Positions 1 through 64,000 of a stretch of DNA of 64,000 nt are shown one piece after another; the stretch's first letter is position 1; each line of letters opens with the position of its first letter. Position numbers and translations under genes: made by a program. This DNA comes from Pseudooceanicola marinus (GTDB lineage: Bacteria; Pseudomonadota; Alphaproteobacteria; Rhodobacterales; Rhodobacteraceae): assembly GCF_002786295.1 (NCBI RefSeq), contig NZ_PGTC01000022.1, positions 62,001 through 126,000 on the forward strand, read 5' to 3'. The notes below the pieces were generated by a model that searched no databases, was not told where the DNA came from, and was given only the letters and a program-made list of their open reading frames with translations.

Positions 1-186
1 ATCTCCATCGGCTTGATCTCTCCGCCCGTGGGGATGAACGTCTTCGTGATCAATTCGATCGCGCGGGATGTGAAACTGACCGAGATCTACCGCGGCGTGC
101 TGCCCTTCGTGGCCGCCGACCTAGTGCGCATTCTGGCGTTGTGCCTGTTCCCGGCTCTTGCGCTCTGGCTGCCTGGCACGATGTAG
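1..186 (+). CDS. TRAP transporter large permease (DctM), C-terminal fragment
   Basis: The reading frame is open from the first base and stops at a TAG, giving the last 61 residues of a protein whose start lies outside the window. The residues around the SPPVGMNV motif, followed by ARDVKL, a YRGVLPF segment and a final hydrophobic helix, match the end of DctM-type 12-helix permeases. The intact DctM in this window (24600-25895) ends with the parallel TPPVGMNV and FRGTAPF segments. It would sit in the inner membrane and move an organic acid with Na+ or H+, fed by a periplasmic DctP protein. An aldehyde dehydrogenase follows 35 bp downstream on the same strand, so the two probably share a transcript. 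The substrate cannot be told from this fragment. Confidence 0.85.
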   Translation: MSIGLISPPVGMNVFVINSIARDVKLTEIYRGVLPFVAADLVRILALCLFPALALWLPGTM

Positions 187-221
187 AGAAATGAACAATT
201 GGTTGATGGAGGAGTGAGACC

Positions 222-1682
222 ATGAACGTCCAAAACCCCGGCCTTCGGGCCCCGACGCAGTTCTTCATTGGTGGCAAGTGGGTTGCGCCCAAGGGTGACA
301 AGACGCTGGAGGTAATCTCTCCGGTGACCGAGCAGAAGGTGATGGAGTATCCCGAGGCCTCGACCGCCGACGTGGATGATGCCGTCGCCGCAGCCCGCGA
401 TGCCTTCGACAACGGCCCCTGGCCGCGGATGAGCCCCAAGGAGCGCGCGGGCTACCTGCGCAAGGTGGCCGACAACATCGAGGCGCGTCTGGACGAAATT
501 GCGTCCAGCTGGACCGGCCAGATGGGTGCGCCGATCTCCCTGACGAAGATCCTGGCGCCGCAGAACGTGACCCTGTTCCGCTACTACGCCGACCTGATCG
601 ACAGCAATTCCTACAGCTTCACCGATGAACGCGAACGCGCCGATGGCGGCCGCGTGGTGGTGGCCAAGGAACCCGTCGGCGTCTGCGCTGCGATCACGCC
701 CTGGAACGCGCCGATGGTGCTGCTGACCTACAAGATCGCGGCCGGGCTGGCGGCGGGCTGTACCTTCGTGGCCAAACCCTCGCCCGAAACCCCGCTGGAG
801 GCCTATATCCTGGCCGAGTGCATCGAGGCGGCGGGCCTGCCGGCTGGTGTCTTCAACCTGGTGCCGGCGGCGCGCGAGGTGGGCGACTACCTGGTGCGTC
901 ACACCGACGTGGACAAGGTTGCCTTCACCGGCTCCACCGCGGCGGGCAAGCATATCGCGGCGGTCTGTTCCGAACGGCTGGCGCGCGTCTCGCTGGAACT
1001 GGGCGGCAAGTCGGCGGCGATCCTGCTGGATGATGCCGACTTCGAGGCCGCGCTGCCCTCGCTGATGGTCTACACCATGCCGATCACCGGGCAGGTCTGC
1101 TTCTCTCTGACGCGGATCCTGGTGCCGGAAAGCCGCGCGAAGGAGTTCACCGACCTCTTCGTCGGCGCGGTGAAGGGCATCAAGGTGGGCGACCCCGCCG
1201 ATCCGGCGACCCAGATGGGCCCGCTGGCCATGGGCCGTCAGAAGGAGCGGGTCGAGGGCTACATCAGGGCGGGCCTCGAAGAGGGCGCCAAGATCGCCAC
1301 CGGCGGCGGTACGCCCGAGGGGATGGAGAAAGGCTTCTACTTCGAGCCGACGGTCTTCACCGATGTCACGCCTGAGATGACCATTGCCCGCGAGGAGATC
1401 TTCGGCCCCGTGGTGTCGATCATCACCTACAAGGATGACGAGGACGCCATCGCCAAGGCCAATGCCACGGACTACGGCCTGAACGGTGCGATCTATTCGA
1501 CCGACAGTGAACGCGCCTACCAGATGGCGCGCCGGGTGAAATCGGGCGGTCTGACGATCAACGGCAACATCATCGACCCGACCATGCCCTTCGGTGGCGT
1601 GAAACAGTCGGGCTATGGCCGCGAAGGTGGGATCGAAGGGCTGGACAACTACCTGGAAGGCAAGACCATCCACTTCGCCTGA
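222..1682 (+). CDS. NAD(P)-dependent aldehyde dehydrogenase
   Basis: This is a full-length (486 aa) member of the aldehyde dehydrogenase superfamily, which oxidises aldehydes to carboxylic acids with NAD(P)+. The landmarks are in the right order: the ITPWNAP cofactor-fold motif near residue 159, FTGST near 235, the general-base glutamate in LELGGK (E259), and the catalytic cysteine in GQVC (C293). The EEIFGPV motif lies near residue 390. The usual catalytic context is GQ-C-S/C-A; here the residue after the cysteine is Phe, which is within family variation. The start follows a GGAGG-type ribosome site. Its position behind a TRAP permease gene suggests it oxidises an aldehyde formed from the imported acid or a related compound. 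The exact substrate is unknown. Confidence 0.9.
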   Translation: MNVQNPGLRAPTQFFIGGKWVAPKGDKTLEVISPVTEQKVMEYPEASTADVDDAVAAARDAFDNGPWPRMSPKERAGYLRKVADNIEARLDEIASSWTGQMGAPISLTKILAPQNVTLFRYYADLIDSNSYSFTDERERADGGRVVVAKEPVGVCAAITPWNAPMVLLTYKIAAGLAAGCTFVAKPSPETPLEAYILAECIEAAGLPAGVFNLVPAAREVGDYLVRHTDVDKVAFTGSTAAGKHIAAVCSERLARVSLELGGKSAAILLDDADFEAALPSLMVYTMPITGQVCFSLTRILVPESRAKEFTDLFVGAVKGIKVGDPADPATQMGPLAMGRQKERVEGYIRAGLEEGAKIATGGGTPEGMEKGFYFEPTVFTDVTPEMTIAREEIFGPVVSIITYKDDEDAIAKANATDYGLNGAIYSTDSERAYQMARRVKSGGLTINGNIIDPTMPFGGVKQSGYGREGGIEGLDNYLEGKTIHFA

Positions 1683-1704
1683 TCCCGGGGCCCAAATGAC
1701 GAGG

Positions 1705-1733
1705 ACGCCCGCCCCGAAAGGGGCGGGCGTTTG
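1705..1733 (+). terminator. Rho-independent terminator after the aldehyde dehydrogenase gene
   Basis: A perfect 11-bp stem (1705-1715 with 1720-1730) closes on a GAAA tetraloop and is followed by a short T stretch. It lies 22 bp past the stop codon of the aldehyde dehydrogenase and separates this operon from the convergent polyol operon. Confidence 0.85.
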
Positions 1734-1758
1734 CGTGTCTGTGGTCCCATGGGGCGGC

Positions 1759-3252
1759 TCAGGCCGCTGCGTCGCCGGCCAGGTAGGCCGCCAGCGCGGC
1801 TTCGGTGCCCTCGGCCCAGATCATCCGCAGCCAGCGATCAAAGGCCTCGGCGAAACGGGGCGTCCTGGCCAGGTCGCCATAGGTCGCGGGCTGGGCCAGC
1901 CAGGCGGCGGGCCTGTCGCGCGCGATCAGGGCCGTGGCGCGCAGCTGATCCCAGTGGGGGTCGTTGGGGGCGATCTTGCTACCATCCTCGCGGGTGCCTT
2001 CGCACATCCGCGCCCAGAGCGCCTCGACCAGGGCCAGCCCTTCGACCGGGGCGTCCTTGTCCAGCGCGTCGCGCAGGATCGGCAGGACGAAGCCCGCGTG
2101 CCGCGATGATCCGTCGAAGGCGACACGACGGGTGGTGTCGCGGATCGCGGGGTTGGCGAAGCGGGTTTCGATCAGCTGCATGTAGGCCGCAGGCGTCATG
2201 CCGGGCACGGGCGCCACATGCGGCACGATCTCCGTGGTCTCGACCCGGCGCCAGAAGGGGGCGATGCGGGGATCGTTCATGCAGTCGTCGATGGTGGCGC
2301 AGCCCAGCAGTTCGCCGGCGTTGGCCAGCACCTGATGCCCGGCGTTGAGGATGCGGATCTTCATCGCCTCGTAGTCATGCACGTCGTCGGTGAAGGTCGC
2401 GCCGACCTTGTCCCAGGGCGGGCGCCCGGCGCAGAAGGCATCCTCGATCACCCACTGGCGGAAGTTCTCATGCGTCACCGGCGCCGCGTCCTCAATGCCG
2501 AAGGCGCGGGCGGCCTCGATCTCTGCCGGGCCGGTGGCGGGCACGATGCAGTCGACCATGGAGTTGGGGAAGGTGCAGGCCCCCTCGATCCAGGCGGCCA
2601 AGTCAGGGTCGGACAGGCGCGCCAGGCCGACGACCGCGTCCCGGGTGATGGCGCCGTTGCCGCGCAGGTTGTCACAGCTTTGCACGGTGAAGGAGCCGTG
2701 GCCCGCCGCGCGCCGCAGGCGCAGGGCCGCGACGATGGCGCCGAAGGCGGTGCGGGGCGTGTCGGGGTGGGCCGCGTCATGGGCGATGTCGGGATGGGTC
2801 GGGTCGAAGTGGCCGGTCGAGGGGTTCACGAAATAGCCGCCCTCGGTCACCGTCAGCGACACGATGCGGATCGCGGGATCGGCCATCTGCGCGATCAGCG
2901 GCGCATTGTCCGGGGCGACGGGCAGGAAGTCGATCATCGCGCCGCAGACCTCGGCACTGGTGCCCTCGGGGCTCAATTCGATCAGCGTGGTCAGGCAATC
3001 CTGCGCCAGAAGGCGGTCGCGCATGGCGGCATCGCCGGGGCGGACGCCCGCGCCGATGATGGCCCAGTCCTGGGCCAGCCCCTGCTGCATCAGGCGGTGC
3101 AGATACCAGGCCTGGTGGGCGCGGTGAAAGTTGCCGGTGCCGATATGAACGATGCCGGGGCTGAGGTCGGCCAGGTCATAGCCGGGCCGGGCGATATCCT
3201 CGGGCAGGGTGCCAAGCATGGCACGGCCGAGGCGGACGGGGTCCTGGGTCAT
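1759..3252 (-). CDS. mtlK: Mannitol 2-dehydrogenase (long-chain polyol dehydrogenase family)
   Basis: This 497-aa enzyme belongs to the mannitol dehydrogenase / fructuronate reductase family, which oxidises D-mannitol (often also arabinitol or sorbitol) to the ketose with NAD+. It has the N-terminal GTGNFHRAHQ dinucleotide-binding segment and the family signature K-x-x-x-L-N-x-x-H (KIRILNAGH), which holds the active-site lysine. The length is typical. It is the last gene of the smoEFGK operon, 27 bp after the ATPase gene. In Rhodobacter the mtlK gene occupies a similar place after smoK and smoS. A separate short-chain sorbitol dehydrogenase (smoS) and a xylulokinase are not present here. Fructuronate reductase is the main alternative, but the transporter context favours mannitol. 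Confidence 0.88.
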   Translation of the reverse strand: MTQDPVRLGRAMLGTLPEDIARPGYDLADLSPGIVHIGTGNFHRAHQAWYLHRLMQQGLAQDWAIIGAGVRPGDAAMRDRLLAQDCLTTLIELSPEGTSAEVCGAMIDFLPVAPDNAPLIAQMADPAIRIVSLTVTEGGYFVNPSTGHFDPTHPDIAHDAAHPDTPRTAFGAIVAALRLRRAAGHGSFTVQSCDNLRGNGAITRDAVVGLARLSDPDLAAWIEGACTFPNSMVDCIVPATGPAEIEAARAFGIEDAAPVTHENFRQWVIEDAFCAGRPPWDKVGATFTDDVHDYEAMKIRILNAGHQVLANAGELLGCATIDDCMNDPRIAPFWRRVETTEIVPHVAPVPGMTPAAYMQLIETRFANPAIRDTTRRVAFDGSSRHAGFVLPILRDALDKDAPVEGLALVEALWARMCEGTREDGSKIAPNDPHWDQLRATALIARDRPAAWLAQPATYGDLARTPRFAEAFDRWLRMIWAEGTEAALAAYLAGDAAA

Positions 3253-3279
3253 GATGTGGGTCCTTCCTGGCCTCTTGCC

Positions 3280-4281
3280 TCAGTCGATCCGCAGACCCTG
3301 GGCGTCGAAGCGATGGAACAGATCCTCGCGCGGGGCCAGAGACACCCGGTCGCCGTGGCGCAACCCGACCTCGCCCGTGGCGCGCACGGTCACGGTTTCG
3401 GCCAGACCGGTGTCATGGACATGCAGGAAGGTGTCGGAGCCCAGGTGTTCGGCCACGCCCACGTTGCCCGACCAGGGCCCGCTGTCGACCACGTCGATAT
3501 GTTCGGGACGGATGCCGATGGTATGGGCGTTCTGCGCTGCCGCCACCTCGCCTTCCAGCAGGTTCATCTTCGGCGAGCCGATGAAGCCCGCGACGAAGAG
3601 GTTGCGGGGGCTGCGGTAAAGCTCCAGCGGCGATCCCACCTGTTCGATATTGCCGGCGCGCAGCACGACGATCTTGTCGGCCATGGTCATCGCCTCGACC
3701 TGGTCGTGGGTGACGTAGATCATCGTCGTTTTCAGCTTAGCGTGCAGCTCGCCGATCTCCATCCGCATGCCGACGCGCAGGGCGGCGTCGAGGTTCGACA
3801 GCGGCTCATCAAAGAGGAAGGCGGCGGGTTCACGCACGATGGCGCGGCCGATGGCGACCCGCTGGCGCTGACCGCCCGACAGCTGGCCGGGGCGCCGGTC
3901 CAGGTAATCGGTGAGGTTCAGCGCCTTGGCCGCGGCCTCGATCCGCTTGTCCTGTTCGGCCTTCGGCACGCCGGCCATCTTCATCGGGAAGGCGATGTTG
4001 CGGCGCACGGACATATGCGGGTAGAGCGCGTAGCTCTGGAACACCATGGCCAGCCCGCGCCGCGCCGGCGGGGTGGAGGAGGCATCGGTGCCGTCGATGC
4101 GGATCGCCCCGGAGGAGATGTCCTCCAGCCCCGCGATCAGGCGCAGCAGGGTGGATTTGCCGCAGCCCGACGGGCCGACGAAGACGCAGAACTCTCCGTC
4201 CTCGATGGTCAGGTCCAGGGGCGGAATGACCTGGACGTCGCCGAAGGACTTGGTGACTTGCTCGAGCGTGATCTGTCCCAT
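3280..4281 (-). CDS. smoK: Sorbitol/mannitol ABC transporter ATP-binding protein
   Basis: This 333-aa protein is a MalK/UgpC-type ATPase that energises sugar import at the cytoplasmic face. It shows Walker A (GPSGCGKS, about residues 36-43), Q-loop FQSYALYP, the LSGGQRQR signature, Walker [12 protein letters not shown] and the H-loop VTHDQ. A C-terminal TOBE-type regulatory region carries IRPEH. It starts 12 bp after the permease gene smoG and is followed by mannitol dehydrogenase, so it belongs to the polyol operon. The length matches the family. Confidence 0.9.
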
Positions 4282-4293
4282 TGAACTGTTCCT

Positions 4294-5124
4294 TTACTTG
4301 ACGGCGCCGAAGGTCAGGCCGCGCACGAGTTGCTTCTGGCTGAACCAGCCGAGGATGAGGATGGGGGCGATGGCCATGGTCGAGGCCGCCGAAAGTTTCG
4401 CGTAGAAGAGGCCCTCGGGGCTGGAGTAGCTGGCGATGAAGGCCGTCAGCGGGGCGGCATTGGCCGCCGTCAGGTTCAGCGTCCAGAAGGCCTCGTTCCA
4501 GGCGAGGATGAAGTTCAGCAGCAGGGTCGAGGCGATGCCGGGCACGGCCATGGGCGTGAGGACATAGAGGATCTCCTCCTTCAGCCCGGCCCCGTCCATG
4601 CGCGCGGCTTCCAGGATCTCGCCCGGGATTTCGCGGAAGTAGGTGTAGAGCATCCAGACGATGATCGGCAGGTTGATCAGCATCAGGATCGCCACCAGCG
4701 CCGCGCGGCTGTCCAGCAGGCCGAAGCGGATGCAGATCAGGTAGATCGGGTAAAGGACACCCACGGCGGGCAGCATCTTGGTGGACAGCATCCACAGCAG
4801 GATGTCCTTGGTCCGCTTGCTGGGCACGAAGGCCATGGACCAGGCGGCGGGCACGGCGATGATGACGCCGAGGATGGTGGAGCCCCCCGCCAGGATGACC
4901 GAGTTCCACAGGAAGCGCATGTAGTCGGAGCGTTCCTGCACCACGCGGTAATTCTCCAGCGTCCAGTCGAAGCCGAGGAAGATCGGCGGATCCGCGATCG
5001 CCTGGGCCTCGGTCTTGAAGCTGGTGAGGATCGTCCAGAGGATCGGGAAGAAGATCAGCAGACCGATGCCCCAGGCGGCGGCGGTGGCGATGGTCTTGCG
5101 GCGGGTCGAGACGGCACGGGCCAT
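4294..5124 (-). CDS. smoG: Sorbitol/mannitol ABC transporter permease
   Basis: This 276-aa inner-membrane permease belongs to the MalG-type family of carbohydrate ABC importers. It has about six hydrophobic segments, and a cytoplasmic EAA loop (EAARMDGAGLKEEI, about residue 191) that docks to the ATPase. It ends in the G-L-T-F-G-A-V-K tail usual for this subunit. It lies 13 bp downstream of smoF in the order binding protein - permease - permease - ATPase - dehydrogenase seen in Rhodobacter. Confidence 0.88.
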   Translation of the reverse strand: MARAVSTRRKTIATAAAWGIGLLIFFPILWTILTSFKTEAQAIADPPIFLGFDWTLENYRVVQERSDYMRFLWNSVILAGGSTILGVIIAVPAAWSMAFVPSKRTKDILLWMLSTKMLPAVGVLYPIYLICIRFGLLDSRAALVAILMLINLPIIVWMLYTYFREIPGEILEAARMDGAGLKEEILYVLTPMAVPGIASTLLLNFILAWNEAFWTLNLTAANAAPLTAFIASYSSPEGLFYAKLSAASTMAIAPILILGWFSQKQLVRGLTFGAVK

Positions 5125-5137
5125 GGGCGGGATCTCC

Positions 5138-6004
5138 TCAGCGGTCCAGGTTCTTGCCGACGATGCGCATCAGGAAGATGGCGACGATATTGGCGAGGAT
5201 GATGGCGTAGACGCCGCCTGCGCTGCCCAGGCCCACGTTCTGGCTCTCCAGCACGCGCTGGAAGATCAGGTAGGTTAGGGTGCGGGTGCCGAAGGCGCCG
5301 CCGGTGGTCACGAAGATCTCGGCGAAGATCGACAGCAGGAAGATCGTCTGGATCAGCAGCACGATGGTGATGGCGCGGCCCAGGTGCGGCAGGATGATGT
5401 AGGTGAAGCGCGACAGCGGGCTGGCCCCGTCCATCTCCGCTGCCTCCAGCTGTTCGCGGTCCAGCGACTGCACGGCGGTCAGCAGGATCAGCGTGGCGAA
5501 GGGCAGCCATTGCCAGGAGACGATCATCACGATCGAGGTGGTGGGCACCTCGGACAGCCAGGCTATGGGATCGGCCCCGAATAAGCGCCACAGGTGCGCC
5601 AGCAGGCCGTTGGTGGGATCCATGAACATGTTCTTCCACACCAGCGCCGAGACGGTGGGCATGACGAAGAAGGGGGCGATGACCAGGATGCGCACGATGC
5701 CCTGGCCCCACATCGGCTGATCCAGCAGCAGGGCCAGCAGGACGCCCAGAACGATGGTGATGACGAGGACGCCGCCGACGATCACCAGCGTCGTCTGCAC
5801 GCTGGGCCAGAAGGCGGAAGAGGTCACGAAGCGGGTGAAGTTGTCGAAGCCCGCCCACCCCAAGTCGCCGCCTCGCAGCGGCAGGTAGCGGCGGAAGGAG
5901 AACCACAGCGTCATGGTCAGAGGCACCAGCATCCAGCCCAGAAGCAGGATCACGGCGGGGGCCATCATCAGGCGCGCGGCAGAGCGGGAATGCTGGGTGG
6001 CCAT
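5138..6004 (-). CDS. smoF: Sorbitol/mannitol ABC transporter permease
   Basis: This 288-aa membrane protein belongs to the MalF-type permease group. It has an N-terminal hydrophobic segment (MMAPAVILLLGWMLVPLTM), several further membrane spans and an EAA loop (EAAEMDGASPLSRF) near residue 208. It pairs with SmoG to form the channel. A long GC-rich hairpin (6067-6094) lies between it and the binding-protein gene, so permease expression is probably lower than that of the binding protein. Confidence 0.88.
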   Translation of the reverse strand: MATQHSRSAARLMMAPAVILLLGWMLVPLTMTLWFSFRRYLPLRGGDLGWAGFDNFTRFVTSSAFWPSVQTTLVIVGGVLVITIVLGVLLALLLDQPMWGQGIVRILVIAPFFVMPTVSALVWKNMFMDPTNGLLAHLWRLFGADPIAWLSEVPTTSIVMIVSWQWLPFATLILLTAVQSLDREQLEAAEMDGASPLSRFTYIILPHLGRAITIVLLIQTIFLLSIFAEIFVTTGGAFGTRTLTYLIFQRVLESQNVGLGSAGGVYAIILANIVAIFLMRIVGKNLDR

Positions 6005-6066
6005 CGGGGAAGCCTTTCCGGTCAGGCGTTTTGCCTGGCTCGCAGTTGGTCGGGAACGTCAGGGGA

Positions 6067-6094
6067 CGCGGGCGGCGGGGTCACGCCGCCCGCG
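6067..6094 (-). promoter_or_regulatory. Intercistronic hairpin between smoE and smoF
   Basis: A perfect 11-bp GC stem (6067-6077 with 6084-6094) with a 6-base loop lies between the binding-protein stop and the permease start. No U-run follows in the direction of transcription. A small second inverted repeat (CGTC-4 nt-GACG, 6058-6069) overlaps its downstream edge. This fits partial termination or 3'-end protection of the smoE message rather than a full terminator. Confidence 0.6.
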
Positions 6095-6106
6095 GGAAGG
6101 CCGGGC

Positions 6107-7417
6107 TCAGTAGCCGGCGGCTTCCATTTCTTCCTGGGTGATGGCCTGGGCCTTCTCCAGTGCCTCGTCGACCGACTGCTGGCCGGCATAGACCGCGGAG
6201 AACTCCTGGCTCACCTGGGTGCCGATGCCCGCAAACTCGGGGATCGCGACGAACTGCACGCCGACGTAGGGCACCGGATCGACCGTCGGGTTGGTCGGAT
6301 CGGCGGCCTCGATCGAGTTCAGCGTCATCTCGGCGAAGGGCACTTCCTGGTATTCGGGCGTCTCATAGAGAGAGGTCCGCGCACCCGGGGGCACGTTGGC
6401 CCAGCCTTCGTTCTCGGCCACCAGCTCGATGTAGTCCTTCGAGGTTGCCCATTCGATGAACTGCTTGGCCGCGTCTGCCTTCTGCGTGCCGGCCGGGATG
6501 CCGAGCGCCCAGGCCCAGAGCCAGTTGCCGCGCTTCTCGACGCCTTCCTTGTTCGGCGCCAGGGCGAAACCGACTTGGTCGGCCACGGCGGACTCCTCGG
6601 GGTTGGTCACGAAGGAGGCCGCCACGGTGGCGTCGATCCACATGCCACACTTGCCTTGCTGGAACAGCGACAGGTTTTCGTTGAAGCCGTTGGTGGCGTA
6701 GCCGGCGGGGCCGGATTCGTTCATCATGTCGGTGAAGAAGGACAGCGTTTCCTTCCACTCCGGCTGATCGAACTGCGGGGTCCAGTCCTCGTCGAACCAG
6801 CGCGCGCCGAAGGAGTTGGACATGGCGGTGATGAGGGCGCCACCCTCGCCCCAGCCGGCCTTGCCGCGCAGGCAGATGCCGTTGATGTCGTTGGCGTCGT
6901 CATCCATCGCGGCGGCGGCCTCGCGGATGAACTCCCAGGTGGGGGCGTCGGGCATTTCCATCCCGGCCTTTTCCATCAGGTCGGTGCGGTACATGATCAT
7001 CGAGCTTTCGCCGTAGAAGGGCGCCGCGTAGAGCGTGCCGTCATGGCTCAGGCCGTCGCGCATGGCGGGCAGGATGTCGTCGACGTCATACTCTTCCGAC
7101 AGGTCATCCAGCGGCACCAGCCAGCCGTTCGCACCCCAGATCGGGGTTTCGTACATGCCGATGGTCATGATGTCGAACTGGCCACCCTTGGTGGTGATGT
7201 CGGTGGTGACGCGCTGACGCAGCACGTTCTCCTCCAGCGTGACCCATTCCACGCCGATGCCGGTCTCTTCGGTGAACTGGTCGGTGTAACCCTGCATGCG
7301 GATCATGTCGCCGTTGTTTACGGTGGCGATGGTGATCGTGGTGTCCTGTGCAAAGGCGGCAGCAGCCGAGCACAGGGTAAGCGCCGTGGTGGCGCCGAGA
7401 ACGCGCTTCAGTGACAT
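6107..7417 (-). CDS. smoE: Sorbitol/mannitol ABC transporter substrate-binding protein
   Basis: This 436-aa periplasmic binding protein (family 1 solute-binding proteins) carries a Sec signal peptide with positive residues MSLKR, a hydrophobic core and an AFA-Q-type cleavage site around residue 23. The body has the features of polyol-binding SmoE/MtlE proteins. The chosen start at 7417 has a strong AGGGAGG ribosome site; the longer open frame upstream would destroy the signal peptide. It is the first gene of the polyol operon. A 14-bp LacI-type operator (7490-7503) lies about 70 bp upstream. Confidence 0.88.
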   Translation of the reverse strand: MSLKRVLGATTALTLCSAAAAFAQDTTITIATVNNGDMIRMQGYTDQFTEETGIGVEWVTLEENVLRQRVTTDITTKGGQFDIMTIGMYETPIWGANGWLVPLDDLSEEYDVDDILPAMRDGLSHDGTLYAAPFYGESSMIMYRTDLMEKAGMEMPDAPTWEFIREAAAAMDDDANDINGICLRGKAGWGEGGALITAMSNSFGARWFDEDWTPQFDQPEWKETLSFFTDMMNESGPAGYATNGFNENLSLFQQGKCGMWIDATVAASFVTNPEESAVADQVGFALAPNKEGVEKRGNWLWAWALGIPAGTQKADAAKQFIEWATSKDYIELVAENEGWANVPPGARTSLYETPEYQEVPFAEMTLNSIEAADPTNPTVDPVPYVGVQFVAIPEFAGIGTQVSQEFSAVYAGQQSVDEALEKAQAITQEEMEAAGY

Positions 7418-7489
7418 CCGTATCCTCCCTGAATTGGATGTGATGCCAGTAGCGGTAGGCCAATGCACAGATTCGCGTCAACCTAAAAT

Positions 7490-7503
7490 TTTACGCGCGA
7501 AAA
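7490..7503. promoter_or_regulatory. LacI-family operator upstream of smoE
   Basis: The 14-mer TTTACGCGCGAAAA is palindromic at six of seven base pairs with a central CG step, typical of LacI-family sites. It sits in the 87-bp gap between the regulator stop codon and smoE. An exact copy lies in front of the regulator gene at 8573-8586. Confidence 0.75.
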
Positions 7504-7504
7504 G

Positions 7505-8536
7505 TTATGCGGACTTGCGAAGAACCAGGGTGCCGTCGAAAAGCGTGGAGATTTTCGCCTCCGGGCGGGCCCCTTCGGCGATGATTTCCAGAAGCTTTTC
7601 AAGGCTGCGCCCGGTGATCCGGTCATAGTCCTGCGACACGGTGGTCAGGGCCGGGCAGGTGAAGCGGGCCACCGGGTGGTCGTCGTGCCCGGCGATGCGC
7701 ATGGCGTGGCCGTCGCCGATGCCGACGCGCAGACCCTGCTCGTAGGCGGCGGCGAGGAAGCCGATGGCCAGACGGTCGTTGGAGCACAGCACCGTGTTGG
7801 TGGGCAGGGCGCGCTCTTCGATCATCCGGGTGGCCTCGCGGTGAGCGATCTCCTCGAAGGCCCAGCCGGTGCCCTCGGCCACCAGCAGCATCGGTTCGTG
7901 ACCCAGGCGGCGCATCGTGTCCTCGTAGACCGCGCGCCGCTTGTTGGCGTTCGGATTGGGGGCGTTGCGCATCTCGAAAAGGGCCGGTGGCTCGCCGGTT
8001 TGGGAGAGATATTCCACAATGACCCCAGTGCTTTGGACATAGTTTGTGCCGAACATCGCGTCACCCACATCCTCGACGTCGCAGTCAAAGAGGACGGTCG
8101 GCACATCACGGCAGAAGGCGTCCAGCGCCTCGCGCCGCGACAGGCGTCCGATGGGGCCCAGCAGGACGCCGGCAGGGCGGATGCCGCGCAGGCTTTCGAG
8201 GTTCGCGATCTCGCGGTCCGGTTCCCCGTGGGAGCTGAGCAGGATCGGGTTGTACCCCGCCGAGGTGCAGAGCATTTCGAGGCTCCGCGCCATCTCGGCA
8301 AAGAAGGGGTCTGCGAGGAAGGGGACCACGATGCCGATGTTGCGCGTCAGGTGGCGGTTCTGGTTGATGGCGTGAACATTGGGCGTGTACTCGTAGCGTT
8401 CCAGCGCCGCCTCGATGCGGACCCTGGTGGATTGCCGCACCGAAGTCGGGTCGTTGAAATACTTCGACAATGTGGGACGGGAAATGCCGCTGACCGTGGC
8501 CAGCTCCTCCATCGTGCGAACTCTTTCCTGACCCAT
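7505..8536 (-). CDS. LacI-family transcriptional regulator of the polyol operon
   Basis: This 343-aa protein has an N-terminal LacI helix-turn-helix (TMEELATVSGISRPTLSKYF, about residues 8-27) with a hinge helix, followed by a periplasmic-binding-protein-like sensor domain (NIGIVVPFLADPFF onward). It would bind a polyol or its product and release DNA. It lies immediately upstream of smoE on the same strand. The identical operators in front of itself and of smoE point to control of the operon and autoregulation. The C-terminus ends just before the smoE operator. Confidence 0.88.
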   Translation of the reverse strand: MGQERVRTMEELATVSGISRPTLSKYFNDPTSVRQSTRVRIEAALERYEYTPNVHAINQNRHLTRNIGIVVPFLADPFFAEMARSLEMLCTSAGYNPILLSSHGEPDREIANLESLRGIRPAGVLLGPIGRLSRREALDAFCRDVPTVLFDCDVEDVGDAMFGTNYVQSTGVIVEYLSQTGEPPALFEMRNAPNPNANKRRAVYEDTMRRLGHEPMLLVAEGTGWAFEEIAHREATRMIEERALPTNTVLCSNDRLAIGFLAAAYEQGLRVGIGDGHAMRIAGHDDHPVARFTCPALTTVSQDYDRITGRSLEKLLEIIAEGARPEAKISTLFDGTLVLRKSA

Positions 8537-8572
8537 TCAGCCGTCCCTGACCGCGTCTGCGGTTTTAGTAAG

Positions 8573-8586
8573 TTTACGCGCGAAAA
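8573..8586. promoter_or_regulatory. LacI-family operator upstream of the polyol regulator gene
   Basis: This is an exact copy of the 14-mer at 7490-7503 and lies 37 bp upstream of the regulator start codon. It is the expected place for autorepression. The rest of the 177-bp gap up to the molybdoenzyme stop codon shows no gene. Confidence 0.75.
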
Positions 8587-8713
8587 TAATTGACGCGCAT
8601 GTGATTCATGTCAACGGGGCAGCGCCGCGGCCCTGCCACAGCCGCCCCGCCATCCCTTCAGGCGGGTTCATAGCACGAACTGGGACGGTCGCACCCCTCG
8701 CCGCGCGCACGGG

Positions 8714-11056
8714 TCAGTCGCGGCCGGTGAAACGGGGCTGATCGAAGACCTCGACCGGGGGCAGGGGATCGGTGAAGGCCTCCACCTCGACCAGGCAGGA
8801 ATGGGCCGAGGGCCCCTGGCTGAGCTTCGAGGTGCGCCGGTCGGGGCACAGCACATTGGGGTTTCCGTGCCGGTCCAGCGGCAGCCTATCCGAGGGCGCA
8901 GCGGGGTCGGGGTCCCACCAGGCGCCCGTGGGCAGTTGCACCACGCCGGGCAGCAGCCCGTCATAGGTCTCCACCGCCGCCAGGCAGGCGCCGCGATCAT
9001 TGAAGACCCGCGCGACGTCCCCCGTTTTCAGCCCCCGCGCGGCAGCGTCATCGGGGTGCATGCGCATCACCTCGCGCCCCTCGACCTTCGAGGCACGCGA
9101 CACGCCCGCCATGTCGTACTGGCTGTGCAACCGCGTGGCCGGCTGGTTCGACATCAGGTGCAGCGGGAAATGCGCGGTCGCCTCGGATCCCAGCCATTCC
9201 TGCGGCGGCAGAAAGGTCGGGTGGGGCGGGCAGTCGTCATAGTCGAACCCGGCAATCGTCCGGGAATAAAGCTCGATCCGGCCCGACGGCGTGGTCAGTG
9301 GCGCGCCCTCGGGATCGGCGCGGAAAGCCTGCATCAGGTCGCCGTTGCGGCTGTCCTCGGTCGGCTCCAGCACGATCTGCGGTCCGGTCCAGAAGTCGTC
9401 GAACTCGGGCAGGGCCTGCCCGGCGGCTTCGGCCACCCGTTGCCCGCGCGCGTAGAGGTGACGCAGCCAGCCTTCGGCGTCGCGGCCTTCCGTGAACTTC
9501 TCCCCCGCGCCCAGGCGCTCGGCCAGTCCGGCGAAGATGGCGTAGTCGTCCCGCGCCTCCGCATGGGGCCGGGCGACCGCGTGGCTGGGAGAGATGAAGC
9601 GGTCGTAGCTTGAATAGGCGATGTCGTTGCGTTCCAGCGCCGTCGTGGCGGGGAAGACGATATCGGCGTGTCGCGCCAGCGGGTTCCACCAGCTTTCGTT
9701 GACGATCACCGCCTCGGGCCGTTGCCAGGCGCGGGCCAGGCGGTTCAGGTCCTGGTGGTGGTGGAACGGGTTGCCCCCGGCCCAGTAGATCAGCCGCAGG
9801 TCGGGATAGTGCCGCTCGGCCCCATTGAACGGGTAGGGCGCGCCGGGCTCCAGCAGGGCGTCGGCGATGCGGGCGACGGGGATATGATCGGTCACCGGGT
9901 TCGACAGCTGCGGCAACGCCGGGAAGGAGAAGGCGGGGCGCAGGTTGCCGATGCCGTTGGTCGAGGCATAGCCGAAGCCGAAGCCGCCGCCGGGCAGGCC
10001 GATCTGGCCCAGCATCGCCGCCAGGGCGATGGCGGCCCAGTAGGGCTGTTCGCCCCCGTCGGAGCGTTGCAGCGACCAGGCCATCATGACGAAGCTGCGG
10101 GTGGCGGCCATCTCGCGCGCCAGATCCGCGATACGCTCGGCGGGAAGGCCGGTGATACCGGCGGCCCAGTCCGGCGTCTTGGGCGTGCCGTCGTCCTGAC
10201 CCAGGATATGCGCCTCCAGCTGCGCGGCGCCGGTGGTGTGGCTTTGCAGGAAGGCGCGGTCGGCCAGGCCCTCGCTCAGCAGTACATGACCCATGGCCAG
10301 CAGCAGGGCGGTGTCGGTGCCCGGGCGCAGGGGCAGCCATTCGACGCCCTCGACCACGGTGTCGTCCCGGATGGGCGAGATCGAGATCATCCGCGCGCCG
10401 CGGGCCCGCAGCCGTTCCAGGTTCTCGGTCAGGATGTGGCGTGACAGCCCGCCCGAGCAGATCTGCGCGTTCTTCGCCGGCACGCCGCCGAACATCACCA
10501 GCGTCTCCGTCGTCTTCGCGATGCGTGGCCAGGAGGTGTGGTGGCTAACCAGCCCGCGTTTCGATCCTATGACATGGGGCACGATCGTGTCCCCGGCGGC
10601 ATAGCTGTAGTTCTGCACCGACCGGGTGTAGCCGCCGATGCTGTTGAGGAAGCGGTGCACCTGGCTTTGCGCATGGTGGAACCGCCCGGCCGAGCCCCAG
10701 CCGTAGGAGCCGCCATAGATAGCGCGGTTGCCATGCTGCTGCCGGACCCGCTCGATCTCCTGCGCCGCGAGGTCCAGCGCCTCGTCCCAGGGCAGCTCGA
10801 CGAAGGGCTCGCGGCCGCGCCCGGCACCTTGGGTCGCGATCTTGCCGGCCTCGCGCGCGGCGAGGAAAGAGGCCCGCACGGCGGGTTTGCGGATGCGGGA
10901 CGGCGCGTTCAGCCCCTCGATCATGCTGTCGCCCAAGGGCGAGGGGTCGGGGTCCTGTGCCAAGGGAATTAGGCGCCTGGGGCGGCCGTTTTCCATCTCC
11001 GCGCGGAAGCTGCCCCAGTGGGCGACGACGAGCGGGGTTTCCGGCGTTTTCAGCAT
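8714..11056 (-). CDS. Molybdopterin oxidoreductase, biotin/methionine sulfoxide reductase type (BisC-like)
   Basis: This 780-aa enzyme belongs to the DMSO-reductase superfamily of bis-MGD molybdenum enzymes. The SYGW motif (residues 117-120) matches the active-site Tyr/Trp of the DMSO/TMAO reductase branch. A serine in NYSYAAG (S151) sits at the position of the molybdenum-ligating serine of DorA. No N-terminal Cys motif for an Fe-S cluster is present, as expected for this branch. There is no twin-arginine signal, so it should be cytoplasmic like BisC, reducing small sulfoxides or N-oxides such as biotin or free methionine sulfoxide. The start at 11056 (MLKTPET) is preferred; an in-frame start 60 bp upstream gives an unlikely extension. 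It stands alone, without a membrane subunit or maturation gene. Confidence 0.85.
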   Translation of the reverse strand: MLKTPETPLVVAHWGSFRAEMENGRPRRLIPLAQDPDPSPLGDSMIEGLNAPSRIRKPAVRASFLAAREAGKIATQGAGRGREPFVELPWDEALDLAAQEIERVRQQHGNRAIYGGSYGWGSAGRFHHAQSQVHRFLNSIGGYTRSVQNYSYAAGDTIVPHVIGSKRGLVSHHTSWPRIAKTTETLVMFGGVPAKNAQICSGGLSRHILTENLERLRARGARMISISPIRDDTVVEGVEWLPLRPGTDTALLLAMGHVLLSEGLADRAFLQSHTTGAAQLEAHILGQDDGTPKTPDWAAGITGLPAERIADLAREMAATRSFVMMAWSLQRSDGGEQPYWAAIALAAMLGQIGLPGGGFGFGYASTNGIGNLRPAFSFPALPQLSNPVTDHIPVARIADALLEPGAPYPFNGAERHYPDLRLIYWAGGNPFHHHQDLNRLARAWQRPEAVIVNESWWNPLARHADIVFPATTALERNDIAYSSYDRFISPSHAVARPHAEARDDYAIFAGLAERLGAGEKFTEGRDAEGWLRHLYARGQRVAEAAGQALPEFDDFWTGPQIVLEPTEDSRNGDLMQAFRADPEGAPLTTPSGRIELYSRTIAGFDYDDCPPHPTFLPPQEWLGSEATAHFPLHLMSNQPATRLHSQYDMAGVSRASKVEGREVMRMHPDDAAARGLKTGDVARVFNDRGACLAAVETYDGLLPGVVQLPTGAWWDPDPAAPSDRLPLDRHGNPNVLCPDRRTSKLSQGPSAHSCLVEVEAFTDPLPPVEVFDQPRFTGRD

Positions 11057-11536
11057 GATGGTCCTCTGCGGCCTGGGGGTGTGTCCTGCGGTACCGCCGC
11101 AGCCGAGCGGGGACAAGGCGGTTCGGCGGATCCCGCGGGGCGGTCCGAGGAATATGATAGGCCGTGGTCATCCTGGCGGCAGGCGCGGCACCGCGGCAGG
11201 GGCCGCAGGCCGCGCCGCCATTGCCTGCGTCAGCCGCCAAGGTGAGCATCCCTGCAACGCGGCTCGTACGTGGGCCTCGTGGGGCCCTGCAGCCCCGACA
11301 TGCGCGAGGCCGATGCCGAGACCCTGCGCCGCGCATCTGGATCCTTTCACCGCGCAATATCTGGCCCGGGCCGCCGGCTGAGGGGGAGTGTCCGGCTGTG
11401 ACGTCAGTCATCAGGCACAGCGTTGACCTGACGCGCCGCGCCCCCTCTCCATTTGTTGGCCAGAAATATCCCGGGGGGAATTGGGCCCGCGAGGGCTAAA
11501 GGGGGGCAGCGCCCCCTTCCGTCTGCGCGCCGCGCC
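11057..11536. other. Gene-free interval between the molybdoenzyme and LysR genes
   Basis: No recognisable gene lies here. The left part must hold the promoter of the molybdoenzyme gene. Near the right end a short GC hairpin (11502-11507 with 11511-11516) lies just past the LysR stop codon, with a short A stretch on the plus strand that would give U on the minus-strand transcript. This is a weak terminator candidate for the LysR gene. Around 11456-11478 the minus strand carries a segment resembling the TATTT...GGCCAA part of the short intergenic repeat seen at 49750 and 52802. Confidence 0.5.
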
Positions 11537-12433
11537 CTAAAGGTCAGCGGCCTGGTGTATGTCCTTCACCGCGAAGTCGATCAGCGCGCGCAGCTTGGGC
11601 GGCAGGGCGCGGCCCTCCAGGTAGGCCACGTGCAGCGGATGCGGCAGGCCCTCATAGCCCGGCAGCAGGGGCACCAGCCGTCCGGCCTCCAGCGCCTCCG
11701 TCAGAATAAAGCGCGGGCAATAGGCGATGCCGCGCCCTGCCTCTGCCATGTCACGCGCGGCGCGGGCCGAATTGACCAGGAAGCGGGAGGCGATGGGGGC
11801 GACCACCTCCTGCCCCTCGTGCCGGAAGACCCAGCGGGCCTGATCGGCGCGGTTGGTGTCGGCGATGCACTGATGCCCGGCCAGATCCTGCGGGGCCTCG
11901 GGCGTGCCATGCTCCTCCAGGTAGGCCGGCGCGGCCACGGCGAGGCTGCCGATCTGGCCCAGGCGCCGGCGTTTGAGCGAGGGGATGGCCGTGTCGCCCA
12001 CGCGGAAGGCCAGGTCGACGCCCTCGGCCGCCAGGTCGACATAGGCATCGCTGAGACGCAGGTCGATCGTCAGTTCCGGATGCGGCGCGGCAAAGCGCGC
12101 CAGCAGGCCCGCCACGTAGACCTCACCGAAGGTCACGGGGGCGGAGATGCGCAGGGTGCCGGAAAAGCCGCGGCTGTCCTCGGTCACCGATTGCAGCATC
12201 GCCTCCATCTCGCCCAGCAGGGCGGGGGCGCGGGCCAGCAGTGTCTCGCCCGCGGGTGTGATGCCGACACGCCGGGTGGTGCGTTGCAGCAGGCGCGTGC
12301 CCAGCCGTTCCTCCAGCTCCGCCACGTATTTCGAGGTCAGCCGGTTCGACAGCCCCAGCCGGTCGGCAGCGGCGGTGAAGGAGCCGGTTTCGGCCGTGGC
12401 CACGAAGGCGCGCAGCCCGTCGATCAGGTCCAT
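11537..12433 (-). CDS. LysR-family transcriptional regulator
   Basis: This 298-aa protein has the LysR winged helix-turn-helix at its N-terminus (RAFVATAETGSFTAAADRLG, then KYVAELEERLGTRLLQRTTR). An effector-binding domain follows, starting near residue 90 (SGTLRISAPVTFGEVY). The open frame runs on upstream into the opposite-strand gene, but the true start is MDLIDGL at 12433. It is transcribed divergently from a DODA-type dioxygenase and a glutathionyl-hydroquinone reductase. In E. coli the YqjG quinone reductase is also encoded near a LysR regulator (YhaJ), which supports a role in sensing quinones or related aromatics. Confidence 0.88.
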   Translation of the reverse strand: MDLIDGLRAFVATAETGSFTAAADRLGLSNRLTSKYVAELEERLGTRLLQRTTRRVGITPAGETLLARAPALLGEMEAMLQSVTEDSRGFSGTLRISAPVTFGEVYVAGLLARFAAPHPELTIDLRLSDAYVDLAAEGVDLAFRVGDTAIPSLKRRRLGQIGSLAVAAPAYLEEHGTPEAPQDLAGHQCIADTNRADQARWVFRHEGQEVVAPIASRFLVNSARAARDMAEAGRGIAYCPRFILTEALEAGRLVPLLPGYEGLPHPLHVAYLEGRALPPKLRALIDFAVKDIHQAADL

Positions 12434-12586
12434 GCCATTTCCATTCGGAACAAATCGGTCGTAGTCATTCCATATCTCCCCCATTTCATTCAAGCGTCGC
12501 AAGGGGCATCTTGCCTGCAACACGAAACCACAGGGCGCGCGGCGGTCGACCCGACCCGGCGCCCCCAGGAGGAAAGGATCGGACCC
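12434..12586. promoter_or_regulatory. Divergent promoter region between LysR and dioxygenase genes
   Basis: This 153-bp AT-richer gap must hold both promoters and the LysR binding site. A short inverted repeat (TTCC-4 nt-GGAA, 12439-12450) lies just upstream of the LysR start. A strong AGGAGGAAAG ribosome site stands in front of the dioxygenase. The individual promoter elements could not be fixed with confidence. Confidence 0.45.
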
Positions 12587-13411
12587 ATGTCCATTGCACA
12601 GGATCTGCGGAAGCTGGCCGAGGGCCTGCAACGTTCCGACCGGCTGCCGGTGGTCTTCCTCGGCCACGGCTCGCCCATGAATGCGATCGAGGACAATGAC
12701 TATTCCCGCAGCTGGACCAAGCTGGGGGAAACCCTGCCGCGGCCCCAGGCGATCCTGGTGGTCTCGGCCCACTGGATGACCCGGGGGTCCACCCTGGTCA
12801 ATGTCTCGGCCATGCCGCAGACGATCCACGATTTCTACGGCTTCCCGCAGCAGCTGTTCGATCTGCAGTACCCGGCCCCCGGCGCGCCCGATGTGGCGAA
12901 GGAGGTCGTGTCGATCCTGGCCAGCCACCCTGCCGAGGGCGGCGAGACCTGGGGGCTGGACCACGGCGCCTGGTCGGTGCTGAAGTTCCTCTATCCCGGT
13001 GCCGACGTGCCGGTCTTCCAGCTGTCGATCGACATGACCAAGGACCTGCCGCACCACGTCGAGATCGGCCAGGCCCTGCGCGCCCTGCGCGACCGCGGCG
13101 TGCTGATCCTCGGCTCGGGCAACGTGGTGCACAACCTGCGGGCCGTCCGTTGGGACAAGGGCGCTGCCGCCTGGGACTGGGCCGAGGAATTCGACGCTCT
13201 CTTCGCCGACCGGCTGGGGGCGGGAGACATCGACACGCTGGCCGACCGCGGCAAGCTGGGCAAGCTCTTGCAGATGGCGCATCCCTCGGTCGACCACTAC
13301 CTGCCCGCGCTGACCGTGGCGGGGGCGGCGGACGCCAGGGACAGCCTGCTGTTCATGACCGACGACATCGACCTCGGCTCGGTCTCGATGCGTAGCTTCG
13401 TCTACTACTGA
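12587..13411 (+). CDS. DODA-type extradiol ring-cleavage dioxygenase (class III, YgiD-like)
   Basis: This 274-aa protein belongs to the 4,5-DOPA dioxygenase family, non-haem metal enzymes that open catechol rings. It carries the N-terminal metal-ligand motif LGHGSPMNAIED (His27), a second histidine in VSAHWMT, and the HGAWS and GSGNVVHNLR motifs further on, all in family order. The start is fixed by a strong ribosome site 8-15 bp upstream. It is followed 68 bp later by a glutathionyl-hydroquinone reductase and faces a LysR regulator, suggesting disposal of catechols and quinones. The natural substrate of bacterial YgiD homologues is uncertain. Confidence 0.85.
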   Translation: MSIAQDLRKLAEGLQRSDRLPVVFLGHGSPMNAIEDNDYSRSWTKLGETLPRPQAILVVSAHWMTRGSTLVNVSAMPQTIHDFYGFPQQLFDLQYPAPGAPDVAKEVVSILASHPAEGGETWGLDHGAWSVLKFLYPGADVPVFQLSIDMTKDLPHHVEIGQALRALRDRGVLILGSGNVVHNLRAVRWDKGAAAWDWAEEFDALFADRLGAGDIDTLADRGKLGKLLQMAHPSVDHYLPALTVAGAADARDSLLFMTDDIDLGSVSMRSFVYY

Positions 13412-13479
13412 TGCCCCATACGACCTTCCCCAGGGCCCGCGCGGCCCGGGCCGCAACAGACGACACGAAGGAGACAGAG

Positions 13480-14442
13480 ATGCTGGTAGATGGCAAATGG
13501 ACCAAGGACTGGGACCCGGTCCAGAAGGCGGATGCCAAGGGGCGGTTCGTGCGTCAGGTCTCGACCTTCCGCAACTGGGTGACGCCGGACGGATCCGCCG
13601 GCCCGACGGGCGAGGGAGGTTTCCCGGCCGAGGCGGGGCGTTATCGCCTCTACGTGGCCTATATCTGCCCCTGGGCCTCGCGCGCGCTGATGGCGCGCAA
13701 GCTGAAGGGGCTGGAGGAGATCATTCCCGTGACGGTGGTGAACCCCGTGCTGGGTCCGCAGGGGTGGGAGTTCGGCGGCTATCCGGGCGCCGAAGAGGAC
13801 CCGCTGCACGGGGCCCGCTACATGCATGAGCTTTACACCCGCGCCGATCCCCATGTGAACGGTCGCGCCACGGTGCCGGTGCTGTGGGACATGAAGCGCG
13901 ACATGCTGGTGAACAACGAAAGCGCCGACATCGTGCGCATGTTCGACACCGCCTTCGAGGGGCTGGTGCCCTCCGATCTGCGCCTCTACCCCGAGGATCT
14001 GGCCCCGGAGATCGACGCGCTGAATGCCCAAGTCTACGATCGCTTCAATAATGGCGTCTACAAGGCCGGTTTCGCCTCCAGCCAGGAGGCCTATGACGAG
14101 GCCGTGGCCGGGGTGTTCGAGACGCTGGACAGGCTGGAGGAGCGGTTGGCCGAGGGGCCTTACTTCTTCGGTGACCGTCTGACGGAGACCGACCTGCGTA
14201 CCTTCGTCACGCTGATCCGTTTCGACGCGGCCTACCACGGGGTGTTCAAGTGCAACCTGCGGCAGGTGAAGGGCTATCCCCGTCTCTGGGCCTACACGCA
14301 GCGGGTGCTGGACCTGCCGGGTATCCGCGAAACGGTGAACATGGATCACATCACCCGGGGCTACTACGCCATCAAGGCGTTGAACCCGACACGTATCCGC
14401 CCCGTCGGCCCGGCCCATATCGAGGCTCTGTTCCGGGACTGA
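13480..14442 (+). CDS. Glutathionyl-hydroquinone reductase (omega/xi-class GST, YqjG-like)
   Basis: This 320-aa protein is a xi-class glutathione transferase that removes glutathione from glutathionyl-hydroquinones. It has the N-terminal WVTPDG region, the catalytic CPWA motif (Cys63), a thioredoxin-like fold with TVPVLWD and NNESADIVRM for glutathione binding, and a helical C-terminal domain with the TETDLRTFVTLIRFD segment. The start at 13480 follows GAAGGAG; an earlier in-frame ATG at 13411 overlaps the dioxygenase stop and is less likely. It is probably co-transcribed with the dioxygenase and ends at a clear terminator. Confidence 0.92.
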   Translation: MLVDGKWTKDWDPVQKADAKGRFVRQVSTFRNWVTPDGSAGPTGEGGFPAEAGRYRLYVAYICPWASRALMARKLKGLEEIIPVTVVNPVLGPQGWEFGGYPGAEEDPLHGARYMHELYTRADPHVNGRATVPVLWDMKRDMLVNNESADIVRMFDTAFEGLVPSDLRLYPEDLAPEIDALNAQVYDRFNNGVYKAGFASSQEAYDEAVAGVFETLDRLEERLAEGPYFFGDRLTETDLRTFVTLIRFDAAYHGVFKCNLRQVKGYPRLWAYTQRVLDLPGIRETVNMDHITRGYYAIKALNPTRIRPVGPAHIEALFRD

Positions 14443-14464
14443 TTTGTTGCAGGGACCCGGTGCG

Positions 14465-14491
14465 AGGGGAGGCGGATAGCCTCCCCTTTTT
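14465..14491 (+). terminator. Rho-independent terminator after the quinone reductase gene
   Basis: A 9-bp stem (AGGGGAGGC, 14465-14473, with 14479-14487) around a 5-base loop is followed directly by a T run. It closes the dioxygenase/reductase operon and touches the stop codon of the convergent PrpD-family gene. Confidence 0.88.
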
Positions 14492-15816
14492 CATGACCGG
14501 AGGGGCGCCAGGAGGGGCGCCAAGCTCTCAGGCAGCGCCTCTGCGGCCAGCGCATCCAACAAGGGCCGGGCCGCCGCCGGGGCATGGGCACGGCAATCGG
14601 AGAGCTTCGTCCCGAGGTCCGGCAATTGCGCCGTCCCGGCCGGCAGGACCGGCGGGGCGGGCAAGGGACGGATCTCCTCCCGCCCGTCCGTGAAGCGCAG
14701 GTGTGCGGCAGGTGTCAGTCCCGGCGCGCAGTCCCGCATGACGGTCTTTGCCGCCAGGGCCAGGGTCTCGGGGTCTTTGCGCGGACCTTCGGCGAAGGTG
14801 GCCAAACCGGGCGCGCCCTGCCGCCAGGCATGGGCAAAGGTGTAGGGGATCGAGAACTTGGCTCCGATGGCTGAGCTTGGCCGTTGCCGATCCGCCAGCG
14901 GGTGAAACAGCATGTCGTCGGGCGGGGTCAGGGTGAAGGCGGCAGCCGCCAGCGTTTCGGGGGCGATGCCTTCGGCGCGCAGCGCCAGGCCGAGAGCGAC
15001 GGCCGGGTGCGTCCCCCGGCAGCACGGCCAGAGCTTCAGCGTGACCTCTTCCCCGTGAAACACATGGCCCAGGCTGTCGAAGGCCGCCGCCTCGGGTGGG
15101 CTGCCCGCCAGCAGCGGCCCCAATCCGCCCGCCTCGGCCAGCGGATCCAGCGTGCCGCTGACGCCGGCGCGGGCCAGCAGGGCGCCCTCGACCGCCGCCC
15201 GGGCGGCGAAACCGTCACGCACCGCCCGCAGGTCGCTGGCCGGGCTGCGCTTCAGCGCGTCAGTCAGCGAAAACTGGACCAGCGCGAGGGCGACCGCCGC
15301 GACAGCCTGATCGGGCGACAGGCCTAGCAGGTGCGCCGCCCCCAAAGCCGCACCGGCGCAGCCGATCATCGGCGGGTGATACCAGCCGCGTGACGCGGGG
15401 TCGGCGGGCAGGGACAGGCTGATCCGGCAGGTCAGGTCGCAGGCCAGGGCCAGCGATGTCAGCAGGTCGGTCAACGGGGCGCCTTCGGTCTCGGCCAGGG
15501 CCAGAAGGGCGGGGAGGGCGACGGCGTTCGGGTGCATGCCGGTGGCGTCGAACGTGTCCTCGAAATCCAGCGCGTGGGACAGGGCGCCATTGGCCAGCGC
15601 GGCCAGCCCTGGCGGGGCCGTGCCTCCGGCCAGCAGCGTCGCGGCGCCCGGGCCGCGCGCCATGTTGGCGAAGGGGCGGGCAGCGGGTTCCAGCGTCACG
15701 GCGGCGGCCATGGTGGCCAGCCCGTCCAGCAGTGACAGCCGTGCCGCATGGGCGGCGCGGGGCGGCAAGGTGTGGATCGCCAGCACCCGCGCGGCGAGGC
15801 TGCGCGTCAGGCTCAT
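14491..15816 (-). CDS. MmgE/PrpD family protein
   Basis: This 441-aa protein belongs to the MmgE/PrpD family (2-methylcitrate dehydratase, cis-aconitate decarboxylase, iminodisuccinate epimerase and many uncharacterised lyases). It shows the family's N-terminal helical part, with ALDFEDTFDATGMHPNAVALP near residue 82. The middle part has HGEEVTLKLWPCCRGTHPA, which corresponds to the active-site region, followed by IPYTFA. The GTG/ATG question is settled by the ATGA overlap with the upstream gene: the start at 15816 overlaps its stop by 4 bp. It is the last gene of the oligopeptide-type ABC operon. The substrate is unknown; a lyase acting on a hydroxy- or amino-dicarboxylate is the family-level guess. 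Confidence 0.8.
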   Translation of the reverse strand: MSLTRSLAARVLAIHTLPPRAAHAARLSLLDGLATMAAAVTLEPAARPFANMARGPGAATLLAGGTAPPGLAALANGALSHALDFEDTFDATGMHPNAVALPALLALAETEGAPLTDLLTSLALACDLTCRISLSLPADPASRGWYHPPMIGCAGAALGAAHLLGLSPDQAVAAVALALVQFSLTDALKRSPASDLRAVRDGFAARAAVEGALLARAGVSGTLDPLAEAGGLGPLLAGSPPEAAAFDSLGHVFHGEEVTLKLWPCCRGTHPAVALGLALRAEGIAPETLAAAAFTLTPPDDMLFHPLADRQRPSSAIGAKFSIPYTFAHAWRQGAPGLATFAEGPRKDPETLALAAKTVMRDCAPGLTPAAHLRFTDGREEIRPLPAPPVLPAGTAQLPDLGTKLSDCRAHAPAAARPLLDALAAEALPESLAPLLAPLRS

Positions 15817-16931
15817 GCGGGGGTGTGGGCGCGCAGAACGTCCCCTTCGGGCGTGTAAAGCGTGTCCAGCCCGGCCTCGGCGGTGATCTGGCGCAGATAG
15901 GCCAGAATGCGGTCGAACCGGGGTTCCTCGGGCGGAACGATGCGCGGCACGGCATCCCGCCCGATCCAGACCGGCACCAGACGCAGATCCTGCACCCCGC
16001 CCCGGTCCAGCGTGCATTCCACGATCATCGACATGGCGCTGTCGGGCGGGAAATTATAGCTGCTGTCCAGATCGGGCACCCAGTCGGGGTTCAGTTTCTG
16101 GATCTCCCTGAACCCCTTCGAGGCCGCGTGTTTCGCGTCCATTTTCAGGTCCAGGGCGAAGTTGGCGAGGGAGTGGATGATCGGCCGGCCCCTGTAGAAC
16201 TCCATCCCCTTCAGGATATGCGCATGACAGCCCAGCACCATGTCGGCGCCCGCGTCGATGGCGGCATGGGCCACGTCGCGTTGGTAGTCGGGGATCACGG
16301 CGGGGACGAAATGGATGCCAGCGTGATGCGACAGGATCACCACGTCGACCTGCGCCCTCAGATCGCGGATCGAGGCCACCAGCGCCGCCAGATCCTCGCG
16401 ATGCGGGAAGGTATGGATGCGCGCGGGGGTGCTCGGCTGGTCCGTCTCGATCTGCTCGTAAATCGTATGGCCGCGCATCGGGGCGCAGCCGGGCTTGTCC
16501 TCCTCCGCCCAGTAGTTGGCGGGCAGGATCGAGTTCACCGACAGGAACCCCACGGTGATACCGCCCCGCTCGACGATTACCGGGGCGCGGGCCTCGGCGA
16601 TGGTGGCGCCGGCGCCCATTTGACGCGCGCCGGCGCGTTCCAGGTTGGCAAGCGTGTCGAACATGCCTTCGGGGCCCCAGTCCATCGTGTGGTTGCCCGC
16701 GAAACTGACCACCTCCAGCCCGGCGCCGACCAGGGCCTCGGCGATCTCGGGCTTGCCGCGCATGGTGTGGCGGGCCTGGGGCATCCGGGTGCCGCGCGTG
16801 GTCAGGTTCACCTCCAACTGGCAATAGCCCAGGTCCGAAGCAGTCAGCCGGTCGCGCACGGCGTCGAAGATGGACGCCGGATCGTCGCGATCCGGGGCCA
16901 CGTCGCCCACGGCGACAAAGCGCAGGCTCAT
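15813..16931 (-). CDS. CapA-family metallophosphatase-like protein
   Basis: This 372-aa protein matches the CapA/PgsA calcineurin-like fold linked to poly-gamma-glutamate. It has GDVAPDRDD at the start, AGNHTMDWG (about residue 79) and SHHAGIHF, then a GCHAHILKG metal-site motif near residue 240. No signal peptide or membrane anchor is seen, unlike true capsule CapA proteins, so it is probably cytoplasmic. It overlaps its neighbours by 4 bp on both sides: the ABC ATPase upstream and the PrpD-family gene downstream. This argues for a catabolic role on the imported compound, perhaps hydrolysis of a gamma-linked or phosphorylated substrate. The reaction is not known. Confidence 0.8.
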   Translation of the reverse strand: MSLRFVAVGDVAPDRDDPASIFDAVRDRLTASDLGYCQLEVNLTTRGTRMPQARHTMRGKPEIAEALVGAGLEVVSFAGNHTMDWGPEGMFDTLANLERAGARQMGAGATIAEARAPVIVERGGITVGFLSVNSILPANYWAEEDKPGCAPMRGHTIYEQIETDQPSTPARIHTFPHREDLAALVASIRDLRAQVDVVILSHHAGIHFVPAVIPDYQRDVAHAAIDAGADMVLGCHAHILKGMEFYRGRPIIHSLANFALDLKMDAKHAASKGFREIQKLNPDWVPDLDSSYNFPPDSAMSMIVECTLDRGGVQDLRLVPVWIGRDAVPRIVPPEEPRFDRILAYLRQITAEAGLDTLYTPEGDVLRAHTPA

Positions 16932-17953
16932 GTCCAGCCCTCCGCCGTGACGCGGTGGCAGGCGACCTGGCCGCGCGGAGTCTCCTTCAGTGTGGGTCGG
17001 TCACGCTTGCAGACCTCCTGCGCGAAGGGGCAGCGGGTGTGATAGGCGCAGCCCGAAGGCGGGTTCAGCGGCGAGGGTAGCTCGCCCATGGGCGGCGTGG
17101 CCGTGGGCGGCGCGGCGGGGTCGGCAGGCAATGCCGCGGCCAGCAGGGCGGCGGTATAGGGGTGATCGGGACGGGTGCAGATCCGCGCGGCGGGGCCGCG
17201 TTCGACCACCTGGCCCAGGTAGATCACCACCACCTCGTCACACATGAAGCGCACGGTGGCCAGGTCGTGGCTGACGAACAGCGTCGCCAGCCCGTAGTCC
17301 TCCTGCAGGTCCTTGAGGATGTTCAGGATCTGCGCCTGGATCGAGATGTCCTGCGAACTGACGGGTTCGTCCAGCAGCAGCAACTCGGGACGCGAGGCTA
17401 AGGCGCGGGCGATGGCGATCCGCTGGCGCTGACCGCCCGAGAACTCGGACGGCAGCCGATTGGCCACGTCGGCCGACAGGCCCACCTGTTCCAGTACCTC
17501 GATCACCCGCGCGTCGACCTCAGACCGGGTCATTTCGCCCGAGGCCGACAGCGGCTCGGCGATGATGCGGCGGACCTTCATGCGCGGCGAAAGCGAGGAA
17601 TAGGGGTTCTGAAACACGGGCTGCACGGCCCGGCGATAGGCGCGCCGCTCGGCCCCGCGCAGGTCCGACAGGTCCTTGCCCTTGAACATGACCGCACCGC
17701 TGGTCGGCTGGTCCAGAGCCAGCAGCAGCCGGTTCAGCGTGGTCTTGCCACAGCCCGATTCCCCCACGATCCCCAGCGAGGTGCCCGGCGTGCAGGCCAG
17801 TGTGACCTCCGACAGGGCATGAAGCAGCCCGCCGCGCACCTTGAAGGCGCGGCCAAGGCGGCGGGTTTCCAGGATGGCGGGGCCGGCGGGTGCGGCGCGG
17901 GGCGGGGTTTCCGGGCTGGGCACGACGCGCAGAGCGCGATCAGGCGATTTCAT
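16928..17953 (-). CDS. Oligopeptide/dipeptide-type ABC transporter ATP-binding protein (DppF/OppF-like)
   Basis: This 341-aa ATPase has Walker A GESGCGKT, Walker B LLLLDEPVSSQD, the signature FSGGQRQR, and the C-terminal oligopeptide-family segment with the four-cysteine-like CAYHTRCPFAQEVC stretch. It is the second of two ATPases and overlaps the first by 14 bp. It would power import together with the DppD-like partner. Confidence 0.9.
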   Translation of the reverse strand: MKSPDRALRVVPSPETPPRAAPAGPAILETRRLGRAFKVRGGLLHALSEVTLACTPGTSLGIVGESGCGKTTLNRLLLALDQPTSGAVMFKGKDLSDLRGAERRAYRRAVQPVFQNPYSSLSPRMKVRRIIAEPLSASGEMTRSEVDARVIEVLEQVGLSADVANRLPSEFSGGQRQRIAIARALASRPELLLLDEPVSSQDISIQAQILNILKDLQEDYGLATLFVSHDLATVRFMCDEVVVIYLGQVVERGPAARICTRPDHPYTAALLAAALPADPAAPPTATPPMGELPSPLNPPSGCAYHTRCPFAQEVCKRDRPTLKETPRGQVACHRVTAEGWT

Positions 17954-18917
17954 GGGGGTGCTCCTGCGGATGCCAGCAGTTCAGGGTGTGGCCCGGGCGC
18001 AGCTCCGTCCGGGGCGGGGCATGGCGGCAATGGGCCGAGGCTGCGGCGCAGCGCGGATGGAAGGGGCAGCCCTGGGGGCGGTGGCCCACGGCGGGCGGGG
18101 CGCCTTCGATCACCGGCAGGCGGTGCGGCGCGTGGCTGGTGGAGGGGACCGAGGCTAGCAGCGCCTTGGTGTAGGGATGGGCGGGCCGGGAGAAAATCTC
18201 GGCCACCGGGCCGGTTTCCACGATACGGCCCGCATACATCACCGCCACCCGGTCGCAGATCCGCGCCACCACGCCGAAGTCATGGGTGATGAAGAGCATC
18301 GCCATGTGATGCGCCGCGCGCAGGGCCTTCAGCAGCTCCAGGAACTGGTACTGGATGGTGGCGTCCAGCGCCGTGGTCGGCTCGTCACAGATCAGCAGCT
18401 CGGGATCCTGCGCCAGCCCGATGGCCGAGACGATCCGTTGCCGCATGCCGCCTGACATCTGGTGCGGGAAGGCGCGCAGCCGCTCGGCGGGCGAGGGGAT
18501 GTTGACCTCCGCCAGCGCCGCCTCGGCCGCGGCCGAGAGGTTCCGCTTGCCGCCGCGGCGCAGCGCCTCCTTCAACTGGGTGCCGATGGATTGCACCGGG
18601 TTCAGCGAGGCCATGGGATCCTGCAGGATCATGGAAATCTCCTCGCCCCGGATATGGCGCAGCTTGCGGTTCGGCATGGTCAGGATGTCCTGCCCCTTCC
18701 AGGCGATGCGCCCGGAGGTGCCGGCGGTGAGCGTGGGCGAGGTCAGCCGCAGTACCGACATGCCCAGCGTGGATTTGCCCGAGCCGCTTTCGCCAACCAG
18801 CCCCAGGGTTTCGCCCGGCATCAGGTCCAGCGACACCTCGTCGAGGATCGAGGGCGCGTCCGACCGTTTGCCCACGCGCACCGTTAGGCCGCGGATGGAA
18901 AGAAGGGGGTCGGTCAT
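17940..18917 (-). CDS. Oligopeptide/dipeptide-type ABC transporter ATP-binding protein (DppD/OppD-like)
   Basis: This 325-aa ATPase has Walker A GESGSGKST, signature MSGGMRQR, Walker B LLICDEPTTALD and the C-terminal PxGCPFHPRC segment of the peptide/nickel/opine transporter group. The start at 18917 overlaps the stop of the upstream permease by 4 bp; a longer frame upstream is not used. The second signature residue pattern (GGMRQR) is the normal form for the DppD subunit. Confidence 0.9.
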   Translation of the reverse strand: MTDPLLSIRGLTVRVGKRSDAPSILDEVSLDLMPGETLGLVGESGSGKSTLGMSVLRLTSPTLTAGTSGRIAWKGQDILTMPNRKLRHIRGEEISMILQDPMASLNPVQSIGTQLKEALRRGGKRNLSAAAEAALAEVNIPSPAERLRAFPHQMSGGMRQRIVSAIGLAQDPELLICDEPTTALDATIQYQFLELLKALRAAHHMAMLFITHDFGVVARICDRVAVMYAGRIVETGPVAEIFSRPAHPYTKALLASVPSTSHAPHRLPVIEGAPPAVGHRPQGCPFHPRCAAASAHCRHAPPRTELRPGHTLNCWHPQEHPHEIA

Positions 18918-19750
18918 GCGCCACGTCCTTTCAGGCCGGGATTGATGCGGTCGGTCAGGGCGTCGCCCACCACGTTGACGGCCATGACGACCAGCACGAT
19001 GGCCAGGCCGGGCAGGGCCGAGACCCACCAGGCGGACACGATATAGCTGCGGCCCTCGGCCACCATGCCGCCCCAGCTGGGGTTGGGTGGCGGCACGCCC
19101 ACGCCGAGGAAGGACAGCGAGGCCTCCAGGATGATGACGACGCCGACCTGCAGGGTCGCCACGACGATCAGCGAGGGCGCGATATTGGGCAGCACGTGGC
19201 GAAAGATGATCGCGGCGTGGCCCAGGCCCGAGGTGCGGGCCAGGTCCACGTAATCCTCGTTTTTCACCCGCAGCGTCTCGCCCCGTGACATCCGCGCGTA
19301 TTGCGACCAGAGCACCAGCGAGATGACGATGACGATATTGAGGAAGGACGGCCCGACCACTGCGGCAAAGAGCAGAGCCAACAGGATGACGGGCAGCGAC
19401 AGGGCCAGGTCGACCAGGCGCATCAGCACCCTGTCCAGCCAGCCGCCGACATAGCCCGACAGGGTGCCAAGCGCGGTGCCGATGGTGCCGGCGATGGCGA
19501 TCACCACGACGCAGACGGCCAGCGAAATCCGCGCCCCCTGCACGATGCGCGCCAGCACGTCGCGGCCCAGCCGGTCGGTGCCCAGAAGGTGGGTGGCCGA
19601 CCCCTCGGGCGCCCAGGCGGGCGGGTCGAGGCGCGCCCGCAGCGATCCGCGCAGCGGGTCATGTTCCAGGAAGAAAGGCCCGATCAGCGCCACGATCGCG
19701 AAGAGGATCAGCAGGCCGAGGGCGCATTTGAAGGAGAGATCACGGGGCAT
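18914..19750 (-). CDS. ABC transporter permease (DppC/OppC-like)
   Basis: This 278-aa permease has an N-terminal membrane helix, the HLLGTDRLGRDVLARI motif typical of DppC proteins, and further spans with an EAA-type loop (DLARTSGLGHAAIIFRH). The start at 19750 is 20 bp after the DppB-like stop. An in-frame upstream extension to 20050 lies in the shadow of the neighbouring permease and is rejected. Confidence 0.88.
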   Translation of the reverse strand: MPRDLSFKCALGLLILFAIVALIGPFFLEHDPLRGSLRARLDPPAWAPEGSATHLLGTDRLGRDVLARIVQGARISLAVCVVVIAIAGTIGTALGTLSGYVGGWLDRVLMRLVDLALSLPVILLALLFAAVVGPSFLNIVIVISLVLWSQYARMSRGETLRVKNEDYVDLARTSGLGHAAIIFRHVLPNIAPSLIVVATLQVGVVIILEASLSFLGVGVPPPNPSWGGMVAEGRSYIVSAWWVSALPGLAIVLVVMAVNVVGDALTDRINPGLKGRGA

Positions 19751-19770
19751 GATGGGTCCTTTCGCGCCGC

Positions 19771-20694
19771 TCAGCTGCGCGCCCGCATGCGCGGGTCGAT
19801 GGCGAGGTACAGGAGATCGACGATCAGGTTCGCCAGGATGAAGAAGGCGGTGATGACCAGCACGACGGTCTGGATGACAGGGAAGTCGCGGGCCATGATG
19901 CTTTCGTAGGCCAGCCGCCCGATGCCGGGCCAGGCGAACACGGTTTCGACCACCACCGCGCCGGTGATCATCGTGGCAAAGAAGGTGCCCATGAAGGTCA
20001 CCACCGGGATCAGCGAATTGCCGAGCGCATGGCGCAGCACCACCGCCCATTCCGAAACGCCCTTGATGCGCGCCAGCTTCACGTATTCCGAGCCGAGCGC
20101 CTCCAGCATCGAGGCGCGCACCAGTCGCGTGATGGCGGCCAGGGTGAACAGGCCCAGGGTCAGGGCGGGCAGCACGTAGTAGACGGCGCCGCCTAAGCCC
20201 GAGGTGGGCAGCCAGCCCAGTTTCACCGCGAAGAGGTAGATCAGCATGATGCCCAGCCAGAAGCTGGGGGCGGACTGGCCCAGCAGGGCCAGCAGGCGCA
20301 CGGCCAGGTCGGCCACGGTGCCGCGGGTGACGGCGGCCAGCACGCCCAGCAGGATGCCCACGACCAGGGTGAACAGCAGCGCGATCCCGGCCAGCGACAG
20401 CGAGGCGGGCAGGCGCGACAGCACCAGGTGCAGCGCATCCTCGCGCCCGGCGGTGACGGATTGGCCGAAATCGCCCTGCAGGGCATTGCCGAGGAAGGTC
20501 AGGTATTGCCGCCAGCCGGGCTGATCGAGCCCGAGCTGGGCAATCAGCATTTGGCGGTCGGCCTCGGTCGCGCTGTCCGACAGCAGCAGCGCCACCGGAT
20601 CGCCGATGACCCGGCTGAGAAGGAAGATCACGAGGCTCATCAGCAAAAGCGCCACCAGCGCCTCGGCCAGCCTGCCGGCAAGATGTTTCAGCAT
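19771..20694 (-). CDS. ABC transporter permease (DppB/OppB-like)
   Basis: This 307-aa permease begins MLKHLAGRL followed by a strong membrane helix. It shows the GDPVALLL and GLDQP motifs of the DppB family and an EAA loop (KLARIKGVSEWAVVLRHALGN). It pairs with the DppC-like subunit. A GC-rich hairpin separates it from the upstream binding-protein gene. Confidence 0.88.
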   Translation of the reverse strand: MLKHLAGRLAEALVALLLMSLVIFLLSRVIGDPVALLLSDSATEADRQMLIAQLGLDQPGWRQYLTFLGNALQGDFGQSVTAGREDALHLVLSRLPASLSLAGIALLFTLVVGILLGVLAAVTRGTVADLAVRLLALLGQSAPSFWLGIMLIYLFAVKLGWLPTSGLGGAVYYVLPALTLGLFTLAAITRLVRASMLEALGSEYVKLARIKGVSEWAVVLRHALGNSLIPVVTFMGTFFATMITGAVVVETVFAWPGIGRLAYESIMARDFPVIQTVVLVITAFFILANLIVDLLYLAIDPRMRARS

Positions 20695-20765
20695 GGGAAA
20701 CCTGTTCGCTGGGGGCGCGGGCACGGGACGGGCCGTGCCGGGGATGTCGCGCCGGTTCCTTGCGA

Positions 20766-20790
20766 CGGGCGGCGACAGGGCCGCCGCCCG
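20766..20790 (-). promoter_or_regulatory. Intercistronic hairpin between binding-protein and permease genes
   Basis: A 9-bp GC stem (20766-20774 with 20782-20790) with a 7-base loop lies 16 bp past the binding-protein stop. A second, weaker inverted repeat (GGCACGG / CCGTGCC on the transcript) follows around 20722-20742. There is no U-run. It probably protects or partly terminates the binding-protein message. Confidence 0.55.
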
Positions 20791-20806
20791 CGGCGGGACG
20801 GGACCG

Positions 20807-22366
20807 TTACTCGGCCAGTTCCGCCTGGTCGAAGTTGTAGACGTAGGAGGTGTCGATCCCCCAGTCGCCGACGCGCGGCCCGACGCCGTAGGGTTCGTTG
20901 GCCAGCACCATGAAGACATTGGCGGCCTCGTCGCGCAGGTACTGGCCGATATCGGTCAGCCGCTCGGTGCGCTTGGCCGGGTCCGTCTCGGCACCGAGGC
21001 CTGCCAGCTTTTCTTCCAACTCCTGCGAGGTGAAGGAGGCGAAGAGCGACTTGGTCGAGAAGCCCGCCTCGACCCCGTTTTCCGGGTTTGCGAAGGGGAA
21101 GCCCCGGTGCGTCATGGCGAAGTCCAGCGGCTTGCCCGAAGTCCATTCGGCGCGGATCGAGGGCCAGTCACCGGGCTCGATCGTCACGTTGATGCCCACG
21201 TCCGCCCAGTAAAGCGCTACTGCCTCGGCCATCAGCGGCAGTTCCGCGCCGGGCGTGGTGGTGAAGGTCTTCAACGTCATGTCGAAGCCATCCGCGTAGC
21301 CCGCGTCGGCCAGCAATTCGCGGGCGCGCTCAGGGTCGTAGGGGTAGGGCTCGACGCTGTCCCAGGCGGCGATCGGCGTGTCGCCGTTGGCCACGGTGCC
21401 CTCGCCCTGGAACAGCTCGTCGATGATGGTCTGCTTGTCGACGGCATAGTTCATCGCCTGGCGCACCCGCACGTCGGCCCAGGGGTTGTCGGGGTTGAAC
21501 CGCTCGGGGTCGGTCTGGACGATGCCGCCCAGGCGGATCACTGGCGACCAGGTCTTTTCGGCCGAGACGATCCGCAGGTCGCTGGCTTCCAGACCCGGGA
21601 TCGAGTCGAAGCTGACCGGGGCGATGTCGGCCTCGCCCGCCTGCAGCATGGCGACGCGCGTGGCCTCCTCCGGCACGGCCTTGAAGCTGATGGTGTCGAA
21701 ATCGGGTGAGACCCGCCAATGCTCGACGCTCTCACGCAGCGACAGGGTGATCTCCGAGCCATCAACCGACTCCGACACCACATAGGGGCCGCTGCCGACG
21801 GGCATGGCGCTGTCGGCGCCCTCTCCCTGGGCCTCGATGTAGGATTTGCAGACGATGCCGACCTGCTGGGCCTCGCCCATGTAACCGGTGGCCAGCAGGA
21901 AGTCGGGGGCCTTCAGGTTCAGACGCACGGTATGTTCATCCACAACCTCGGCGCTGTCGATCACCCGGCGCATGGTCGAGGCAGGGCCGGCGCGGCTGTC
22001 TTCGTCGATGATCCGCTCGATGGAATAGGCCACGTCCTCCGCCGTGACGGTGCCGCAGCTGTCGTCGGAAAACGGCACGCCCTCGCGCAGGTGGAACGTC
22101 CAGGTCTGGCCCTCGTTCTCCATCTCCCAGCTGGTGGCGAGGCCCGGCTGCGCGTTGCCGTCGGCATCCAGGTAGACAAGGTAGTCATAGACCAGGTCGA
22201 GGTAGGTCTTGCGCTGACCCGACCCGGCCCAGGGGGTCATGGTCTGTTCCGAGAAGGTGGGGATGGCGACGGTCAGCGTCTCCGCCGCCCCCGGCGAGGC
22301 GGCGAGCAGCGCGAGCGCGGACGCACCCATCACTGCCGCGCGGCGGCGCGGTGTCAGATGTTTCAT
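20807..22366 (-). CDS. ABC transporter substrate-binding protein, family 5 (peptide/opine/nickel type)
   Basis: This 519-aa periplasmic protein begins with a signal peptide (MKHLTPRRR, hydrophobic core, ASPGAAET cleavage region) and has the two-lobed SBP family 5 layout (LATSWEMENEGQTWTFHLREGVPFSD near residue 85). The ligand is uncertain: this family binds peptides, opines, glutathione and other small molecules. The chosen start follows a GGGAGG site. It is the first gene of a seven-gene operon ending with CapA- and PrpD-like enzymes. The operon is divergent from a GntR regulator. Confidence 0.88.
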   Translation of the reverse strand: MKHLTPRRRAAVMGASALALLAASPGAAETLTVAIPTFSEQTMTPWAGSGQRKTYLDLVYDYLVYLDADGNAQPGLATSWEMENEGQTWTFHLREGVPFSDDSCGTVTAEDVAYSIERIIDEDSRAGPASTMRRVIDSAEVVDEHTVRLNLKAPDFLLATGYMGEAQQVGIVCKSYIEAQGEGADSAMPVGSGPYVVSESVDGSEITLSLRESVEHWRVSPDFDTISFKAVPEEATRVAMLQAGEADIAPVSFDSIPGLEASDLRIVSAEKTWSPVIRLGGIVQTDPERFNPDNPWADVRVRQAMNYAVDKQTIIDELFQGEGTVANGDTPIAAWDSVEPYPYDPERARELLADAGYADGFDMTLKTFTTTPGAELPLMAEAVALYWADVGINVTIEPGDWPSIRAEWTSGKPLDFAMTHRGFPFANPENGVEAGFSTKSLFASFTSQELEEKLAGLGAETDPAKRTERLTDIGQYLRDEAANVFMVLANEPYGVGPRVGDWGIDTSYVYNFDQAELAE

Positions 22367-22433
22367 TTTTCCTCCCTGCAACCCGGTCGCGGGCCGCTCC
22401 TTTAGTGTCTTGAGTGTCCTATTGCTGCCTTGC

Positions 22434-22445
22434 ATTGTCAACAAT
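22434..22445. promoter_or_regulatory. GntR-type operator ATTGTCAACAAT
   Basis: This 12-bp inverted repeat of the form ATTGT-NN-ACAAT lies in the 145-bp gap between the ABC operon and the GntR gene. A perfectly palindromic version, ATTGTCGACAAT, stands in front of the P450 gene at 24459-24470. FCD-type GntR regulators commonly bind sites of this shape. Confidence 0.7.
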
Positions 22446-22457
22446 CTTGCGCTGGCC

Positions 22458-22469
22458 TTTGTCGACCAT
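22458..22469. promoter_or_regulatory. Second, weaker GntR-type half-site pair
   Basis: TTTGTCGACCAT matches the P450-promoter palindrome at 10 of 12 positions. It lies 24 bp (start to start) from the stronger site at 22434. It would let two dimers bind side by side in front of the regulator gene. Confidence 0.45.
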
Positions 22470-22511
22470 TCGCGAGATGATGGCCCGAACGGCCCGTGGG
22501 GGAGGCGCAGG

Positions 22512-23186
22512 ATGGCGGATGACATGCCGAAGCAGGATCTGAGTTCGGAAGGAATCGCGGCGGCGCTGCGAGGCCGCATCCTCAGCGGTGACTACGGGCT
22601 TGGGCAGCGGCTGATCGAGATGGACCTCGCCGAAGAGTTTGGCGTCGGGCGCGGGCGCGTGCGCGAGGCCTTTCGCATGCTGACCGGCGAGGGCTATCTG
22701 GAATTCGTGGCCAATCGCGGCGTGTTGGTGCGTCGCTATTCCCGGGTCGAGCTGATTGAGATGGGCCGCGTGCGTGAGGTGCTGGAGGGGCTGGCGGCGC
22801 GGCTGGCGGCCGAGCGGGCATTGACCGTGGTGCAGCGTCACGACCTGGAGGCGGCGCAGGCGCGCATGGATGCGGCCGAGGTGGCGGGCGACCTGGATGC
22901 CTTCGGCGTGGAGAACCGCGCCTATCACCGACTGATCGAGGATCTGTCGGGCAATGTGCATGCCTCGGAGTTCATCACGCGTGTCCGTATTCCGCTGATC
23001 CGCGTGCAGATGCCCTGGGAGGAGGTGGCGGAATCCGTGGGGCGGTCGAACCGTGGCCACCGGGTGATCACCGCCGCCATCCTGGCAGGCGCGCCCGAGG
23101 CGGCGGAGGTGGCCATGCGCACCCATGTGCGGGACGGCAATGCTCATGTGGCGCGCCTGCCCGATGAGGTGTTCGAGGGGCGCTAG
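22512..23186 (+). CDS. GntR-family transcriptional regulator with FCD domain
   Basis: This 224-aa protein has an N-terminal winged helix (GIAAALRGRILSGDYGLGQRL, then LAEEFGVGRGRVREAFRML) and a C-terminal FCD effector domain with the ENRAYHRLI segment and conserved histidines for metal or carboxylate binding. The start at 22512 follows a GGAGG site. It is divergent from the oligopeptide-type operon and convergent with the P450 gene. FCD regulators usually sense organic or amino acids. Confidence 0.9.
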   Translation: MADDMPKQDLSSEGIAAALRGRILSGDYGLGQRLIEMDLAEEFGVGRGRVREAFRMLTGEGYLEFVANRGVLVRRYSRVELIEMGRVREVLEGLAARLAAERALTVVQRHDLEAAQARMDAAEVAGDLDAFGVENRAYHRLIEDLSGNVHASEFITRVRIPLIRVQMPWEEVAESVGRSNRGHRVITAAILAGAPEAAEVAMRTHVRDGNAHVARLPDEVFEGR

Positions 23187-23216
23187 GGCCCCGGGCGCCG
23201 CCCTCGCGCGGCGCGT

Positions 23217-24446
23217 TCAGAGAAAGCGGACCGGTACCGCGAAGGGGCCGTATTCGGGCCAGGTGGTCATCGGCGTGGGGCCATCGGCCGCGAAGCCGTT
23301 GCAATACTTGGCCCAGCTTTCCAGCGCCGCCTCGATCATCAGCCGCCCGATCGGCTCCCCCGCGCAGCGGTGCGGCCCGCGCCCGAAGGCGATGGCGGGC
23401 TTGGGGTTGTCGCGGTCCAGGCGGAACTCATGCGGGCAGTCGAACACCGTCTCGTCACGGTTGGCCGAGGTGAAACACAGGGCGATCGGCTCGTCCTTGC
23501 AGATCTTTTCGCCGCCGATCTCCACGTCCCGCGTCGGCGTGCGGGCAAAGCCGCGATAGGGCGTATAGAGGCGCAGCAATTCCTCGGTGATCTGCGGTGT
23601 CTTCTCGGGGTGATCCTTCAGCAGCTGGAAGTGTTCCGGGTGGCGGCAGAAATGCACGGCGGCCGAGCCGAGGAAGGTCGTGGGGGCGATGATGCCCACC
23701 ACCAGCAGCTGCCGGATGGTGCCCAGGATGCCCTGGTCGGGCAGCGGTTCGCCGTCGAAATCCCGCGCTGCCAGCAGGGCGCTGGCCGGGTCCGCGCCGG
23801 GGTCGCGCGGGTTTTCCTTGCGGTCGTCGATGATCCCCTGGGCGATGTCGTACAGCACCAGGGAATGCTTCTGGATCGCGTCGAAATCCTTGGTTTGCAG
23901 GGCTAGGTTGAAGGCATGGCCGATGTTGCGGATGCGCAAGGCGTCCTCCTCCGAGATCATGAAGAACTCGGCCAGGACGTGGATCGGCAGGTGGAAGGAA
24001 AACTCGCCGCAGATGTCGGCGCGGCCCATGGCGGGGATGTCCTTGAACAGCCGGTCCGAAATCTCGCGCACCACCTTGTTCCAGTGCTGCATCCGTTCCC
24101 TGCGAAACAGCGGCGCGATGGCCTTGCGGTAGGGCGTGTGTTCCGGTGGATCCAGGTGCAGCGGCGGGCGGCGCCCGGTGGTGGCGACGCGGGGTACGAC
24201 GTTCTGCACGGCGGTGGAATAGAGGGTCGGGTCCGACATGGCGGTCTCGATGTCCTCGTAGCGGGTCAGCATCCAGAACCCCTCCATGTCGTTGGAGTGG
24301 GCGACGGGGCAGCGGGCGCGCAGATCGCTGAACAGCTCATGCGCGGCGTCGAAGTCCGATGGGTCTGTCTCGGCGTCGAAATCGTGGCGCTTGCTGAAGC
24401 GCTCCGTGCCTTCGGGGGCGCGGCGGTCGTGAATCACCTTGGTCAT
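23217..24446 (-). CDS. Cytochrome P450 monooxygenase
   Basis: This 409-aa soluble bacterial-type P450 has the haem-binding motif FGRGPHRCAG (Cys361 as thiolate ligand) and the K-helix E-x-x-R (residues 289-292). It also has the HTPYRK segment near residue 103. The I-helix reads GIIAPTT: the usual acidic residue before the conserved threonine is proline (P255), which is unusual for a monooxygenase. No ferredoxin or ferredoxin reductase is encoded next to it. The start at 24446 has GGAGG upstream; the longer frame would run through the operator. A perfect palindrome matching the GntR site lies 13-24 bp upstream of the start, linking it to the neighbouring ABC operon. The substrate is unknown. 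Confidence 0.9.
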   Translation of the reverse strand: MTKVIHDRRAPEGTERFSKRHDFDAETDPSDFDAAHELFSDLRARCPVAHSNDMEGFWMLTRYEDIETAMSDPTLYSTAVQNVVPRVATTGRRPPLHLDPPEHTPYRKAIAPLFRRERMQHWNKVVREISDRLFKDIPAMGRADICGEFSFHLPIHVLAEFFMISEEDALRIRNIGHAFNLALQTKDFDAIQKHSLVLYDIAQGIIDDRKENPRDPGADPASALLAARDFDGEPLPDQGILGTIRQLLVVGIIAPTTFLGSAAVHFCRHPEHFQLLKDHPEKTPQITEELLRLYTPYRGFARTPTRDVEIGGEKICKDEPIALCFTSANRDETVFDCPHEFRLDRDNPKPAIAFGRGPHRCAGEPIGRLMIEAALESWAKYCNGFAADGPTPMTTWPEYGPFAVPVRFL

Positions 24447-24458
24447 GGTTTCCTCCAT

Positions 24459-24470
24459 ATTGTCGACAAT
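24459..24470. promoter_or_regulatory. Perfect palindrome ATTGTCGACAAT before the P450 gene
   Basis: This exact 12-bp palindrome lies directly upstream of the P450 ribosome site. It matches the inverted repeat in the GntR/ABC divergent promoter (ATTGTCAACAAT) at 11 of 12 positions. It is a probable operator of the same GntR regulator. Confidence 0.7.
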
Positions 24471-24536
24471 GTTGCCGATATGCGTGCTGTGAGCAAGCAT
24501 CTTGCGGGCTTGCCGGGACGCGGGCCCACAAGCGCC

Positions 24537-24565
24537 ACCGCCGGAGGCACAGGGCCTCCGGCGGT
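24537..24565 (-). terminator. Hairpin after the TRAP operon
   Basis: A perfect 12-bp stem (24537-24548 with 24554-24565) with a 5-base loop lies 35 bp past the DctM stop codon. No U-run follows, so it may act as a Rho-assisted end or as RNA 3' protection for the long operon before the P450 promoter. Confidence 0.55.
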
Positions 24566-24599
24566 CGGGTCATGTCGATGGATTGGTCGGCGCGGGTGC

Positions 24600-25895
24600 C
24601 TAGAGCGACGGCAGCCAGAGCACCAGTACGGGCAGGGCGATCAGCAGCGTGACGTGGATCATGTCGGCCAGCACGAAGGGCGCCGTGCCACGGAAGATCG
24701 ACGACAGCGGGATGTCGCGCGCCACGCCCGACAGGACGTAGACGTTCATGCCTACGGGTGGCGTGATCAGGGCGATCTCGGTCATCCGCACCACCAGCAC
24801 CCCGAAAAGGACGGCGTCATAGCCCAGCCCGGTCACCAGCGGGAAGAACAGCGGCACCGTCAGGGTCATCATCGCCGAGGCGTCGAGGATCATCCCGAGG
24901 AAGAAATAGACCGCCAGGATCACCAGCAGGATCGCCAGCGGCGCCAGGTCGGCGCCGGCCACCCAGCCGGTCAGCTGCATCGGGATCGTTGTGACCGTGA
25001 TGAAGGCGTTGAACACCAGCGCCCCGAAGAGGATGCCGAAGATCATGCCGGTGGTCTTGAAGGTCTCGTAGACCGCATCGACCAGCCGTGCCCAGGTCAG
25101 CCGCTTCCGCACGGCGGCGATGATGAGCGCGCCGAAGGCTCCCATGGCGCCGGCCTCGGTCGGGGTGAAGAGGCCGCCGACGATCCCGCCCATGACGAAG
25201 AGGAACAGCACGATCACGTCGCCGCAGCCCTTGAACCCCTGCCAGCGGTCGGCCCAGCTGGCGCGTGGGCCGGCGGGGCCTGCCTTGGGGTTCACCCGGC
25301 ACTGGATCCAGATCACTGTCATGTACATCAGCGCCAGCAGGATGCCCGGGATGATCCCGGCGGCGAACATGTCGCCGATCGAGGTTTCGGTCAGGATGCC
25401 GTAGATGATAAACATCCCCGAGGGCGGGATCAGCGAGCCGATGGTGCCGCCCGCCGCGACCGAGCCCGAGGCCAGGGGCAGCGAATAGCCGTGCTTGCGC
25501 ATTTCCGGCAGGGCCACGAGGCCCATGGTGGCCGTGGTGGCCAGCGACGAGGCATTGACCGCGGCAAAGCCCGCCGAGGCGCCCACCGTGGCCATGGCCA
25601 GCCCGCCCCGGCGGTGGCCAAGGCAGCGGGCGGCGAAATCGTAGAGGTCCTTGCCGATGCCGGAGGCGAACAAGATATGCGCCATGAACAGGAACAGCGG
25701 CACTGTACCGATGGCATAGTTGGTGGCCAGGTCGAAGGTGATCACGCCGACCTTGATCAGAACAGCCTTCACCGTCAGCAGCGAGGCGAAGCCGATCACG
25801 CCCACCAGGCCCATGGCGAACCCGATGGGCATGCCGAAGGCCAGGAAGGTGAAGAGGACGGCGAGGCCGATCAGGCCCATTTCCACGGGGGTCAT
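24600..25895 (-). CDS. TRAP transporter large permease (DctM)
   Basis: This 431-aa protein has about twelve hydrophobic segments and the DctM hallmarks: an N-terminal helix with GMPIGFAMGLVG, GSLIPPSGMFIIYGI in the middle and TPPVGMNVYVLSG near the end. It imports a carboxylate using an ion gradient together with the DctQ and DctP subunits. Its start overlaps the DctQ stop by 4 bp. It is the last gene of the long operon that begins with the dehydratase-like genes, so the imported acid is probably the substrate of the CoA-transferases. Confidence 0.92.
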   Translation of the reverse strand: MTPVEMGLIGLAVLFTFLAFGMPIGFAMGLVGVIGFASLLTVKAVLIKVGVITFDLATNYAIGTVPLFLFMAHILFASGIGKDLYDFAARCLGHRRGGLAMATVGASAGFAAVNASSLATTATMGLVALPEMRKHGYSLPLASGSVAAGGTIGSLIPPSGMFIIYGILTETSIGDMFAAGIIPGILLALMYMTVIWIQCRVNPKAGPAGPRASWADRWQGFKGCGDVIVLFLFVMGGIVGGLFTPTEAGAMGAFGALIIAAVRKRLTWARLVDAVYETFKTTGMIFGILFGALVFNAFITVTTIPMQLTGWVAGADLAPLAILLVILAVYFFLGMILDASAMMTLTVPLFFPLVTGLGYDAVLFGVLVVRMTEIALITPPVGMNVYVLSGVARDIPLSSIFRGTAPFVLADMIHVTLLIALPVLVLWLPSL

Positions 25896-26413
25896 TCTGC
25901 ATGCTCCTGGGGCGTAGAGGGGCCGGTCCCATCTGTGCGGGGCGCGAACCGTTGCAGCGCGCGCAGCACCAGCACGGCAATCAGCAGGCCGGTGGCGCCG
26001 ACGATCAGCCAGCGGAAGGGGGCGACGGGGATGTCCATCAGCGGGGTCTTTTCCCCCTGGGCGCCATGGCGCTGCGCGTCATGGATGCCGGCCCAGAGCA
26101 CGAAGCCCCAGAAACCGCAGCCCAGAAGCAGCATCAGCCCCTCCAGCCAGTCCGCCAGCCGCGTCGGCAGGGTCTGGGTCAGCAGATCGACCTTCGTATG
26201 GGCCCCGTCCCAAGCGGCATAGGCCAGCGACAGGGTGATGGTGGGGATCAGCAGCAGTTCCGACAGCACGTAGGTGCCGGGAAAGGCGATGCCGATGGCG
26301 CGGAAGACCACCGTCACCACGATCAGCCCCATCAGGGCCAGCAGGGTCAGCACGCCCATCAGGGCGGAGGCGCGCACCAGCGCGCCGAGCCCGGTTTCAA
26401 GGATCTTCAACAT
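25892..26413 (-). CDS. TRAP transporter small permease (DctQ)
   Basis: This 173-aa protein has four hydrophobic segments and a W-x-G-A-H-T-K-V-D-like motif (WDGAHTKVD) typical of DctQ subunits. The start at 26413 is preceded by GGGAGG. It links DctP to DctM. A strong hairpin (26437-26462) lies between its start and the DctP stop. Confidence 0.88.
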   Translation of the reverse strand: MLKILETGLGALVRASALMGVLTLLALMGLIVVTVVFRAIGIAFPGTYVLSELLLIPTITLSLAYAAWDGAHTKVDLLTQTLPTRLADWLEGLMLLLGCGFWGFVLWAGIHDAQRHGAQGEKTPLMDIPVAPFRWLIVGATGLLIAVLVLRALQRFAPRTDGTGPSTPQEHAE

Positions 26414-26436
26414 GGGTCCTCCCACCCGTCAGGGGA

Positions 26437-26462
26437 CGAGAGCGGCGGGGCCGCCGCTCTCG
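26437..26462 (-). promoter_or_regulatory. Intercistronic hairpin between dctP and dctQ
   Basis: A perfect 11-bp stem (26437-26447 with 26452-26462) with a 4-base loop fills most of the gap. It is followed on the transcript by the small inverted repeat CGTCCCCTGACG, the same 12 bases that follow the smoE hairpin. No U-run is present. Confidence 0.6.
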
Positions 26463-26470
26463 CTCGTCCG

Positions 26471-27472
26471 TCATTCCTCGTGGGCCGCGCGGATCCGCTC
26501 CAGCACCTCGGTGCCCGGCTTGCCCATGGCGTCCAGCTCCTCGGCAACCTCGGCAAGCGCCGGGGCGAAGGCCTGGGAATACTCCGCGACCACTTCGGGG
26601 GCGACGCTGTTGAATTCCACGCCTTCCTCTGCACCGTAGGCGCGCCCCTCGGCTTCGGCTTCCATCGACAGCTCCAACGTGCGCTGGCTCAGCCAGTCGG
26701 TATTGGCGTCAAAGATCGCCTGGATGTCCTCCGGCAGGCTCTCCCAGGTGTCCATGTTCACCGCCCGCGACGGATAGGCGCCGCGCGAATGGGGCAGTTC
26801 GGAGTAGTAGCTGACCACCTCGGCGAAGCTGAGGGATTTGAGCGCCTCGTAGGGGGCGATCACCCCGTCCAGCACGCCCTTTTCCAGCGAAGGGTAGGTC
26901 TCCGTCATCGGCATGGTCACGCCCTCGGCGCCGAAGGCCGCCAGCGGGCCGATGAAGTCGACGGCGGAGCGGATGCGCAGCCCCTTCAGGTCGTCCAGCG
27001 TCTCCAGCGGGGCGTTGCGCAGCAGCAGGTGCATCGGCGTGCCGACGTTGTAGCCCACTACGTGCACGCCCAGTTCTTGCTGGAAGACGGGGTAGTCCTC
27101 CACCAGGTCCATGTAGACGCCCAGTACCTTCTGCGGATCGATGTAGCCGTAGAACATGCCGGGCACCAAGCGGTTCATGTCATAGCCCGACCGCGCGTAG
27201 ATCGGCGCGATATAGGAGACATCGGCGATGCCGGCGGCCAGTTCGTCCACCCCTTCGCGGCTGGTGATCAGGGCCCGGCCCCAGTAGGGGGTGATCGCGA
27301 CCCGCCCGTCGGATTGCTCCTCGATCCGGGCGATCCATTCCGCGTCGGCCTGGCCGTAGGGGTGGGCCGTCGTATAGGGCGAGGCATAAGTCAGATTGAA
27401 ATCCGCCGCGACAGCGGCGGTGGCAGAGACGCCGAAGGCGATCGCTGCGACGGTCATCATTACATGTTTCAT
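26471..27472 (-). CDS. TRAP transporter substrate-binding protein (DctP family)
   Basis: This 333-aa periplasmic protein has a signal peptide (MKHVMMTVAAIAFGVSATAAVAAD, cleaved near residue 23). The mature part has the DctP/TAXI-like order. An arginine in the LKGLRIRSAVDF segment corresponds to the family's carboxylate-binding arginine. The start at 27472 is preferred over an upstream ATG at 27493 because only it leaves a clean signal peptide after GGGAGG. It lies 70 bp after the CoA-transferase gene in the same operon. Confidence 0.9.
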   Translation of the reverse strand: MKHVMMTVAAIAFGVSATAAVAADFNLTYASPYTTAHPYGQADAEWIARIEEQSDGRVAITPYWGRALITSREGVDELAAGIADVSYIAPIYARSGYDMNRLVPGMFYGYIDPQKVLGVYMDLVEDYPVFQQELGVHVVGYNVGTPMHLLLRNAPLETLDDLKGLRIRSAVDFIGPLAAFGAEGVTMPMTETYPSLEKGVLDGVIAPYEALKSLSFAEVVSYYSELPHSRGAYPSRAVNMDTWESLPEDIQAIFDANTDWLSQRTLELSMEAEAEGRAYGAEEGVEFNSVAPEVVAEYSQAFAPALAEVAEELDAMGKPGTEVLERIRAAHEE

Positions 27473-27542
27473 GGTTCTCCTCCCTGGAAACACGATTGCG
27501 TAGATTGCCGGAGTTGTCTCCCCGGTCGGTGGCGCCGGGGCG

Positions 27543-28712
27543 TCAGCCGCTCAGCGCGGTGATCTCCTCCTGTTCGAGCCCAAGGCGTTCGAGGATCTCG
27601 GCATTGTCGTGGCCCGGCAGGGCCGCGGGCCGGGGCGCGGGTTCCCCGCCCAGGCGGACGGGCGGGCCGAGTTGCGGCTGGCGGGTGCCGCCGGGCAGGG
27701 TCACGTCGACGACCGCGCCGCGGGTGCGGAACTGCTCCTCTGCCAGCGCTTCGGTCACATCGTTCACGGGTGCGAACTGGGTGCCGGCCTCTGCGAATAG
27801 CGCCAGCCAGTGGGCGCGGGGTTTCTCCGCGAACAGCGCCTGCAGCGTTTCGCGGATCTCGTCGCGGCGGCTGGCGTCCAGTTGCAGCGGGATGAAATCG
27901 GGGCGTCCCATCACCTCGCAGAACGTCGCCCAGTAGCGGGGTTCCATGTCGGTGGTGCAGAGCCAGCGCCCGTCGGCGCAGCGCCAGAGGCCGAGGTCGG
28001 CCCGGCGGCTGCCGCGCGGGGGCGCGTCGGCGGGTGTTTCGTAGCGCGACAGAAGGTTCGCGGTCAGCGTCATGGCGCATTCGGTCATCGCCACGTCCAC
28101 ATGGCGCCCCAGGCCGGTGGCGCGGGCGGACATGACGGCGGCCAGGGTTGCAAAGGCCGCGTGGCTGCCGGTCAGCACGTCGGCGGCGGGCGTGCCGGGC
28201 AGGCCGGGCGCCTCCGGGTCCTCGCCGGTGCGCGACATCACCCCCGAGAGGGCCAGCGCCACCGGGTCATGCCCGGGCTTGTCGCGCAGCGGGCCGGTCT
28301 GACCGCAAAGGGTCAGGCTGACGTAGACCAGCGCGGGGTTCAGCGCGCTGAGATCCTCATAGCTCAGGCCGAGGCCCGCCAGAACGCCGGGGCGGTAGTC
28401 CTCGACCACCACGTCCACCCGCGCCACCAGCCGTTTCAGCACCGCCTGCGCGTCGCTGTCGCCAAGGTCTAGCCGCAGGGATTTCTTGCCTCGCGCCAGC
28501 ATGTCGCGACCGCGCTGGCGGGCCTGGTCCTCGGCATCCATCTTGTCCCAGCCAAAGACCTTGGCCTGTTTCGCCAGCTCGCGCGGGTTTTCCACCCGGA
28601 TCACCTCGGCCCCCTGATCGGCCAGCAACCAGGTGCAGTAGGGGCCGGGCAGCAGGCGCGAGAAATCCAGCACGCGCAGACCGTCGAGAGAGGGGGGCAG
28701 CGCGGCCGTCAT
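27543..28712 (-). CDS. Class III (CaiB/BaiF/Frc) CoA-transferase
   Basis: This 389-aa enzyme moves CoA between carboxylic acids through an aspartyl-CoA anhydride intermediate. It has the N-terminal LRVLDFSRLLPGPYCTWLLAD motif, the VEDYRPGVLAGLGL segment near residue 103, and the catalytic aspartate in PAADVLTG (D178). The start overlaps the stop of the neighbouring CoA-transferase by 4 bp. Since that neighbour lacks the aspartate, these two may form one heteromeric enzyme, with this protein as the active subunit. The acid and CoA donor are unknown. Confidence 0.9.
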   Translation of the reverse strand: MTAALPPSLDGLRVLDFSRLLPGPYCTWLLADQGAEVIRVENPRELAKQAKVFGWDKMDAEDQARQRGRDMLARGKKSLRLDLGDSDAQAVLKRLVARVDVVVEDYRPGVLAGLGLSYEDLSALNPALVYVSLTLCGQTGPLRDKPGHDPVALALSGVMSRTGEDPEAPGLPGTPAADVLTGSHAAFATLAAVMSARATGLGRHVDVAMTECAMTLTANLLSRYETPADAPPRGSRRADLGLWRCADGRWLCTTDMEPRYWATFCEVMGRPDFIPLQLDASRRDEIRETLQALFAEKPRAHWLALFAEAGTQFAPVNDVTEALAEEQFRTRGAVVDVTLPGGTRQPQLGPPVRLGGEPAPRPAALPGHDNAEILERLGLEQEEITALSG

Positions 28713-29746
28713 GCGCTTTGCCCTTCGGGATGCACCGCGAACAGCGGGCCACGCGTCAGCTTGCTCTGCGGCGTGTCCACGAAGATGCCGCGCGCCTGCA
28801 TCTGCGGGCTGTCGGGCACCTCGGCCAGCTTGGTGATCGGCGACAGGCCCCAGCCCAGCTTCAACGACCAGTCGCCCAGCTCGGCCCGGGTGTGGCGGGC
28901 GAAGAAGGCGCCGACGATGTCCTGCCAGCGGTCGATAATCTGCTGATCCGTGTCGGCGACCAGGATGTCTTCCCAGACGATCCCGGCCAGTTCCCCGGCG
29001 CAGCCTTCCTCGTCCATGACCCGGACCACGGCGCGCATCATGCCGGGGTTGTCGATCATCGACCAGGTGACGTAGCCATCGGCGCAGGGCCAGACCTGGC
29101 GCACGCCGGAGGCACCGCGCACCAGCTTGTTGCCGACACGCCGCCCGATGCGGCCCGTCCATTCATACATCACCGCCTCGCGGTAATTGGCCAGCGTCAC
29201 CGATTGCAGCGCCGAGACCGGGATGCGCTGGCCCCGGCCGGTCCGGGCCCGAGCGCGCAGGCCCATCAGGGCGGCGGTGGCCACCTGGATGCCGGTCAGG
29301 GCATAGGCCTGTTCGCCGGGCAGGCGCAGGGGCGGATCCTCGGCGGTGCCGATCACATGCATCAACCCGGATTGCGCCATCAGCGTCAGGTCGGTGGCGG
29401 GACGGGGCGGCTGCCCTTCGGGCCAGGCGGTGGCGACGACGTGGACCAGCTGCGGATGGCTGGCGGCCAGGGCGTCCACCTCGGGGCGGGGGTTGCGGCG
29501 GCGGTCGTCCAGCAGCACATCGGCACCGGCAAGCAGCTCGGCCAGGGGGATGGATGATGCGGGGGAGGACCGCATCCCCCCGTGCCAGGCCGCCTGCCGG
29601 ATCTCGGTCACCTCGCCGGTGTCGGCCAGGGTCACATCGGCACCCAGCCGGGCCAGCATCTCGCCGCCGAAGTCGACCAGCCGGTCAGCCAGGACGACGA
29701 CCTTGAGGCCGGACAGCAGGGCCGTCGCTTGCGTCTGATCGCTCAT
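28709..29746 (-). CDS. CaiB/BaiF-family CoA-transferase-like protein lacking the catalytic aspartate
   Basis: This 345-aa protein has the family fold (LSGLKVVVLADRLVDFGGEMLARLGADV at the start, a Rossmann-like N-terminal part, and RTGRGQRIPVSALQS after the active-site region). It is 40-50 residues shorter than its three paralogues. The segment that should read D-x-x-T-G reads Y-A-L-T-G, placing tyrosine (Y148) where the catalytic aspartate belongs. The VENFRPG-like segment is replaced by LLDDRRRNPRP. It overlaps both neighbouring CoA-transferase genes by 4 bp. A structural or regulatory partner of the next gene product is more likely than an independent enzyme. Confidence 0.82.
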   Translation of the reverse strand: MSDQTQATALLSGLKVVVLADRLVDFGGEMLARLGADVTLADTGEVTEIRQAAWHGGMRSSPASSIPLAELLAGADVLLDDRRRNPRPEVDALAASHPQLVHVVATAWPEGQPPRPATDLTLMAQSGLMHVIGTAEDPPLRLPGEQAYALTGIQVATAALMGLRARARTGRGQRIPVSALQSVTLANYREAVMYEWTGRIGRRVGNKLVRGASGVRQVWPCADGYVTWSMIDNPGMMRAVVRVMDEEGCAGELAGIVWEDILVADTDQQIIDRWQDIVGAFFARHTRAELGDWSLKLGWGLSPITKLAEVPDSPQMQARGIFVDTPQSKLTRGPLFAVHPEGQSA

Positions 29747-30930
29747 GCCAGGGCTCCTTCCTTGGTCAGGCGGGCAATGTCGTCTGCGCTCAACCCGATC
29801 TCGGCGAAGACCTCGGCGTTGTGCTGGCCGAGGCAGGGGGAGGCGGTGATCGCGACGGGCGTGTCGGGCAGGTCATAGGGCGGCGCAGGCATGCGTGCGG
29901 GGCCGATGACCGGGTGATCGGTGGGGGCGAAGTGGCCTGCGGCCTGCAACGCGGTGCTTTCGGCCACTCCCTTGCCGTCCAGCACCAGGGAGGCGGGCAC
30001 GCCGGCTGCGGCAAGCGCCTGTTCCAGCGTCGCGCCGTCGCGGGCGGCGGTCAGGTCGGACAGAGCCTGGCTGAGCACCGGTGCGGCGGCACGGCGCGCA
30101 GCGGCATCGGGATGGCGGGTCGCCAGATCGCCGGCGCCCAGTACTGCGCAAAGGGCGCGCCACTGGCTGTCATCCTCGCAGGCGATGGCGATCCAGGCGT
30201 CCTCGCCCGCACAGGGGAAGACCCCGTGCGGCGCCATGACGGGATCATCGTTGGCGGGCTTCTCCTCGGGCATACCGGCGAAGAGGTCACCGGCCACATG
30301 CACCATGGATTCGATCTGGCTGACATCGACGTGGCAGCCCTGGCCCGTGCGGTCGCGGGCCTCCAGCGCCGAGAGGATCGCCACGGTCAGGAACATCGGC
30401 GCCACCACGTCGCCATAGGCCAAGGGGGGCATATGCGGCTCGGTGCCCGGCCAGCCGGTCATGTCCGCATGGCCGGACTGCGCGGCGGCGATATTGCCGT
30501 AGCCGCGAAAGCCTGCCATCGGCCCGGTGCGCCCGGCGACCGAGACGGAGGCCAGGATGATCCCCGGGCGGATCTGTTGCAGCGTCTCGTAGCCCAGGCC
30601 GATGCGATCCATGTAGCCGGGACCGAAGTTCTCGACCACCACATCGGCCCAGGCCACCAGCCGCTTGGCCACCTCGACACCCGCCGGATCGGAGAGGTTG
30701 ATGGTGACGCTTTTCTTCGAGGTATTGGTCTGGGCGAAGAAGAGCGAAGCATCGTGGTTCTTCGACTGTCCCTTGGCGAAGGGGGGAGAGCGGCGGCCCA
30801 GATCGAGGCGCCGCGCGCTTTCTATCTTCACCACCGTGGCGCCATTGTCGGCCAGGTCCTTGGTGGCGCGCGGCCCCGCGCCGACCCAGCTGAAATCCGC
30901 GATCTTCAGACCGTGAAGGGCTCCGGTCAT
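29743..30930 (-). CDS. Class III (CaiB/BaiF/Frc) CoA-transferase
   Basis: This 395-aa enzyme shows LKIADFSWVGAGPRATKDLADNG at the N-terminus, VVENFGPGYMDRIGLGYE near residue 98 and the catalytic aspartate in LAYGD (D174), so it should be active. It overlaps the dehydratase-like gene upstream and the aspartate-less paralogue downstream by 4 bp each. This tight coupling suggests that it makes or uses the CoA thioester handled by the dehydratase-like pair. Confidence 0.9.
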   Translation of the reverse strand: MTGALHGLKIADFSWVGAGPRATKDLADNGATVVKIESARRLDLGRRSPPFAKGQSKNHDASLFFAQTNTSKKSVTINLSDPAGVEVAKRLVAWADVVVENFGPGYMDRIGLGYETLQQIRPGIILASVSVAGRTGPMAGFRGYGNIAAAQSGHADMTGWPGTEPHMPPLAYGDVVAPMFLTVAILSALEARDRTGQGCHVDVSQIESMVHVAGDLFAGMPEEKPANDDPVMAPHGVFPCAGEDAWIAIACEDDSQWRALCAVLGAGDLATRHPDAAARRAAAPVLSQALSDLTAARDGATLEQALAAAGVPASLVLDGKGVAESTALQAAGHFAPTDHPVIGPARMPAPPYDLPDTPVAITASPCLGQHNAEVFAEIGLSADDIARLTKEGALA

Positions 30931-32177
30931 GTTCTTTCCTCCAACTTGTCGAGGGCCTCTGTCACCTGCGCCACGACCGCCTCGCGGTCCCAGTCGCGCG
31001 GGTCGACCATGTCCGACCAGACCTCGATCACCGTGACGCCCGCTGCCTCCAGCGCCTGTTTGACGAAGAGAGAGCCGTAGCCCGAGAAGCGGTCATGTTC
31101 GGGGATCAGCAGCAGCGCCACGTCGATGCGATAGCGTTTGGCCTGTTCGACCATCCAGGCGTTAACCCAGGGCGGCTGGTGCAGCTGTTCGTTCATCGCC
31201 GAGACCCGCGCCGCGAGCGCGCGCAGCGGGTCGCCGTGATCTTCGCGGATATAGCCGTCGGCGGCGAAGGGCAGGTACATGGACCAGGCGAAGGTGGCGC
31301 CGTGGCTCTCCTCGAAGGCCTTGTAGAAAGAGGTGTCGAACCACAGCCCGGCACCGATCCACATCATGCGGATCCTCTCGTTCGGGCAGGCGGCGTGACC
31401 GTCCCGGATCCGCTGGGCCACCTCGTCGCGGAAGGCCTCCACATGCTGCAGGGCCCAGTCCGATCCGCGATGCCATTGCGGGATCATCACATTGGGCATC
31501 TGTTCCCCGATGCCCACGGGCACCTTGGGCGCCTCGGCGATCATTTGGCTGACCTCGTCCAGGATCTTCTCCTGCCGGTCGATGCGATCCATGTAGGCCG
31601 CGAAAGCGTCGCGATCGAAGGTGCGGCCGGTCATCTTTTCGACCGCGCCGATCAGCTCTTCGATCTCGGCCACCATCAGGTCCAGCCGGGCGGTTCCGTA
31701 GAAATCTTCCCATTTGCTGCGCGCCTGCACCCACCAGTCGGGGGCGGGGTCCGGAACGGCGGGGGCCGAAAGCAGGTGCAGCGGCGCGCCGGTCTCGTCG
31801 GACCACAGCTGGAAGATGCGGGCATGTTCGTCGGAGCTGGCCCGGGCGCAGAGCAGGGCGGGCGCGGGCAGGCCACCCCAGGGCTGACGCGCGGCGTCGC
31901 CCTCCAGCAGGGCCATCAGCGGCAGCGAGGAATACTTCGGCAGATGTCGGTGAAAGCCCGCGTCCTCCATCCAGTCGAAGTAGAAAGGCGCCTGCTGTTT
32001 CGCGGCGATGACGGCGGACCACCACTGGTTGGTGACCATGGGCACGTCCATGAAATGGAAGATCTCATGCGGCGTGTCGGCGTTGACGAAGGCAAAGGGC
32101 GCGCCCTGGGTGATCTCGGCCCGGAGCCCCTTGATCCAGTCGCGCTGATAGCTGGTGGCGGCGGCGGCCATGGTCAT
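30927..32177 (-). CDS. 2-hydroxyacyl-CoA dehydratase family protein, cysteine-poor subunit
   Basis: This 416-aa protein matches the 2-hydroxyglutaryl-CoA dehydratase component D / benzoyl-CoA reductase BcrBC family. The N-terminal MDVPMVTNQWWSAVIAAKQ segment, the LLCARASSDEHARIFQLW segment and the C-terminal domain with MVEQAKRYRIDVALL all follow the family order. Classical members hold an oxygen-sensitive [4Fe-4S] cluster with three cysteines per subunit. Here only two cysteines exist in the whole protein (C110 and C264), and the C-terminal ligand position reads PEHDRFSGYG. It overlaps the second subunit gene by 4 bp. The electron activator ATPase (HgdC/BcrA-type) is absent. Function is uncertain. 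Confidence 0.75.
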   Translation of the reverse strand: MTMAAAATSYQRDWIKGLRAEITQGAPFAFVNADTPHEIFHFMDVPMVTNQWWSAVIAAKQQAPFYFDWMEDAGFHRHLPKYSSLPLMALLEGDAARQPWGGLPAPALLCARASSDEHARIFQLWSDETGAPLHLLSAPAVPDPAPDWWVQARSKWEDFYGTARLDLMVAEIEELIGAVEKMTGRTFDRDAFAAYMDRIDRQEKILDEVSQMIAEAPKVPVGIGEQMPNVMIPQWHRGSDWALQHVEAFRDEVAQRIRDGHAACPNERIRMMWIGAGLWFDTSFYKAFEESHGATFAWSMYLPFAADGYIREDHGDPLRALAARVSAMNEQLHQPPWVNAWMVEQAKRYRIDVALLLIPEHDRFSGYGSLFVKQALEAAGVTVIEVWSDMVDPRDWDREAVVAQVTEALDKLEERT

Positions 32178-33250
32178 GCGAGGGCCTCCTCGATACGGCT
32201 GTGGGCGGTGTCGATCCAGGCGGCATCGGGGCGGAAGGGGCGCAGGGGGAGCCGGGCGAAGCGCGTGCCCTGGCCTGCCAGGTCGCGGGCGAGGGTCGGC
32301 AGGTCCCAGCCGAAGCTGTCGTCGTTGTGATCGGGCGAGGCGATGACCAGATCGCAGCTCGCCAGCCCGGCGCGCAGGGCCTCGCCATAGCGGCGGGGCG
32401 GGTTGGCGCGAATGTGCAGCGGCACCTCGGCCACGTCGCGCAGCAGGGTCTCTGACTGGCCCAGGTGCTGGCCGGGCCAGGGATCGCCATAGGGGGTCAG
32501 GTCGGCGGTGACGCGACCGAAGTGGCGGGCCAGGTCATGCAGCAGCGGCAGGTCACAGGCGGTGCCGATCAGCCCGATGCGCAGGCCGGTCTGCGGCTCC
32601 TCCACCGTCTCGACGGTGTCGAGCAGCGCGGCATGGGCCTCGGCCTCCAGCCAGCGACCGGCGTTGCGCAGGGTGAAGAGGTCGGGGTGCCCCTCCAGCC
32701 GGGTCAGCGCCTGCGCCCGGGCCGCCTCGCGGCTCAGGGCTTCGGTCAGAGTGTCGGGTGACAGGGCCGCGTCGGTCGCTTCCGTCAGGGCTGCATCCAG
32801 CCGTTCCGCCTCGGTGGCGTTGAACCGGGCAATGGCCTCGCTCTGCCCATGCAGCAGGTTCCACAGGTGCAGGCGCGGGCCTGTCGGGGGGACATGGCCC
32901 AGGCGGCGCAACTCGGTGGCGTATTGGTAGGCGGTCAGCCCGGCCACGTCGTCGCGAGCAAAGACGATCATCGCGTAGCTGTCGAAGGCACCGGCGGCGA
33001 AGCGATGCAGGAAGCGCGCGGTGAAATCGTCGAGGAAGCCCTCGGCCACGCGGGTCACCGCGGCGACCTGCGGCCCGCTCGCGGCATCTGCCAGCGGCGG
33101 CGCTTTCACCTCGACGGCACGCGCGCCGGCGGCCCGGATCAGCGCCTCGGGCAGGCCGTCGCCGAAGGTGCCGACCAGGGGCGCCCCCGATGGCGTGACG
33201 TGATCCGCCCGGTCGCGAAAGACGCGCATGAGCTCTTCCATCGCTGGCAC
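32174..33250 (-). CDS. 2-hydroxyacyl-CoA dehydratase family protein, second cysteine-poor subunit
   Basis: This 358-aa protein shows the family layout: GTFGDGLPEALIRAAGARAVEV near residue 27 (classical members have Cys in the P-E-x-x-I-x-A-A-G region), the FARDDVAGLTAYQYATELRRLG segment, and a C-terminal CDLVIASPDHNDDSFGWDLP segment in which the usual C-terminal cysteine is replaced by aspartate. It has only two cysteines (C232, C299). It is the first gene of the long operon. Together with the next gene it should form the heterodimer typical of the family. The loss of cluster ligands in both subunits suggests different chemistry. An in-frame alternative start (MEELMRVF, 9 bp further in) is also possible. 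Confidence 0.72.
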   Translation of the reverse strand: MPAMEELMRVFRDRADHVTPSGAPLVGTFGDGLPEALIRAAGARAVEVKAPPLADAASGPQVAAVTRVAEGFLDDFTARFLHRFAAGAFDSYAMIVFARDDVAGLTAYQYATELRRLGHVPPTGPRLHLWNLLHGQSEAIARFNATEAERLDAALTEATDAALSPDTLTEALSREAARAQALTRLEGHPDLFTLRNAGRWLEAEAHAALLDTVETVEEPQTGLRIGLIGTACDLPLLHDLARHFGRVTADLTPYGDPWPGQHLGQSETLLRDVAEVPLHIRANPPRRYGEALRAGLASCDLVIASPDHNDDSFGWDLPTLARDLAGQGTRFARLPLRPFRPDAAWIDTAHSRIEEALA

Positions 33251-33314
33251 GATGTTCCTCCTCCCTTTGTCGAGGGCAGCGGCTGGTCTCCTCCCTGCCG
33301 CAGGCCTCCAATTG

Positions 33315-33329
33315 GTTTACTTTGGAAAC
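33315..33329. promoter_or_regulatory. MarR-type operator, leftward promoter
   Basis: GTTTACTTTGGAAAC has inverted GTTT/AAAC arms and lies in the gap between the dehydratase-like operon and the MarR gene. The reverse complement of the site at 33927-33941 matches it at 12 of 15 positions, and at 16 of 21 when three flanking bases on each side are included. It is a probable MarR binding site controlling the operon and perhaps the MarR gene itself. Confidence 0.6.
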
Positions 33330-33408
33330 TGTTTGCCCCCTTTGTCAACTCCCGAAATTGACAGGATCGCCTCCTGCGGCTAGCCAATCTGAAAGCCGGG
33401 GGTTGGTC

Positions 33409-33873
33409 ATGAGTGAAGAAAAGTCCGAAAAAACAGACGGATCGGAGGTGTCTCTGGGGCACCTTGCGACGGATATTTCCTTTGTCACCCGGGTGTTGCG
33501 GGCGCAGCTGCTGGAACAGACGGGCGATTTCTTCGAGAAACACGGCGTCGCCTCGGGGCAGGTCGCGCTGCTGAACCTGATCGCGCTGAACCCCGGTGTC
33601 TCGCAGAAAGAGCTGGCCGAGGCGGTGGTGCTGAAGAAATCCGCCCTGACCAAGGCCATCAACGAGCTGGAGCGCAACGGGCTGATCGAGCGACGCAAGT
33701 CCGGCGGCGACCAGCGGTACAATGCCCTGCACCTGAGCGAGCAGGGCCTGGCCCGCGTGGCCGCGATGCGCACTGACATGCTGGGCCTTCAGGACACGAT
33801 CCTGGGCGTGCTGAGCGACGCCGAACGGGCACAGCTTTTCGACATGATCTGGCGGGTGATCCGCAGCCGCTGA
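33409..33873 (+). CDS. MarR-family transcriptional regulator
   Basis: This 154-aa protein has the MarR winged helix-turn-helix (SQKELAEAVVLKKSALTKAINELERNG, followed by the wing IERRKSGGDQRYNALHLSEQG) between two dimerisation helices. The start MSEEKSEK at 33409 is chosen because the longer frame runs through the promoter region. It lies between two divergent catabolic units, and matching inverted repeats at both promoters suggest that it represses both and is released by an acid or acyl-CoA ligand, as is common for MarR regulators of aromatic and acyl-CoA pathways. Confidence 0.9.
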   Translation: MSEEKSEKTDGSEVSLGHLATDISFVTRVLRAQLLEQTGDFFEKHGVASGQVALLNLIALNPGVSQKELAEAVVLKKSALTKAINELERNGLIERRKSGGDQRYNALHLSEQGLARVAAMRTDMLGLQDTILGVLSDAERAQLFDMIWRVIRSR

Positions 33874-33905
33874 GGGTCGCTGCGTCGGCGGCCTGGGCAG
33901 GGAGC

Positions 33906-33941
33906 TTGACAATCCACCTTCATACGGTTTCCATTGTGAAC
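33906..33941 (+). promoter_or_regulatory. Promoter and MarR-type operator before the rightward CoA-transferase gene
   Basis: A perfect TTGACA -35 box lies at 33906-33911. The 15-bp inverted repeat GTTTCCATTGTGAAC (33927-33941) covers the place expected for the -10 box. Binding there would block RNA polymerase. The repeat matches the inverse of the site at 33315-33329. Confidence 0.6.
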
Positions 33942-33966
33942 TAATTTGGAGGAGAGGGAGAGGACC

Positions 33967-35130
33967 ATGGCGCAGCCGCTCGCGGGGGTCAGAATCGCCG
34001 ATTTCAGTCATGTGATCGCGGGTCCCCTAGCCACGCAGTTCCTGTGCCTGCTGGGGGCGGAGGTCATCAAGATCGAACCGCCGGCGGGGGATGCCATGCG
34101 GTACTACACCCGGGCGGAGGCGCGCCGGGGCATGGCGGAACCCTTCGTCGGGGCCAATGCCGGCAAGAAATCCGTGGTGCTGGACCTGAAAAGCGAGGAG
34201 GGCCGCGAGGCCGCCCGCGCCATCGTCGCCAGCGCTGACATCCTGGTGGAGAACTTCCGCCCCGGCGTCGCCGCCCGCCTGGGGCTGGGGGAGGCCGACT
34301 TGCGCGCCGCGCATCCGGGGCTGATCTATTGCTCCGTCTCGGGCTTCGGCCAGGCCGGGCCGATGCGGGATTACCCGGCGATCGATCAGGTGATCCAGTC
34401 CATGTCTGGGCTGATGTACCTCTCCGGCCAGGAGGGCGACCCGGCACAGCGCGTGGGCTTTCCCATCGTCGACACCTACACGGCCCTGCTGACGGCCTTT
34501 GCCGTTCTGGCCGCCTATACGCAGCGGCAGGCGGATCCGCAGGGGCAGGGACAGGTGGTCGATGTCTCGATGCTCGATGCGACGATGGTGTTGATGTCCT
34601 CGGTCATCAGTCCCTATCTGCTGACCGGCACCGAACCGGTTCGGGCCGGCAATCGCGGCTTTTCGGGCGCACCCACGGCCGACACCTTCGACACCGCCGA
34701 GGGCGAGATCACGATAGGCGCCGTGCAGCAGGTGCAGGTGGAACGGCTGTTCCGCGCCATGGATCTGGCCGACCTGCTGGAGGACGCCCGTTTCGCCACC
34801 CCGCCCGCGCGGCTGGCCCATGACGCCGCGTTGCAGGCGATCCTGCGCCCCCGTTTCGCCACCCGCAGCGCCAGCGACTGGGAAGATGTATTGGCCGGGG
34901 CCGGCGTGCCCGCCGGCAAGGTGCGTCCCCTGGCCGAGGCGATGGAGATGCCGCAGATCCAGGGACGTGATCTGTTCCTCGACGTGCCGGACCCGGTCAC
35001 CGGCGACAGCGCGCAGATCCTCAACGCGGGCTTCCGCTTTGCCCATGATGGCCCCGGCGTCAGCGCCCCCGCGCCGGGTCTCGGGCAACATACCGAAGAG
35101 ATCTTGGCGGCCCTGCGCAGCCGCGCCTGA
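33967..35130 (+). CDS. Class III (CaiB/BaiF/Frc) CoA-transferase
   Basis: This 387-aa enzyme has VRIADFSHVIAGPLATQFLCLLGAEV at the N-terminus, VENFRPGVAARLGLGEADL near residue 94, and the catalytic aspartate in PIVD at residue 169, the same number as in formyl-CoA transferase. It starts after a purine-rich GGAGAGGGAGAGG site. It is the only gene of the rightward unit and is controlled by the site that overlaps its promoter. It probably works in the same pathway as the three CoA-transferases on the other side of the MarR gene. Confidence 0.9.
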   Translation: MAQPLAGVRIADFSHVIAGPLATQFLCLLGAEVIKIEPPAGDAMRYYTRAEARRGMAEPFVGANAGKKSVVLDLKSEEGREAARAIVASADILVENFRPGVAARLGLGEADLRAAHPGLIYCSVSGFGQAGPMRDYPAIDQVIQSMSGLMYLSGQEGDPAQRVGFPIVDTYTALLTAFAVLAAYTQRQADPQGQGQVVDVSMLDATMVLMSSVISPYLLTGTEPVRAGNRGFSGAPTADTFDTAEGEITIGAVQQVQVERLFRAMDLADLLEDARFATPPARLAHDAALQAILRPRFATRSASDWEDVLAGAGVPAGKVRPLAEAMEMPQIQGRDLFLDVPDPVTGDSAQILNAGFRFAHDGPGVSAPAPGLGQHTEEILAALRSRA

Positions 35131-35334
35131 GCCGTCAGGCGTAGTAGGCCCCGCGGGCACCACGGCCCGTTCCCTGCGCGGGTGCGGGGCGTATGCTTGT
35201 GCGCGGCCTGCGCCGCCCCCTCTGCGATGTCGGTGCTTTTCAGGCCGGGATTGACCGCAGGATGCGCGGCTCGGCAATCGTCGCAGGAATTTCCACGAAA
35301 CGTAGCAAAACTGACATGGAAGTCCGCTCAACTG

Positions 35335-35349
35335 AGCATGTGAAATGCT
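35335..35349. promoter_or_regulatory. Short inverted repeat before the DeoR-family gene
   Basis: AGCAT-5 nt-ATGCT lies 12 bp upstream of the regulator start. Its position suggests an autoregulatory operator, but it is short and has no second copy that I could find. The remainder of the 231-bp gap from 35131 shows no gene. Confidence 0.3.
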
Positions 35350-35361
35350 GAAGTGAGCGCC

Positions 35362-36129
35362 ATGGACCGCAAGGAACAGATTCTGCAGCTGGCGCGCCGC
35401 GAGGGCCGCGTGATGGTCGACGGGCTGGCCGAGGCGTTTGGCGTCTCCGCCCATACCATTCGCCGCGATATCAACGCGCTTTGCGAAGAGGCCAAGCTGC
35501 GGCGCCTGCACGGCGGGGCGGAGTATATCGAGGGCCAGGCGAACCTGCCCTACCACGCCCGCGCGGTGCTGAACTTCGACGAGAAGTCGGCGATTGCGCG
35601 CGAGGTGGCCCGTGTCATCCCCGACGGCGCGACGCTGTTCATCTCCATCGGGACGACGCCCGCCATTGTCGCGGGCGCCCTGGCCGAGAAGCAGGCGCTG
35701 ACCGTCATCACCAATAACCTGAACGCGGCCCTGGCGCTGTCGGAAAACCCCGGCAACCGGATCATCCTGCCGGGCGGAGAGATGCGCCTGCCGGATCGCG
35801 ACATCCTGGGCCCCGAGGCGGTGGAGCTGTTCCGCACCTACCGGGCGGATTTCGGCATCTATGGCGTTGGCGGCATCGACCATGACGGCAGTCTGCTGGA
35901 TTTCAACGCCGCCGAGGTGCAGATGCGCGAACAGATGCGGACCAATTCCCGCCGCTCGATCCTTGTCGCCGACCGGACGAAATTCGGCCGCCGCGCCGCG
36001 GCCGTGGGCGGGCAATTGAACGAGGCGGGCATGGTCGTGCTGGACCGCGCGCCGGGGGCTGACTGGCAGCCGCTGTTGGACGGCTACCCGGGCAAGCTGG
36101 TGCTGGCGATGGAGGGGGTTCATGTCTGA
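35362..36129 (+). CDS. DeoR-family regulator, GlpR-like
   Basis: This 255-aa protein has the DeoR helix-turn-helix (VMVDGLAEAFGVSAHTIRRDIN, then LRRLHGGA) and a sugar-phosphate sensor domain with ISIGTTPA, ITNNLNAA, GGIDHDGSLLDFN and VADRTKFGR. These match E. coli GlpR closely, pointing to glycerol-3-phosphate as effector. An in-frame GTG at 35353 is an alternative start. The stop overlaps the ABC ATPase gene by 8 bp, so regulator and transporter are co-transcribed. The glpK and glpD genes lie 17-20 kb away at 52.9-56.1 kb and may also belong to its regulon. Confidence 0.85.
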   Translation: MDRKEQILQLARREGRVMVDGLAEAFGVSAHTIRRDINALCEEAKLRRLHGGAEYIEGQANLPYHARAVLNFDEKSAIAREVARVIPDGATLFISIGTTPAIVAGALAEKQALTVITNNLNAALALSENPGNRIILPGGEMRLPDRDILGPEAVELFRTYRADFGIYGVGGIDHDGSLLDFNAAEVQMREQMRTNSRRSILVADRTKFGRRAAAVGGQLNEAGMVVLDRAPGADWQPLLDGYPGKLVLAMEGVHV

Positions 36130-37219
36130 TCCCTTCGTCGAGCTGCGCGAGATCCGTCGTCAATGGGACGGCAAGGGCGGGGTGCGCGGCGTCTCGCTTT
36201 CGGTGCCGCGCGGCGCCTTCGTGTCGATCCTGGGCCCCTCGGGCTGCGGCAAGTCCACGCTGCTGCGCCTGCTGGCCGGGTTGGAGGTGCCGCAATCGGG
36301 GCAAATCCTGATCGGTGGGCAGGACGTGACCCATGCCGCGCCCGCCGCGCGCGGCCTGTCGATGGTGTTTCAGAGCTACGCGCTTTTCCCCCACCTCTCG
36401 GTGCGCGAAAACATCCTGTTTGGCATGAAGGTCCGCCGCGCCAGCCGGGCGGCCCAGGCCGAGAAGCTGGCCGAGGCGGTGGCGATGACCGGCCTTGAAG
36501 GGCTGGAGGATCGCAAGCCCGGCGCGCTTTCTGGCGGCCAGCGGCAACGCGTGGCGCTGGCCCGTGCCGTGGTGGCGGGGCATCCCCTCTGCCTGATGGA
36601 CGAGCCACTGTCGAACCTCGACGCCAAGCTGCGCCATTCCGTGCGCCGCGACATCAAGACCCTGCAACGGCGCCTGGGGCTGACCGTGGTCTATGTCACC
36701 CATGACCAGTCCGAGGCGATGTCGCTGTCGGACCACGTGGTGCTGATGAAGGACGGCGCGGTGCAGCAGCAGGGCGCCCCGGAAGACCTCTACACCCGCC
36801 CTGCAACACCCTTCGTGGCCGAGTTCATCGGTGACCCGCCCATGGCCCTGGTCGAAGGCGCAGCCCTGGGGCAAGGCGCCGCGCAGATCGGCATCCGGGT
36901 CGAGAAGATCGAGCGGGCGCATGTCGATGACGCCGATCTGGTGGCCCAGGTGGAGGCCTGCGAGTTTCTGGGCGGCGAGACCCGGGTTTTGCTGGGCCAT
37001 CCCCGGGCGCGCGGTCTTGGCCTAATCCTGACCGGGCGGCGCGAGCTGGCGGAGGGCACGGCCATGGGCCTGGCCCTGCCGGACGAACACCGGGTCCTTT
37101 TCCCCGCCCCGGGCGGACAAAAGGACCCGCAGCAGAATTACGGGGCGACCGATCGCCAAACCGCACCCCGTGATGGCCGAAAGGCCCCATCCCAGCAGAC
37201 CGAAGAGGTATCCCGATGA
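36122..37219 (+). CDS. ABC transporter ATP-binding protein, UgpC/MalK-type
   Basis: This 365-aa ATPase has Walker [10 protein letters not shown] (about residues 38-46), [39 protein letters not shown] and VTHDQSEAMSLSDH, followed by a short TOBE-type regulatory part. The last 35-40 residues (after VLFPAPGG) are polar, low in conserved features and run into what looks like former intergenic DNA. The stop overlaps the start of the binding-protein gene by 4 bp. Placing the ATPase before the binding protein is unusual for Ugp systems. Confidence 0.88.
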   Translation: MSDPFVELREIRRQWDGKGGVRGVSLSVPRGAFVSILGPSGCGKSTLLRLLAGLEVPQSGQILIGGQDVTHAAPAARGLSMVFQSYALFPHLSVRENILFGMKVRRASRAAQAEKLAEAVAMTGLEGLEDRKPGALSGGQRQRVALARAVVAGHPLCLMDEPLSNLDAKLRHSVRRDIKTLQRRLGLTVVYVTHDQSEAMSLSDHVVLMKDGAVQQQGAPEDLYTRPATPFVAEFIGDPPMALVEGAALGQGAAQIGIRVEKIERAHVDDADLVAQVEACEFLGGETRVLLGHPRARGLGLILTGRRELAEGTAMGLALPDEHRVLFPAPGGQKDPQQNYGATDRQTAPRDGRKAPSQQTEEVSR

Positions 37220-38472
37220 TCCGCCAAGTTTCTGCCGCGGCCATGCTCGCCGCCGGCGCCCTTGCCGTCAACCCGGCCAGCGCCACCGAACTGACCATGT
37301 ACTACCCGATCGCCGTGGGCGGCCCGCTGACCAAGGTGGTCGATGGCATGGTCGAGGAATTCGAGGCCGCGAACCCCGACATCACCGTCAACGCCATCTA
37401 CGCCGGCAACTACGACGACACCCGCATCAAGGCCCTGGCGGCGCTGAACGCGGGCGAGCCCGCCCAGCTGGCCGTCATGTTCTCCATTGACGCCTACGAC
37501 CTGATCGAACAGGACATGATCGTACCCTTCGACGACGTTCTGGGCGAGGGCGGCCAGGCGTGGATCGACAGCTTCTACCCCGGGCTGATGGCCAACGGCC
37601 AGGTCGAGGGCAAGACCTGGGGCATCCCGTTCCAGCGCTCCACCATCGTGGCCTATTACAACAAGGACATGTTCGCCGAGGCGGGCCTGGACCCCGAGCA
37701 CGCCCCGGAAACCTGGGACGAGATGGTCGAGATGGGCCGCGCCCTGACCAATGACGACCACTACGGTCTGATGATCCCCTCGACCGGCTACCCCTACTGG
37801 ATGTTCCAGGCCCTGGCCGTGCAGAACGGGATCGAGCTGATGTCGGGCGACGGTTTGGAAACCTATTTCGACGCCCCCGAGGCCGTCGAGGCGCTGGAGT
37901 TCTGGAAGTCGCTCTCAGTCGACGAGGGCATCATGCCCGAGGGCACCGTCGAATGGGGCACCCTGCGTCAGGCCTTCCTCGAAGGGCAGACCGCGATGAT
38001 GTGGCATTCCACTGGCAACCTGACCGCGGTGAAGAACGCGGCCGAGTTCGACTTCGGCGTCGCCATGCTGCCCGCCAATGTGCAACCCGGCTCGCCCACG
38101 GGCGGCGGCAACTTCTACCTCTTCAAGGACAGCACCGATGAGGAAAAGGCCGCCGCGCTGAAGCTGATCCAGTTCATGACCCAGCCCGAGAAGGCGGCCG
38201 AGTGGTCCATCGCCACCGGCTACATGGGCGTCTCCCCTGCCGCCTATGAGACCGAGGCCCTGCAAGCCTATGCCGAGGAGTTCCCTCCGGCGCTGGTCGC
38301 CCGGGATCAGCTGAAAGTGGCCGTGGCCGAGTTTTCGACCTTTGAAACCGCTCGCGTCCGCGAAGGGCTGAACAACGCCATCCAGTCCGCTCTGACCGGC
38401 GAGAAGTCGGCCGAGGAGGCCCTGGGCGAGGCGCAATCCGCCGCCGAGCGCCTGTTGCGGGCCTACCAGTAA
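37216..38472 (+). CDS. ABC transporter substrate-binding protein, UgpB-like
   Basis: This 418-aa periplasmic protein has a signal peptide ending near AVNPASATE (about residue 23). The mature part follows the UgpB pattern: LTMYYPIAVGGPL, FQRSTIVAYYNKDMF near residue 143 and SPTGGGNFYLFKDS near residue 293. These are close to the segments that form the glycerol-3-phosphate pocket in UgpB. With a GlpR-like regulator upstream, glycerol-3-phosphate or a glycerophosphodiester is the likely ligand, though related sugars cannot be excluded. A GAAGAGG ribosome site lies within the end of the ATPase gene. Confidence 0.85.
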   Translation: MIRQVSAAAMLAAGALAVNPASATELTMYYPIAVGGPLTKVVDGMVEEFEAANPDITVNAIYAGNYDDTRIKALAALNAGEPAQLAVMFSIDAYDLIEQDMIVPFDDVLGEGGQAWIDSFYPGLMANGQVEGKTWGIPFQRSTIVAYYNKDMFAEAGLDPEHAPETWDEMVEMGRALTNDDHYGLMIPSTGYPYWMFQALAVQNGIELMSGDGLETYFDAPEAVEALEFWKSLSVDEGIMPEGTVEWGTLRQAFLEGQTAMMWHSTGNLTAVKNAAEFDFGVAMLPANVQPGSPTGGGNFYLFKDSTDEEKAAALKLIQFMTQPEKAAEWSIATGYMGVSPAAYETEALQAYAEEFPPALVARDQLKVAVAEFSTFETARVREGLNNAIQSALTGEKSAEEALGEAQSAAERLLRAYQ

Positions 38473-38480
38473 TCTTTCCC

Positions 38481-38534
38481 CCGGGGGCCTGCGGGCCCCC
38501 GGCTGTACTCCCCTCGGGGGCCTACGGGCCCCCG
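38481..38534 (+). promoter_or_regulatory. Two tandem hairpins between binding-protein and permease genes
   Basis: Two nearly identical stem-loops follow the binding-protein gene: a 9-bp stem at 38481-38502 (loop TGCG) and an 8-bp stem at 38515-38534 (loop TACG). Neither is followed by a T run. They probably stabilise the binding-protein message and limit read-through into the permease genes. Confidence 0.65.
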
Positions 38535-38583
38535 GATCCCGCCCATGCCTGCATCCCCGGGCGCGGGTCAGAAAAGGCTCAGC

Positions 38584-39477
38584 ATGACAGACGCATTCCG
38601 CATCGCCACAAGGCGCCGGGCAATCCACGGGTGGCTCCTGCTCTCGCCCGCGCTGGTCATGCTGAGCACCTTCGCCTTCTATCCCTCCGTCGCCACGCTC
38701 TGGGCCAGCTTCTTCTCGCGGGAGACGCGGCGGCGCCCGTCCGAGTTCATCGGGCTGAACAATTACCGCTTCCTCTTCGAGGATCCGACCTTCTGGAAGG
38801 TGGCGGGCAACAACCTGCTCTATGCCGGTGTGACGATCCCCATCTCCATCGCGCTGGCGCTGGTGATGGCGCTTTGGGCCAACTCGAAGATCCCCGGCAA
38901 ATCCTTCCTGCGCACCGCCTATTTCACCCCCACGGTCCTGCCGATGATCGCGGCAGGTAACCTGTGGCTGTTCTTCTACACACCGGACATCGGCGTGCTG
39001 GATCAGCTTTTCGGCCTCGTCGGCCTGGGCTCGATGAACTGGCTCGGGCGGCCCGAAACCTCCCTCTGGGCGATCTGCATCGTGACCATCTGGAAGGAGA
39101 GCGGGTTCTTCATGATCTTCTACCTGGCGGCGCTGCAAACCATCCCGCCAGAGCTGAAAGAGGCCGCCGACATCGAGGGGGCCAGCCGCTGGACCTATAC
39201 CCGCCGCATCGTGCTGCCGCTTCTGATGCCCACGACGCTGTTCATCCTGGTCAATGCCCTGATTAACTCGGTGAAACTGATCGACCACCTGTTCATCCTC
39301 ACCAAGGGCGGGCCATCGGACAGCTCGAAACTGATCCTCTACTATATCTGGGAGCTCAGCTTCGCCTTCTTCGACAGTCCCATGGCGGCGGCCACCACCG
39401 TGCTGGTACTGGCAGTGCTGGGGATCGTGGCGGCGTTGCAGTTCGGACTGCTGGACAGAAGGACCCACTACCAATGA
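38584..39477 (+). CDS. ABC transporter permease, UgpA-like
   Basis: This 297-aa membrane protein has an N-terminal span (GWLLLSPALVMLSTFAFYP), further hydrophobic segments and an EAA loop (EAADIEGASRWTYTRRI, about residue 196). It is the MalF-type permease of the glycerol-3-phosphate-type system. The start MTDAFRI at 38584 is preferred; a longer frame begins within the hairpin region. Its stop overlaps the next permease start by 4 bp. Confidence 0.88.
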   Translation: MTDAFRIATRRRAIHGWLLLSPALVMLSTFAFYPSVATLWASFFSRETRRRPSEFIGLNNYRFLFEDPTFWKVAGNNLLYAGVTIPISIALALVMALWANSKIPGKSFLRTAYFTPTVLPMIAAGNLWLFFYTPDIGVLDQLFGLVGLGSMNWLGRPETSLWAICIVTIWKESGFFMIFYLAALQTIPPELKEAADIEGASRWTYTRRIVLPLLMPTTLFILVNALINSVKLIDHLFILTKGGPSDSSKLILYYIWELSFAFFDSPMAAATTVLVLAVLGIVAALQFGLLDRRTHYQ

Positions 39478-40283
39478 CGCGCCTGATGCCCCGGATCGAG
39501 GCGGCGCTGGCCCTGCTGCTGGCGCTGGTCTGGATCTCTCCGCTGCTGTTTGCCCTCTGGGCGGCATTTCATGCCACGACGGATGCGGTGAATTTCACCC
39601 TCTCGGCGCCTCTGATCCTCGACAACTTCCGCACCGCCTGGGACGGCGCGCCCTGGCTGCGCTATTTCCTTAACACCTTCCTGCTGGTGACGCTGGTGCT
39701 GGCCGGGCAGTTCTTCCTCTGCACCCTCGCGGGCTTTGCCTTCGCCCGCATCGACTTTCGCGGCAAGGGCACGGTTTTCACCCTGATCCTGCTGCAGCTC
39801 TTCATCCTGCCCGAAGTGCTGATCGTGAAGAACTACGCCATCGCCGCCTCGCTGGGGCTGGTGGACACGATCGCGGGGATCGGGGTGCCCTACATGGCCT
39901 CTGCCTTCGGCATCTTCCTGATGCGCCAGGCCTTCAAGGGCGTGCCGATGGAACTGGACGAGGCCGCCCGGGTCGAGGGCTGTTCCCTGCTGGGCGTCTT
40001 GTGGCGCGTCTACGTCCCCGCCGCCCGGCCCACCTATATCGCCTATGCGCTGGTCTCGGTGGCGACGCACTGGAACAACTTCCTCTGGCCGCTGATCGTC
40101 ACCAACACCGAAAGCGCCCGGCCCCTGACCGTGGGCCTGTCGATCTTCGGCGCGCCGGAGAACGGCGTGGACATCTCGGTGATCTCGGCGGCGACCGTGA
40201 TGGTCATCGCGCCGCTGCTGGTGCTGTTCCTGGTGTTCCAGCGCCAGTTCGTCCAGGCCTTCCTGCGGGCAGGGATCAAGTAG
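39474..40283 (+). CDS. ABC transporter permease, UgpE-like
   Basis: This 269-aa membrane protein is the MalG-type partner. It has an N-terminal helix (ALALLLALVWISPLLFALWAAF), an EAA loop (DEAARVEGCSLLGVLWRV, about residue 162) and the family's final segment ending FVQAFLRAGIK. The gene ends 3 bp before the convergent small membrane-protein gene, leaving no room for a separate terminator. Confidence 0.88.
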   Translation: MTRLMPRIEAALALLLALVWISPLLFALWAAFHATTDAVNFTLSAPLILDNFRTAWDGAPWLRYFLNTFLLVTLVLAGQFFLCTLAGFAFARIDFRGKGTVFTLILLQLFILPEVLIVKNYAIAASLGLVDTIAGIGVPYMASAFGIFLMRQAFKGVPMELDEAARVEGCSLLGVLWRVYVPAARPTYIAYALVSVATHWNNFLWPLIVTNTESARPLTVGLSIFGAPENGVDISVISAATVMVIAPLLVLFLVFQRQFVQAFLRAGIK

Positions 40284-40286
40284 GGC

Positions 40287-40586
40287 CTAGTCCTGCGTCA
40301 GGTGTCGGCGCACCAGCACCAGGTGCAGGATATGGGCGGCGGTGAAGGCGCCGAGGATCAGCGCGATCGCCGCGGGTCCGGCATCGGCCAGCAGGTGGAA
40401 CAGAAGCGCGAAACCGCCGGCCAGCAGCGGCGTCAGGCACAGGGCCAGCCCGCGGGGCGCTGACCAGGTCGGGCGGCCATCCAGCCCCCATTGCATGGGA
40501 AGGTGACTGGCACGGGGCAGCTGCAGGTAGGCCCCGGCCGACAGCCCGATCAGGGCGAGTGACAGAAATCCGCAGAGATAGATCAT
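40287..40586 (-). CDS. Small membrane protein with DUF1648-like motif
   Basis: This 99-aa protein has three hydrophobic segments (IYLCGFLSLALIGLSAGAYL, LALCLTPLLAGGFALLFHLL, AIALILGAFTAAHILHLVLV). Between the first two it carries LPMQWGLDGRPTWSAPR, which resembles the DUF1648 motif (a P-x-H-W-x-x-x-G-x-x-D-x-x-x-x-K-like loop). The start at 40586 is chosen because the longer frame begins in the spacer. It is transcribed alone toward the ABC operon. No function is assigned. Confidence 0.6.
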   Translation of the reverse strand: MIYLCGFLSLALIGLSAGAYLQLPRASHLPMQWGLDGRPTWSAPRGLALCLTPLLAGGFALLFHLLADAGPAAIALILGAFTAAHILHLVLVRRHLTQD

Positions 40587-40671
40587 CGGCGGCCCTCTTC
40601 CGGTGGCATCCATACGTTGACGGATTCTGTCAAAGGGGTCAGGGCCGCGTCAAGGCGCGGCCCGGGTTTGC

Positions 40672-41994
40672 TCAGCGAAGCGCTTTTTGCCACTCATAGT
40701 AGGAGCTTTTCGGCGTCCGTTTCATCGTCTCGAAGTCGACATGCACCAGGCCGAAGCGTTTCTCGTAGCCGAGCGACCATTCGTAGTTGTCCAGAAGCGA
40801 CCACAGGAAGTAGCCGTTCACCGGCACGCCTTCGTCCGCCGCCTTCTTCATCATCGCCAGGTGCTTTTGCACGAAGTCCAGACGCTCCGGGTCGTTGACG
40901 GTGCCGTCAGGCTGGATCACGTCGGCATTGGCCATGCCGTTCTCGGTGACGAACAGGGGCAGGTCGCCGGTGTATTCCTCCGCCGTGCGTTTCAGGAACT
41001 TGTAGAGGCCCTCGGGGTAGATCTCCCAGTCCATGAAGGTCTTGGGCAGGGGGCCTTCGACCTCGTGGTGATGCGGCCAGGGGCCGTCGTCGGGCGCGAT
41101 CAGCTTGCGGGTGTAGTAGTTCACCCCGACCCAGTCGAGCGGGCTGGCGATCACGTCGAAATCGTCCTGCCAGCCCTCGGGCATATGCGGCTCGAACCCC
41201 TTCATGACATTGGCGGGATATTCCTTCTTGAACATGCCGCCGAGGAAGAAACGGTTGTAGTAGCCGTCGTAAAGGGCTGCGGCCTCGGCCGCCTCGGGGG
41301 TGTCATCGGCCGGATCGGCCCATTCCATGTTCACCACGGCGCCCAGGTTCTTGAGGCCCATGGCGCGCATCGCCTGAATGGCGGTACCGTGGGCCTTCAT
41401 CACGTGGTGCATGGCGCGGGCGGTGGCGCGGATGTCCTTCAGCCCCGGCGCCTGGTGGCCCAGGAAATGCGACAGGAAGGCCACGCACCAGGGTTCGTTG
41501 ATCGGCGCGATGGAATGCATGCGGTCACCGATGCGGCCCATGATGACCTCGGCGAAATCGGCAAACCAGTTGGCGATGTCGGGGTTGCGCCAGCCGCCCA
41601 GGTCGGCCAGCGGGCTGGGCAGTTCCCAGTGATACAGCGTCGCGCAGGGCTTGATGCCGCGCTCCAGCATGGCATCGGTCAACCGGTCGTAGAAATCGAG
41701 GCCCTCGGGGTTGGGCGTGCCGCGCCCCTCGGGCAGGACCCGCGCCCAGGAGGTGGAGAAGCGGTAGCAGTCGAAGCCCGCGCCCTTCACCAGGTCCAGG
41801 TCTTCCTCGTAGCGGTGGTAGTGGTCACAGGCACGGTCGCCGTTTTCAGAGCGCACCACGTTGCCGGGGGTGGCGGCGAAGGTGTCCCAGTGGGTCGAAC
41901 CGGCGCCGCCGAAGGCGTGCCCCTCGATCTGGTAGGAGGAGGTGGCTGTGCCGAAGAGGAAGCCTTCGGGGAAATCCTGTCGGGAGAAGGTCAT
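40672..41994 (-). CDS. Beta-glucosidase, glycoside hydrolase family 1
   Basis: This 440-aa enzyme is a GH1 retaining beta-glycosidase. The acid/base glutamate is in INEPW (E167), the nucleophile in VTENG (E351), and the N-terminal FLFGTATSSYQIEG and C-terminal WSLLDNYEWSLGYEKRFGL motifs are intact. No signal peptide is present, so it hydrolyses imported beta-glucosides in the cytoplasm. It lies 46 bp downstream of a LacI regulator gene, with which it is probably co-transcribed. That regulator also faces the alpha-glucoside operon, so alpha- and beta-glucoside use look jointly controlled. Confidence 0.93.
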   Translation of the reverse strand: MTFSRQDFPEGFLFGTATSSYQIEGHAFGGAGSTHWDTFAATPGNVVRSENGDRACDHYHRYEEDLDLVKGAGFDCYRFSTSWARVLPEGRGTPNPEGLDFYDRLTDAMLERGIKPCATLYHWELPSPLADLGGWRNPDIANWFADFAEVIMGRIGDRMHSIAPINEPWCVAFLSHFLGHQAPGLKDIRATARAMHHVMKAHGTAIQAMRAMGLKNLGAVVNMEWADPADDTPEAAEAAALYDGYYNRFFLGGMFKKEYPANVMKGFEPHMPEGWQDDFDVIASPLDWVGVNYYTRKLIAPDDGPWPHHHEVEGPLPKTFMDWEIYPEGLYKFLKRTAEEYTGDLPLFVTENGMANADVIQPDGTVNDPERLDFVQKHLAMMKKAADEGVPVNGYFLWSLLDNYEWSLGYEKRFGLVHVDFETMKRTPKSSYYEWQKALR

Positions 41995-42040
41995 GGGTCT
42001 CTCATCTGCTGCGGGCCGGGGCCCGGGTCGGAAAGGGGTG

Positions 42041-43084
42041 TCAGCCCAGGCGCGCGGCCTGAAGAGGGGCGGGGCCGGTCGAGCTGCCGACCACCAGCTG
42101 CGCTTCCAGCAGGCGGGTGATCGGGCCCTCGTCCGGTGCGGAGATCAGCTGCACCAGTGCATCGGCCAGCAACTCGCCCGCCATGCGGACGGAGGACCGG
42201 GTGGCGGTGAAGATCGGCAGGTCCTGGCCGTTCTTGAGGTAGGACAGGTCGTCGTCATGAGTGATGACCGACAGGTCGCGGCCCATCACCAGCCCGGCTT
42301 CCTGCAGGGCGCGGCGGATGCCGATGGCCGACAGGATCGAGGAACAGATGATCGCCGTCGGCGGGTCCTCCAGCGACAGCATGTGCCGGGTCTTCTTGAA
42401 ACCGAATTCCTCGGTCATCTCGTCGGTGCACATCAGGATGGGATCGGAGCTCAGCCCTGCGGCCTCCAGCGCGTGGGTGTAGCCCTTGCGCCGGCGGAAG
42501 GCGAAATCCATCCGTTCCAGCCCGTTGATCAGCGCGATGCGGCGATGGCCCAGCTGGATCAGGAACTCGGTCGCGCGGCGGAAGGCCTGGGTGTTGTTCA
42601 CGTCGATCCAGGAATAGGGCAGGTCGACCCCGGTGGAGCGGCCGTGCACCACGAAGGGCAGGCCGATGTCGTTCAGCAGCGCGATGCGTTCGTCGTTCAC
42701 CGCTGGCGCCTGGACGATCACCCCGTCGACGGCGCCCCGGGCGCGGAACTCGCGGTACACCTTGCCCTCGTCGTCGCCGGGCACCCGGGTCAGCAGGATG
42801 TCGTAGCCCGCCCGCGCCAGGTTCTGGCTGGCGCCGGCGACGAAATCCCCGAAGACCGGGTTGACCATCTCATGCTCGGTCGAGGTGGGGATGACCTGGC
42901 CGATCAGCATCGCGCGCCCCGTCGCCAGGCCCTTGGCCCGGCTGTTCGGGCGATAGCCCATTTGCGCGGCGGCTTCCTCGACCCTGCGGCGCGTCGCCGC
43001 GCTGACCTCCGGGTAGCCGTTCAGGGCGCGGCTGACCGTGGTCTGCGACAGGCCGAGGGCTTCTGCCAGGGTTTTCAGGTTCAT
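42041..43084 (-). CDS. LacI-family transcriptional regulator (AglR-like)
   Basis: This 347-aa protein begins with the LacI helix-turn-helix (LKTLAEALGLSQTTVSRALNGYPEVSAATR) and continues with the sensor domain. It faces the aglEFGAK operon. A perfect CAAAGCGCTTTG palindrome lies 9 bp before its own start and an identical one lies just upstream of aglE, which makes it the probable glucoside-responsive repressor of both directions. Confidence 0.9.
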   Translation of the reverse strand: MNLKTLAEALGLSQTTVSRALNGYPEVSAATRRRVEEAAAQMGYRPNSRAKGLATGRAMLIGQVIPTSTEHEMVNPVFGDFVAGASQNLARAGYDILLTRVPGDDEGKVYREFRARGAVDGVIVQAPAVNDERIALLNDIGLPFVVHGRSTGVDLPYSWIDVNNTQAFRRATEFLIQLGHRRIALINGLERMDFAFRRRKGYTHALEAAGLSSDPILMCTDEMTEEFGFKKTRHMLSLEDPPTAIICSSILSAIGIRRALQEAGLVMGRDLSVITHDDDLSYLKNGQDLPIFTATRSSVRMAGELLADALVQLISAPDEGPITRLLEAQLVVGSSTGPAPLQAARLG

Positions 43085-43092
43085 CAGCTATC

Positions 43093-43104
43093 CAAAGCGC
43101 TTTG
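43093..43104. promoter_or_regulatory. LacI-family operator CAAAGCGCTTTG at the regulator gene
   Basis: This perfect 12-bp palindrome with a central CG step lies 9 bp upstream of the regulator start codon. An exact copy is at 43259-43270, 166 bp away. Two identical sites could support looping and autoregulation. Confidence 0.8.
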
Positions 43105-43217
43105 AAAATCGGTGCGGCTTTCTGTGTGCAATCAAAGACCCGTCACGTCAATGCCCTTGATAAAAGGGCGTGAGTGCTGACCTGACGTCCTGCTAAACTT
43201 GAATTTTCGGCAAATTG

Positions 43218-43270
43218 TTGACATCACTGGGGTGCGTGTCATTTATCGTCACACGCCTCAAAGCGCTTTG
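43218..43270 (+). promoter_or_regulatory. aglE promoter with overlapping LacI operator
   Basis: A TTGACA -35 box (43218-43223) and a TTTATC-like -10 box (about 43242-43247, spacer 18 bp) precede the perfect palindrome CAAAGCGCTTTG at 43259-43270. The operator covers the expected transcription start region, which suits direct repression. The aglE start codon is 57 bp further on. Confidence 0.7.
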
Positions 43271-43326
43271 AACTGGATTCGGAGCAAACAAGATGGCGCA
43301 TGGCGCATTCGGGAGGGAATTTGGCT

Positions 43327-44595
43327 ATGAACAAAGTACTTTACACGAGCGTGGCGAGCTTGGCCCTGACGGTCGGCGCGGCACAAGCAGAGCAGGTCAC
43401 CGTTTTCGGTCCCTGGCTCGGCCCTGACCAGGAGCAGGTCGAAAAGGTTCTGGAAGGCTTCGCGGAAGCCTCCGGCCACGACGTGTCCTACGTGGGCTCC
43501 GACAGCTTTGAACAGCAGATCGTCATCGACGCCGAGGCGGGCTCGGCGCCGAACATCGCGATCTTCCCGCAGCCGGGCCTGGCGCAGGACATGGCGCGTA
43601 ACGGCTTCCTGACGCCGCTGGCCGACGGCACCGACGACTGGGTGCGCGAGCACTACGCCGCCGGTGACAGTTGGGTCGACCTGGGCAGCTTTGCCGGCCC
43701 CGATGGTGAAGTCAGCCTCTACGGCTTCTTCTTCAAGGTCGATGTGAAGTCCCTCGTCTGGTATATGCCCGAGAACTTCGAGGATGCGGGCTACGACGTG
43801 CCCGAGACCATGGAAGAGCTGAAGGCGCTGACCGAGCAGATGGCGGCAGACGGCGAGACGCCTTGGTGCATTGGCCTGGGGTCGGGCGCCGCAACCGGCT
43901 GGCCGGCGACCGACTGGGTCGAAGACCTGATGCTGCGCGTCGCCACCCCCGAGGAATACGACGCCTGGGTCAGCAACGACATGCCCTTCGACGATCCCAA
44001 GGTGATCGAGGCGATCAAGGAATTCGGCTGGTTCGCCAAGAATGACGACTTCGTCGCCGGTGGCGCCAATGCCGTGGCCGCGACCGACTTCCGCGATGCA
44101 CCGCAGGGCCTCTTCTCCTTCCCGCCGCAGTGCTACATGCTGAAGCAGGCGTCCTTCATCCCGACCTTCTTCCCGGATGATGCGGTGGTCGGCGAAGACG
44201 TCGATTTCTTCTACTTCCCGGCCTATGGCGACAGCGATCTGGGCACCCCGGTGCTGGGCGCCGGCACGCTTTGGGCGATCACCAACGACAGCCAGGGCGC
44301 GCAGGATCTGATCAAGTACCTGCAGACCACCGAGGCGCATGAAACCTGGATGGCCATGTCCGGCTTCCTGACGCCCTACAAGGATGTTGACACCTCGGTC
44401 TTCGGGGATCCGACCCTGAAGAACATGAACGACATCCTGTTGAACGCCACCACCTTCCGCTTCGACGCCTCCGACCTGATGCCGGGCGCGGTCGGCGCCG
44501 GGTCCTTCTGGACCGGCATGGTGGACTACGTCGGTGGCAAGTCTGCCGAAGATGTCGGCGCGGACATCCAGGCGTCCTGGGACGCCATCAAGTAA
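43327..44595 (+). CDS. aglE: Alpha-glucoside ABC transporter substrate-binding protein
   Basis: This 422-aa periplasmic protein has a signal peptide (MNKVLYTSVASLALTVGAAQAEQ, cleaved near residue 20). It matches AglE of Sinorhizobium and Rhodobacter, which binds sucrose, maltose and trehalose: VFGPWLGPDQEQVEKVLEGF at the start and FFFKVDVKSLVWYMPENFE in the middle. A GGGAGGGA ribosome site sets the start at 43327. It is the first gene of the aglEFGAK operon. A strong hairpin follows its stop. Confidence 0.9.
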   Translation: MNKVLYTSVASLALTVGAAQAEQVTVFGPWLGPDQEQVEKVLEGFAEASGHDVSYVGSDSFEQQIVIDAEAGSAPNIAIFPQPGLAQDMARNGFLTPLADGTDDWVREHYAAGDSWVDLGSFAGPDGEVSLYGFFFKVDVKSLVWYMPENFEDAGYDVPETMEELKALTEQMAADGETPWCIGLGSGAATGWPATDWVEDLMLRVATPEEYDAWVSNDMPFDDPKVIEAIKEFGWFAKNDDFVAGGANAVAATDFRDAPQGLFSFPPQCYMLKQASFIPTFFPDDAVVGEDVDFFYFPAYGDSDLGTPVLGAGTLWAITNDSQGAQDLIKYLQTTEAHETWMAMSGFLTPYKDVDTSVFGDPTLKNMNDILLNATTFRFDASDLMPGAVGAGSFWTGMVDYVGGKSAEDVGADIQASWDAIK

Positions 44596-44621
44596 ACCCA
44601 ATCGCGGGGAAACCTGCGATC

Positions 44622-44653
44622 GCGCGGCCCGGAGGCAACTTTCCGGGCCGCGC
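44622..44653 (+). promoter_or_regulatory. Intercistronic hairpin between aglE and aglF
   Basis: A perfect 12-bp GC stem (44622-44633 with 44642-44653) with an 8-base loop lies 26 bp after aglE. It is preceded by a small ATCGC/GCGAT inverted repeat and not followed by a T run. It most likely protects the aglE message and reduces permease expression. Confidence 0.65.
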
Positions 44654-44684
44654 CTGACTTCGGCGACAAGCAGACGAGGGTACC

Positions 44685-45686
44685 ATGGCACCGGCATTGC
44701 AGGGATTGCTGACGATCGTGATCGGCATCAGCGTATGCATCGGATATTTTCTCGGGTCCAACCTGCTGCTGGATACCCTGTTTCCGCCACGCGGCCCGCG
44801 CGCCGGGCGCAACATCAACATCGCCAACATGGTGCGGCCCTGGCTGTTCCTGTTCCCCGCCATGTTCGCCCTGGGCCTCTACCTGGCTTACCCGGTGGTC
44901 GAGACGCTGCGCCTGTCGCTGACCGAGCGGGTCCCGGGCGGCGGCTATGTCTGGGCGGGGCTCGACAATTACATCCAGATGGCCAACGAGCCGAAGTTCT
45001 GGGAAGCGATCATCAACAACATGCTCTGGCTGCTGGTGGTGCCGGGGCTGGCCACGGTCTTCGGTCTGCTGGCCGCCCAGCTGACCGACCGCATCAAGTG
45101 GGGCAATATCGCCAAGTCGATCATCTTCATGCCCATGGCGATCAGCTTCGTCGGGGCCTCGGTGATCTGGAAGCTGGTCTATGACGCCCGCCCCGCAGGG
45201 CAGGAGCAGATCGGCATCCTCAACGCCATCGTGGTCGCCCTGGGCGGACAGCCCGAGACCTGGCTGACCATTCCCTTCTGGAACAACTTCTTCCTGATGG
45301 CCGTGCTGGTCTGGATCCAGACGGGCTTTGCCATGGTGATCCTGTCGGCCGCCCTGCGCGGCATCCCGGAAGAAACCATCGAGGCCGCCATCGTCGACGG
45401 CGCCAACCCGATGCAGATCTTCTTCAAGATCAAGGTGCCGCAGATCAAGGGCACGATCATGGTCGTCTGGACCACGACCACCATCATCGTGCTGAAGATC
45501 TTCGACATCGTCTTTGCCATGACCAACGGCCAGTGGGGGACGCAGGTTCTGGCGAACTACATGTACGCCAAGCTCTTCGTCGCCCGGGACTGGGGCGTGG
45601 GCAGTGCCTCGGCCATCGTCATCATGGTGCTGGTGCTGCCGATCCTGGTCTGGAACGTGCGCAACGCGCGCAAGGAAATGAACTGA
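44685..45686 (+). CDS. aglF: Alpha-glucoside ABC transporter permease
   Basis: This 333-aa inner-membrane protein has two N-terminal hydrophobic segments (LLTIVIGISVCIGYFLGSNLL and RPWLFLFPAMFALGLYLAYP), later spans and an EAA loop (EAAIVDGANPMQIFFKI, about residue 233). The double N-terminal helix is a feature of AglF. It is the MalF-like half of the channel. Confidence 0.9.
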   Translation: MAPALQGLLTIVIGISVCIGYFLGSNLLLDTLFPPRGPRAGRNINIANMVRPWLFLFPAMFALGLYLAYPVVETLRLSLTERVPGGGYVWAGLDNYIQMANEPKFWEAIINNMLWLLVVPGLATVFGLLAAQLTDRIKWGNIAKSIIFMPMAISFVGASVIWKLVYDARPAGQEQIGILNAIVVALGGQPETWLTIPFWNNFFLMAVLVWIQTGFAMVILSAALRGIPEETIEAAIVDGANPMQIFFKIKVPQIKGTIMVVWTTTTIIVLKIFDIVFAMTNGQWGTQVLANYMYAKLFVARDWGVGSASAIVIMVLVLPILVWNVRNARKEMN

Positions 45687-45696
45687 GGAGGCGGTG

Positions 45697-46851
45697 ATGA
45701 AAAATATTGCCGGACAGAAACCCGCACTTCTCTGGGCGACGCATCTTGCCGTGGCCTTCATGGTGATCCTGTGGATCATCCCCACCTTCGGCCTTCTGGT
45801 CTCGTCCTTCCGCACCGGCGACCAGATCTCCACCAGCGGCTGGTGGAAATCGCTCTTTGCCACCGAACAGGTGGAGGGGTTCCGCATTGCCTCGCCCGAG
45901 GACCAGGTGCAGGAGGGCGATCTCTACGTGATCGAGGGCAATGTCTTCACCGATGGCGGGGCCGAGGCCAACACGCTGTCGGCCTGGGGCACCTCCTCTC
46001 GCGATGTCAGCGCCTATGCGCCCGGTGACGTGGCCGAGTTGCGCGACGGCGGCACCATCACCATCGCGGAGAACGGCGATTACCGGCTGGAGAACAGCGA
46101 ACCCTTCGAGGGCAGCCGGGGGGAGCGGGTCTTCGGCACCGTGTCCGAACCGCCCACCTTCACCCTGGAAAACTATGACCGCGTCCTCTTCTCCGGCTCC
46201 AGCACCGATGGGATGCAGAAGGCCTTCCTGAACACCATGACGGTGACGATTCCCGCCACCGTCATTCCGATCCTGATCGCCGCTTTCGCGGCCTATGCCC
46301 TGGCCTGGATGGATTTCCCCGGCCGCGCCCTGCTGATCGCCGGCGTCGTGGCCCTGCTGGTCGTGCCGCTGCAACTGGCGCTGATCCCGCTGCTGAAGCT
46401 GCACCTGAACATCGGCATCGGGAAGGGCTACATGGGCGTCTGGCTGGCGCATACGGGGTTCGGCCTGCCGATGGCGGTCTACCTTCTGCGCAACTACATC
46501 GCGGGCCTGCCCCGCGACATCATCGAGAACGCCCGGGTGGACGGCGCGACGGAATTCCAGATCTTCACCCGGATCATCCTGCCGCTGTCCTTCCCCGCGC
46601 TGGCCAGCTTCGCCATTTTCCAGTTCCTGTGGACCTGGAACGACCTGCTGGTGGCCAAGGTCTTCCTGATCGACGCCTCGGGGCAAACCACGGTGATGAC
46701 CAACCAGATTGTCGAGTTGATGGGCACCCGGGGCGGTGACTGGGAGATCCTGGCCACAGCGGCCTTTGTCTCCATCGCCGTGCCGCTGCTCGTCTTCTTC
46801 TTCATGCAGAAATACCTGGTCCGCGGCCTTCTGGCCGGGTCCGTGAAATAG
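45697..46851 (+). CDS. aglG: Alpha-glucoside ABC transporter permease
   Basis: This 384-aa membrane protein is the MalG-like partner. After the first helix (ATHLAVAFMVILWIIPTFGLLVSSF) it carries a hydrophilic segment of about 100 residues (roughly 36-145) that should face the periplasm, before the usual five remaining helices and EAA loop (ENARVDGATEFQIFTRI). The start at 45697 follows AGGAGG; an in-frame GTG one codon earlier is possible. Confidence 0.88.
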   Translation: MKNIAGQKPALLWATHLAVAFMVILWIIPTFGLLVSSFRTGDQISTSGWWKSLFATEQVEGFRIASPEDQVQEGDLYVIEGNVFTDGGAEANTLSAWGTSSRDVSAYAPGDVAELRDGGTITIAENGDYRLENSEPFEGSRGERVFGTVSEPPTFTLENYDRVLFSGSSTDGMQKAFLNTMTVTIPATVIPILIAAFAAYALAWMDFPGRALLIAGVVALLVVPLQLALIPLLKLHLNIGIGKGYMGVWLAHTGFGLPMAVYLLRNYIAGLPRDIIENARVDGATEFQIFTRIILPLSFPALASFAIFQFLWTWNDLLVAKVFLIDASGQTTVMTNQIVELMGTRGGDWEILATAAFVSIAVPLLVFFFMQKYLVRGLLAGSVK

Positions 46852-46862
46852 GAATGCTCCCC

Positions 46863-48515
<1,653 letters not shown>

Positions 48516-48521
48516 GGAAGA

Positions 48522-49613
48522 ATGGGCAACCTGACGCTGACGGATGTCTCGAAGACCTACGGGGGCGCGGTCAACGTCCTCAATGACATCAACCTCGAGA
48601 TCGAGGCCGGCGAGCTGATCGTCTTCGTCGGCCCCTCCGGCTGCGGGAAGTCCACGCTGCTGCGCATGATCGCGGGACTGGAGAAGATCACCGGCGGCAC
48701 GCTGGAGATCGACGGCCAGCGGATGAACGACGTGCCGCCTGCGCAGCGCGGCATCGCCATGGTGTTCCAGTCCTACGCGCTTTACCCGCACATGACGGTG
48801 CGGGAAAACATGGCCTTCGCCCTGAAGCTGGCGAAGAAGTCGAAGGAGGAGATCGACGCGGCGGTGATGGATGCGGCGAAGAAGCTGCAGCTGGAAGATT
48901 ACCTCGACCGCCTGCCCAAGGCCCTGTCGGGGGGGCAGCGTCAGCGGGTCGCCATCGGCCGTTCGATCGTCCGCGATCCGAAGATTTTCCTCTTCGACGA
49001 ACCGCTGTCGAACCTCGACGCGGCGCTGCGCGTCGCCACCCGGATCGAGATCGCCCGCCTGAAGGAAGAGATGCCCGACCGGACGATGGTCTATGTCACC
49101 CACGACCAGGTCGAGGCGATGACCCTGGCCGACCGGATCGTGGTGCTGGCCAACAAGGGCATCGCCCAGGTCGGCGCGCCGCTGGAGCTCTACGAGAACC
49201 CGCGCAACGAGATGGTGGCGACCTTCATCGGCTCGCCGGCGATGAACCTGCTGCCGGGCAAGATCACCGCAACCGGCGCGGAGACGGAGGTCACGCTGGA
49301 CGCCGGTGGCATCGCCCGCTCGACCGTGGAGACGACCGAGGCGGACATGGGCAAGACCGTCAACATCGGCGTCCGGCCCGAACACCTGCTGCCGACCGAG
49401 GTGGGCGAGGCGCTTTTCACCGGCCAGGTCGACATCACCGAGGCCCTGGGCGAGGTGACACTGCTCTACTTCGAGACGGTTGGCACGGATCCCGCGCTGA
49501 TCGCCAAGCTGCCCGACATGCACAAGCACCTGCGCGGCAAGACGGTGAAGATGACCGCCGCGCCGGAGCACGTTCACCTGTTCCACGAAGGCCTGTCGAT
49601 GCGCCACCGCTGA
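48522..49613 (+). CDS. aglK: Alpha-glucoside ABC transporter ATP-binding protein
   Basis: This 363-aa ATPase has Walker [10 protein letters not shown] (about 37-45), [49 protein letters not shown] and a C-terminal TOBE domain with VRPEHLLPT. It is the last gene of the alpha-glucoside operon and is followed by a clear terminator 42 bp further on. Confidence 0.92.
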   Translation: MGNLTLTDVSKTYGGAVNVLNDINLEIEAGELIVFVGPSGCGKSTLLRMIAGLEKITGGTLEIDGQRMNDVPPAQRGIAMVFQSYALYPHMTVRENMAFALKLAKKSKEEIDAAVMDAAKKLQLEDYLDRLPKALSGGQRQRVAIGRSIVRDPKIFLFDEPLSNLDAALRVATRIEIARLKEEMPDRTMVYVTHDQVEAMTLADRIVVLANKGIAQVGAPLELYENPRNEMVATFIGSPAMNLLPGKITATGAETEVTLDAGGIARSTVETTEADMGKTVNIGVRPEHLLPTEVGEALFTGQVDITEALGEVTLLYFETVGTDPALIAKLPDMHKHLRGKTVKMTAAPEHVHLFHEGLSMRHR

Positions 49614-49654
49614 GGCGTCCGCCGGCCTGTGCGTTCAGGGATCCCGCCCGAGAG

Positions 49655-49682
49655 TCCCGCCGGTGCCGCCGGCGGGATTTTT
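49655..49682 (+). terminator. Rho-independent terminator of the agl operon
   Basis: A perfect 9-bp stem (49655-49663 with 49669-49677) with a 5-base loop is followed by five T residues. It is 42 bp past the aglK stop. Confidence 0.92.
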
Positions 49683-49749
49683 CATGCCCGTCGCGTCGAA
49701 GGCCCGGGAGGTCCGATGGGGACCGGCCTGCGGCCGGTCGCCTCCGGCG

Positions 49750-49773
49750 GGAGGTATTTGGAACGAGGTGAAG
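49750..49773 (+). repeat. Short intergenic repeat (TATTT...AGGTGAAG), copy 1
   Basis: The segment reads GGTATTTGGAACGAGGTGAAG and matches the copy at 52802-52823 at 16 of 21 positions. A more distant relative may lie at 11456-11478 on the minus strand. I recall similar sequences between genes in Rhodobacteraceae genomes; the role is unknown. Confidence 0.5.
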
Positions 49774-49871
49774 ATCAGGACGCGTCTAAGGGGCGGCACG
49801 TGGTCCGTTTGGACGTGTGGCAGGGGCATATTGCGAAAGTCGGCCAACTCAGGGTCAACGGGCACGGCATC

Positions 49872-50229
49872 GACAAGGCCGGTCGGCTGCGGCTGGCCCA
49901 TGGCGGCACCCTCTTCCTGGAGGAGGTCGCGGACCTGCCGCTGGACTACCAGGGACGGCTGCGGGCTGCGTTGCGCGACCAGCAGGTGACCCGCGTCGGT
50001 GAAGACCGGCAGCGTGGCTTCAACGTCCGCCTGAACGCCTCTACCAGCTGCGACCTGTCGCGCGAGGTGGAGACCCGTGACGGCACGGGCGCTGATCCTG
50101 TCGTCCGGGGACACGTTGCAGACCGAAGGGCGGGAGGTGTCGCTGCCCACCTCGGCGAAACCCGCGCGGAAGATCCTGACTGAACAGGTGTTGGGGGCGC
50201 TGAAGGTCGACCACCCGATGCCTGCCTGA
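49872..50229 (+). pseudogene. Remnant of a sigma-54-dependent activator (NtrC/AcoR-type)
   Basis: Frame one (about 49872-50078) encodes AGRLRLAHGGTLFLEEVADL and a continuation ending FNVRLNASTSCDLSREVE. This is the Walker B part of the AAA+ domain of sigma-54 activators (usual form GGTLFLDEIGDLP...DVRVIAATNRDL). From 50083 a frame one base shifted encodes RALILSSGDTLQTEG and runs to a stop at 50227. This matches the end of the AAA+ domain (ERAVILSRG). The Walker A part, the sensor domain, the segment between the two pieces and a DNA-binding Fis domain are all missing. It is clearly non-functional debris from a deleted regulator. Confidence 0.75.
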
Positions 50230-50269
50230 ACCGGCAGACGCTCCTGACCGCTCCTCGACAGGTCAAAGG

Positions 50270-50300
50270 AAAACCCCCGCCGGATCCTCTCCGGCGGGGG
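50270..50300 (-). terminator. Rho-independent terminator of the icd gene
   Basis: A perfect 11-bp stem (50274-50284 with 50290-50300) with a 5-base loop ends in a U stretch on the minus-strand transcript (A residues at 50270-50273). It lies 26 bp past the icd stop. Confidence 0.88.
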
Positions 50301-50326
50301 CTCTCATATCAGCGGCTCGGGCCGGT

Positions 50327-52531
50327 TCAGCCGAGGATGGCGTTCAGCGTGGCCGAGGGGCGCATCACCGCAGCGGTCTTGTCGAAGTCGCCGTGGTAGT
50401 AGCCGCCCAGATCGACCGCCTGGCCCTGGGCCGCGGCCAGTTCACCGGTGATCTCCGCTTCCTTCTCGGCCAGCTGGGCCGCGATCGGGGCGAAGTGGCC
50501 GGCCAGGTCCGCGTCGTCGGACTGGGCCGCCAGGGCTTCGGCCCAGTAGCGGGCGAACCAGTAGTGGCTGTCGCGGTTGTCGGGTTCCCCTACCTTGCGC
50601 GAGGGCGAGCGGCCGTTGTCGAGGATGCCCTGCGTTGCGGCATCCACCGCCTCGCCCAGCACCTTTGCCTTGGCGTTGCCCTTGGCATTGCCCAGGAACT
50701 TGAAGCTCTCGCCGAGGGCACAGAACTCGCCCAGGCTATCCCACCGCAGGTGGTTCTGTTCCATCAGTTGCTGCACGTGCTTGGGGGCCGAGCCACCAGC
50801 GCCGGTCTCGAACAGACCGCCGCCCTGCATCAGCTTCACGATCGACAGCATCTTGGCGGAGGTCGCCAGTTCCAGGATCGGGAAGAGGTCGGTCAGGTAG
50901 TCACGCAGCACGTTGCCGGTGATGGCGATGGTGTTCTCGCCCTTGGTGATCGTCTCCAGCGAGGCAACTGTGGCTTCGCGGGGCGCCATGATCTCGAACT
51001 TGTCGGCCACGCCCTTGGCCTCCAGGATCGGCTTCACGAAGGAGATCAGCTCGGCGTCGTGGGCGCGGGCTTCGTCCAGCCAGAAGATGGCGCGGTAGCC
51101 GGTTTCGGCCTGACGTTCGATGGCCAGGTTCACCCAGTCCTCGATCGGCGCCTTGCGCGCGGAGGCGGAGCGCCAGATGTCGCCCTTCTCCACGCTGTGC
51201 GAATGCAGCACGGTGCCGTCTTCCAGGATCATCTTCACGGTGCCCGCGGCGGGGATCTCGAAGGTGGTCGGGTGGGAGCCGTATTCCTCGGCCTTCTGGG
51301 CCATCAGGCCGATGTTCTGGACGGTGCCGGCGGTGGCCGGGTCCAGTTTGCCGTTCGCCTTGAAGTACTCGATCGTCGCGTCATAGACCGGTGCGTAGGA
51401 GCTGTCGGGGATCACGCAGTTGGTGTCGTGCTGGGCGTTGTCCGGGCCCCAGCCCTTGCCGCCGTCGCGGATCAGCGCGGGCATGGAGGCGTCGATGATG
51501 ACGTCGGAGGGCACGTGCAGGTTGGTGATGCCCTTGTCGGAGTTCACCATGTACATCGGCGGACGCGTCTCACGGACCTCTTCGATGGCTGCCAGGATCT
51601 CCGGCTCGTCCTTGACGCGCTCCAGCAGGGCGCCCAGGCCGCCGTTGGGGTTCACGCCCAGCTCCTTCATCTTGTCGCCGTACTTTTCGAACACGGGCTT
51701 GAGCCATTCCTTCACCGCGTGGCCGAAGATGATCGGGTCGGAGACCTTCATCATGGTGGCCTTCATGTGCAGCGAGAAGAGGGTGCCGGCCTTCTTGGTT
51801 GCCTCGATCTGTTCCGCCAGGAAGGCGTCCAGAGCCGCGGCGGACATGTAGGTCGCATCGACCACGGTGCCAGCGGGGTAGGAGACGGCCTCTTTCAGGA
51901 CGGTTTCGCCCTCTGCGGTTTCCAGCACGATCTTGGCGGTCGCGGCGTCGGCCAGGGTGGTGGATTTCTCGTTCGAGAAGAAGTCGCCCGAGGACATGGC
52001 CGAGACGGTGGTCTTGCTGTCGGCGGTCCATTCCCCCATGCGGTGCGGGTTGTTCTGGGCGTATTTCTTCACCGCAGCGGCCGCGCGACGGTCGGAGTTG
52101 CCTTCGCGCAGCACCGGGTTCACGGCGGAGCCCTTGATGGTGTCGTACTTGGCGCGGACGGCCTTCTCTTCGTCGGTCGAGGGCTCATAGGGGTAGTCGG
52201 GCAGGGCATAGCCCTGGGCCTGCAGTTCCTTCACCGCGGCCACCAGCTGCGGCTCGGAGGCGGAGATGTTGGGCAGCTTGATGACGTTCGCCTCGGGGGT
52301 CTTCACCAGCTCGCCCAGGGCGGCCAGGTCGTCTTCCTGGCGCTGCTCTTCGGTCAGATACTCGGGGAAGGTGGCGATGATGCGGCCGGCGAGCGAGATG
52401 TCGCGGGTGCCGATGGTCACGCCGGCGGGCGCGGCGAAGGCCCGGATGATCGGCAGCAGGGAGGCGGAGGCCAGTTCGGGCGCTTCGTCTACCTTGGTAT
52501 ACACAATATCGGGCGTCTGTTTGTCAGCCAT
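50327..52531 (-). CDS. icd: NADP-dependent isocitrate dehydrogenase, monomeric type
   Basis: This 734-aa enzyme is the monomeric isocitrate dehydrogenase (IDH-II) of the citric acid cycle, converting isocitrate and NADP+ to 2-oxoglutarate and CO2. It starts [23 protein letters not shown], carries the substrate-binding [10 protein letters not shown] motif near residue 140, and continues with [27 protein letters not shown] and the C-terminal DIGRSP-like region ([22 protein letters not shown]). The length is exactly that of the family, unlike the 400-aa dimeric enzyme. It has its own terminator and a GGGAGAAG ribosome site. It stands alone among catabolic operons. Confidence 0.96.
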
Positions 52532-52904
52532 GTTTCTTCTCCCTTTCGCGATCTTCGGAAGGTCCGGCCTGGAACGGCGCGGCGTCGGTTGGACGGTCGG
52601 TCATCCGGGCGGCGCCCGGGGACAGGCGGAGGCCCCCGGGTGCGGGGGCGTCCCGCAAATCCCTAGAGGCTGGGCGGGGGGAAGGCAAGTTTGCAGAGCC
52701 TTGCCACGCGGGGTTTCGCGCTATCAGCCGGGCGTTGCGCCCGTGGCTGCCGGGGGAGGGGGCCTTGCCCCCCGTCCCGGCGGGGCCGGGACACCCCCCG
52801 CGAGTATTTCCGACAAGGTGAAGCAGGGGGGCAGAGCGAAGGGCGGCCTGTGCCCCGCCCGTGGCAGCCGGGCAGGGGCCTCTGGCAAAAGTGGGGCGCG
52901 CCGT
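52532..52904. other. Gene-free interval between icd and glpK
   Basis: No gene is recognisable. The left side should hold the icd promoter. The middle is very G+C rich, and a second copy of the short TATTT...AAGGTGAAG intergenic repeat lies at 52802-52823. I see no clear terminator for glpK. Confidence 0.5.
52802..52823 (+). repeat. Short intergenic repeat (TATTT...AGGTGAAG), copy 2
   Basis: The segment AGTATTTCCGACAAGGTGAAG matches the copy at 49750-49773 at 16 of 21 positions, with the TATTT and AGGTGAAG ends conserved and the centre varied. Confidence 0.5.
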
Positions 52905-54398
52905 TCAGAACCCCTGGGCGGCGGTGACGGCGCGCTTCCAGCCGTCGTAGAGGCGGGCGCGTTCGTCGTCTTCCATCGCCGGGGCGAAGGAGCGGTCCAG
53001 CGCCCAGTTCTCGGCAAAGCCCGCCTGGTCGGGGTAGAGGCCCGCGCGGTGGCCTGCCAGCCAGGCGGCGCCCAGCACGGTGGTTTCCACGTTGGCCGGG
53101 CGATCCACCGGGGCGCCGAGGATGTCCGAGAGGAACTGCATGGCGTAGTCCGAGGCGCTCATGCCGCCATCGACGCGCAGGGTGGCGCCTTGGCCATGGG
53201 CCTCGCTGTCCCAGTCGGCGTGCATCGCCTCCAGCAGGTCGCGGGTCTGGAAGCCTACCGATTGCAGGGCGGCGCGGGCGAATTCCGCAGGACCCGAGTT
53301 GCGGGTGAGGCCAAAGATTGCGGCGCGACACTCGGCATTCCAGTAGGGGGCGCCCAGGCCGGTGAAGGCGGGCACCAGCACCAGCGTCTGGGTCGGATCG
53401 GCGCGTTCGGCCAGGGGCTGCGTCTCGGCGGCCTCGCGGATGATCTTCAGCCCGTCGCGCAGCCACTGCACGACGGCGCCGGCGATGAAGATCGAGCCTT
53501 CCAGCGCATAGGTCCGCTTGCCGTCCAGCTGGTAGGCCACGGTGGTCAGCAGCCGGTGCGAGGAGCGCACCAGCTCATCCCCGGTGTTCAGCAGGGCAAA
53601 GCAGCCGGTGCCATAGGTGGATTTCACCATGCCGGGGGTGAAGCAGGCCTGGCCGATGGTCGCGGCCTGCTGGTCGCCCGCCACGCCGAGGATCGGGATC
53701 GGGCGGCCGAAGAGATCGGGGCGGGTGGTGCCGAAGTCATCGGCGCAGTCGCGGATCTCGGGCAGCATCGATAGGGGGATGTCCAGCAGATCGCAGATCT
53801 CTTCCGACCAGGTGCCCGCCTCGATGTCGTAGAGCAGGGTGCGGGCGGCGTTGGTGGCATCGGTCACATGGGCCGCGCCGCCGGTCAGTTTCCAGATCAG
53901 GTAGGTATCGACCGTGCCGAAGATCAGCTTGCCGGCCTCCGCCGCCTCCCGCGCGCCCTCGACCGTGTCGAGCAGCCATTTGACCTTGGTGCCGGAGAAG
54001 TAGGGATCGAGCAGCAGGCCGGTGATCTCGGTCACCCGGGCCTCGTGGCCCTGATCGCGCAGCCGGGCGCAGAGATCGGAGGTGCGGCGGTCCTGCCAGA
54101 CGATGGCGCGATGGATCGGGCGGCCGGTTTCGCGATCCCAGATCAGTGTCGTCTCGCGCTGGTTTGTGATGCCGATCCCGGCGATCTGGTCGGGGCTGAC
54201 GCCCGCCTTCTCGATCGCCGCGCGGCAGGTGGCGGCGGTGGAGGACCACAGGTCGGAGGCGTCATGTTCGACCCAGCCCGACTGCGGGTAGTGCTGGGGA
54301 AATTCCTGCTGGGCGGAGGCGACGGGGGCCATGTCGGCGTCGAAGATCAGCGCCCGGGTCGAGGTGGTGCCCTGGTCGATGGCGAGAATATGGGTCAT
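52905..54398 (-). CDS. glpK: Glycerol kinase
   Basis: This 497-aa FGGY-family kinase phosphorylates glycerol to sn-glycerol-3-phosphate with ATP in the cytoplasm. It shows the ATP-site [38 protein letters not shown] with the catalytic aspartate, the FGGY signature [12 protein letters not shown], and [19 protein letters not shown] near the end. It is transcribed after glpD with a 53-bp gap. A GlpR-like regulator and a Ugp-like importer lie upstream in the window at 35-40 kb. Confidence 0.96.
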
Positions 54399-54451
54399 GC
54401 GGTCTCCTCCCGTTTTTCTCTGGCCGCTTTTCCTCCGGCCTGATCCTTCTG

Positions 54452-56068
54452 TCAGGTCAGGTTGTTCTGACGGCTCCGTTCCTCGGCCATCCAGGCGTCC
54501 AGCGCAGCGATCTGGTCCTCGTTCAGACGTAGCCCAAGCTTGGTGCGGCGCCAGACCACGTCTTCTGCGGTGCGGGCATATTCGCGGGTCATCAGGTGGC
54601 GTACCTCGGCCTCCGACAGCCCCGCGCCGAAATCCCGGCCCAGGTCGGCGGCGCTGCTGGCGTCGCCCAGGATCTCCGCCGCTTCGGTGCCGTAGTGGCG
54701 GAAGAGGCGTTGCGCGCCCGAGGGGCCGAGGAAGGGATAGGCCTTCAGCAGCTCGGCGATGCGGTGCTCGGCCTCCTCCACCGGGAAGTCGCCACCGGGC
54801 AGAGGGCGGCCCGCGGTCCAGGGCGCGCGGATCGTCGGGAAATGCTCTGCCAGGTGGTCCATCGCATGTTCCGCCAGCCGCCGGTAGGTGGTGATCTTGC
54901 CGCCGAAGACCGACAGCAGGGGTGGACCGCTGCCCTCCATCCGCAGGGTGTAGTCGCGGGTGGCGGCGGAGGCCGAGGAGGCCCCGTCGTCATAAAGCGG
55001 GCGGACGCCCGAGTAGGTCCAGACCACCTGGGCACGGGTCACCGGCTCGCGGAAGTATTCCGAGGCGAAGGCGCAGAGATAGTCGATCTCCGTCTCGGTG
55101 ATTTCGGGGGGCTGATCGGGGTCGGGGTGGTCCATGTCGGTGGTGCCGATCAGGGTGTAGTCCTGTTCGTAGGGGATGGCGAAGATGATCCGCCCGTCGG
55201 AACCCTGGAAGAAATAGCATTTGTCGTGGTCGTAAAGCCGCCGCGTGACGATGTGCGATCCGCGCACCAGGCGGATGCCGGCCTCGGAGTTGCGGCCCAG
55301 GGTGCCGTTCAGCATGTCCGCGACCCAGGGGCCGGCAGCATTGACCAGCGCCTTCGCGCTGATCTGGCGGGTCTCGCCCGTCTCGGCATCCTGCAAGTCG
55401 ACCTGCCAGCCGTCGCCGTCGGGCCGCGCGCCCGTGACCTTGGTGCGGGGCAGGATCTGCGCGCCCCAGCGGGCGGCGTCGCGGGCGTTCAGCACCGTCA
55501 GCCGGGCGTCCTGCACCCAGGCGTCGGAATACTCGAAGGCGCGGTGCAGGCTGTCCTTCAGCGGCGCGCCCTCGCGGGTGCCGTCCAGCGACAGGGATTT
55601 CGTTCCCGGCAGGATCTCCCGCCCGCCCAGATTGTCGTAGAGGAACAGGCCCAACCGGATCAGCCAGGCCGGGCGACGGCCCTTCATCCAGGGCATCACC
55701 AGCTTCAGCAGGCGCGAGGTGGGCGTCGAATTCTCGAACCGCATCTCGGGGTGGATCGGCAGCACGAAGCGCATGGGCCAGGAGATATGCGGCATCGCCT
55801 TCAGCAGCTGTTCGCGTTCGATCAGCGACTCGCGCACCAGGCGGAATTCGAAATATTCGAGGTAGCGCAGGCCGCCGTGAAATAGCTTGGTCGAGGCGGA
55901 GGAGGTGGCGCCGGCCAGGTCGCCCATCTCCGCCAGCCCGACGCGCAGGCCCCGGCCCGCGGCGTCTCGGGCGATGCCGCAGCCATTGACGCCGCCGCCG
56001 ATGACGAAAAGGTCGAAGCGGTCGGTCGGGGGGGCTGTGGCAGGCGTGGCGGTCTCGGGCGCGGACAT
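54452..56068 (-). CDS. glpD: Aerobic glycerol-3-phosphate dehydrogenase
   Basis: This 538-aa FAD enzyme oxidises glycerol-3-phosphate to dihydroxyacetone phosphate and passes electrons to quinone at the membrane. It has the N-terminal FAD fold [23 protein letters not shown], the [19 protein letters not shown] motif and the GVRPLYDD motif near residue 353, and a C-terminal domain with [26 protein letters not shown]. Together with glpK it forms the glycerol catabolic pair. Confidence 0.96.
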
Positions 56069-56190
56069 GGGGGATCTCCCTCTGGGGCGTCGCGCGCAGA
56101 TGACATCGGCTGGCGCCGGTTGTCAAAGCGATGCGGCGTGAGAGGGCGTGAACGTGGTGGCCCCGCGCGGCAGCCTGCCGCGCCAGGGGA

Positions 56191-56835
56191 TCAGCTGAGG
56201 CGGGCGACCAGGGCCGGCAGTTCCGCGAAGTCCGAGAAGGCGGCGCGGCAGGTCAGCCCCCCGCCGCCCTTGCGGTAGCCGTTGGTGTAGAGAAGGAAGG
56301 GCACGTCGGCGCGCAGGGCCGTCTCCGCATCCGTCTCGCTGTCGCCGATGTAGATCTGCGCGCCCACGTCGCCCAGCCGGTCGAAGGTGCTGTGCAGCGG
56401 CGCCGGATCCGGCTTGCGACGGTTCAGCGTGTCACCCCCGACGATGGCGTCGAAGGCGCCGTCGAGGTCCAGGTGGCGCAGCACCGCGCGGGCCGGGCGT
56501 TCGGGCTTGTTGGTGCACAGGCCCAGCCGATGGCCCTCGGTCGACAGGCTGGCCAGGATCTCGGGCACGCCCGGGTAGACCCGGGTCAGCTCGACCGCCG
56601 TGTCGTAGTGTTTCATGAACTCCGTCAGCATGCGGGGCTTCAGGCAGGGGTCCAACTCGCGCGAGGCGATCATGCGATCGACGAAGGTGGGGACCCCTTC
56701 CCCCATGAACCGGCGTGTTTCCGGCAGCGACAGCGGGCGCGCTTCCAGCGCGGCCAAGATGCCGTTGGCGATGCCGCGGACGTCGGGCGCGCTGTCGATC
56801 AGCGTCCCGTCAAGATCGAATACAAGGCGTGCCAT
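56191..56835 (-). CDS. gph: HAD-family phosphatase, phosphoglycolate phosphatase-like
   Basis: This 214-aa HAD hydrolase has motif I FDLDGTLIDSAPD with the nucleophile aspartate, motif II/III around LCTNKPERPAR and motif IV YIGDSETDAETA. The cap domain is of the small helical type. Its order and length match Gph, which removes phosphate from 2-phosphoglycolate. It lies downstream of the glp pair's promoter region, on the same strand but upstream in transcription. Other small-phosphate substrates are possible, so the symbol is tentative. Confidence 0.8.
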   Translation of the reverse strand: MARLVFDLDGTLIDSAPDVRGIANGILAALEARPLSLPETRRFMGEGVPTFVDRMIASRELDPCLKPRMLTEFMKHYDTAVELTRVYPGVPEILASLSTEGHRLGLCTNKPERPARAVLRHLDLDGAFDAIVGGDTLNRRKPDPAPLHSTFDRLGDVGAQIYIGDSETDAETALRADVPFLLYTNGYRKGGGGLTCRAAFSDFAELPALVARLS

Positions 56836-57062
56836 GCCCCTCCCTACTCATAAACAATGTCACCGGTCCGGGTGCCTTACGTCTTCAGCCCCCGAAGCGG
56901 TGCCTCCCTTCCTTCTGCCTAGGCCGGGGGGAGGTGCGGGCAAAGCGAAGCCTGACGCCATGCGGGCGGCCAGATAGCCTGTGCCCAAAGCTTTGGCAAT
57001 CGGGGTCAGACAGGTGGCAGGGAATAAAGACTCGCGGTTCTAATCCGGCGCGGTGCGTCGGG

Positions 57063-57572
57063 TCAGTGGCCGTCCAGCGCCAGCGGCGCGGCGTAGCCAC
57101 GGTTGGCGTGGACCAGCGGCTTGCCGGGGGCGCCCAGCACCACCTCCTCCACCGCGCCGAAGACGACGTAGTGGGTGCCGACAAGCTGGGCCGCGTCGAT
57201 GCGGCAGACGAAGGAGCAGATGGCCCCGTCGAGGCGCGGCACGCCCAGAGAGGTGTCGTGCCAGGTTCCCGCGTCGAAGCGCGAGGCGAGATCGGGCACC
57301 CGGCCGGCGAAGGCGTCCGAGATGCGCGCCTGGTCCTCGCGCAGGACATTGACGCAGAAGGTGCCGTTTTCGCGAATGGGGTCCACCGCGCTGACCTTGT
57401 GGTAGAGGCAGACCAGCAGGGTGGGACGTTCGGTATCCGCCGAAACGGAGGCCATGGCCGACACGGTGACGCCGGCGCGTCCCGCCGGGCCGTCGGTGGT
57501 CACCACGTTGACGGTGGTGGCCGCACGGGACATGGCCTCTAGGAAGTTCTGGCGGAGGGGGTCTTCAGACAT
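57063..57572 (-). CDS. Flavin reductase family protein (HpaC-like)
   Basis: This 169-aa protein has the split-barrel flavin reductase fold: FLEAMSRAATTVNVVTTDGPAGRAGVTVSAM at the start, PTLLVCLYHKVSA, then GTFCVNVLREDQ and the C-terminal FGAVEEVVLG. Such proteins use NAD(P)H to reduce FMN or FAD for a partner oxygenase. Its start overlaps the stop of the Rieske oxygenase gene by 8 bp, so they are co-translated. It may serve as an unusual electron source for it. Confidence 0.85.
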   Translation of the reverse strand: MSEDPLRQNFLEAMSRAATTVNVVTTDGPAGRAGVTVSAMASVSADTERPTLLVCLYHKVSAVDPIRENGTFCVNVLREDQARISDAFAGRVPDLASRFDAGTWHDTSLGVPRLDGAICSFVCRIDAAQLVGTHYVVFGAVEEVVLGAPGKPLVHANRGYAAPLALDGH

Positions 57573-58692
57573 CGGGTATCCTGTTCGCGATCCAGCGGGC
57601 GAATTCGTAGTTGGGGCGTTCCAGATGGCTCAGCGCGCCGGGACGGGCCAACCGCCCCTGCATGCCGCGCCAGACGCGTTCGGTGCATCCACGATCCTCG
57701 TCATTGACGTGATCGAGAAGGCCTTTCAATGCGGAAAAATGTGTCTCCGCGTCGGGGTCGGCGGCGAAGTCGGGGTGCAGCCCGCCGCCATAGAGGATCT
57801 TCACGTGGCCGGGCCCGTCGGGGGTCAGGCAGAGATACCAGAAGTAGCCCGGCGTCAGCGTAATCAAGAGCGAGGGGTAGATCGCCATCAGCCAGGTGCG
57901 CAGCCGGTCCTCGCCCTGCAGCGTCGTGTTGTCCTTGTGGGCGATCGACAGGGCGATGCTGTCGTCTTTCAGGATGTGGTGATAGTTGAAATGCGCCTTG
58001 CCTTCGGGGCAGGTCATCTGCCGCAGGTTCACCGCGCCGCCGATGGTGCCGCCGTGGCACATGGGCAGGTGATAGGATTCCATGAAGTTCTCGGCCAGGA
58101 TCTTCCAGTTGGTGTTCCAGCGGTGCTCTTCGCGGAAGGTCTCCACGTAGTCGGCCATGCCGAGGTAGCCCACCAGGTCGTCGACCTCTGCCAGTTGCTC
58201 CTGTGGTTCGGGCAGGTCGGGGTTCAGGGTGACCATGATCCAGCCGTTCCAGTCGACGCAGCGGATGGCGGGCAGGCTGTTGGCCTCCTTGCAGAAGCTC
58301 TGGTTCATGTCCATCGCCGGCGCCCCGCGCAGCGAGCCGTCCAGCGCATAGGTCCAGGCGTGGTAGGGGCAGGTGATGACGCGCACGCGGCCGCGGCCCT
58401 CCAGCAGGGTCGACATGCGGTGGCGACAGACGTTGGACATGGCGCGCAGCACGCCCTCGCGGTCGCGCAGCACCAGGATCGGTTCGCCCGAGATCTCCAT
58501 CGTCAGGTAATCGCCGGGTTCCTTCAGCGCGTCCACGCGACCCGCGCACAGCCAGGATGTCGCGAAGACATGCTCCTGCTCCAGCGCCTGGAAGCTTTCC
58601 GAGGTATAGACCGACACCGGCATGGCCTGCGCCCTTTCGAAGGGCACGGCGACATTGGCGCGCAGTTCGGCGGCGGGATCATGGACGTTCAT
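57565..58692 (-). CDS. Rieske non-haem iron oxygenase, alpha subunit
   Basis: This 375-aa protein has the Rieske [2Fe-2S] motif C-x-H...C-x-x-H (C89, H91, C108, H111 in NVCRHR and CPYHAW) and a catalytic domain with the mononuclear iron ligands in ENFMESYHLPMCH (H208, H213) and the bridging acidic E205. It resembles single-component-alpha oxygenases acting on quaternary amines or small aromatics (GbcA, CntA, vanillate types). The start at 58692 is preferred; the longer frame runs through a poorly conserved leader. No ferredoxin/reductase of the usual type is adjacent, only a flavin reductase. Confidence 0.88.
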   Translation of the reverse strand: MNVHDPAAELRANVAVPFERAQAMPVSVYTSESFQALEQEHVFATSWLCAGRVDALKEPGDYLTMEISGEPILVLRDREGVLRAMSNVCRHRMSTLLEGRGRVRVITCPYHAWTYALDGSLRGAPAMDMNQSFCKEANSLPAIRCVDWNGWIMVTLNPDLPEPQEQLAEVDDLVGYLGMADYVETFREEHRWNTNWKILAENFMESYHLPMCHGGTIGGAVNLRQMTCPEGKAHFNYHHILKDDSIALSIAHKDNTTLQGEDRLRTWLMAIYPSLLITLTPGYFWYLCLTPDGPGHVKILYGGGLHPDFAADPDAETHFSALKGLLDHVNDEDRGCTERVWRGMQGRLARPGALSHLERPNYEFARWIANRIPDV

Positions 58693-59385
58693 CTTGCTCT
58701 CCTGGGGTGGCCTGGTGGAACGGCGCGGCTGGATCTCGACCGGGCGAACCCGGGGGAGGTCGTTTGCAAGCACCTGATTTCCATTGCGGCACCTCTTGCC
58801 CCTAGAAAGCAAGGAAGATCTGCCGAAGGCAACGGTCGGATCCGTGCGGAGGATGAAAGCGGGATGTGGAATTGGGCAACGGCTTTTCCGGGCAGGGGCC
58901 GGCGGACCCGTTCGCGAGGTCGCGCCATGGCCTGAAACGCGACCGCCGGCCCGATGACCGCTTTACCACTTCGGAGAGGACGAGGGTGCGCAGCGACACC
59001 GACAGAAGCGCGGTCGCAGCGAGGCTGTGGAGTTTCTAGGGTCAGCGACGCCGGACGTAGAAGATCCCGTTTCTGCGAACGAGATGAAGCCCCCACTTTC
59101 TCGACGGTTCGCGCGGTCTACACTGCGCACGATGTGAACCAGTCTGTGAACCACCAGGACGTGGACACGGGGGGGCGCTCGATAAACGGCTATCCTATTG
59201 GAAGACTGAAATTTTCGAGGAAATTGGCTGGGGTGGTAGGATTCTAAGCTAAGTTATTGAACTACATGTAAAATATAGAAAACTATAGTATATGGTGTCA
59301 ATTCATTTTGGGCAGAAATGAAGAATGTGCCACAGGTGGTGCCCCATCTCGCGCGGGGGTCGTGTGCGTCGTCGTAATCCTCGGC
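58693..59385. other. Gene-free interval with a strongly AT-rich patch
   Basis: No gene of known type is seen across almost 700 bp. The left part must hold the Rieske promoter. Between 59241 and 59310 the sequence drops to 17 G+C in 70 bases (24%), against a background that is far higher. It could be a junction scar, a lost element or a binding region for an AT-preferring protein. Small open frames across the interval have no supporting features. Confidence 0.5.
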
Positions 59386-60282
59386 TCAGGACGCGGCCTT
59401 GCTGCTGCGCGCCATGTTCAGGAAAGCGGAGAACCCGGCGGAGGGATTGCGGCGCCCCGGGTAATAGAGGCAGAAACCGGGGCGCGGGGGCGTCCAGTCT
59501 TCGAGCATGCGGATCATGCGGCCGCTCGCAATGTCCTCCGCCACATCCTGTTCGATGAAATAGCCGATGCCGACGCCATCCAGGACGGCTGATCTGGCGA
59601 CCTCGGCCTCGTCTATGGTCAGCCGCCCCTTCGCGTCGAACATCACGACCTCGCCGTCTTTCTCGAACTGCCAGCGATAGAGCGCGCCGTTCGGAAGGCG
59701 GACCCGGATGCAGTCCTGCACCGGCAGGTCGGCCGGGCTGCGGGGGGCTTCCTTCCTCGCCAGCCAGCCGGGCGAGGCGACGACCGCATGCCGCTGTGGG
59801 ATCCCGAGCGGCAGGGCGATCATGTCACGCGGCACGAGGTCGGCTGGCCGGACCCCGATGTCGAACCCTTCCGCCACGATGTCGACCAACCGGCCTTCTG
59901 TGACGAGGTCGACCTCCATCTCCGGATAGCGGCGCAGGAACTCCAGGACGAGCGGCGCGATGGCCCGCCCGGCCTGGACCGAGGCGTTGATGCGCAGCTG
60001 TCCCGAGGGCGTCTCGCGCAGCGCGCGGGCCTGGTCCAGTGCGTCGCGGATATCGCCGAGGGCCGGGGAAACACGGTCGATGAAGGACCGGCCCGCATCC
60101 GTCAGCGACACGCTGCGGGTGGTCCGGTTGAAAAGCCGCACGCCCAGATCGCCCTCGAGCCTGGCAATCATGTGCGACAGGGCGGTGGTAGAGACATCGA
60201 GGTCCAGCGCCGCCGCGCGAAAGCTGCCCAGGCGTGCAATCGCCTGAACCGCGTCGAGCGTCCTGAGACTGACATCCTTCAT
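59386..60282 (-). CDS. LysR-family transcriptional regulator
   Basis: This 298-aa protein has the LysR helix-turn-helix ([43 protein letters not shown]) and an effector domain from about residue 90 ([20 protein letters not shown]). It resembles the CrgA/DsdC-like branch that often controls a neighbouring divergent gene. It is divergent from a small NTF2-like protein gene, and a perfect 13-bp inverted repeat lies between them. Confidence 0.9.
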
Positions 60283-60317
60283 TGTCCCGATTCTGTCATC
60301 GCTGGATGCAGTTTTAT

Positions 60318-60330
60318 CCCGATTATCGGG
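60318..60330. promoter_or_regulatory. Inverted repeat between LysR and NTF2-like genes
   Basis: CCCGAT-T-ATCGGG is a perfect inverted repeat in the 98-bp divergent gap. A partial second copy of CCCGATT lies at 60286-60292, at the LysR start. The spacing fits a LysR-type recognition site, although the classical T-N11-A core is not exact. Confidence 0.55.
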
Positions 60331-60380
60331 GCGCCGGTCGATCCCTATCTTTCTTTCATCCCCCGAAAAGGAGCGTTCCG

Positions 60381-60701
60381 ATGAACCTGCCAGACCCGAT
60401 CCAGACCTATTTCACCGCCCGCGCGCCGCAGGATGCCTGCCTGCTGGCCGCAGCCTTCGCGCCCCATGCCGAGGTTCAGGACGAAGGCCAGACGCTGCAA
60501 GGGGCGCAGCAGATCATCAGCTGGTGGCAGGCGGCCAAGGCGAAATACAACCACAGCGCGGAGCCACTGGAGATGACGGAGGCCGATGGCAAGACGGTCG
60601 TGCGCGCCCGTGTCAGCGGAGATTTCCCCGGAAGTCCGGCCGTTCTGACCTTCCGTTTCGGGCTGAGCGGTGACCGGATCACCTGTCTGGAGATCGGATG
60701 A
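60381..60701 (+). CDS. Small NTF2-like/SnoaL-type protein
   Basis: This 106-aa protein has the layout of the nuclear transport factor 2-like fold: a helix-rich start ([34 protein letters not shown]), the [19 protein letters not shown] helix and a final beta part ([16 protein letters not shown]). Such proteins are small isomerases, hydrolases or ligand-binding proteins. The start has AAAGGAG 8 bp upstream. It is probably regulated by the divergent LysR protein. The substrate is unknown. Confidence 0.8.
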
Positions 60702-61270
60702 TTATCGGGCTCATACACCACAACGGGACGTGGCCACTGGTCAACGGCGCGACATGGGAAGGTCAGGGGCGCCGACAAAAGACAAAAAGGTCCCGCAATA
60801 GTCGGCGCAGCCGGATCGGGCATTTCAGATAGTAACGGAGCTCGGTCAGCCTTGCGCCACGACACAGGAGCCTCGAGTTCTATTCTCGGCCGGGACTGCA
60901 TGTTTCTTCGAGGTGAAGGATCATGAGATCGGCCGCTTTTCTCTGCGGCGGAACATCAGCGACGCAGCGCGTCAAATACGCCCGATGGTTGATTGCAAGG
61001 TTCGATGGCGTCGTCGCCGCACAAGAAATACGGCAACTCGCTGAACGACGAGGTCGCAACTTTTGGTGCGAACAATGTCGGCGTTCTGTAATTTGGTGTG
61101 CGCTCTGCCGCGAGCGTCGACAGGCGGCCATCATCGACCTTGTTCAGGGCGTTGGTGTGGGCAGTTGTGCCGTCGCGCTCCCCCGGATCACCAGGGTTTT
61201 GGGTGGTTGAGGCAGTTTCATACAGGGCGGGGGCGAGTAGGCTGCGGCGCTGCGGCCTGGCGGAGGACGT
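60702..61270. other. Gene-poor interval
   Basis: About 570 bp lie between the NTF2-like gene and the stop of the FAD/NAD(P)-binding protein. A 95-codon open frame (60923-61210) and one on the opposite strand exist, but neither shows recognisable motifs, a good ribosome site or a neighbour that would support it. No terminator or repeat could be identified. It may be decayed sequence. Confidence 0.4.
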
Positions 61271-62899
61271 TCAGTCAATGCGCCTCAGAACGCCGTCGGC
61301 CCATCTCGACGAAGCCTCGCCGAAGCAATCGTGCAGACTGTCGGCGGCAATTACACTTCCAAGTGCGAGGCGCCCCAAAAGGCTTAGCCCCGGAACGGGC
61401 TTCTCGTTCCGGTCGATCAGCCGTCCGTCCGGCGCGGTGCGGGCGCCGAGGTCGTCCAGCGTGGTGAGGTAACCGCCGTGTATCAGGCCAGACAACAGTG
61501 AGGATGTGACCTTTGTCGGATCGGGAGAGGGCAGGACGCCGTCGATCATGATCTCCGCCGCGGCGCTGTGGGTCCCGTTGGTCAGATGCCAGCCGGTGTC
61601 GGTGAGCGTGATGTCGGGATCTTTTGCCAGATCGACCGTGACGATCCCGGTCTGGATGAGCGCCAGCAGTTCGCGGCAGGCGCTGACTGGCGGGCCGTAG
61701 GAATACCGTTTGAGCCCCTCGTCGAAGCCGACGAGTATCGCCGCAGTATCCGGCGGCGTAGTGGCTGGGTTGTAGCCCTGACGCAGCGGGTCCTGCCATT
61801 TCCGCCAGAGCTGTCCCACGGCATAGCCGATCGTGGGCGGGAGGCTGCCGTCGGCCATAGCGATGCCCTGCGTCAGGGTTTCCTGCGCCGGGGCGGTTTC
61901 CTGACAACCGGGATCGGTCCATTCCCTTTCCAACCAGTCGCGGATCGCCGTATCGCTCGTTCCGGGCACAAAAGCTGACAGGATGCGCTGAACCGGAGGG
62001 GTAAGCGCGTCGGTCAGGAGGGCTTTGGCCTCCGCCGCCGATCCGACTGACGCCTCAAATACCGCCCTGGCGAAAAGCGCGGTTTCGTCCGGAGTAGGTT
62101 CGTATCGGGCGTCTATGTCTTCGGTTTCCGGTTTTGGATAGGGTGGCTGTCCGTTCAGCGAAAACGGAATGATGCACGCGGGTTCTTTGCCCGAAGGGAT
62201 GTAGCCATCGTCGGAAAATTCTCCGCCCAGTCCAAGCGTCAGCACACGGATGACATCGAAGGACGACAGGGCGAACCCCCGGACCGCGACCGTGCGCCCA
62301 GCCCAGTTCTCCGCAGCCGCTTGCAGTCGGCGGGCGGGATAGGCCTCGGCGAGTTCGGCGTCTGTGTGAGCTGCATGGTCCTGCCATTCCGCAAGCTGGT
62401 CGTCGGGACGGATCGGAGGCTGGCCGGGAACGATCAGAACCTCGTCGTAGGGGCCATGCGATTCTGACCCGACGCTGAGTTGCCAGCCATCTTCGGTGCG
62501 CAGGACGCGTTCTATGGTCTCCGGCACCCGCGTTATTCGCAGGTTTGACCGGGAGAGCGTCAGCTTCGCAAATCGCTGCTGAAGATATCTGCCGAGATCG
62601 GCCCGCGGGGGGAAAGCGTCTTCCCCCATGTTCGGGGTCATCCAATCCCTGAATGAACGCACGTCAAGGTCAGCCGGTGCCCGAAGATGGATATCCCGAA
62701 GAGGAATATTCAGCAGACAGTGCGTGGGTTCGTGCGGGTCGAAGTTCGGCCCGGCGCCGGGCCACGCGCAGGTATCGAAGATATCGATTTGCAGACGGCG
62801 CCCCCTTGATTTCGCACCTTGCGACAGCGCTTCGAGCGCGCCGAGCCCTCTTGGCCCGAGGCCGATGATTGCGATCTTCCGGTCGATCTGTCTGTTCAT
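61271..62899 (-). CDS. FAD/NAD(P)-binding protein (NAD_binding_9 type)
   Basis: This 542-aa protein begins with a dinucleotide-binding fold (KIAIIGLGPRGLGALEAL) followed by IDIFDTCAWPGAGPNFDPHEPTHCLLNI, which is typical of the NAD_binding_9 / FAD-NAD(P)-binding family often found with siderophore or small-molecule genes. A second nucleotide-binding stretch appears as AVRGFALSSFDVIRVLTLGLGG near residue 205. The C-terminal part (LSLLGRLALGSVIAADSLHDCFG) fits the same family. No membrane helices or signal peptide are seen. The reaction is unknown. It is alone on its strand, divergent from the MgtC-like gene. Confidence 0.75.
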   Translation of the reverse strand: MNRQIDRKIAIIGLGPRGLGALEALSQGAKSRGRRLQIDIFDTCAWPGAGPNFDPHEPTHCLLNIPLRDIHLRAPADLDVRSFRDWMTPNMGEDAFPPRADLGRYLQQRFAKLTLSRSNLRITRVPETIERVLRTEDGWQLSVGSESHGPYDEVLIVPGQPPIRPDDQLAEWQDHAAHTDAELAEAYPARRLQAAAENWAGRTVAVRGFALSSFDVIRVLTLGLGGEFSDDGYIPSGKEPACIIPFSLNGQPPYPKPETEDIDARYEPTPDETALFARAVFEASVGSAAEAKALLTDALTPPVQRILSAFVPGTSDTAIRDWLEREWTDPGCQETAPAQETLTQGIAMADGSLPPTIGYAVGQLWRKWQDPLRQGYNPATTPPDTAAILVGFDEGLKRYSYGPPVSACRELLALIQTGIVTVDLAKDPDITLTDTGWHLTNGTHSAAAEIMIDGVLPSPDPTKVTSSLLSGLIHGGYLTTLDDLGARTAPDGRLIDRNEKPVPGLSLLGRLALGSVIAADSLHDCFGEASSRWADGVLRRID

Positions 62900-63105
62900 T
62901 GGATGCCATCCGGGATGAGTTCAGGGGCGATAACAGCGCGTTTTGCACAGAGCTGGGTCTTGATTGATGCCATGCGGGAGATAAGCGTCGAACGGGAATA
63001 CAGGTCTATAATGGCGTGCTTGAATTAGCCCGGATCGGAACTCTGACACTCTCTGTTTGGTTCCTGTTTCAATGGCGTTCAAAGATCAGAGACCTGACTG
63101 ACCTA

Positions 63106-63582
63106 ATGACTGATATCTTACAAATACTTTCGACGGAATTTTCCGGACACAGCACGCTGCCCTGGCCAGTTGTCATGGTCCGTATCATAGGAGCGCTGGT
63201 CTTCGCCGCCGTAATAGGCTTCGAACGTGAAACCAAGGATCATGCGGCGGGGCTCAGGACACATATGCTCGTCGGGCTGGCGTCGGCCTGCTACTGCCTT
63301 CTGTCGCTTGACCTTGTGGGTCGGGATTTCGGTGATGACGTGCGTATGGACCCGGTCCGGATGATCGAGGCGGTCACGGGCGGTGTCGCGTTTTTGGCGG
63401 CGGGTCTCATCGTCTTCACACGCGGTGAGGTCAAGGGGCTGACCACCGGTGCGAGCCTCTGGCTTGTCGCAGCGATCGGGACCGCCACCGGCCTTGGTGT
63501 CTGGTCCATAGCGCTGGCCGCGACAGGGCTGTCGCTTTTCATCGTGGGGGTTTTGAAAAAGTTCGAGAGCAGAGTGGCGTGA
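63106..63582 (+). CDS. MgtC/SapB-family membrane protein
   Basis: This 158-aa protein has four hydrophobic segments. It carries the family signature between the first two: IGALVFAAVIGFERETKDHAAGLRTHMLVGLASACYCLLS-like order, with the ER and AGLRT elements intact. MgtC-like proteins interact with ATP synthase or help in low-Mg2+ survival; many environmental ones have no known role. It lacks the C-terminal soluble domain of Salmonella MgtC. An open frame continues upstream to 63016; the start at 63106 is chosen as the first that gives the family's N-terminus, but no strong ribosome site is visible. Confidence 0.8.
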   Translation: MTDILQILSTEFSGHSTLPWPVVMVRIIGALVFAAVIGFERETKDHAAGLRTHMLVGLASACYCLLSLDLVGRDFGDDVRMDPVRMIEAVTGGVAFLAAGLIVFTRGEVKGLTTGASLWLVAAIGTATGLGVWSIALAATGLSLFIVGVLKKFESRVA

Positions 63583-63605
63583 ATGGCCACGCCACGCCGC
63601 CGGTC

Positions 63606-64000
63606 TTAGGTGGCACGGCGTATCGCCCCGGTCAGGGCATAGGCCATCGCGCGGTCTTTCAAACCTTTGGGCTGGTCCAGCCCCATCCGCGCCAACAGGT
63701 CATTCGGCCGTTCTGCGGTCATTCCGTTGAGGATGAGCTTTGCCAGCCCCATGGTATCGCCCTGGACGTCCGACAACATGCCAAGCGCCGGGAGCAGGCG
63801 GCGTTCTGTTTCATCGAAGTCTGTGCCAAAGGGAAAGTCCGGTAGATCAAAGGGACGCAGCCACTGCTGGATGGTTTCGGGCGCGTTGCGCCTTGCCTTG
63901 TCAGGTATCTGGTAATTGCCCGAGATCTTGCCTGCGGATTTGGCCTGCTCCAACAGGTCATCCTGAAACCGGCTGTCCGTGATGGCCAGCATCCGGGCGA
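63606..64000 (-). CDS. Acetyl-CoA hydrolase/transferase family protein, C-terminal fragment
   Basis: The frame is open to the window edge, so the protein continues outside. The visible 131 or so residues include LAITDSRFQDDLLEQAKSAGKI, YQIPDKARRNAPETIQQWLRPF and FPFGTDFDETERRLLPALGML. These match the C-terminal part of acetyl-CoA hydrolase/CoA-transferase family proteins. They transfer CoA between short acids such as acetate, propionate and succinate, or hydrolyse acetyl-CoA. An internal ATG at 63992 is unlikely to be the real start because the conserved block begins before it. Confidence 0.7.
   Translation of the reverse strand, partial: ARMLAITDSRFQDDLLEQAKSAGKISGNYQIPDKARRNAPETIQQWLRPFDLPDFPFGTDFDETERRLLPALGMLSDVQGDTMGLAKLILNGMTAERPNDLLARMGLDQPKGLKDRAMAYALTGAIRRAT

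Follow-up and report, generated by a model that had tools for sequence, protein, structure and literature searches.

The window analysed here, a stretch of 64,000 nucleotides from Pseudooceanicola marinus, contains a chain of five genes encoding two proteins, hereafter referred to as subunits A and B, and three family III CoA-transferases. The genes are joined by four ATGA overlaps along the chain, which confirms the tight overlap with CoA-transferase genes reported in a first-pass annotation of the sequence; the coordinates, strand and lengths given there for A and B were correct on re-check. Genes for a TRAP importer and a cytochrome P450 follow downstream, and a divergent MarR-type regulator gene lies on the other side (Table 1).

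Table 1. Genes of the A-B locus (positions in the window)
Feature	Position	Strand	Remarks
Subunit A	32174..33250	-	358 aa, GTG start; BzdN/HadC relative without ligand cysteines
Subunit B	30927..32177	-	416 aa; cluster-less relative of BzdO/MbdO/HadB
CoA-transferase 1, family III	29743..30930	-	395 aa; CoA_transf_3 2.2e-96; ATGA overlap with B
CoA-transferase 2, family III	28709..29746	-	345 aa; CoA_transf_3 8.8e-36
CoA-transferase 3, family III	27543..28712	-	389 aa from ATG at 28712; ATGA overlap
TRAP solute-binding protein DctP	26471..27493	-	DctP 5.6e-33
TRAP small permease DctQ	25892..26425	-	DctQ 9e-18
TRAP large permease DctM	24600..25895	-	DctM 1.7e-91
Cytochrome P450, downstream, same strand	23217..24500	-	p450 3.9e-17
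MarR-type regulator, divergent	33322..33873	+	MarR_2 6.7e-14
Fourth family III CoA-transferase, adjoins regulator	33946..35130	+	CoA_transf_3 6.3e-117

Four window genes matched the CoA_transf_3 profile, with E-values from 8.8e-36 to 6.3e-117; for CoA-transferase 3 the value (1.1e-91) was obtained with a longer ORF, 27543-29162. The closest solved relatives of CoA-transferases 1 and 2 are BbsF (9fn0_B, 2.6e-65) and BbsE (9fn0_A, 7.9e-17), respectively. In CoA-transferase 2 the Asp of the GxGxxxDV motif is replaced by P. The best solved relative of the P450 is CYP125MRCA (9.1e-44). Judging from the nearest named relative (Pseudooceanicola) and from the P450 in the operon, the host is probably aerobic.

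A search for homologues with the same neighbours revealed a CoA-transferase gene within 8 kb in all 42 loci whose B carries no cluster-ligand cysteine (cluster-less loci). Within the same distance, TRAP genes were found in 37 of them and a MarR gene in 31, and the layout of the fourth CoA-transferase and the regulator recurs in many. The rest of the neighbourhood is not constant: esterases, CocE/NonD hydrolases, Rieske and P450 oxygenases and PGA_cap proteins vary from one lineage to the next, so no substrate was named from them.

Subunits A and B are members of the benzoyl-CoA reductase/2-hydroxyacyl-CoA dehydratase (BCR/HAD, Pfam HGD-D) family, noted for iron-sulfur chemistry and an ATP-driven activator. 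An earlier assignment to the HgdAB/BcrBC type was borne out by profiles and predicted folds. The HGD-D profile matched B with E=7.6e-39 and A alone with E=0.021, which is weaker than the family cut-off. A profile built from homologues of A found BzdN (9.4e-22) and HadC (1.5e-19), and one built from homologues of B found MbdO (5.2e-23), BzdO (7.2e-21) and HadB (7.3e-15). The structure model of the A monomer (pLDDT 93.9) matched HadC (Foldseek E=1.8e-14, TM 0.73) and BzdN (TM 0.75); that of B (pLDDT 92.7) matched BzdO and HadB with TM 0.82 and 0.86, normalised by target length. Gene adjacency and one natural A-B fusion suggest that the two proteins form a heterodimer.

Exact counting gave two cysteines in each protein, as first proposed: C232 and C299 in A, C110 and C264 in B. 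Alignment to solved relatives placed P80, S115 and D362 of B and D74, D101 and D310 of A at the classical ligand-cysteine columns. B lacks the three-cysteine set that holds an open [4Fe-4S] cluster in catalytic subunits of the family, and A lacks the partner-subunit set of HadC/BzdN type. The two C-terminal ligand positions singled out in the first-pass annotation proved to be such columns, the D of PEHDRF in B being D362 and the first D of NDD in PDHNDD of A being D310. The N-terminal ligand column of A also has no cysteine, G30 occupying the position of BzdN Cys36; the remaining BzdN ligand columns of A were read for the window protein only. Comparison with BzdO, MbdO, HadB, BzdN and HadC shows that the ligand cysteines are missing rather than displaced, and no displaced ligand cysteine was found in the alignments to these five solved relatives and 86 rows of B homologues. 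Two candidates were rejected. C110 lies five residues N-terminal of the second ligand column (115) and aligns with the first cysteine of the HadB CC pair; since HadB has, in addition, a separate cysteine (in NICNQ) at column 115, C110 is not a shifted ligand. C264 as a replacement ligand was discarded because this residue varies across the family in the 86-row survey.

Besides the window itself, the 86 rows consist of five plasmid records and the top 80 of 352 genome-contig relatives, so the tallies are weighted to close relatives. The frame-broken L068 is included in 86-row counts but enters neither the 84-row counts nor the two trees; L028, the canonical outgroup, is likewise absent from the 84-row counts and appears in one of the trees. 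No A was found for L069 and L107. Samples of families and phyla gave 13 extra regions, eight of them new, L160-L164 being repeats of the genomes of L056, L060, L032, L038 and L036. L156-L159, L166 and the B portion of the fusion, L167, were added to reach 92 rows; L165 (cluster-less) and L168 (canonical cysteines) stand outside this count. A search of viral contigs gave no match.

The loss of ligands is clade-wide, and relatives exist in a four-cysteine state, which goes beyond what the first-pass annotation could see. Among the 92 B rows, 48 have no ligand at all, 41 have a CxxC and a CxC motif and miss the classical third cysteine, and three have the three classical cysteines. Cluster-less rows, found in Rhodobacterales and Rhizobiales, cluster together in the tree, with the exception of the fusion, in which the ligands are likewise missing. 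The four-cysteine state occurs in Sphingomonadales, Acidobacteriota, Bacteroidota and others. All 83 family rows of A lack cysteine at the three tested columns, and the outgroup A has one at all three. A cysteine adjoins the D310 column in A of three four-cysteine loci (L088, L089 and L098), which counts against the reading that we prefer below.

The window was said to lack an activator ATPase. This was confirmed and extended to the whole genome (99.66% complete), where a TIGR00241-type search found none. In the 44 genomes with a cluster-less pair, an activator scored above the family cut-off in one, and none adjoins a cluster-less pair. The activator of Mesobacterium (L056) was considered as a counter-example and rejected: it is flanked by two HGD-D pairs with classical cysteines (at columns 80, 115 and 362 in their BzdO-like members), and it lies on a different contig from the cluster-less pair. 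The two findings that the first-pass annotation had named as refuting, shifted ligand cysteines and an activator gene beside close homologues, were both looked for and neither turned up.

Other residues of B are conserved. Y82 and Y301 of B, conserved in 84/84 rows and in 92/92 of the wider set, align with BzdO Tyr97 and Tyr298, which hydrogen-bond the thioester oxygen in the BzdO structure (PMC11971306). R237, E267, E289 and R324 are present in 84/84 rows. E330 and H333 (84/84 rows; 91/92 in the wider set), PWGGLP, R112 and R164 (83 or 84 of 84) are kept whether a member is open, four-cysteine or cluster-less, suggesting that the shared function is cluster-independent. Overall, 80 of 416 positions of B are at least 97% identical across several phyla. 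The CoA-contacting segments (55/416 positions) hold 18 of these 80 (p=0.0075), a modest enrichment that counts against the preferred reading. Further, BzdO Glu65 aligns with N50 or Q51 (a one-column ambiguity), Gln274 with A276, and Ser44 with A33, the last mapped via HadB Ser37, which we take to be its equivalent. Part of the known BzdO catalytic apparatus therefore appears to be gone too, which also counts against the preferred reading.

Our leading proposal, to which we give about an even chance, is that A-B is a BCR/HAD-fold heterodimer that gave up its metal centre and became an acyl-CoA enzyme that needs neither cluster nor activator and works by acid/base or oxyanion chemistry. The TRAP importer would bring in an organic acid, which the BbsEF-like CoA-transferases would load with CoA. 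The acyl-CoA would occupy the former substrate channel of B, where Tyr82 and Tyr301 would hold the thioester oxygen, and B would catalyse an oxygen-tolerant reaction without redox steps, at the thioester or beside it. This chemistry would be of the enolate/oxyanion type (a lyase, hydratase, isomerase or acyl-transfer reaction). D362 and similar carboxylates, together with the subfamily residues E330 and H333, might stand in for the [4Fe-4S]-OH2.

The first-pass annotation had offered non-radical acyl-CoA chemistry and a binding complex for CoA thioesters as alternatives; we favour the former. The latter is the main rival: A-B would have no catalytic role and, as a scaffold or CoA-thioester carrier, would organise the CoA-transferases and hand on the acyl-CoA. 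We consider this rather unlikely, yet the loss of the ligands and the apparent loss of the acid/base residues of the BzdO site speak for it, as do the overlaps that join A, B and the transferases and a CoA-transferase of about 700 aa encoded between A and B in annotated Novosphingobium and Croceicoccus records. A binding role also predicts many of the same facts as an enzyme. However, the conservation of B across phyla, charged residues included, exceeds the usual needs of a scaffold, and the thioester-binding tyrosines are retained.

It is less probable still that D362, D/E117 and H118 now bind one metal ion (Fe, Zn or Mn) at the old cluster site. These residues were present in 41/41, 40/41 and 35/41 of a narrower set of cluster-less rows; at columns 362, 117 and 118, the residues of the 43 cysteine-bearing rows are mostly N/T/S, C and I/V/M, respectively. 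However, the wider set of 48 cluster-less rows keeps D362 in 47, D/E117 in 41 and H118 in 36. A Rhizobium clade of six rows (L027-like) departs at both 117 and 118. The fusion has no counterpart of the D362 region and carries D and R at the E330 and H333 columns. No proposed catalytic residue is universal, which counts against the cluster-free enzyme as well.

A radical 2-hydroxyacyl-CoA dehydratase with its cluster on other residues and an unrecognised or borrowed activator is very improbable. The neighbourhood of CoA-transferase and HGD-D pair does resemble hadABC/fldABC, in which a family III CoA-transferase gene adjoins the dehydratase genes, but the two cysteines of each subunit avoid the ligand columns, C264 is variable, C110 is confined to the cluster-less group and some other rows, and the genome has no TIGR00241 activator. 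Finally, ligand loss and the one frame-broken row of 86 hardly make A-B a decaying pseudogene pair, since both genes are under purifying selection (dN/dS against the nearest relative 0.059 for B and 0.245 for A), A lies on the same strand as B in 42/42 cluster-less loci and the operon structure is retained over Rhodobacterales and Rhizobiales.

Returning to the cluster-free enzyme, the distribution of cysteine states suggests that the cluster of an open three-cysteine ancestor could have been dismantled via the four-cysteine CxxC and CxC site or in parallel with it. There is perhaps an equal prospect either way that the clade is a metal-free branch of a radical metalloenzyme family reached by a traceable route, from open cluster to closed four-cysteine site to nothing, with an oxygen-stable, activator-free acyl-CoA enzyme, a new non-redox reaction and an undescribed CoA-transferase-dependent catabolic pathway. 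If true, this would clearly illustrate how a metalloenzyme can turn metal-free, with possible intermediates alive in sequenced bacteria: a large clade would have dropped the metal ligands and retained the fold, its partner subunit and the tyrosines that bind the thioester. The metal-free reading leads directly to a prediction for an operon of marine and soil bacteria that has had no explanation, and gene names such as 'dehydratase' or 'benzoyl-CoA reductase' in these genomes may mislead on function. Among the matches listed by a search of the full-text literature, with subscription papers outside it, no title or abstract opening describes a cluster-less or four-cysteine BCR/HAD branch.

Several known systems can be compared with the locus. 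The BbsEF benzylsuccinate CoA-transferase (PDB 9fn0) is encoded by two adjoining family III genes, like CoA-transferases 1 and 2; the genes scanned included none recognisable as part of a benzylsuccinate pathway. HadBC, HgdAB and FldBC, the 2-hydroxyacyl-CoA dehydratases (PDB 3o3m), have a fold in common with A and B (HadBC was compared), but their radical dehydration requires a cluster and an activator, and the window pair has neither. Both subunits of the class I benzoyl-CoA reductases BzdNO/MbdNO (PDB 8s02, 9g87) are homologous to A and B by profile and fold. The thioester-binding tyrosines of BzdO are found in B as well, whereas other residues align with its Glu65 and Ser44, B has no [4Fe-4S] ligands, A has no double-cubane ligands and the genome has no activator. 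TudS and DCCP, by contrast with the ligand-free window pair, retain Fe-S; as described in PMC11971306, they are other branches of the family with an altered cluster, in which the function of the fold changes with the cluster.

The first-pass annotation had placed a gene pair at 30927..33250, and the genes for the predicted subunits A and B are indeed found there, on the minus strand. They open a chain of five genes in the order A, B, CoA-transferase 1, 2 and 3, with an ATGA overlap at every junction. Profile matches in the window revealed a TRAP transporter (DctP, DctQ, DctM) and a P450 after CoA-transferase 3; on the other flank of the pair they showed a MarR-type regulator in divergent orientation, along with another family III CoA-transferase, the fourth. 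Beside the operon, window 35353-41994 carries a sugar-type ABC transporter cluster that includes genes for a DeoR regulator and a family 1 glycosyl hydrolase. Among the matches listed, the closest named one to B was a Pseudooceanicola marinus record with 97% identity.

Genes of the overlapping chain (window coordinates)
Feature	Coordinates	Strand	Remark
A	32174-33250	minus	358 aa
B	30927-32177	minus	416 aa
CoA-transferase 1	29743-30930	minus	third gene of chain
CoA-transferase 2	28709-29746	minus	fourth gene of chain
CoA-transferase 3	27543-28712	minus	fifth gene of chain

Pfam HGD-D matched B at 7.6e-39 and A alone at 0.021, under the cut-off. The family of both proteins is settled by homologue profiles, since that of B reached MbdO (5.2e-23), BzdO (7.2e-21) and HadB (7.3e-15) and that of A reached BzdN (9.4e-22) and HadC (1.5e-19). 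AlphaFold models built from family rows were confident (pLDDT 92.7 for B and 93.9 for A). In each Foldseek search with these models all 20 matches at E <= 0.001 belonged to the same family, with TM of 0.82 to BzdO and 0.86 to HadB for B (by target length) and of 0.73 to HadC and 0.75 to BzdN for A.

According to PMC11971306, the cluster ligands of BzdO are Cys95, Cys128 and Cys380, while Cys36/73/100/263/293/327 bind the double cubane of BzdN. In the profile alignments the BzdO/HadB ligand positions correspond in B to P80, S115 and D362; in A, G30, D74, D101 and D310 stand at those of BzdN/HadC. The earlier claim that each protein has two cysteines and has lost the cluster ligands was borne out: the ligand columns of both are without cysteine. 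C110 of B was ruled out as a displaced ligand, because it aligns with an extra HadB cysteine and HadB has its own cysteine nearby, at column 115.

Columns 80, 83, 115, 117 and 362 of B (window numbering) were then read in 86 rows, the relatives among them being the best 80 of 352. No ligand cysteine was present in 42 rows, window included; these cluster-less rows have P/A at 80, S/A/L at 83, S/A/G at 115, D/E/Y at 117 and D at 362. Another 40 of the 86, the four-cysteine rows, carry C80, C83, C115 and C117 with N/T/S/H at 362. L067 has cysteine at all five columns, two Deltaproteobacteria MAGs (L069 and L071) have the classical three plus C83, without C117, and the remaining row is the canonical outgroup L028. 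Adding two paralogues, plus six rows taken from further genomes, and removing L028 and the frame-broken L068 gave a set of 92 rows, with 48 cluster-less rows, 41 four-cysteine rows and three with the classical cysteines; a search of it for partial four-cysteine sets revealed none besides the C117-less L069 and L071. In Oceanicola sp. S124 (L020/L068) B is broken between two reading frames, and the genome has another, partial copy (L023); either assembly error or decay may account for this.

In the first tree all 43 cluster-less rows then included formed a single starred clade (99/91). A quicker tree, built without the ligand columns, still had a single branch (support 86, not starred) that set 47 of 48 cluster-less rows apart from the rest. 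The one outside this group is the fusion L167, which sits on a long branch and may reflect a separate ligand loss. The tree fits either a cluster-less clade arising via the four-cysteine state or three states from a common ancestor; the states may have parted from that ancestor rather than in sequence.

None of 83 family A rows has cysteine at the D74, D101 or D310 columns (outgroup L028 has all three), and the D310 column holds D in 70 rows and E in 13. Cysteine occurs at 311, one column further, in three A rows of the four-cysteine group; total cysteines per row range from one to fifteen, some ORFs extending upstream. Near-invariant residues are E70 (81/84 rows), R99 and R281 (80/84 each) and W315 (84/84). 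The cluster site appears to have gone from A earlier than from B. In L167 A and B are fused as one 795-aa protein (G529, 6291-8678) that has neither ligand cysteines nor the D362 region, and the fusion supports the prediction that A and B work as a heterodimer.

A search of the source genome (4.5 Mb, 99.66% complete) for the ATP-dependent activator with TIGR00241 gave no match. The survey covered this genome, 39 others and 48 further genomes or records (two canonical controls and one further plasmid record among the 48), grouped by the ligand state of each genome's B, with a cut-off of 125.4 bits. An activator exceeded it in 1 of 44 cluster-less, 5 of 38 four-cysteine and 2 of 3 three-cysteine genomes, many of these being MAGs, and most of those reached through loci having no completeness figure. 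Matches below the cut-off scored 20-23 bits in four cluster-less genomes and 114 bits in the four-cysteine L082. The lack of an activator, originally noted for the window, holds at this cut-off for the whole genome and for 43 of the 44 cluster-less genomes. The one exception can be used as a control. In Mesobacterium pallidum the activator gene is flanked by two HGD-D pairs on contig C4 (L175, 1879-11799), cysteine occupies each of the three classical columns in the BzdO-like members of both, and the cluster-less pair is apart from it, on contig C6.

The dN/dS of B was 0.059 against the nearest relative and 0.232 against the next; corresponding values for A were 0.245 and 0.476. In BzdO, Tyr97, Tyr298 and Gln274 hydrogen-bond the thioester oxygen and His131 adjoins the cluster water (PMC11971306). 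The tyrosines correspond to Y82 and Y301 of B, kept in 84/84 and 92/92 rows, Gln274 aligns with A276 and His131 with H118. E330 and H333 are present in 91/92 rows. PWGGLP, R112, R164, E330 and H333 are alike in three-cysteine, four-cysteine and cluster-less rows; this identity across ligand states suggests, at the sequence level, that the shared function had become independent of the cluster before its loss. Cluster-less rows have D362 in 47/48, D/E117 in 41/48 and H118 in 36/48; the Rhizobium L027 clade, of six rows and with support 100, differs at 117 and 118. The Aquamicrobium L040 and Nitratireductor L049 genomes contain a second, diverged cluster-less pair of this Rhizobium type (L149, L150).

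Neighbours were counted at <=8 kb from B, with genes picked by a codon model and loci ending at contig ends counted. Family III CoA-transferases accompany 42/42 cluster-less, 36/40 four-cysteine and 3/3 three-cysteine loci; in the same order, the figures are 37/42, 22/40 and 2/3 for TRAP genes, 1/42, 31/40 and 3/3 for a PGA_cap protein and, anywhere in the locus, 42/42, 39/40 and 2/3 for A. The PGA_cap (CapA-like) proteins occur in L024-L026 and many of L067-L108; a match to the lasso-peptide epimerase MslH model was far under its cut-off. CoA-transferases 1 and 2 resemble the two subunits of BbsEF, the benzylsuccinate CoA-transferase. CoA-transferase 2 has P in place of the Asp of the GxGxxxDV motif, presumably the catalytic residue of family III enzymes, which is present in the other three window transferases; perhaps it is a non-catalytic subunit of a heteromer. 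Annotated records of Novosphingobium and Croceicoccus show A and B separated by the gene for a CoA-transferase of ~700 aa. The gene set is patchy, being found in 9 of 147 close relatives (a figure that includes the own genome and L022, a canonical match), 13 of 295 genomes of the host family (own genome counted) and 5 of 398 phylum-sample genomes (own genome and one canonical match counted).

The simplest reading of these sequences is that A-B would be an acyl-CoA enzyme now without metal. Its main rival is that A-B is a scaffold for the CoA-transferases. Radical dehydration and ring reduction require a cluster and a low-potential electron (PMC11971306), so the reaction of an A-B enzyme must differ; the retained oxyanion pocket and carboxylates could allow enolate-type chemistry on acyl-CoA. 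Among the papers listed by full-text literature searches, no title or abstract opening described a cluster-less or four-cysteine branch of the BCR/HAD family. Since A-B shares the fold family but has neither the cofactor ligands nor the activator, the labels "dehydratase" and "benzoyl-CoA reductase" are unsuited to it. The family branches BCR, HAD, DCCP and TudS all carry clusters, as discussed in PMC11971306, whereas the window pair represents the same fold family without the ligands.
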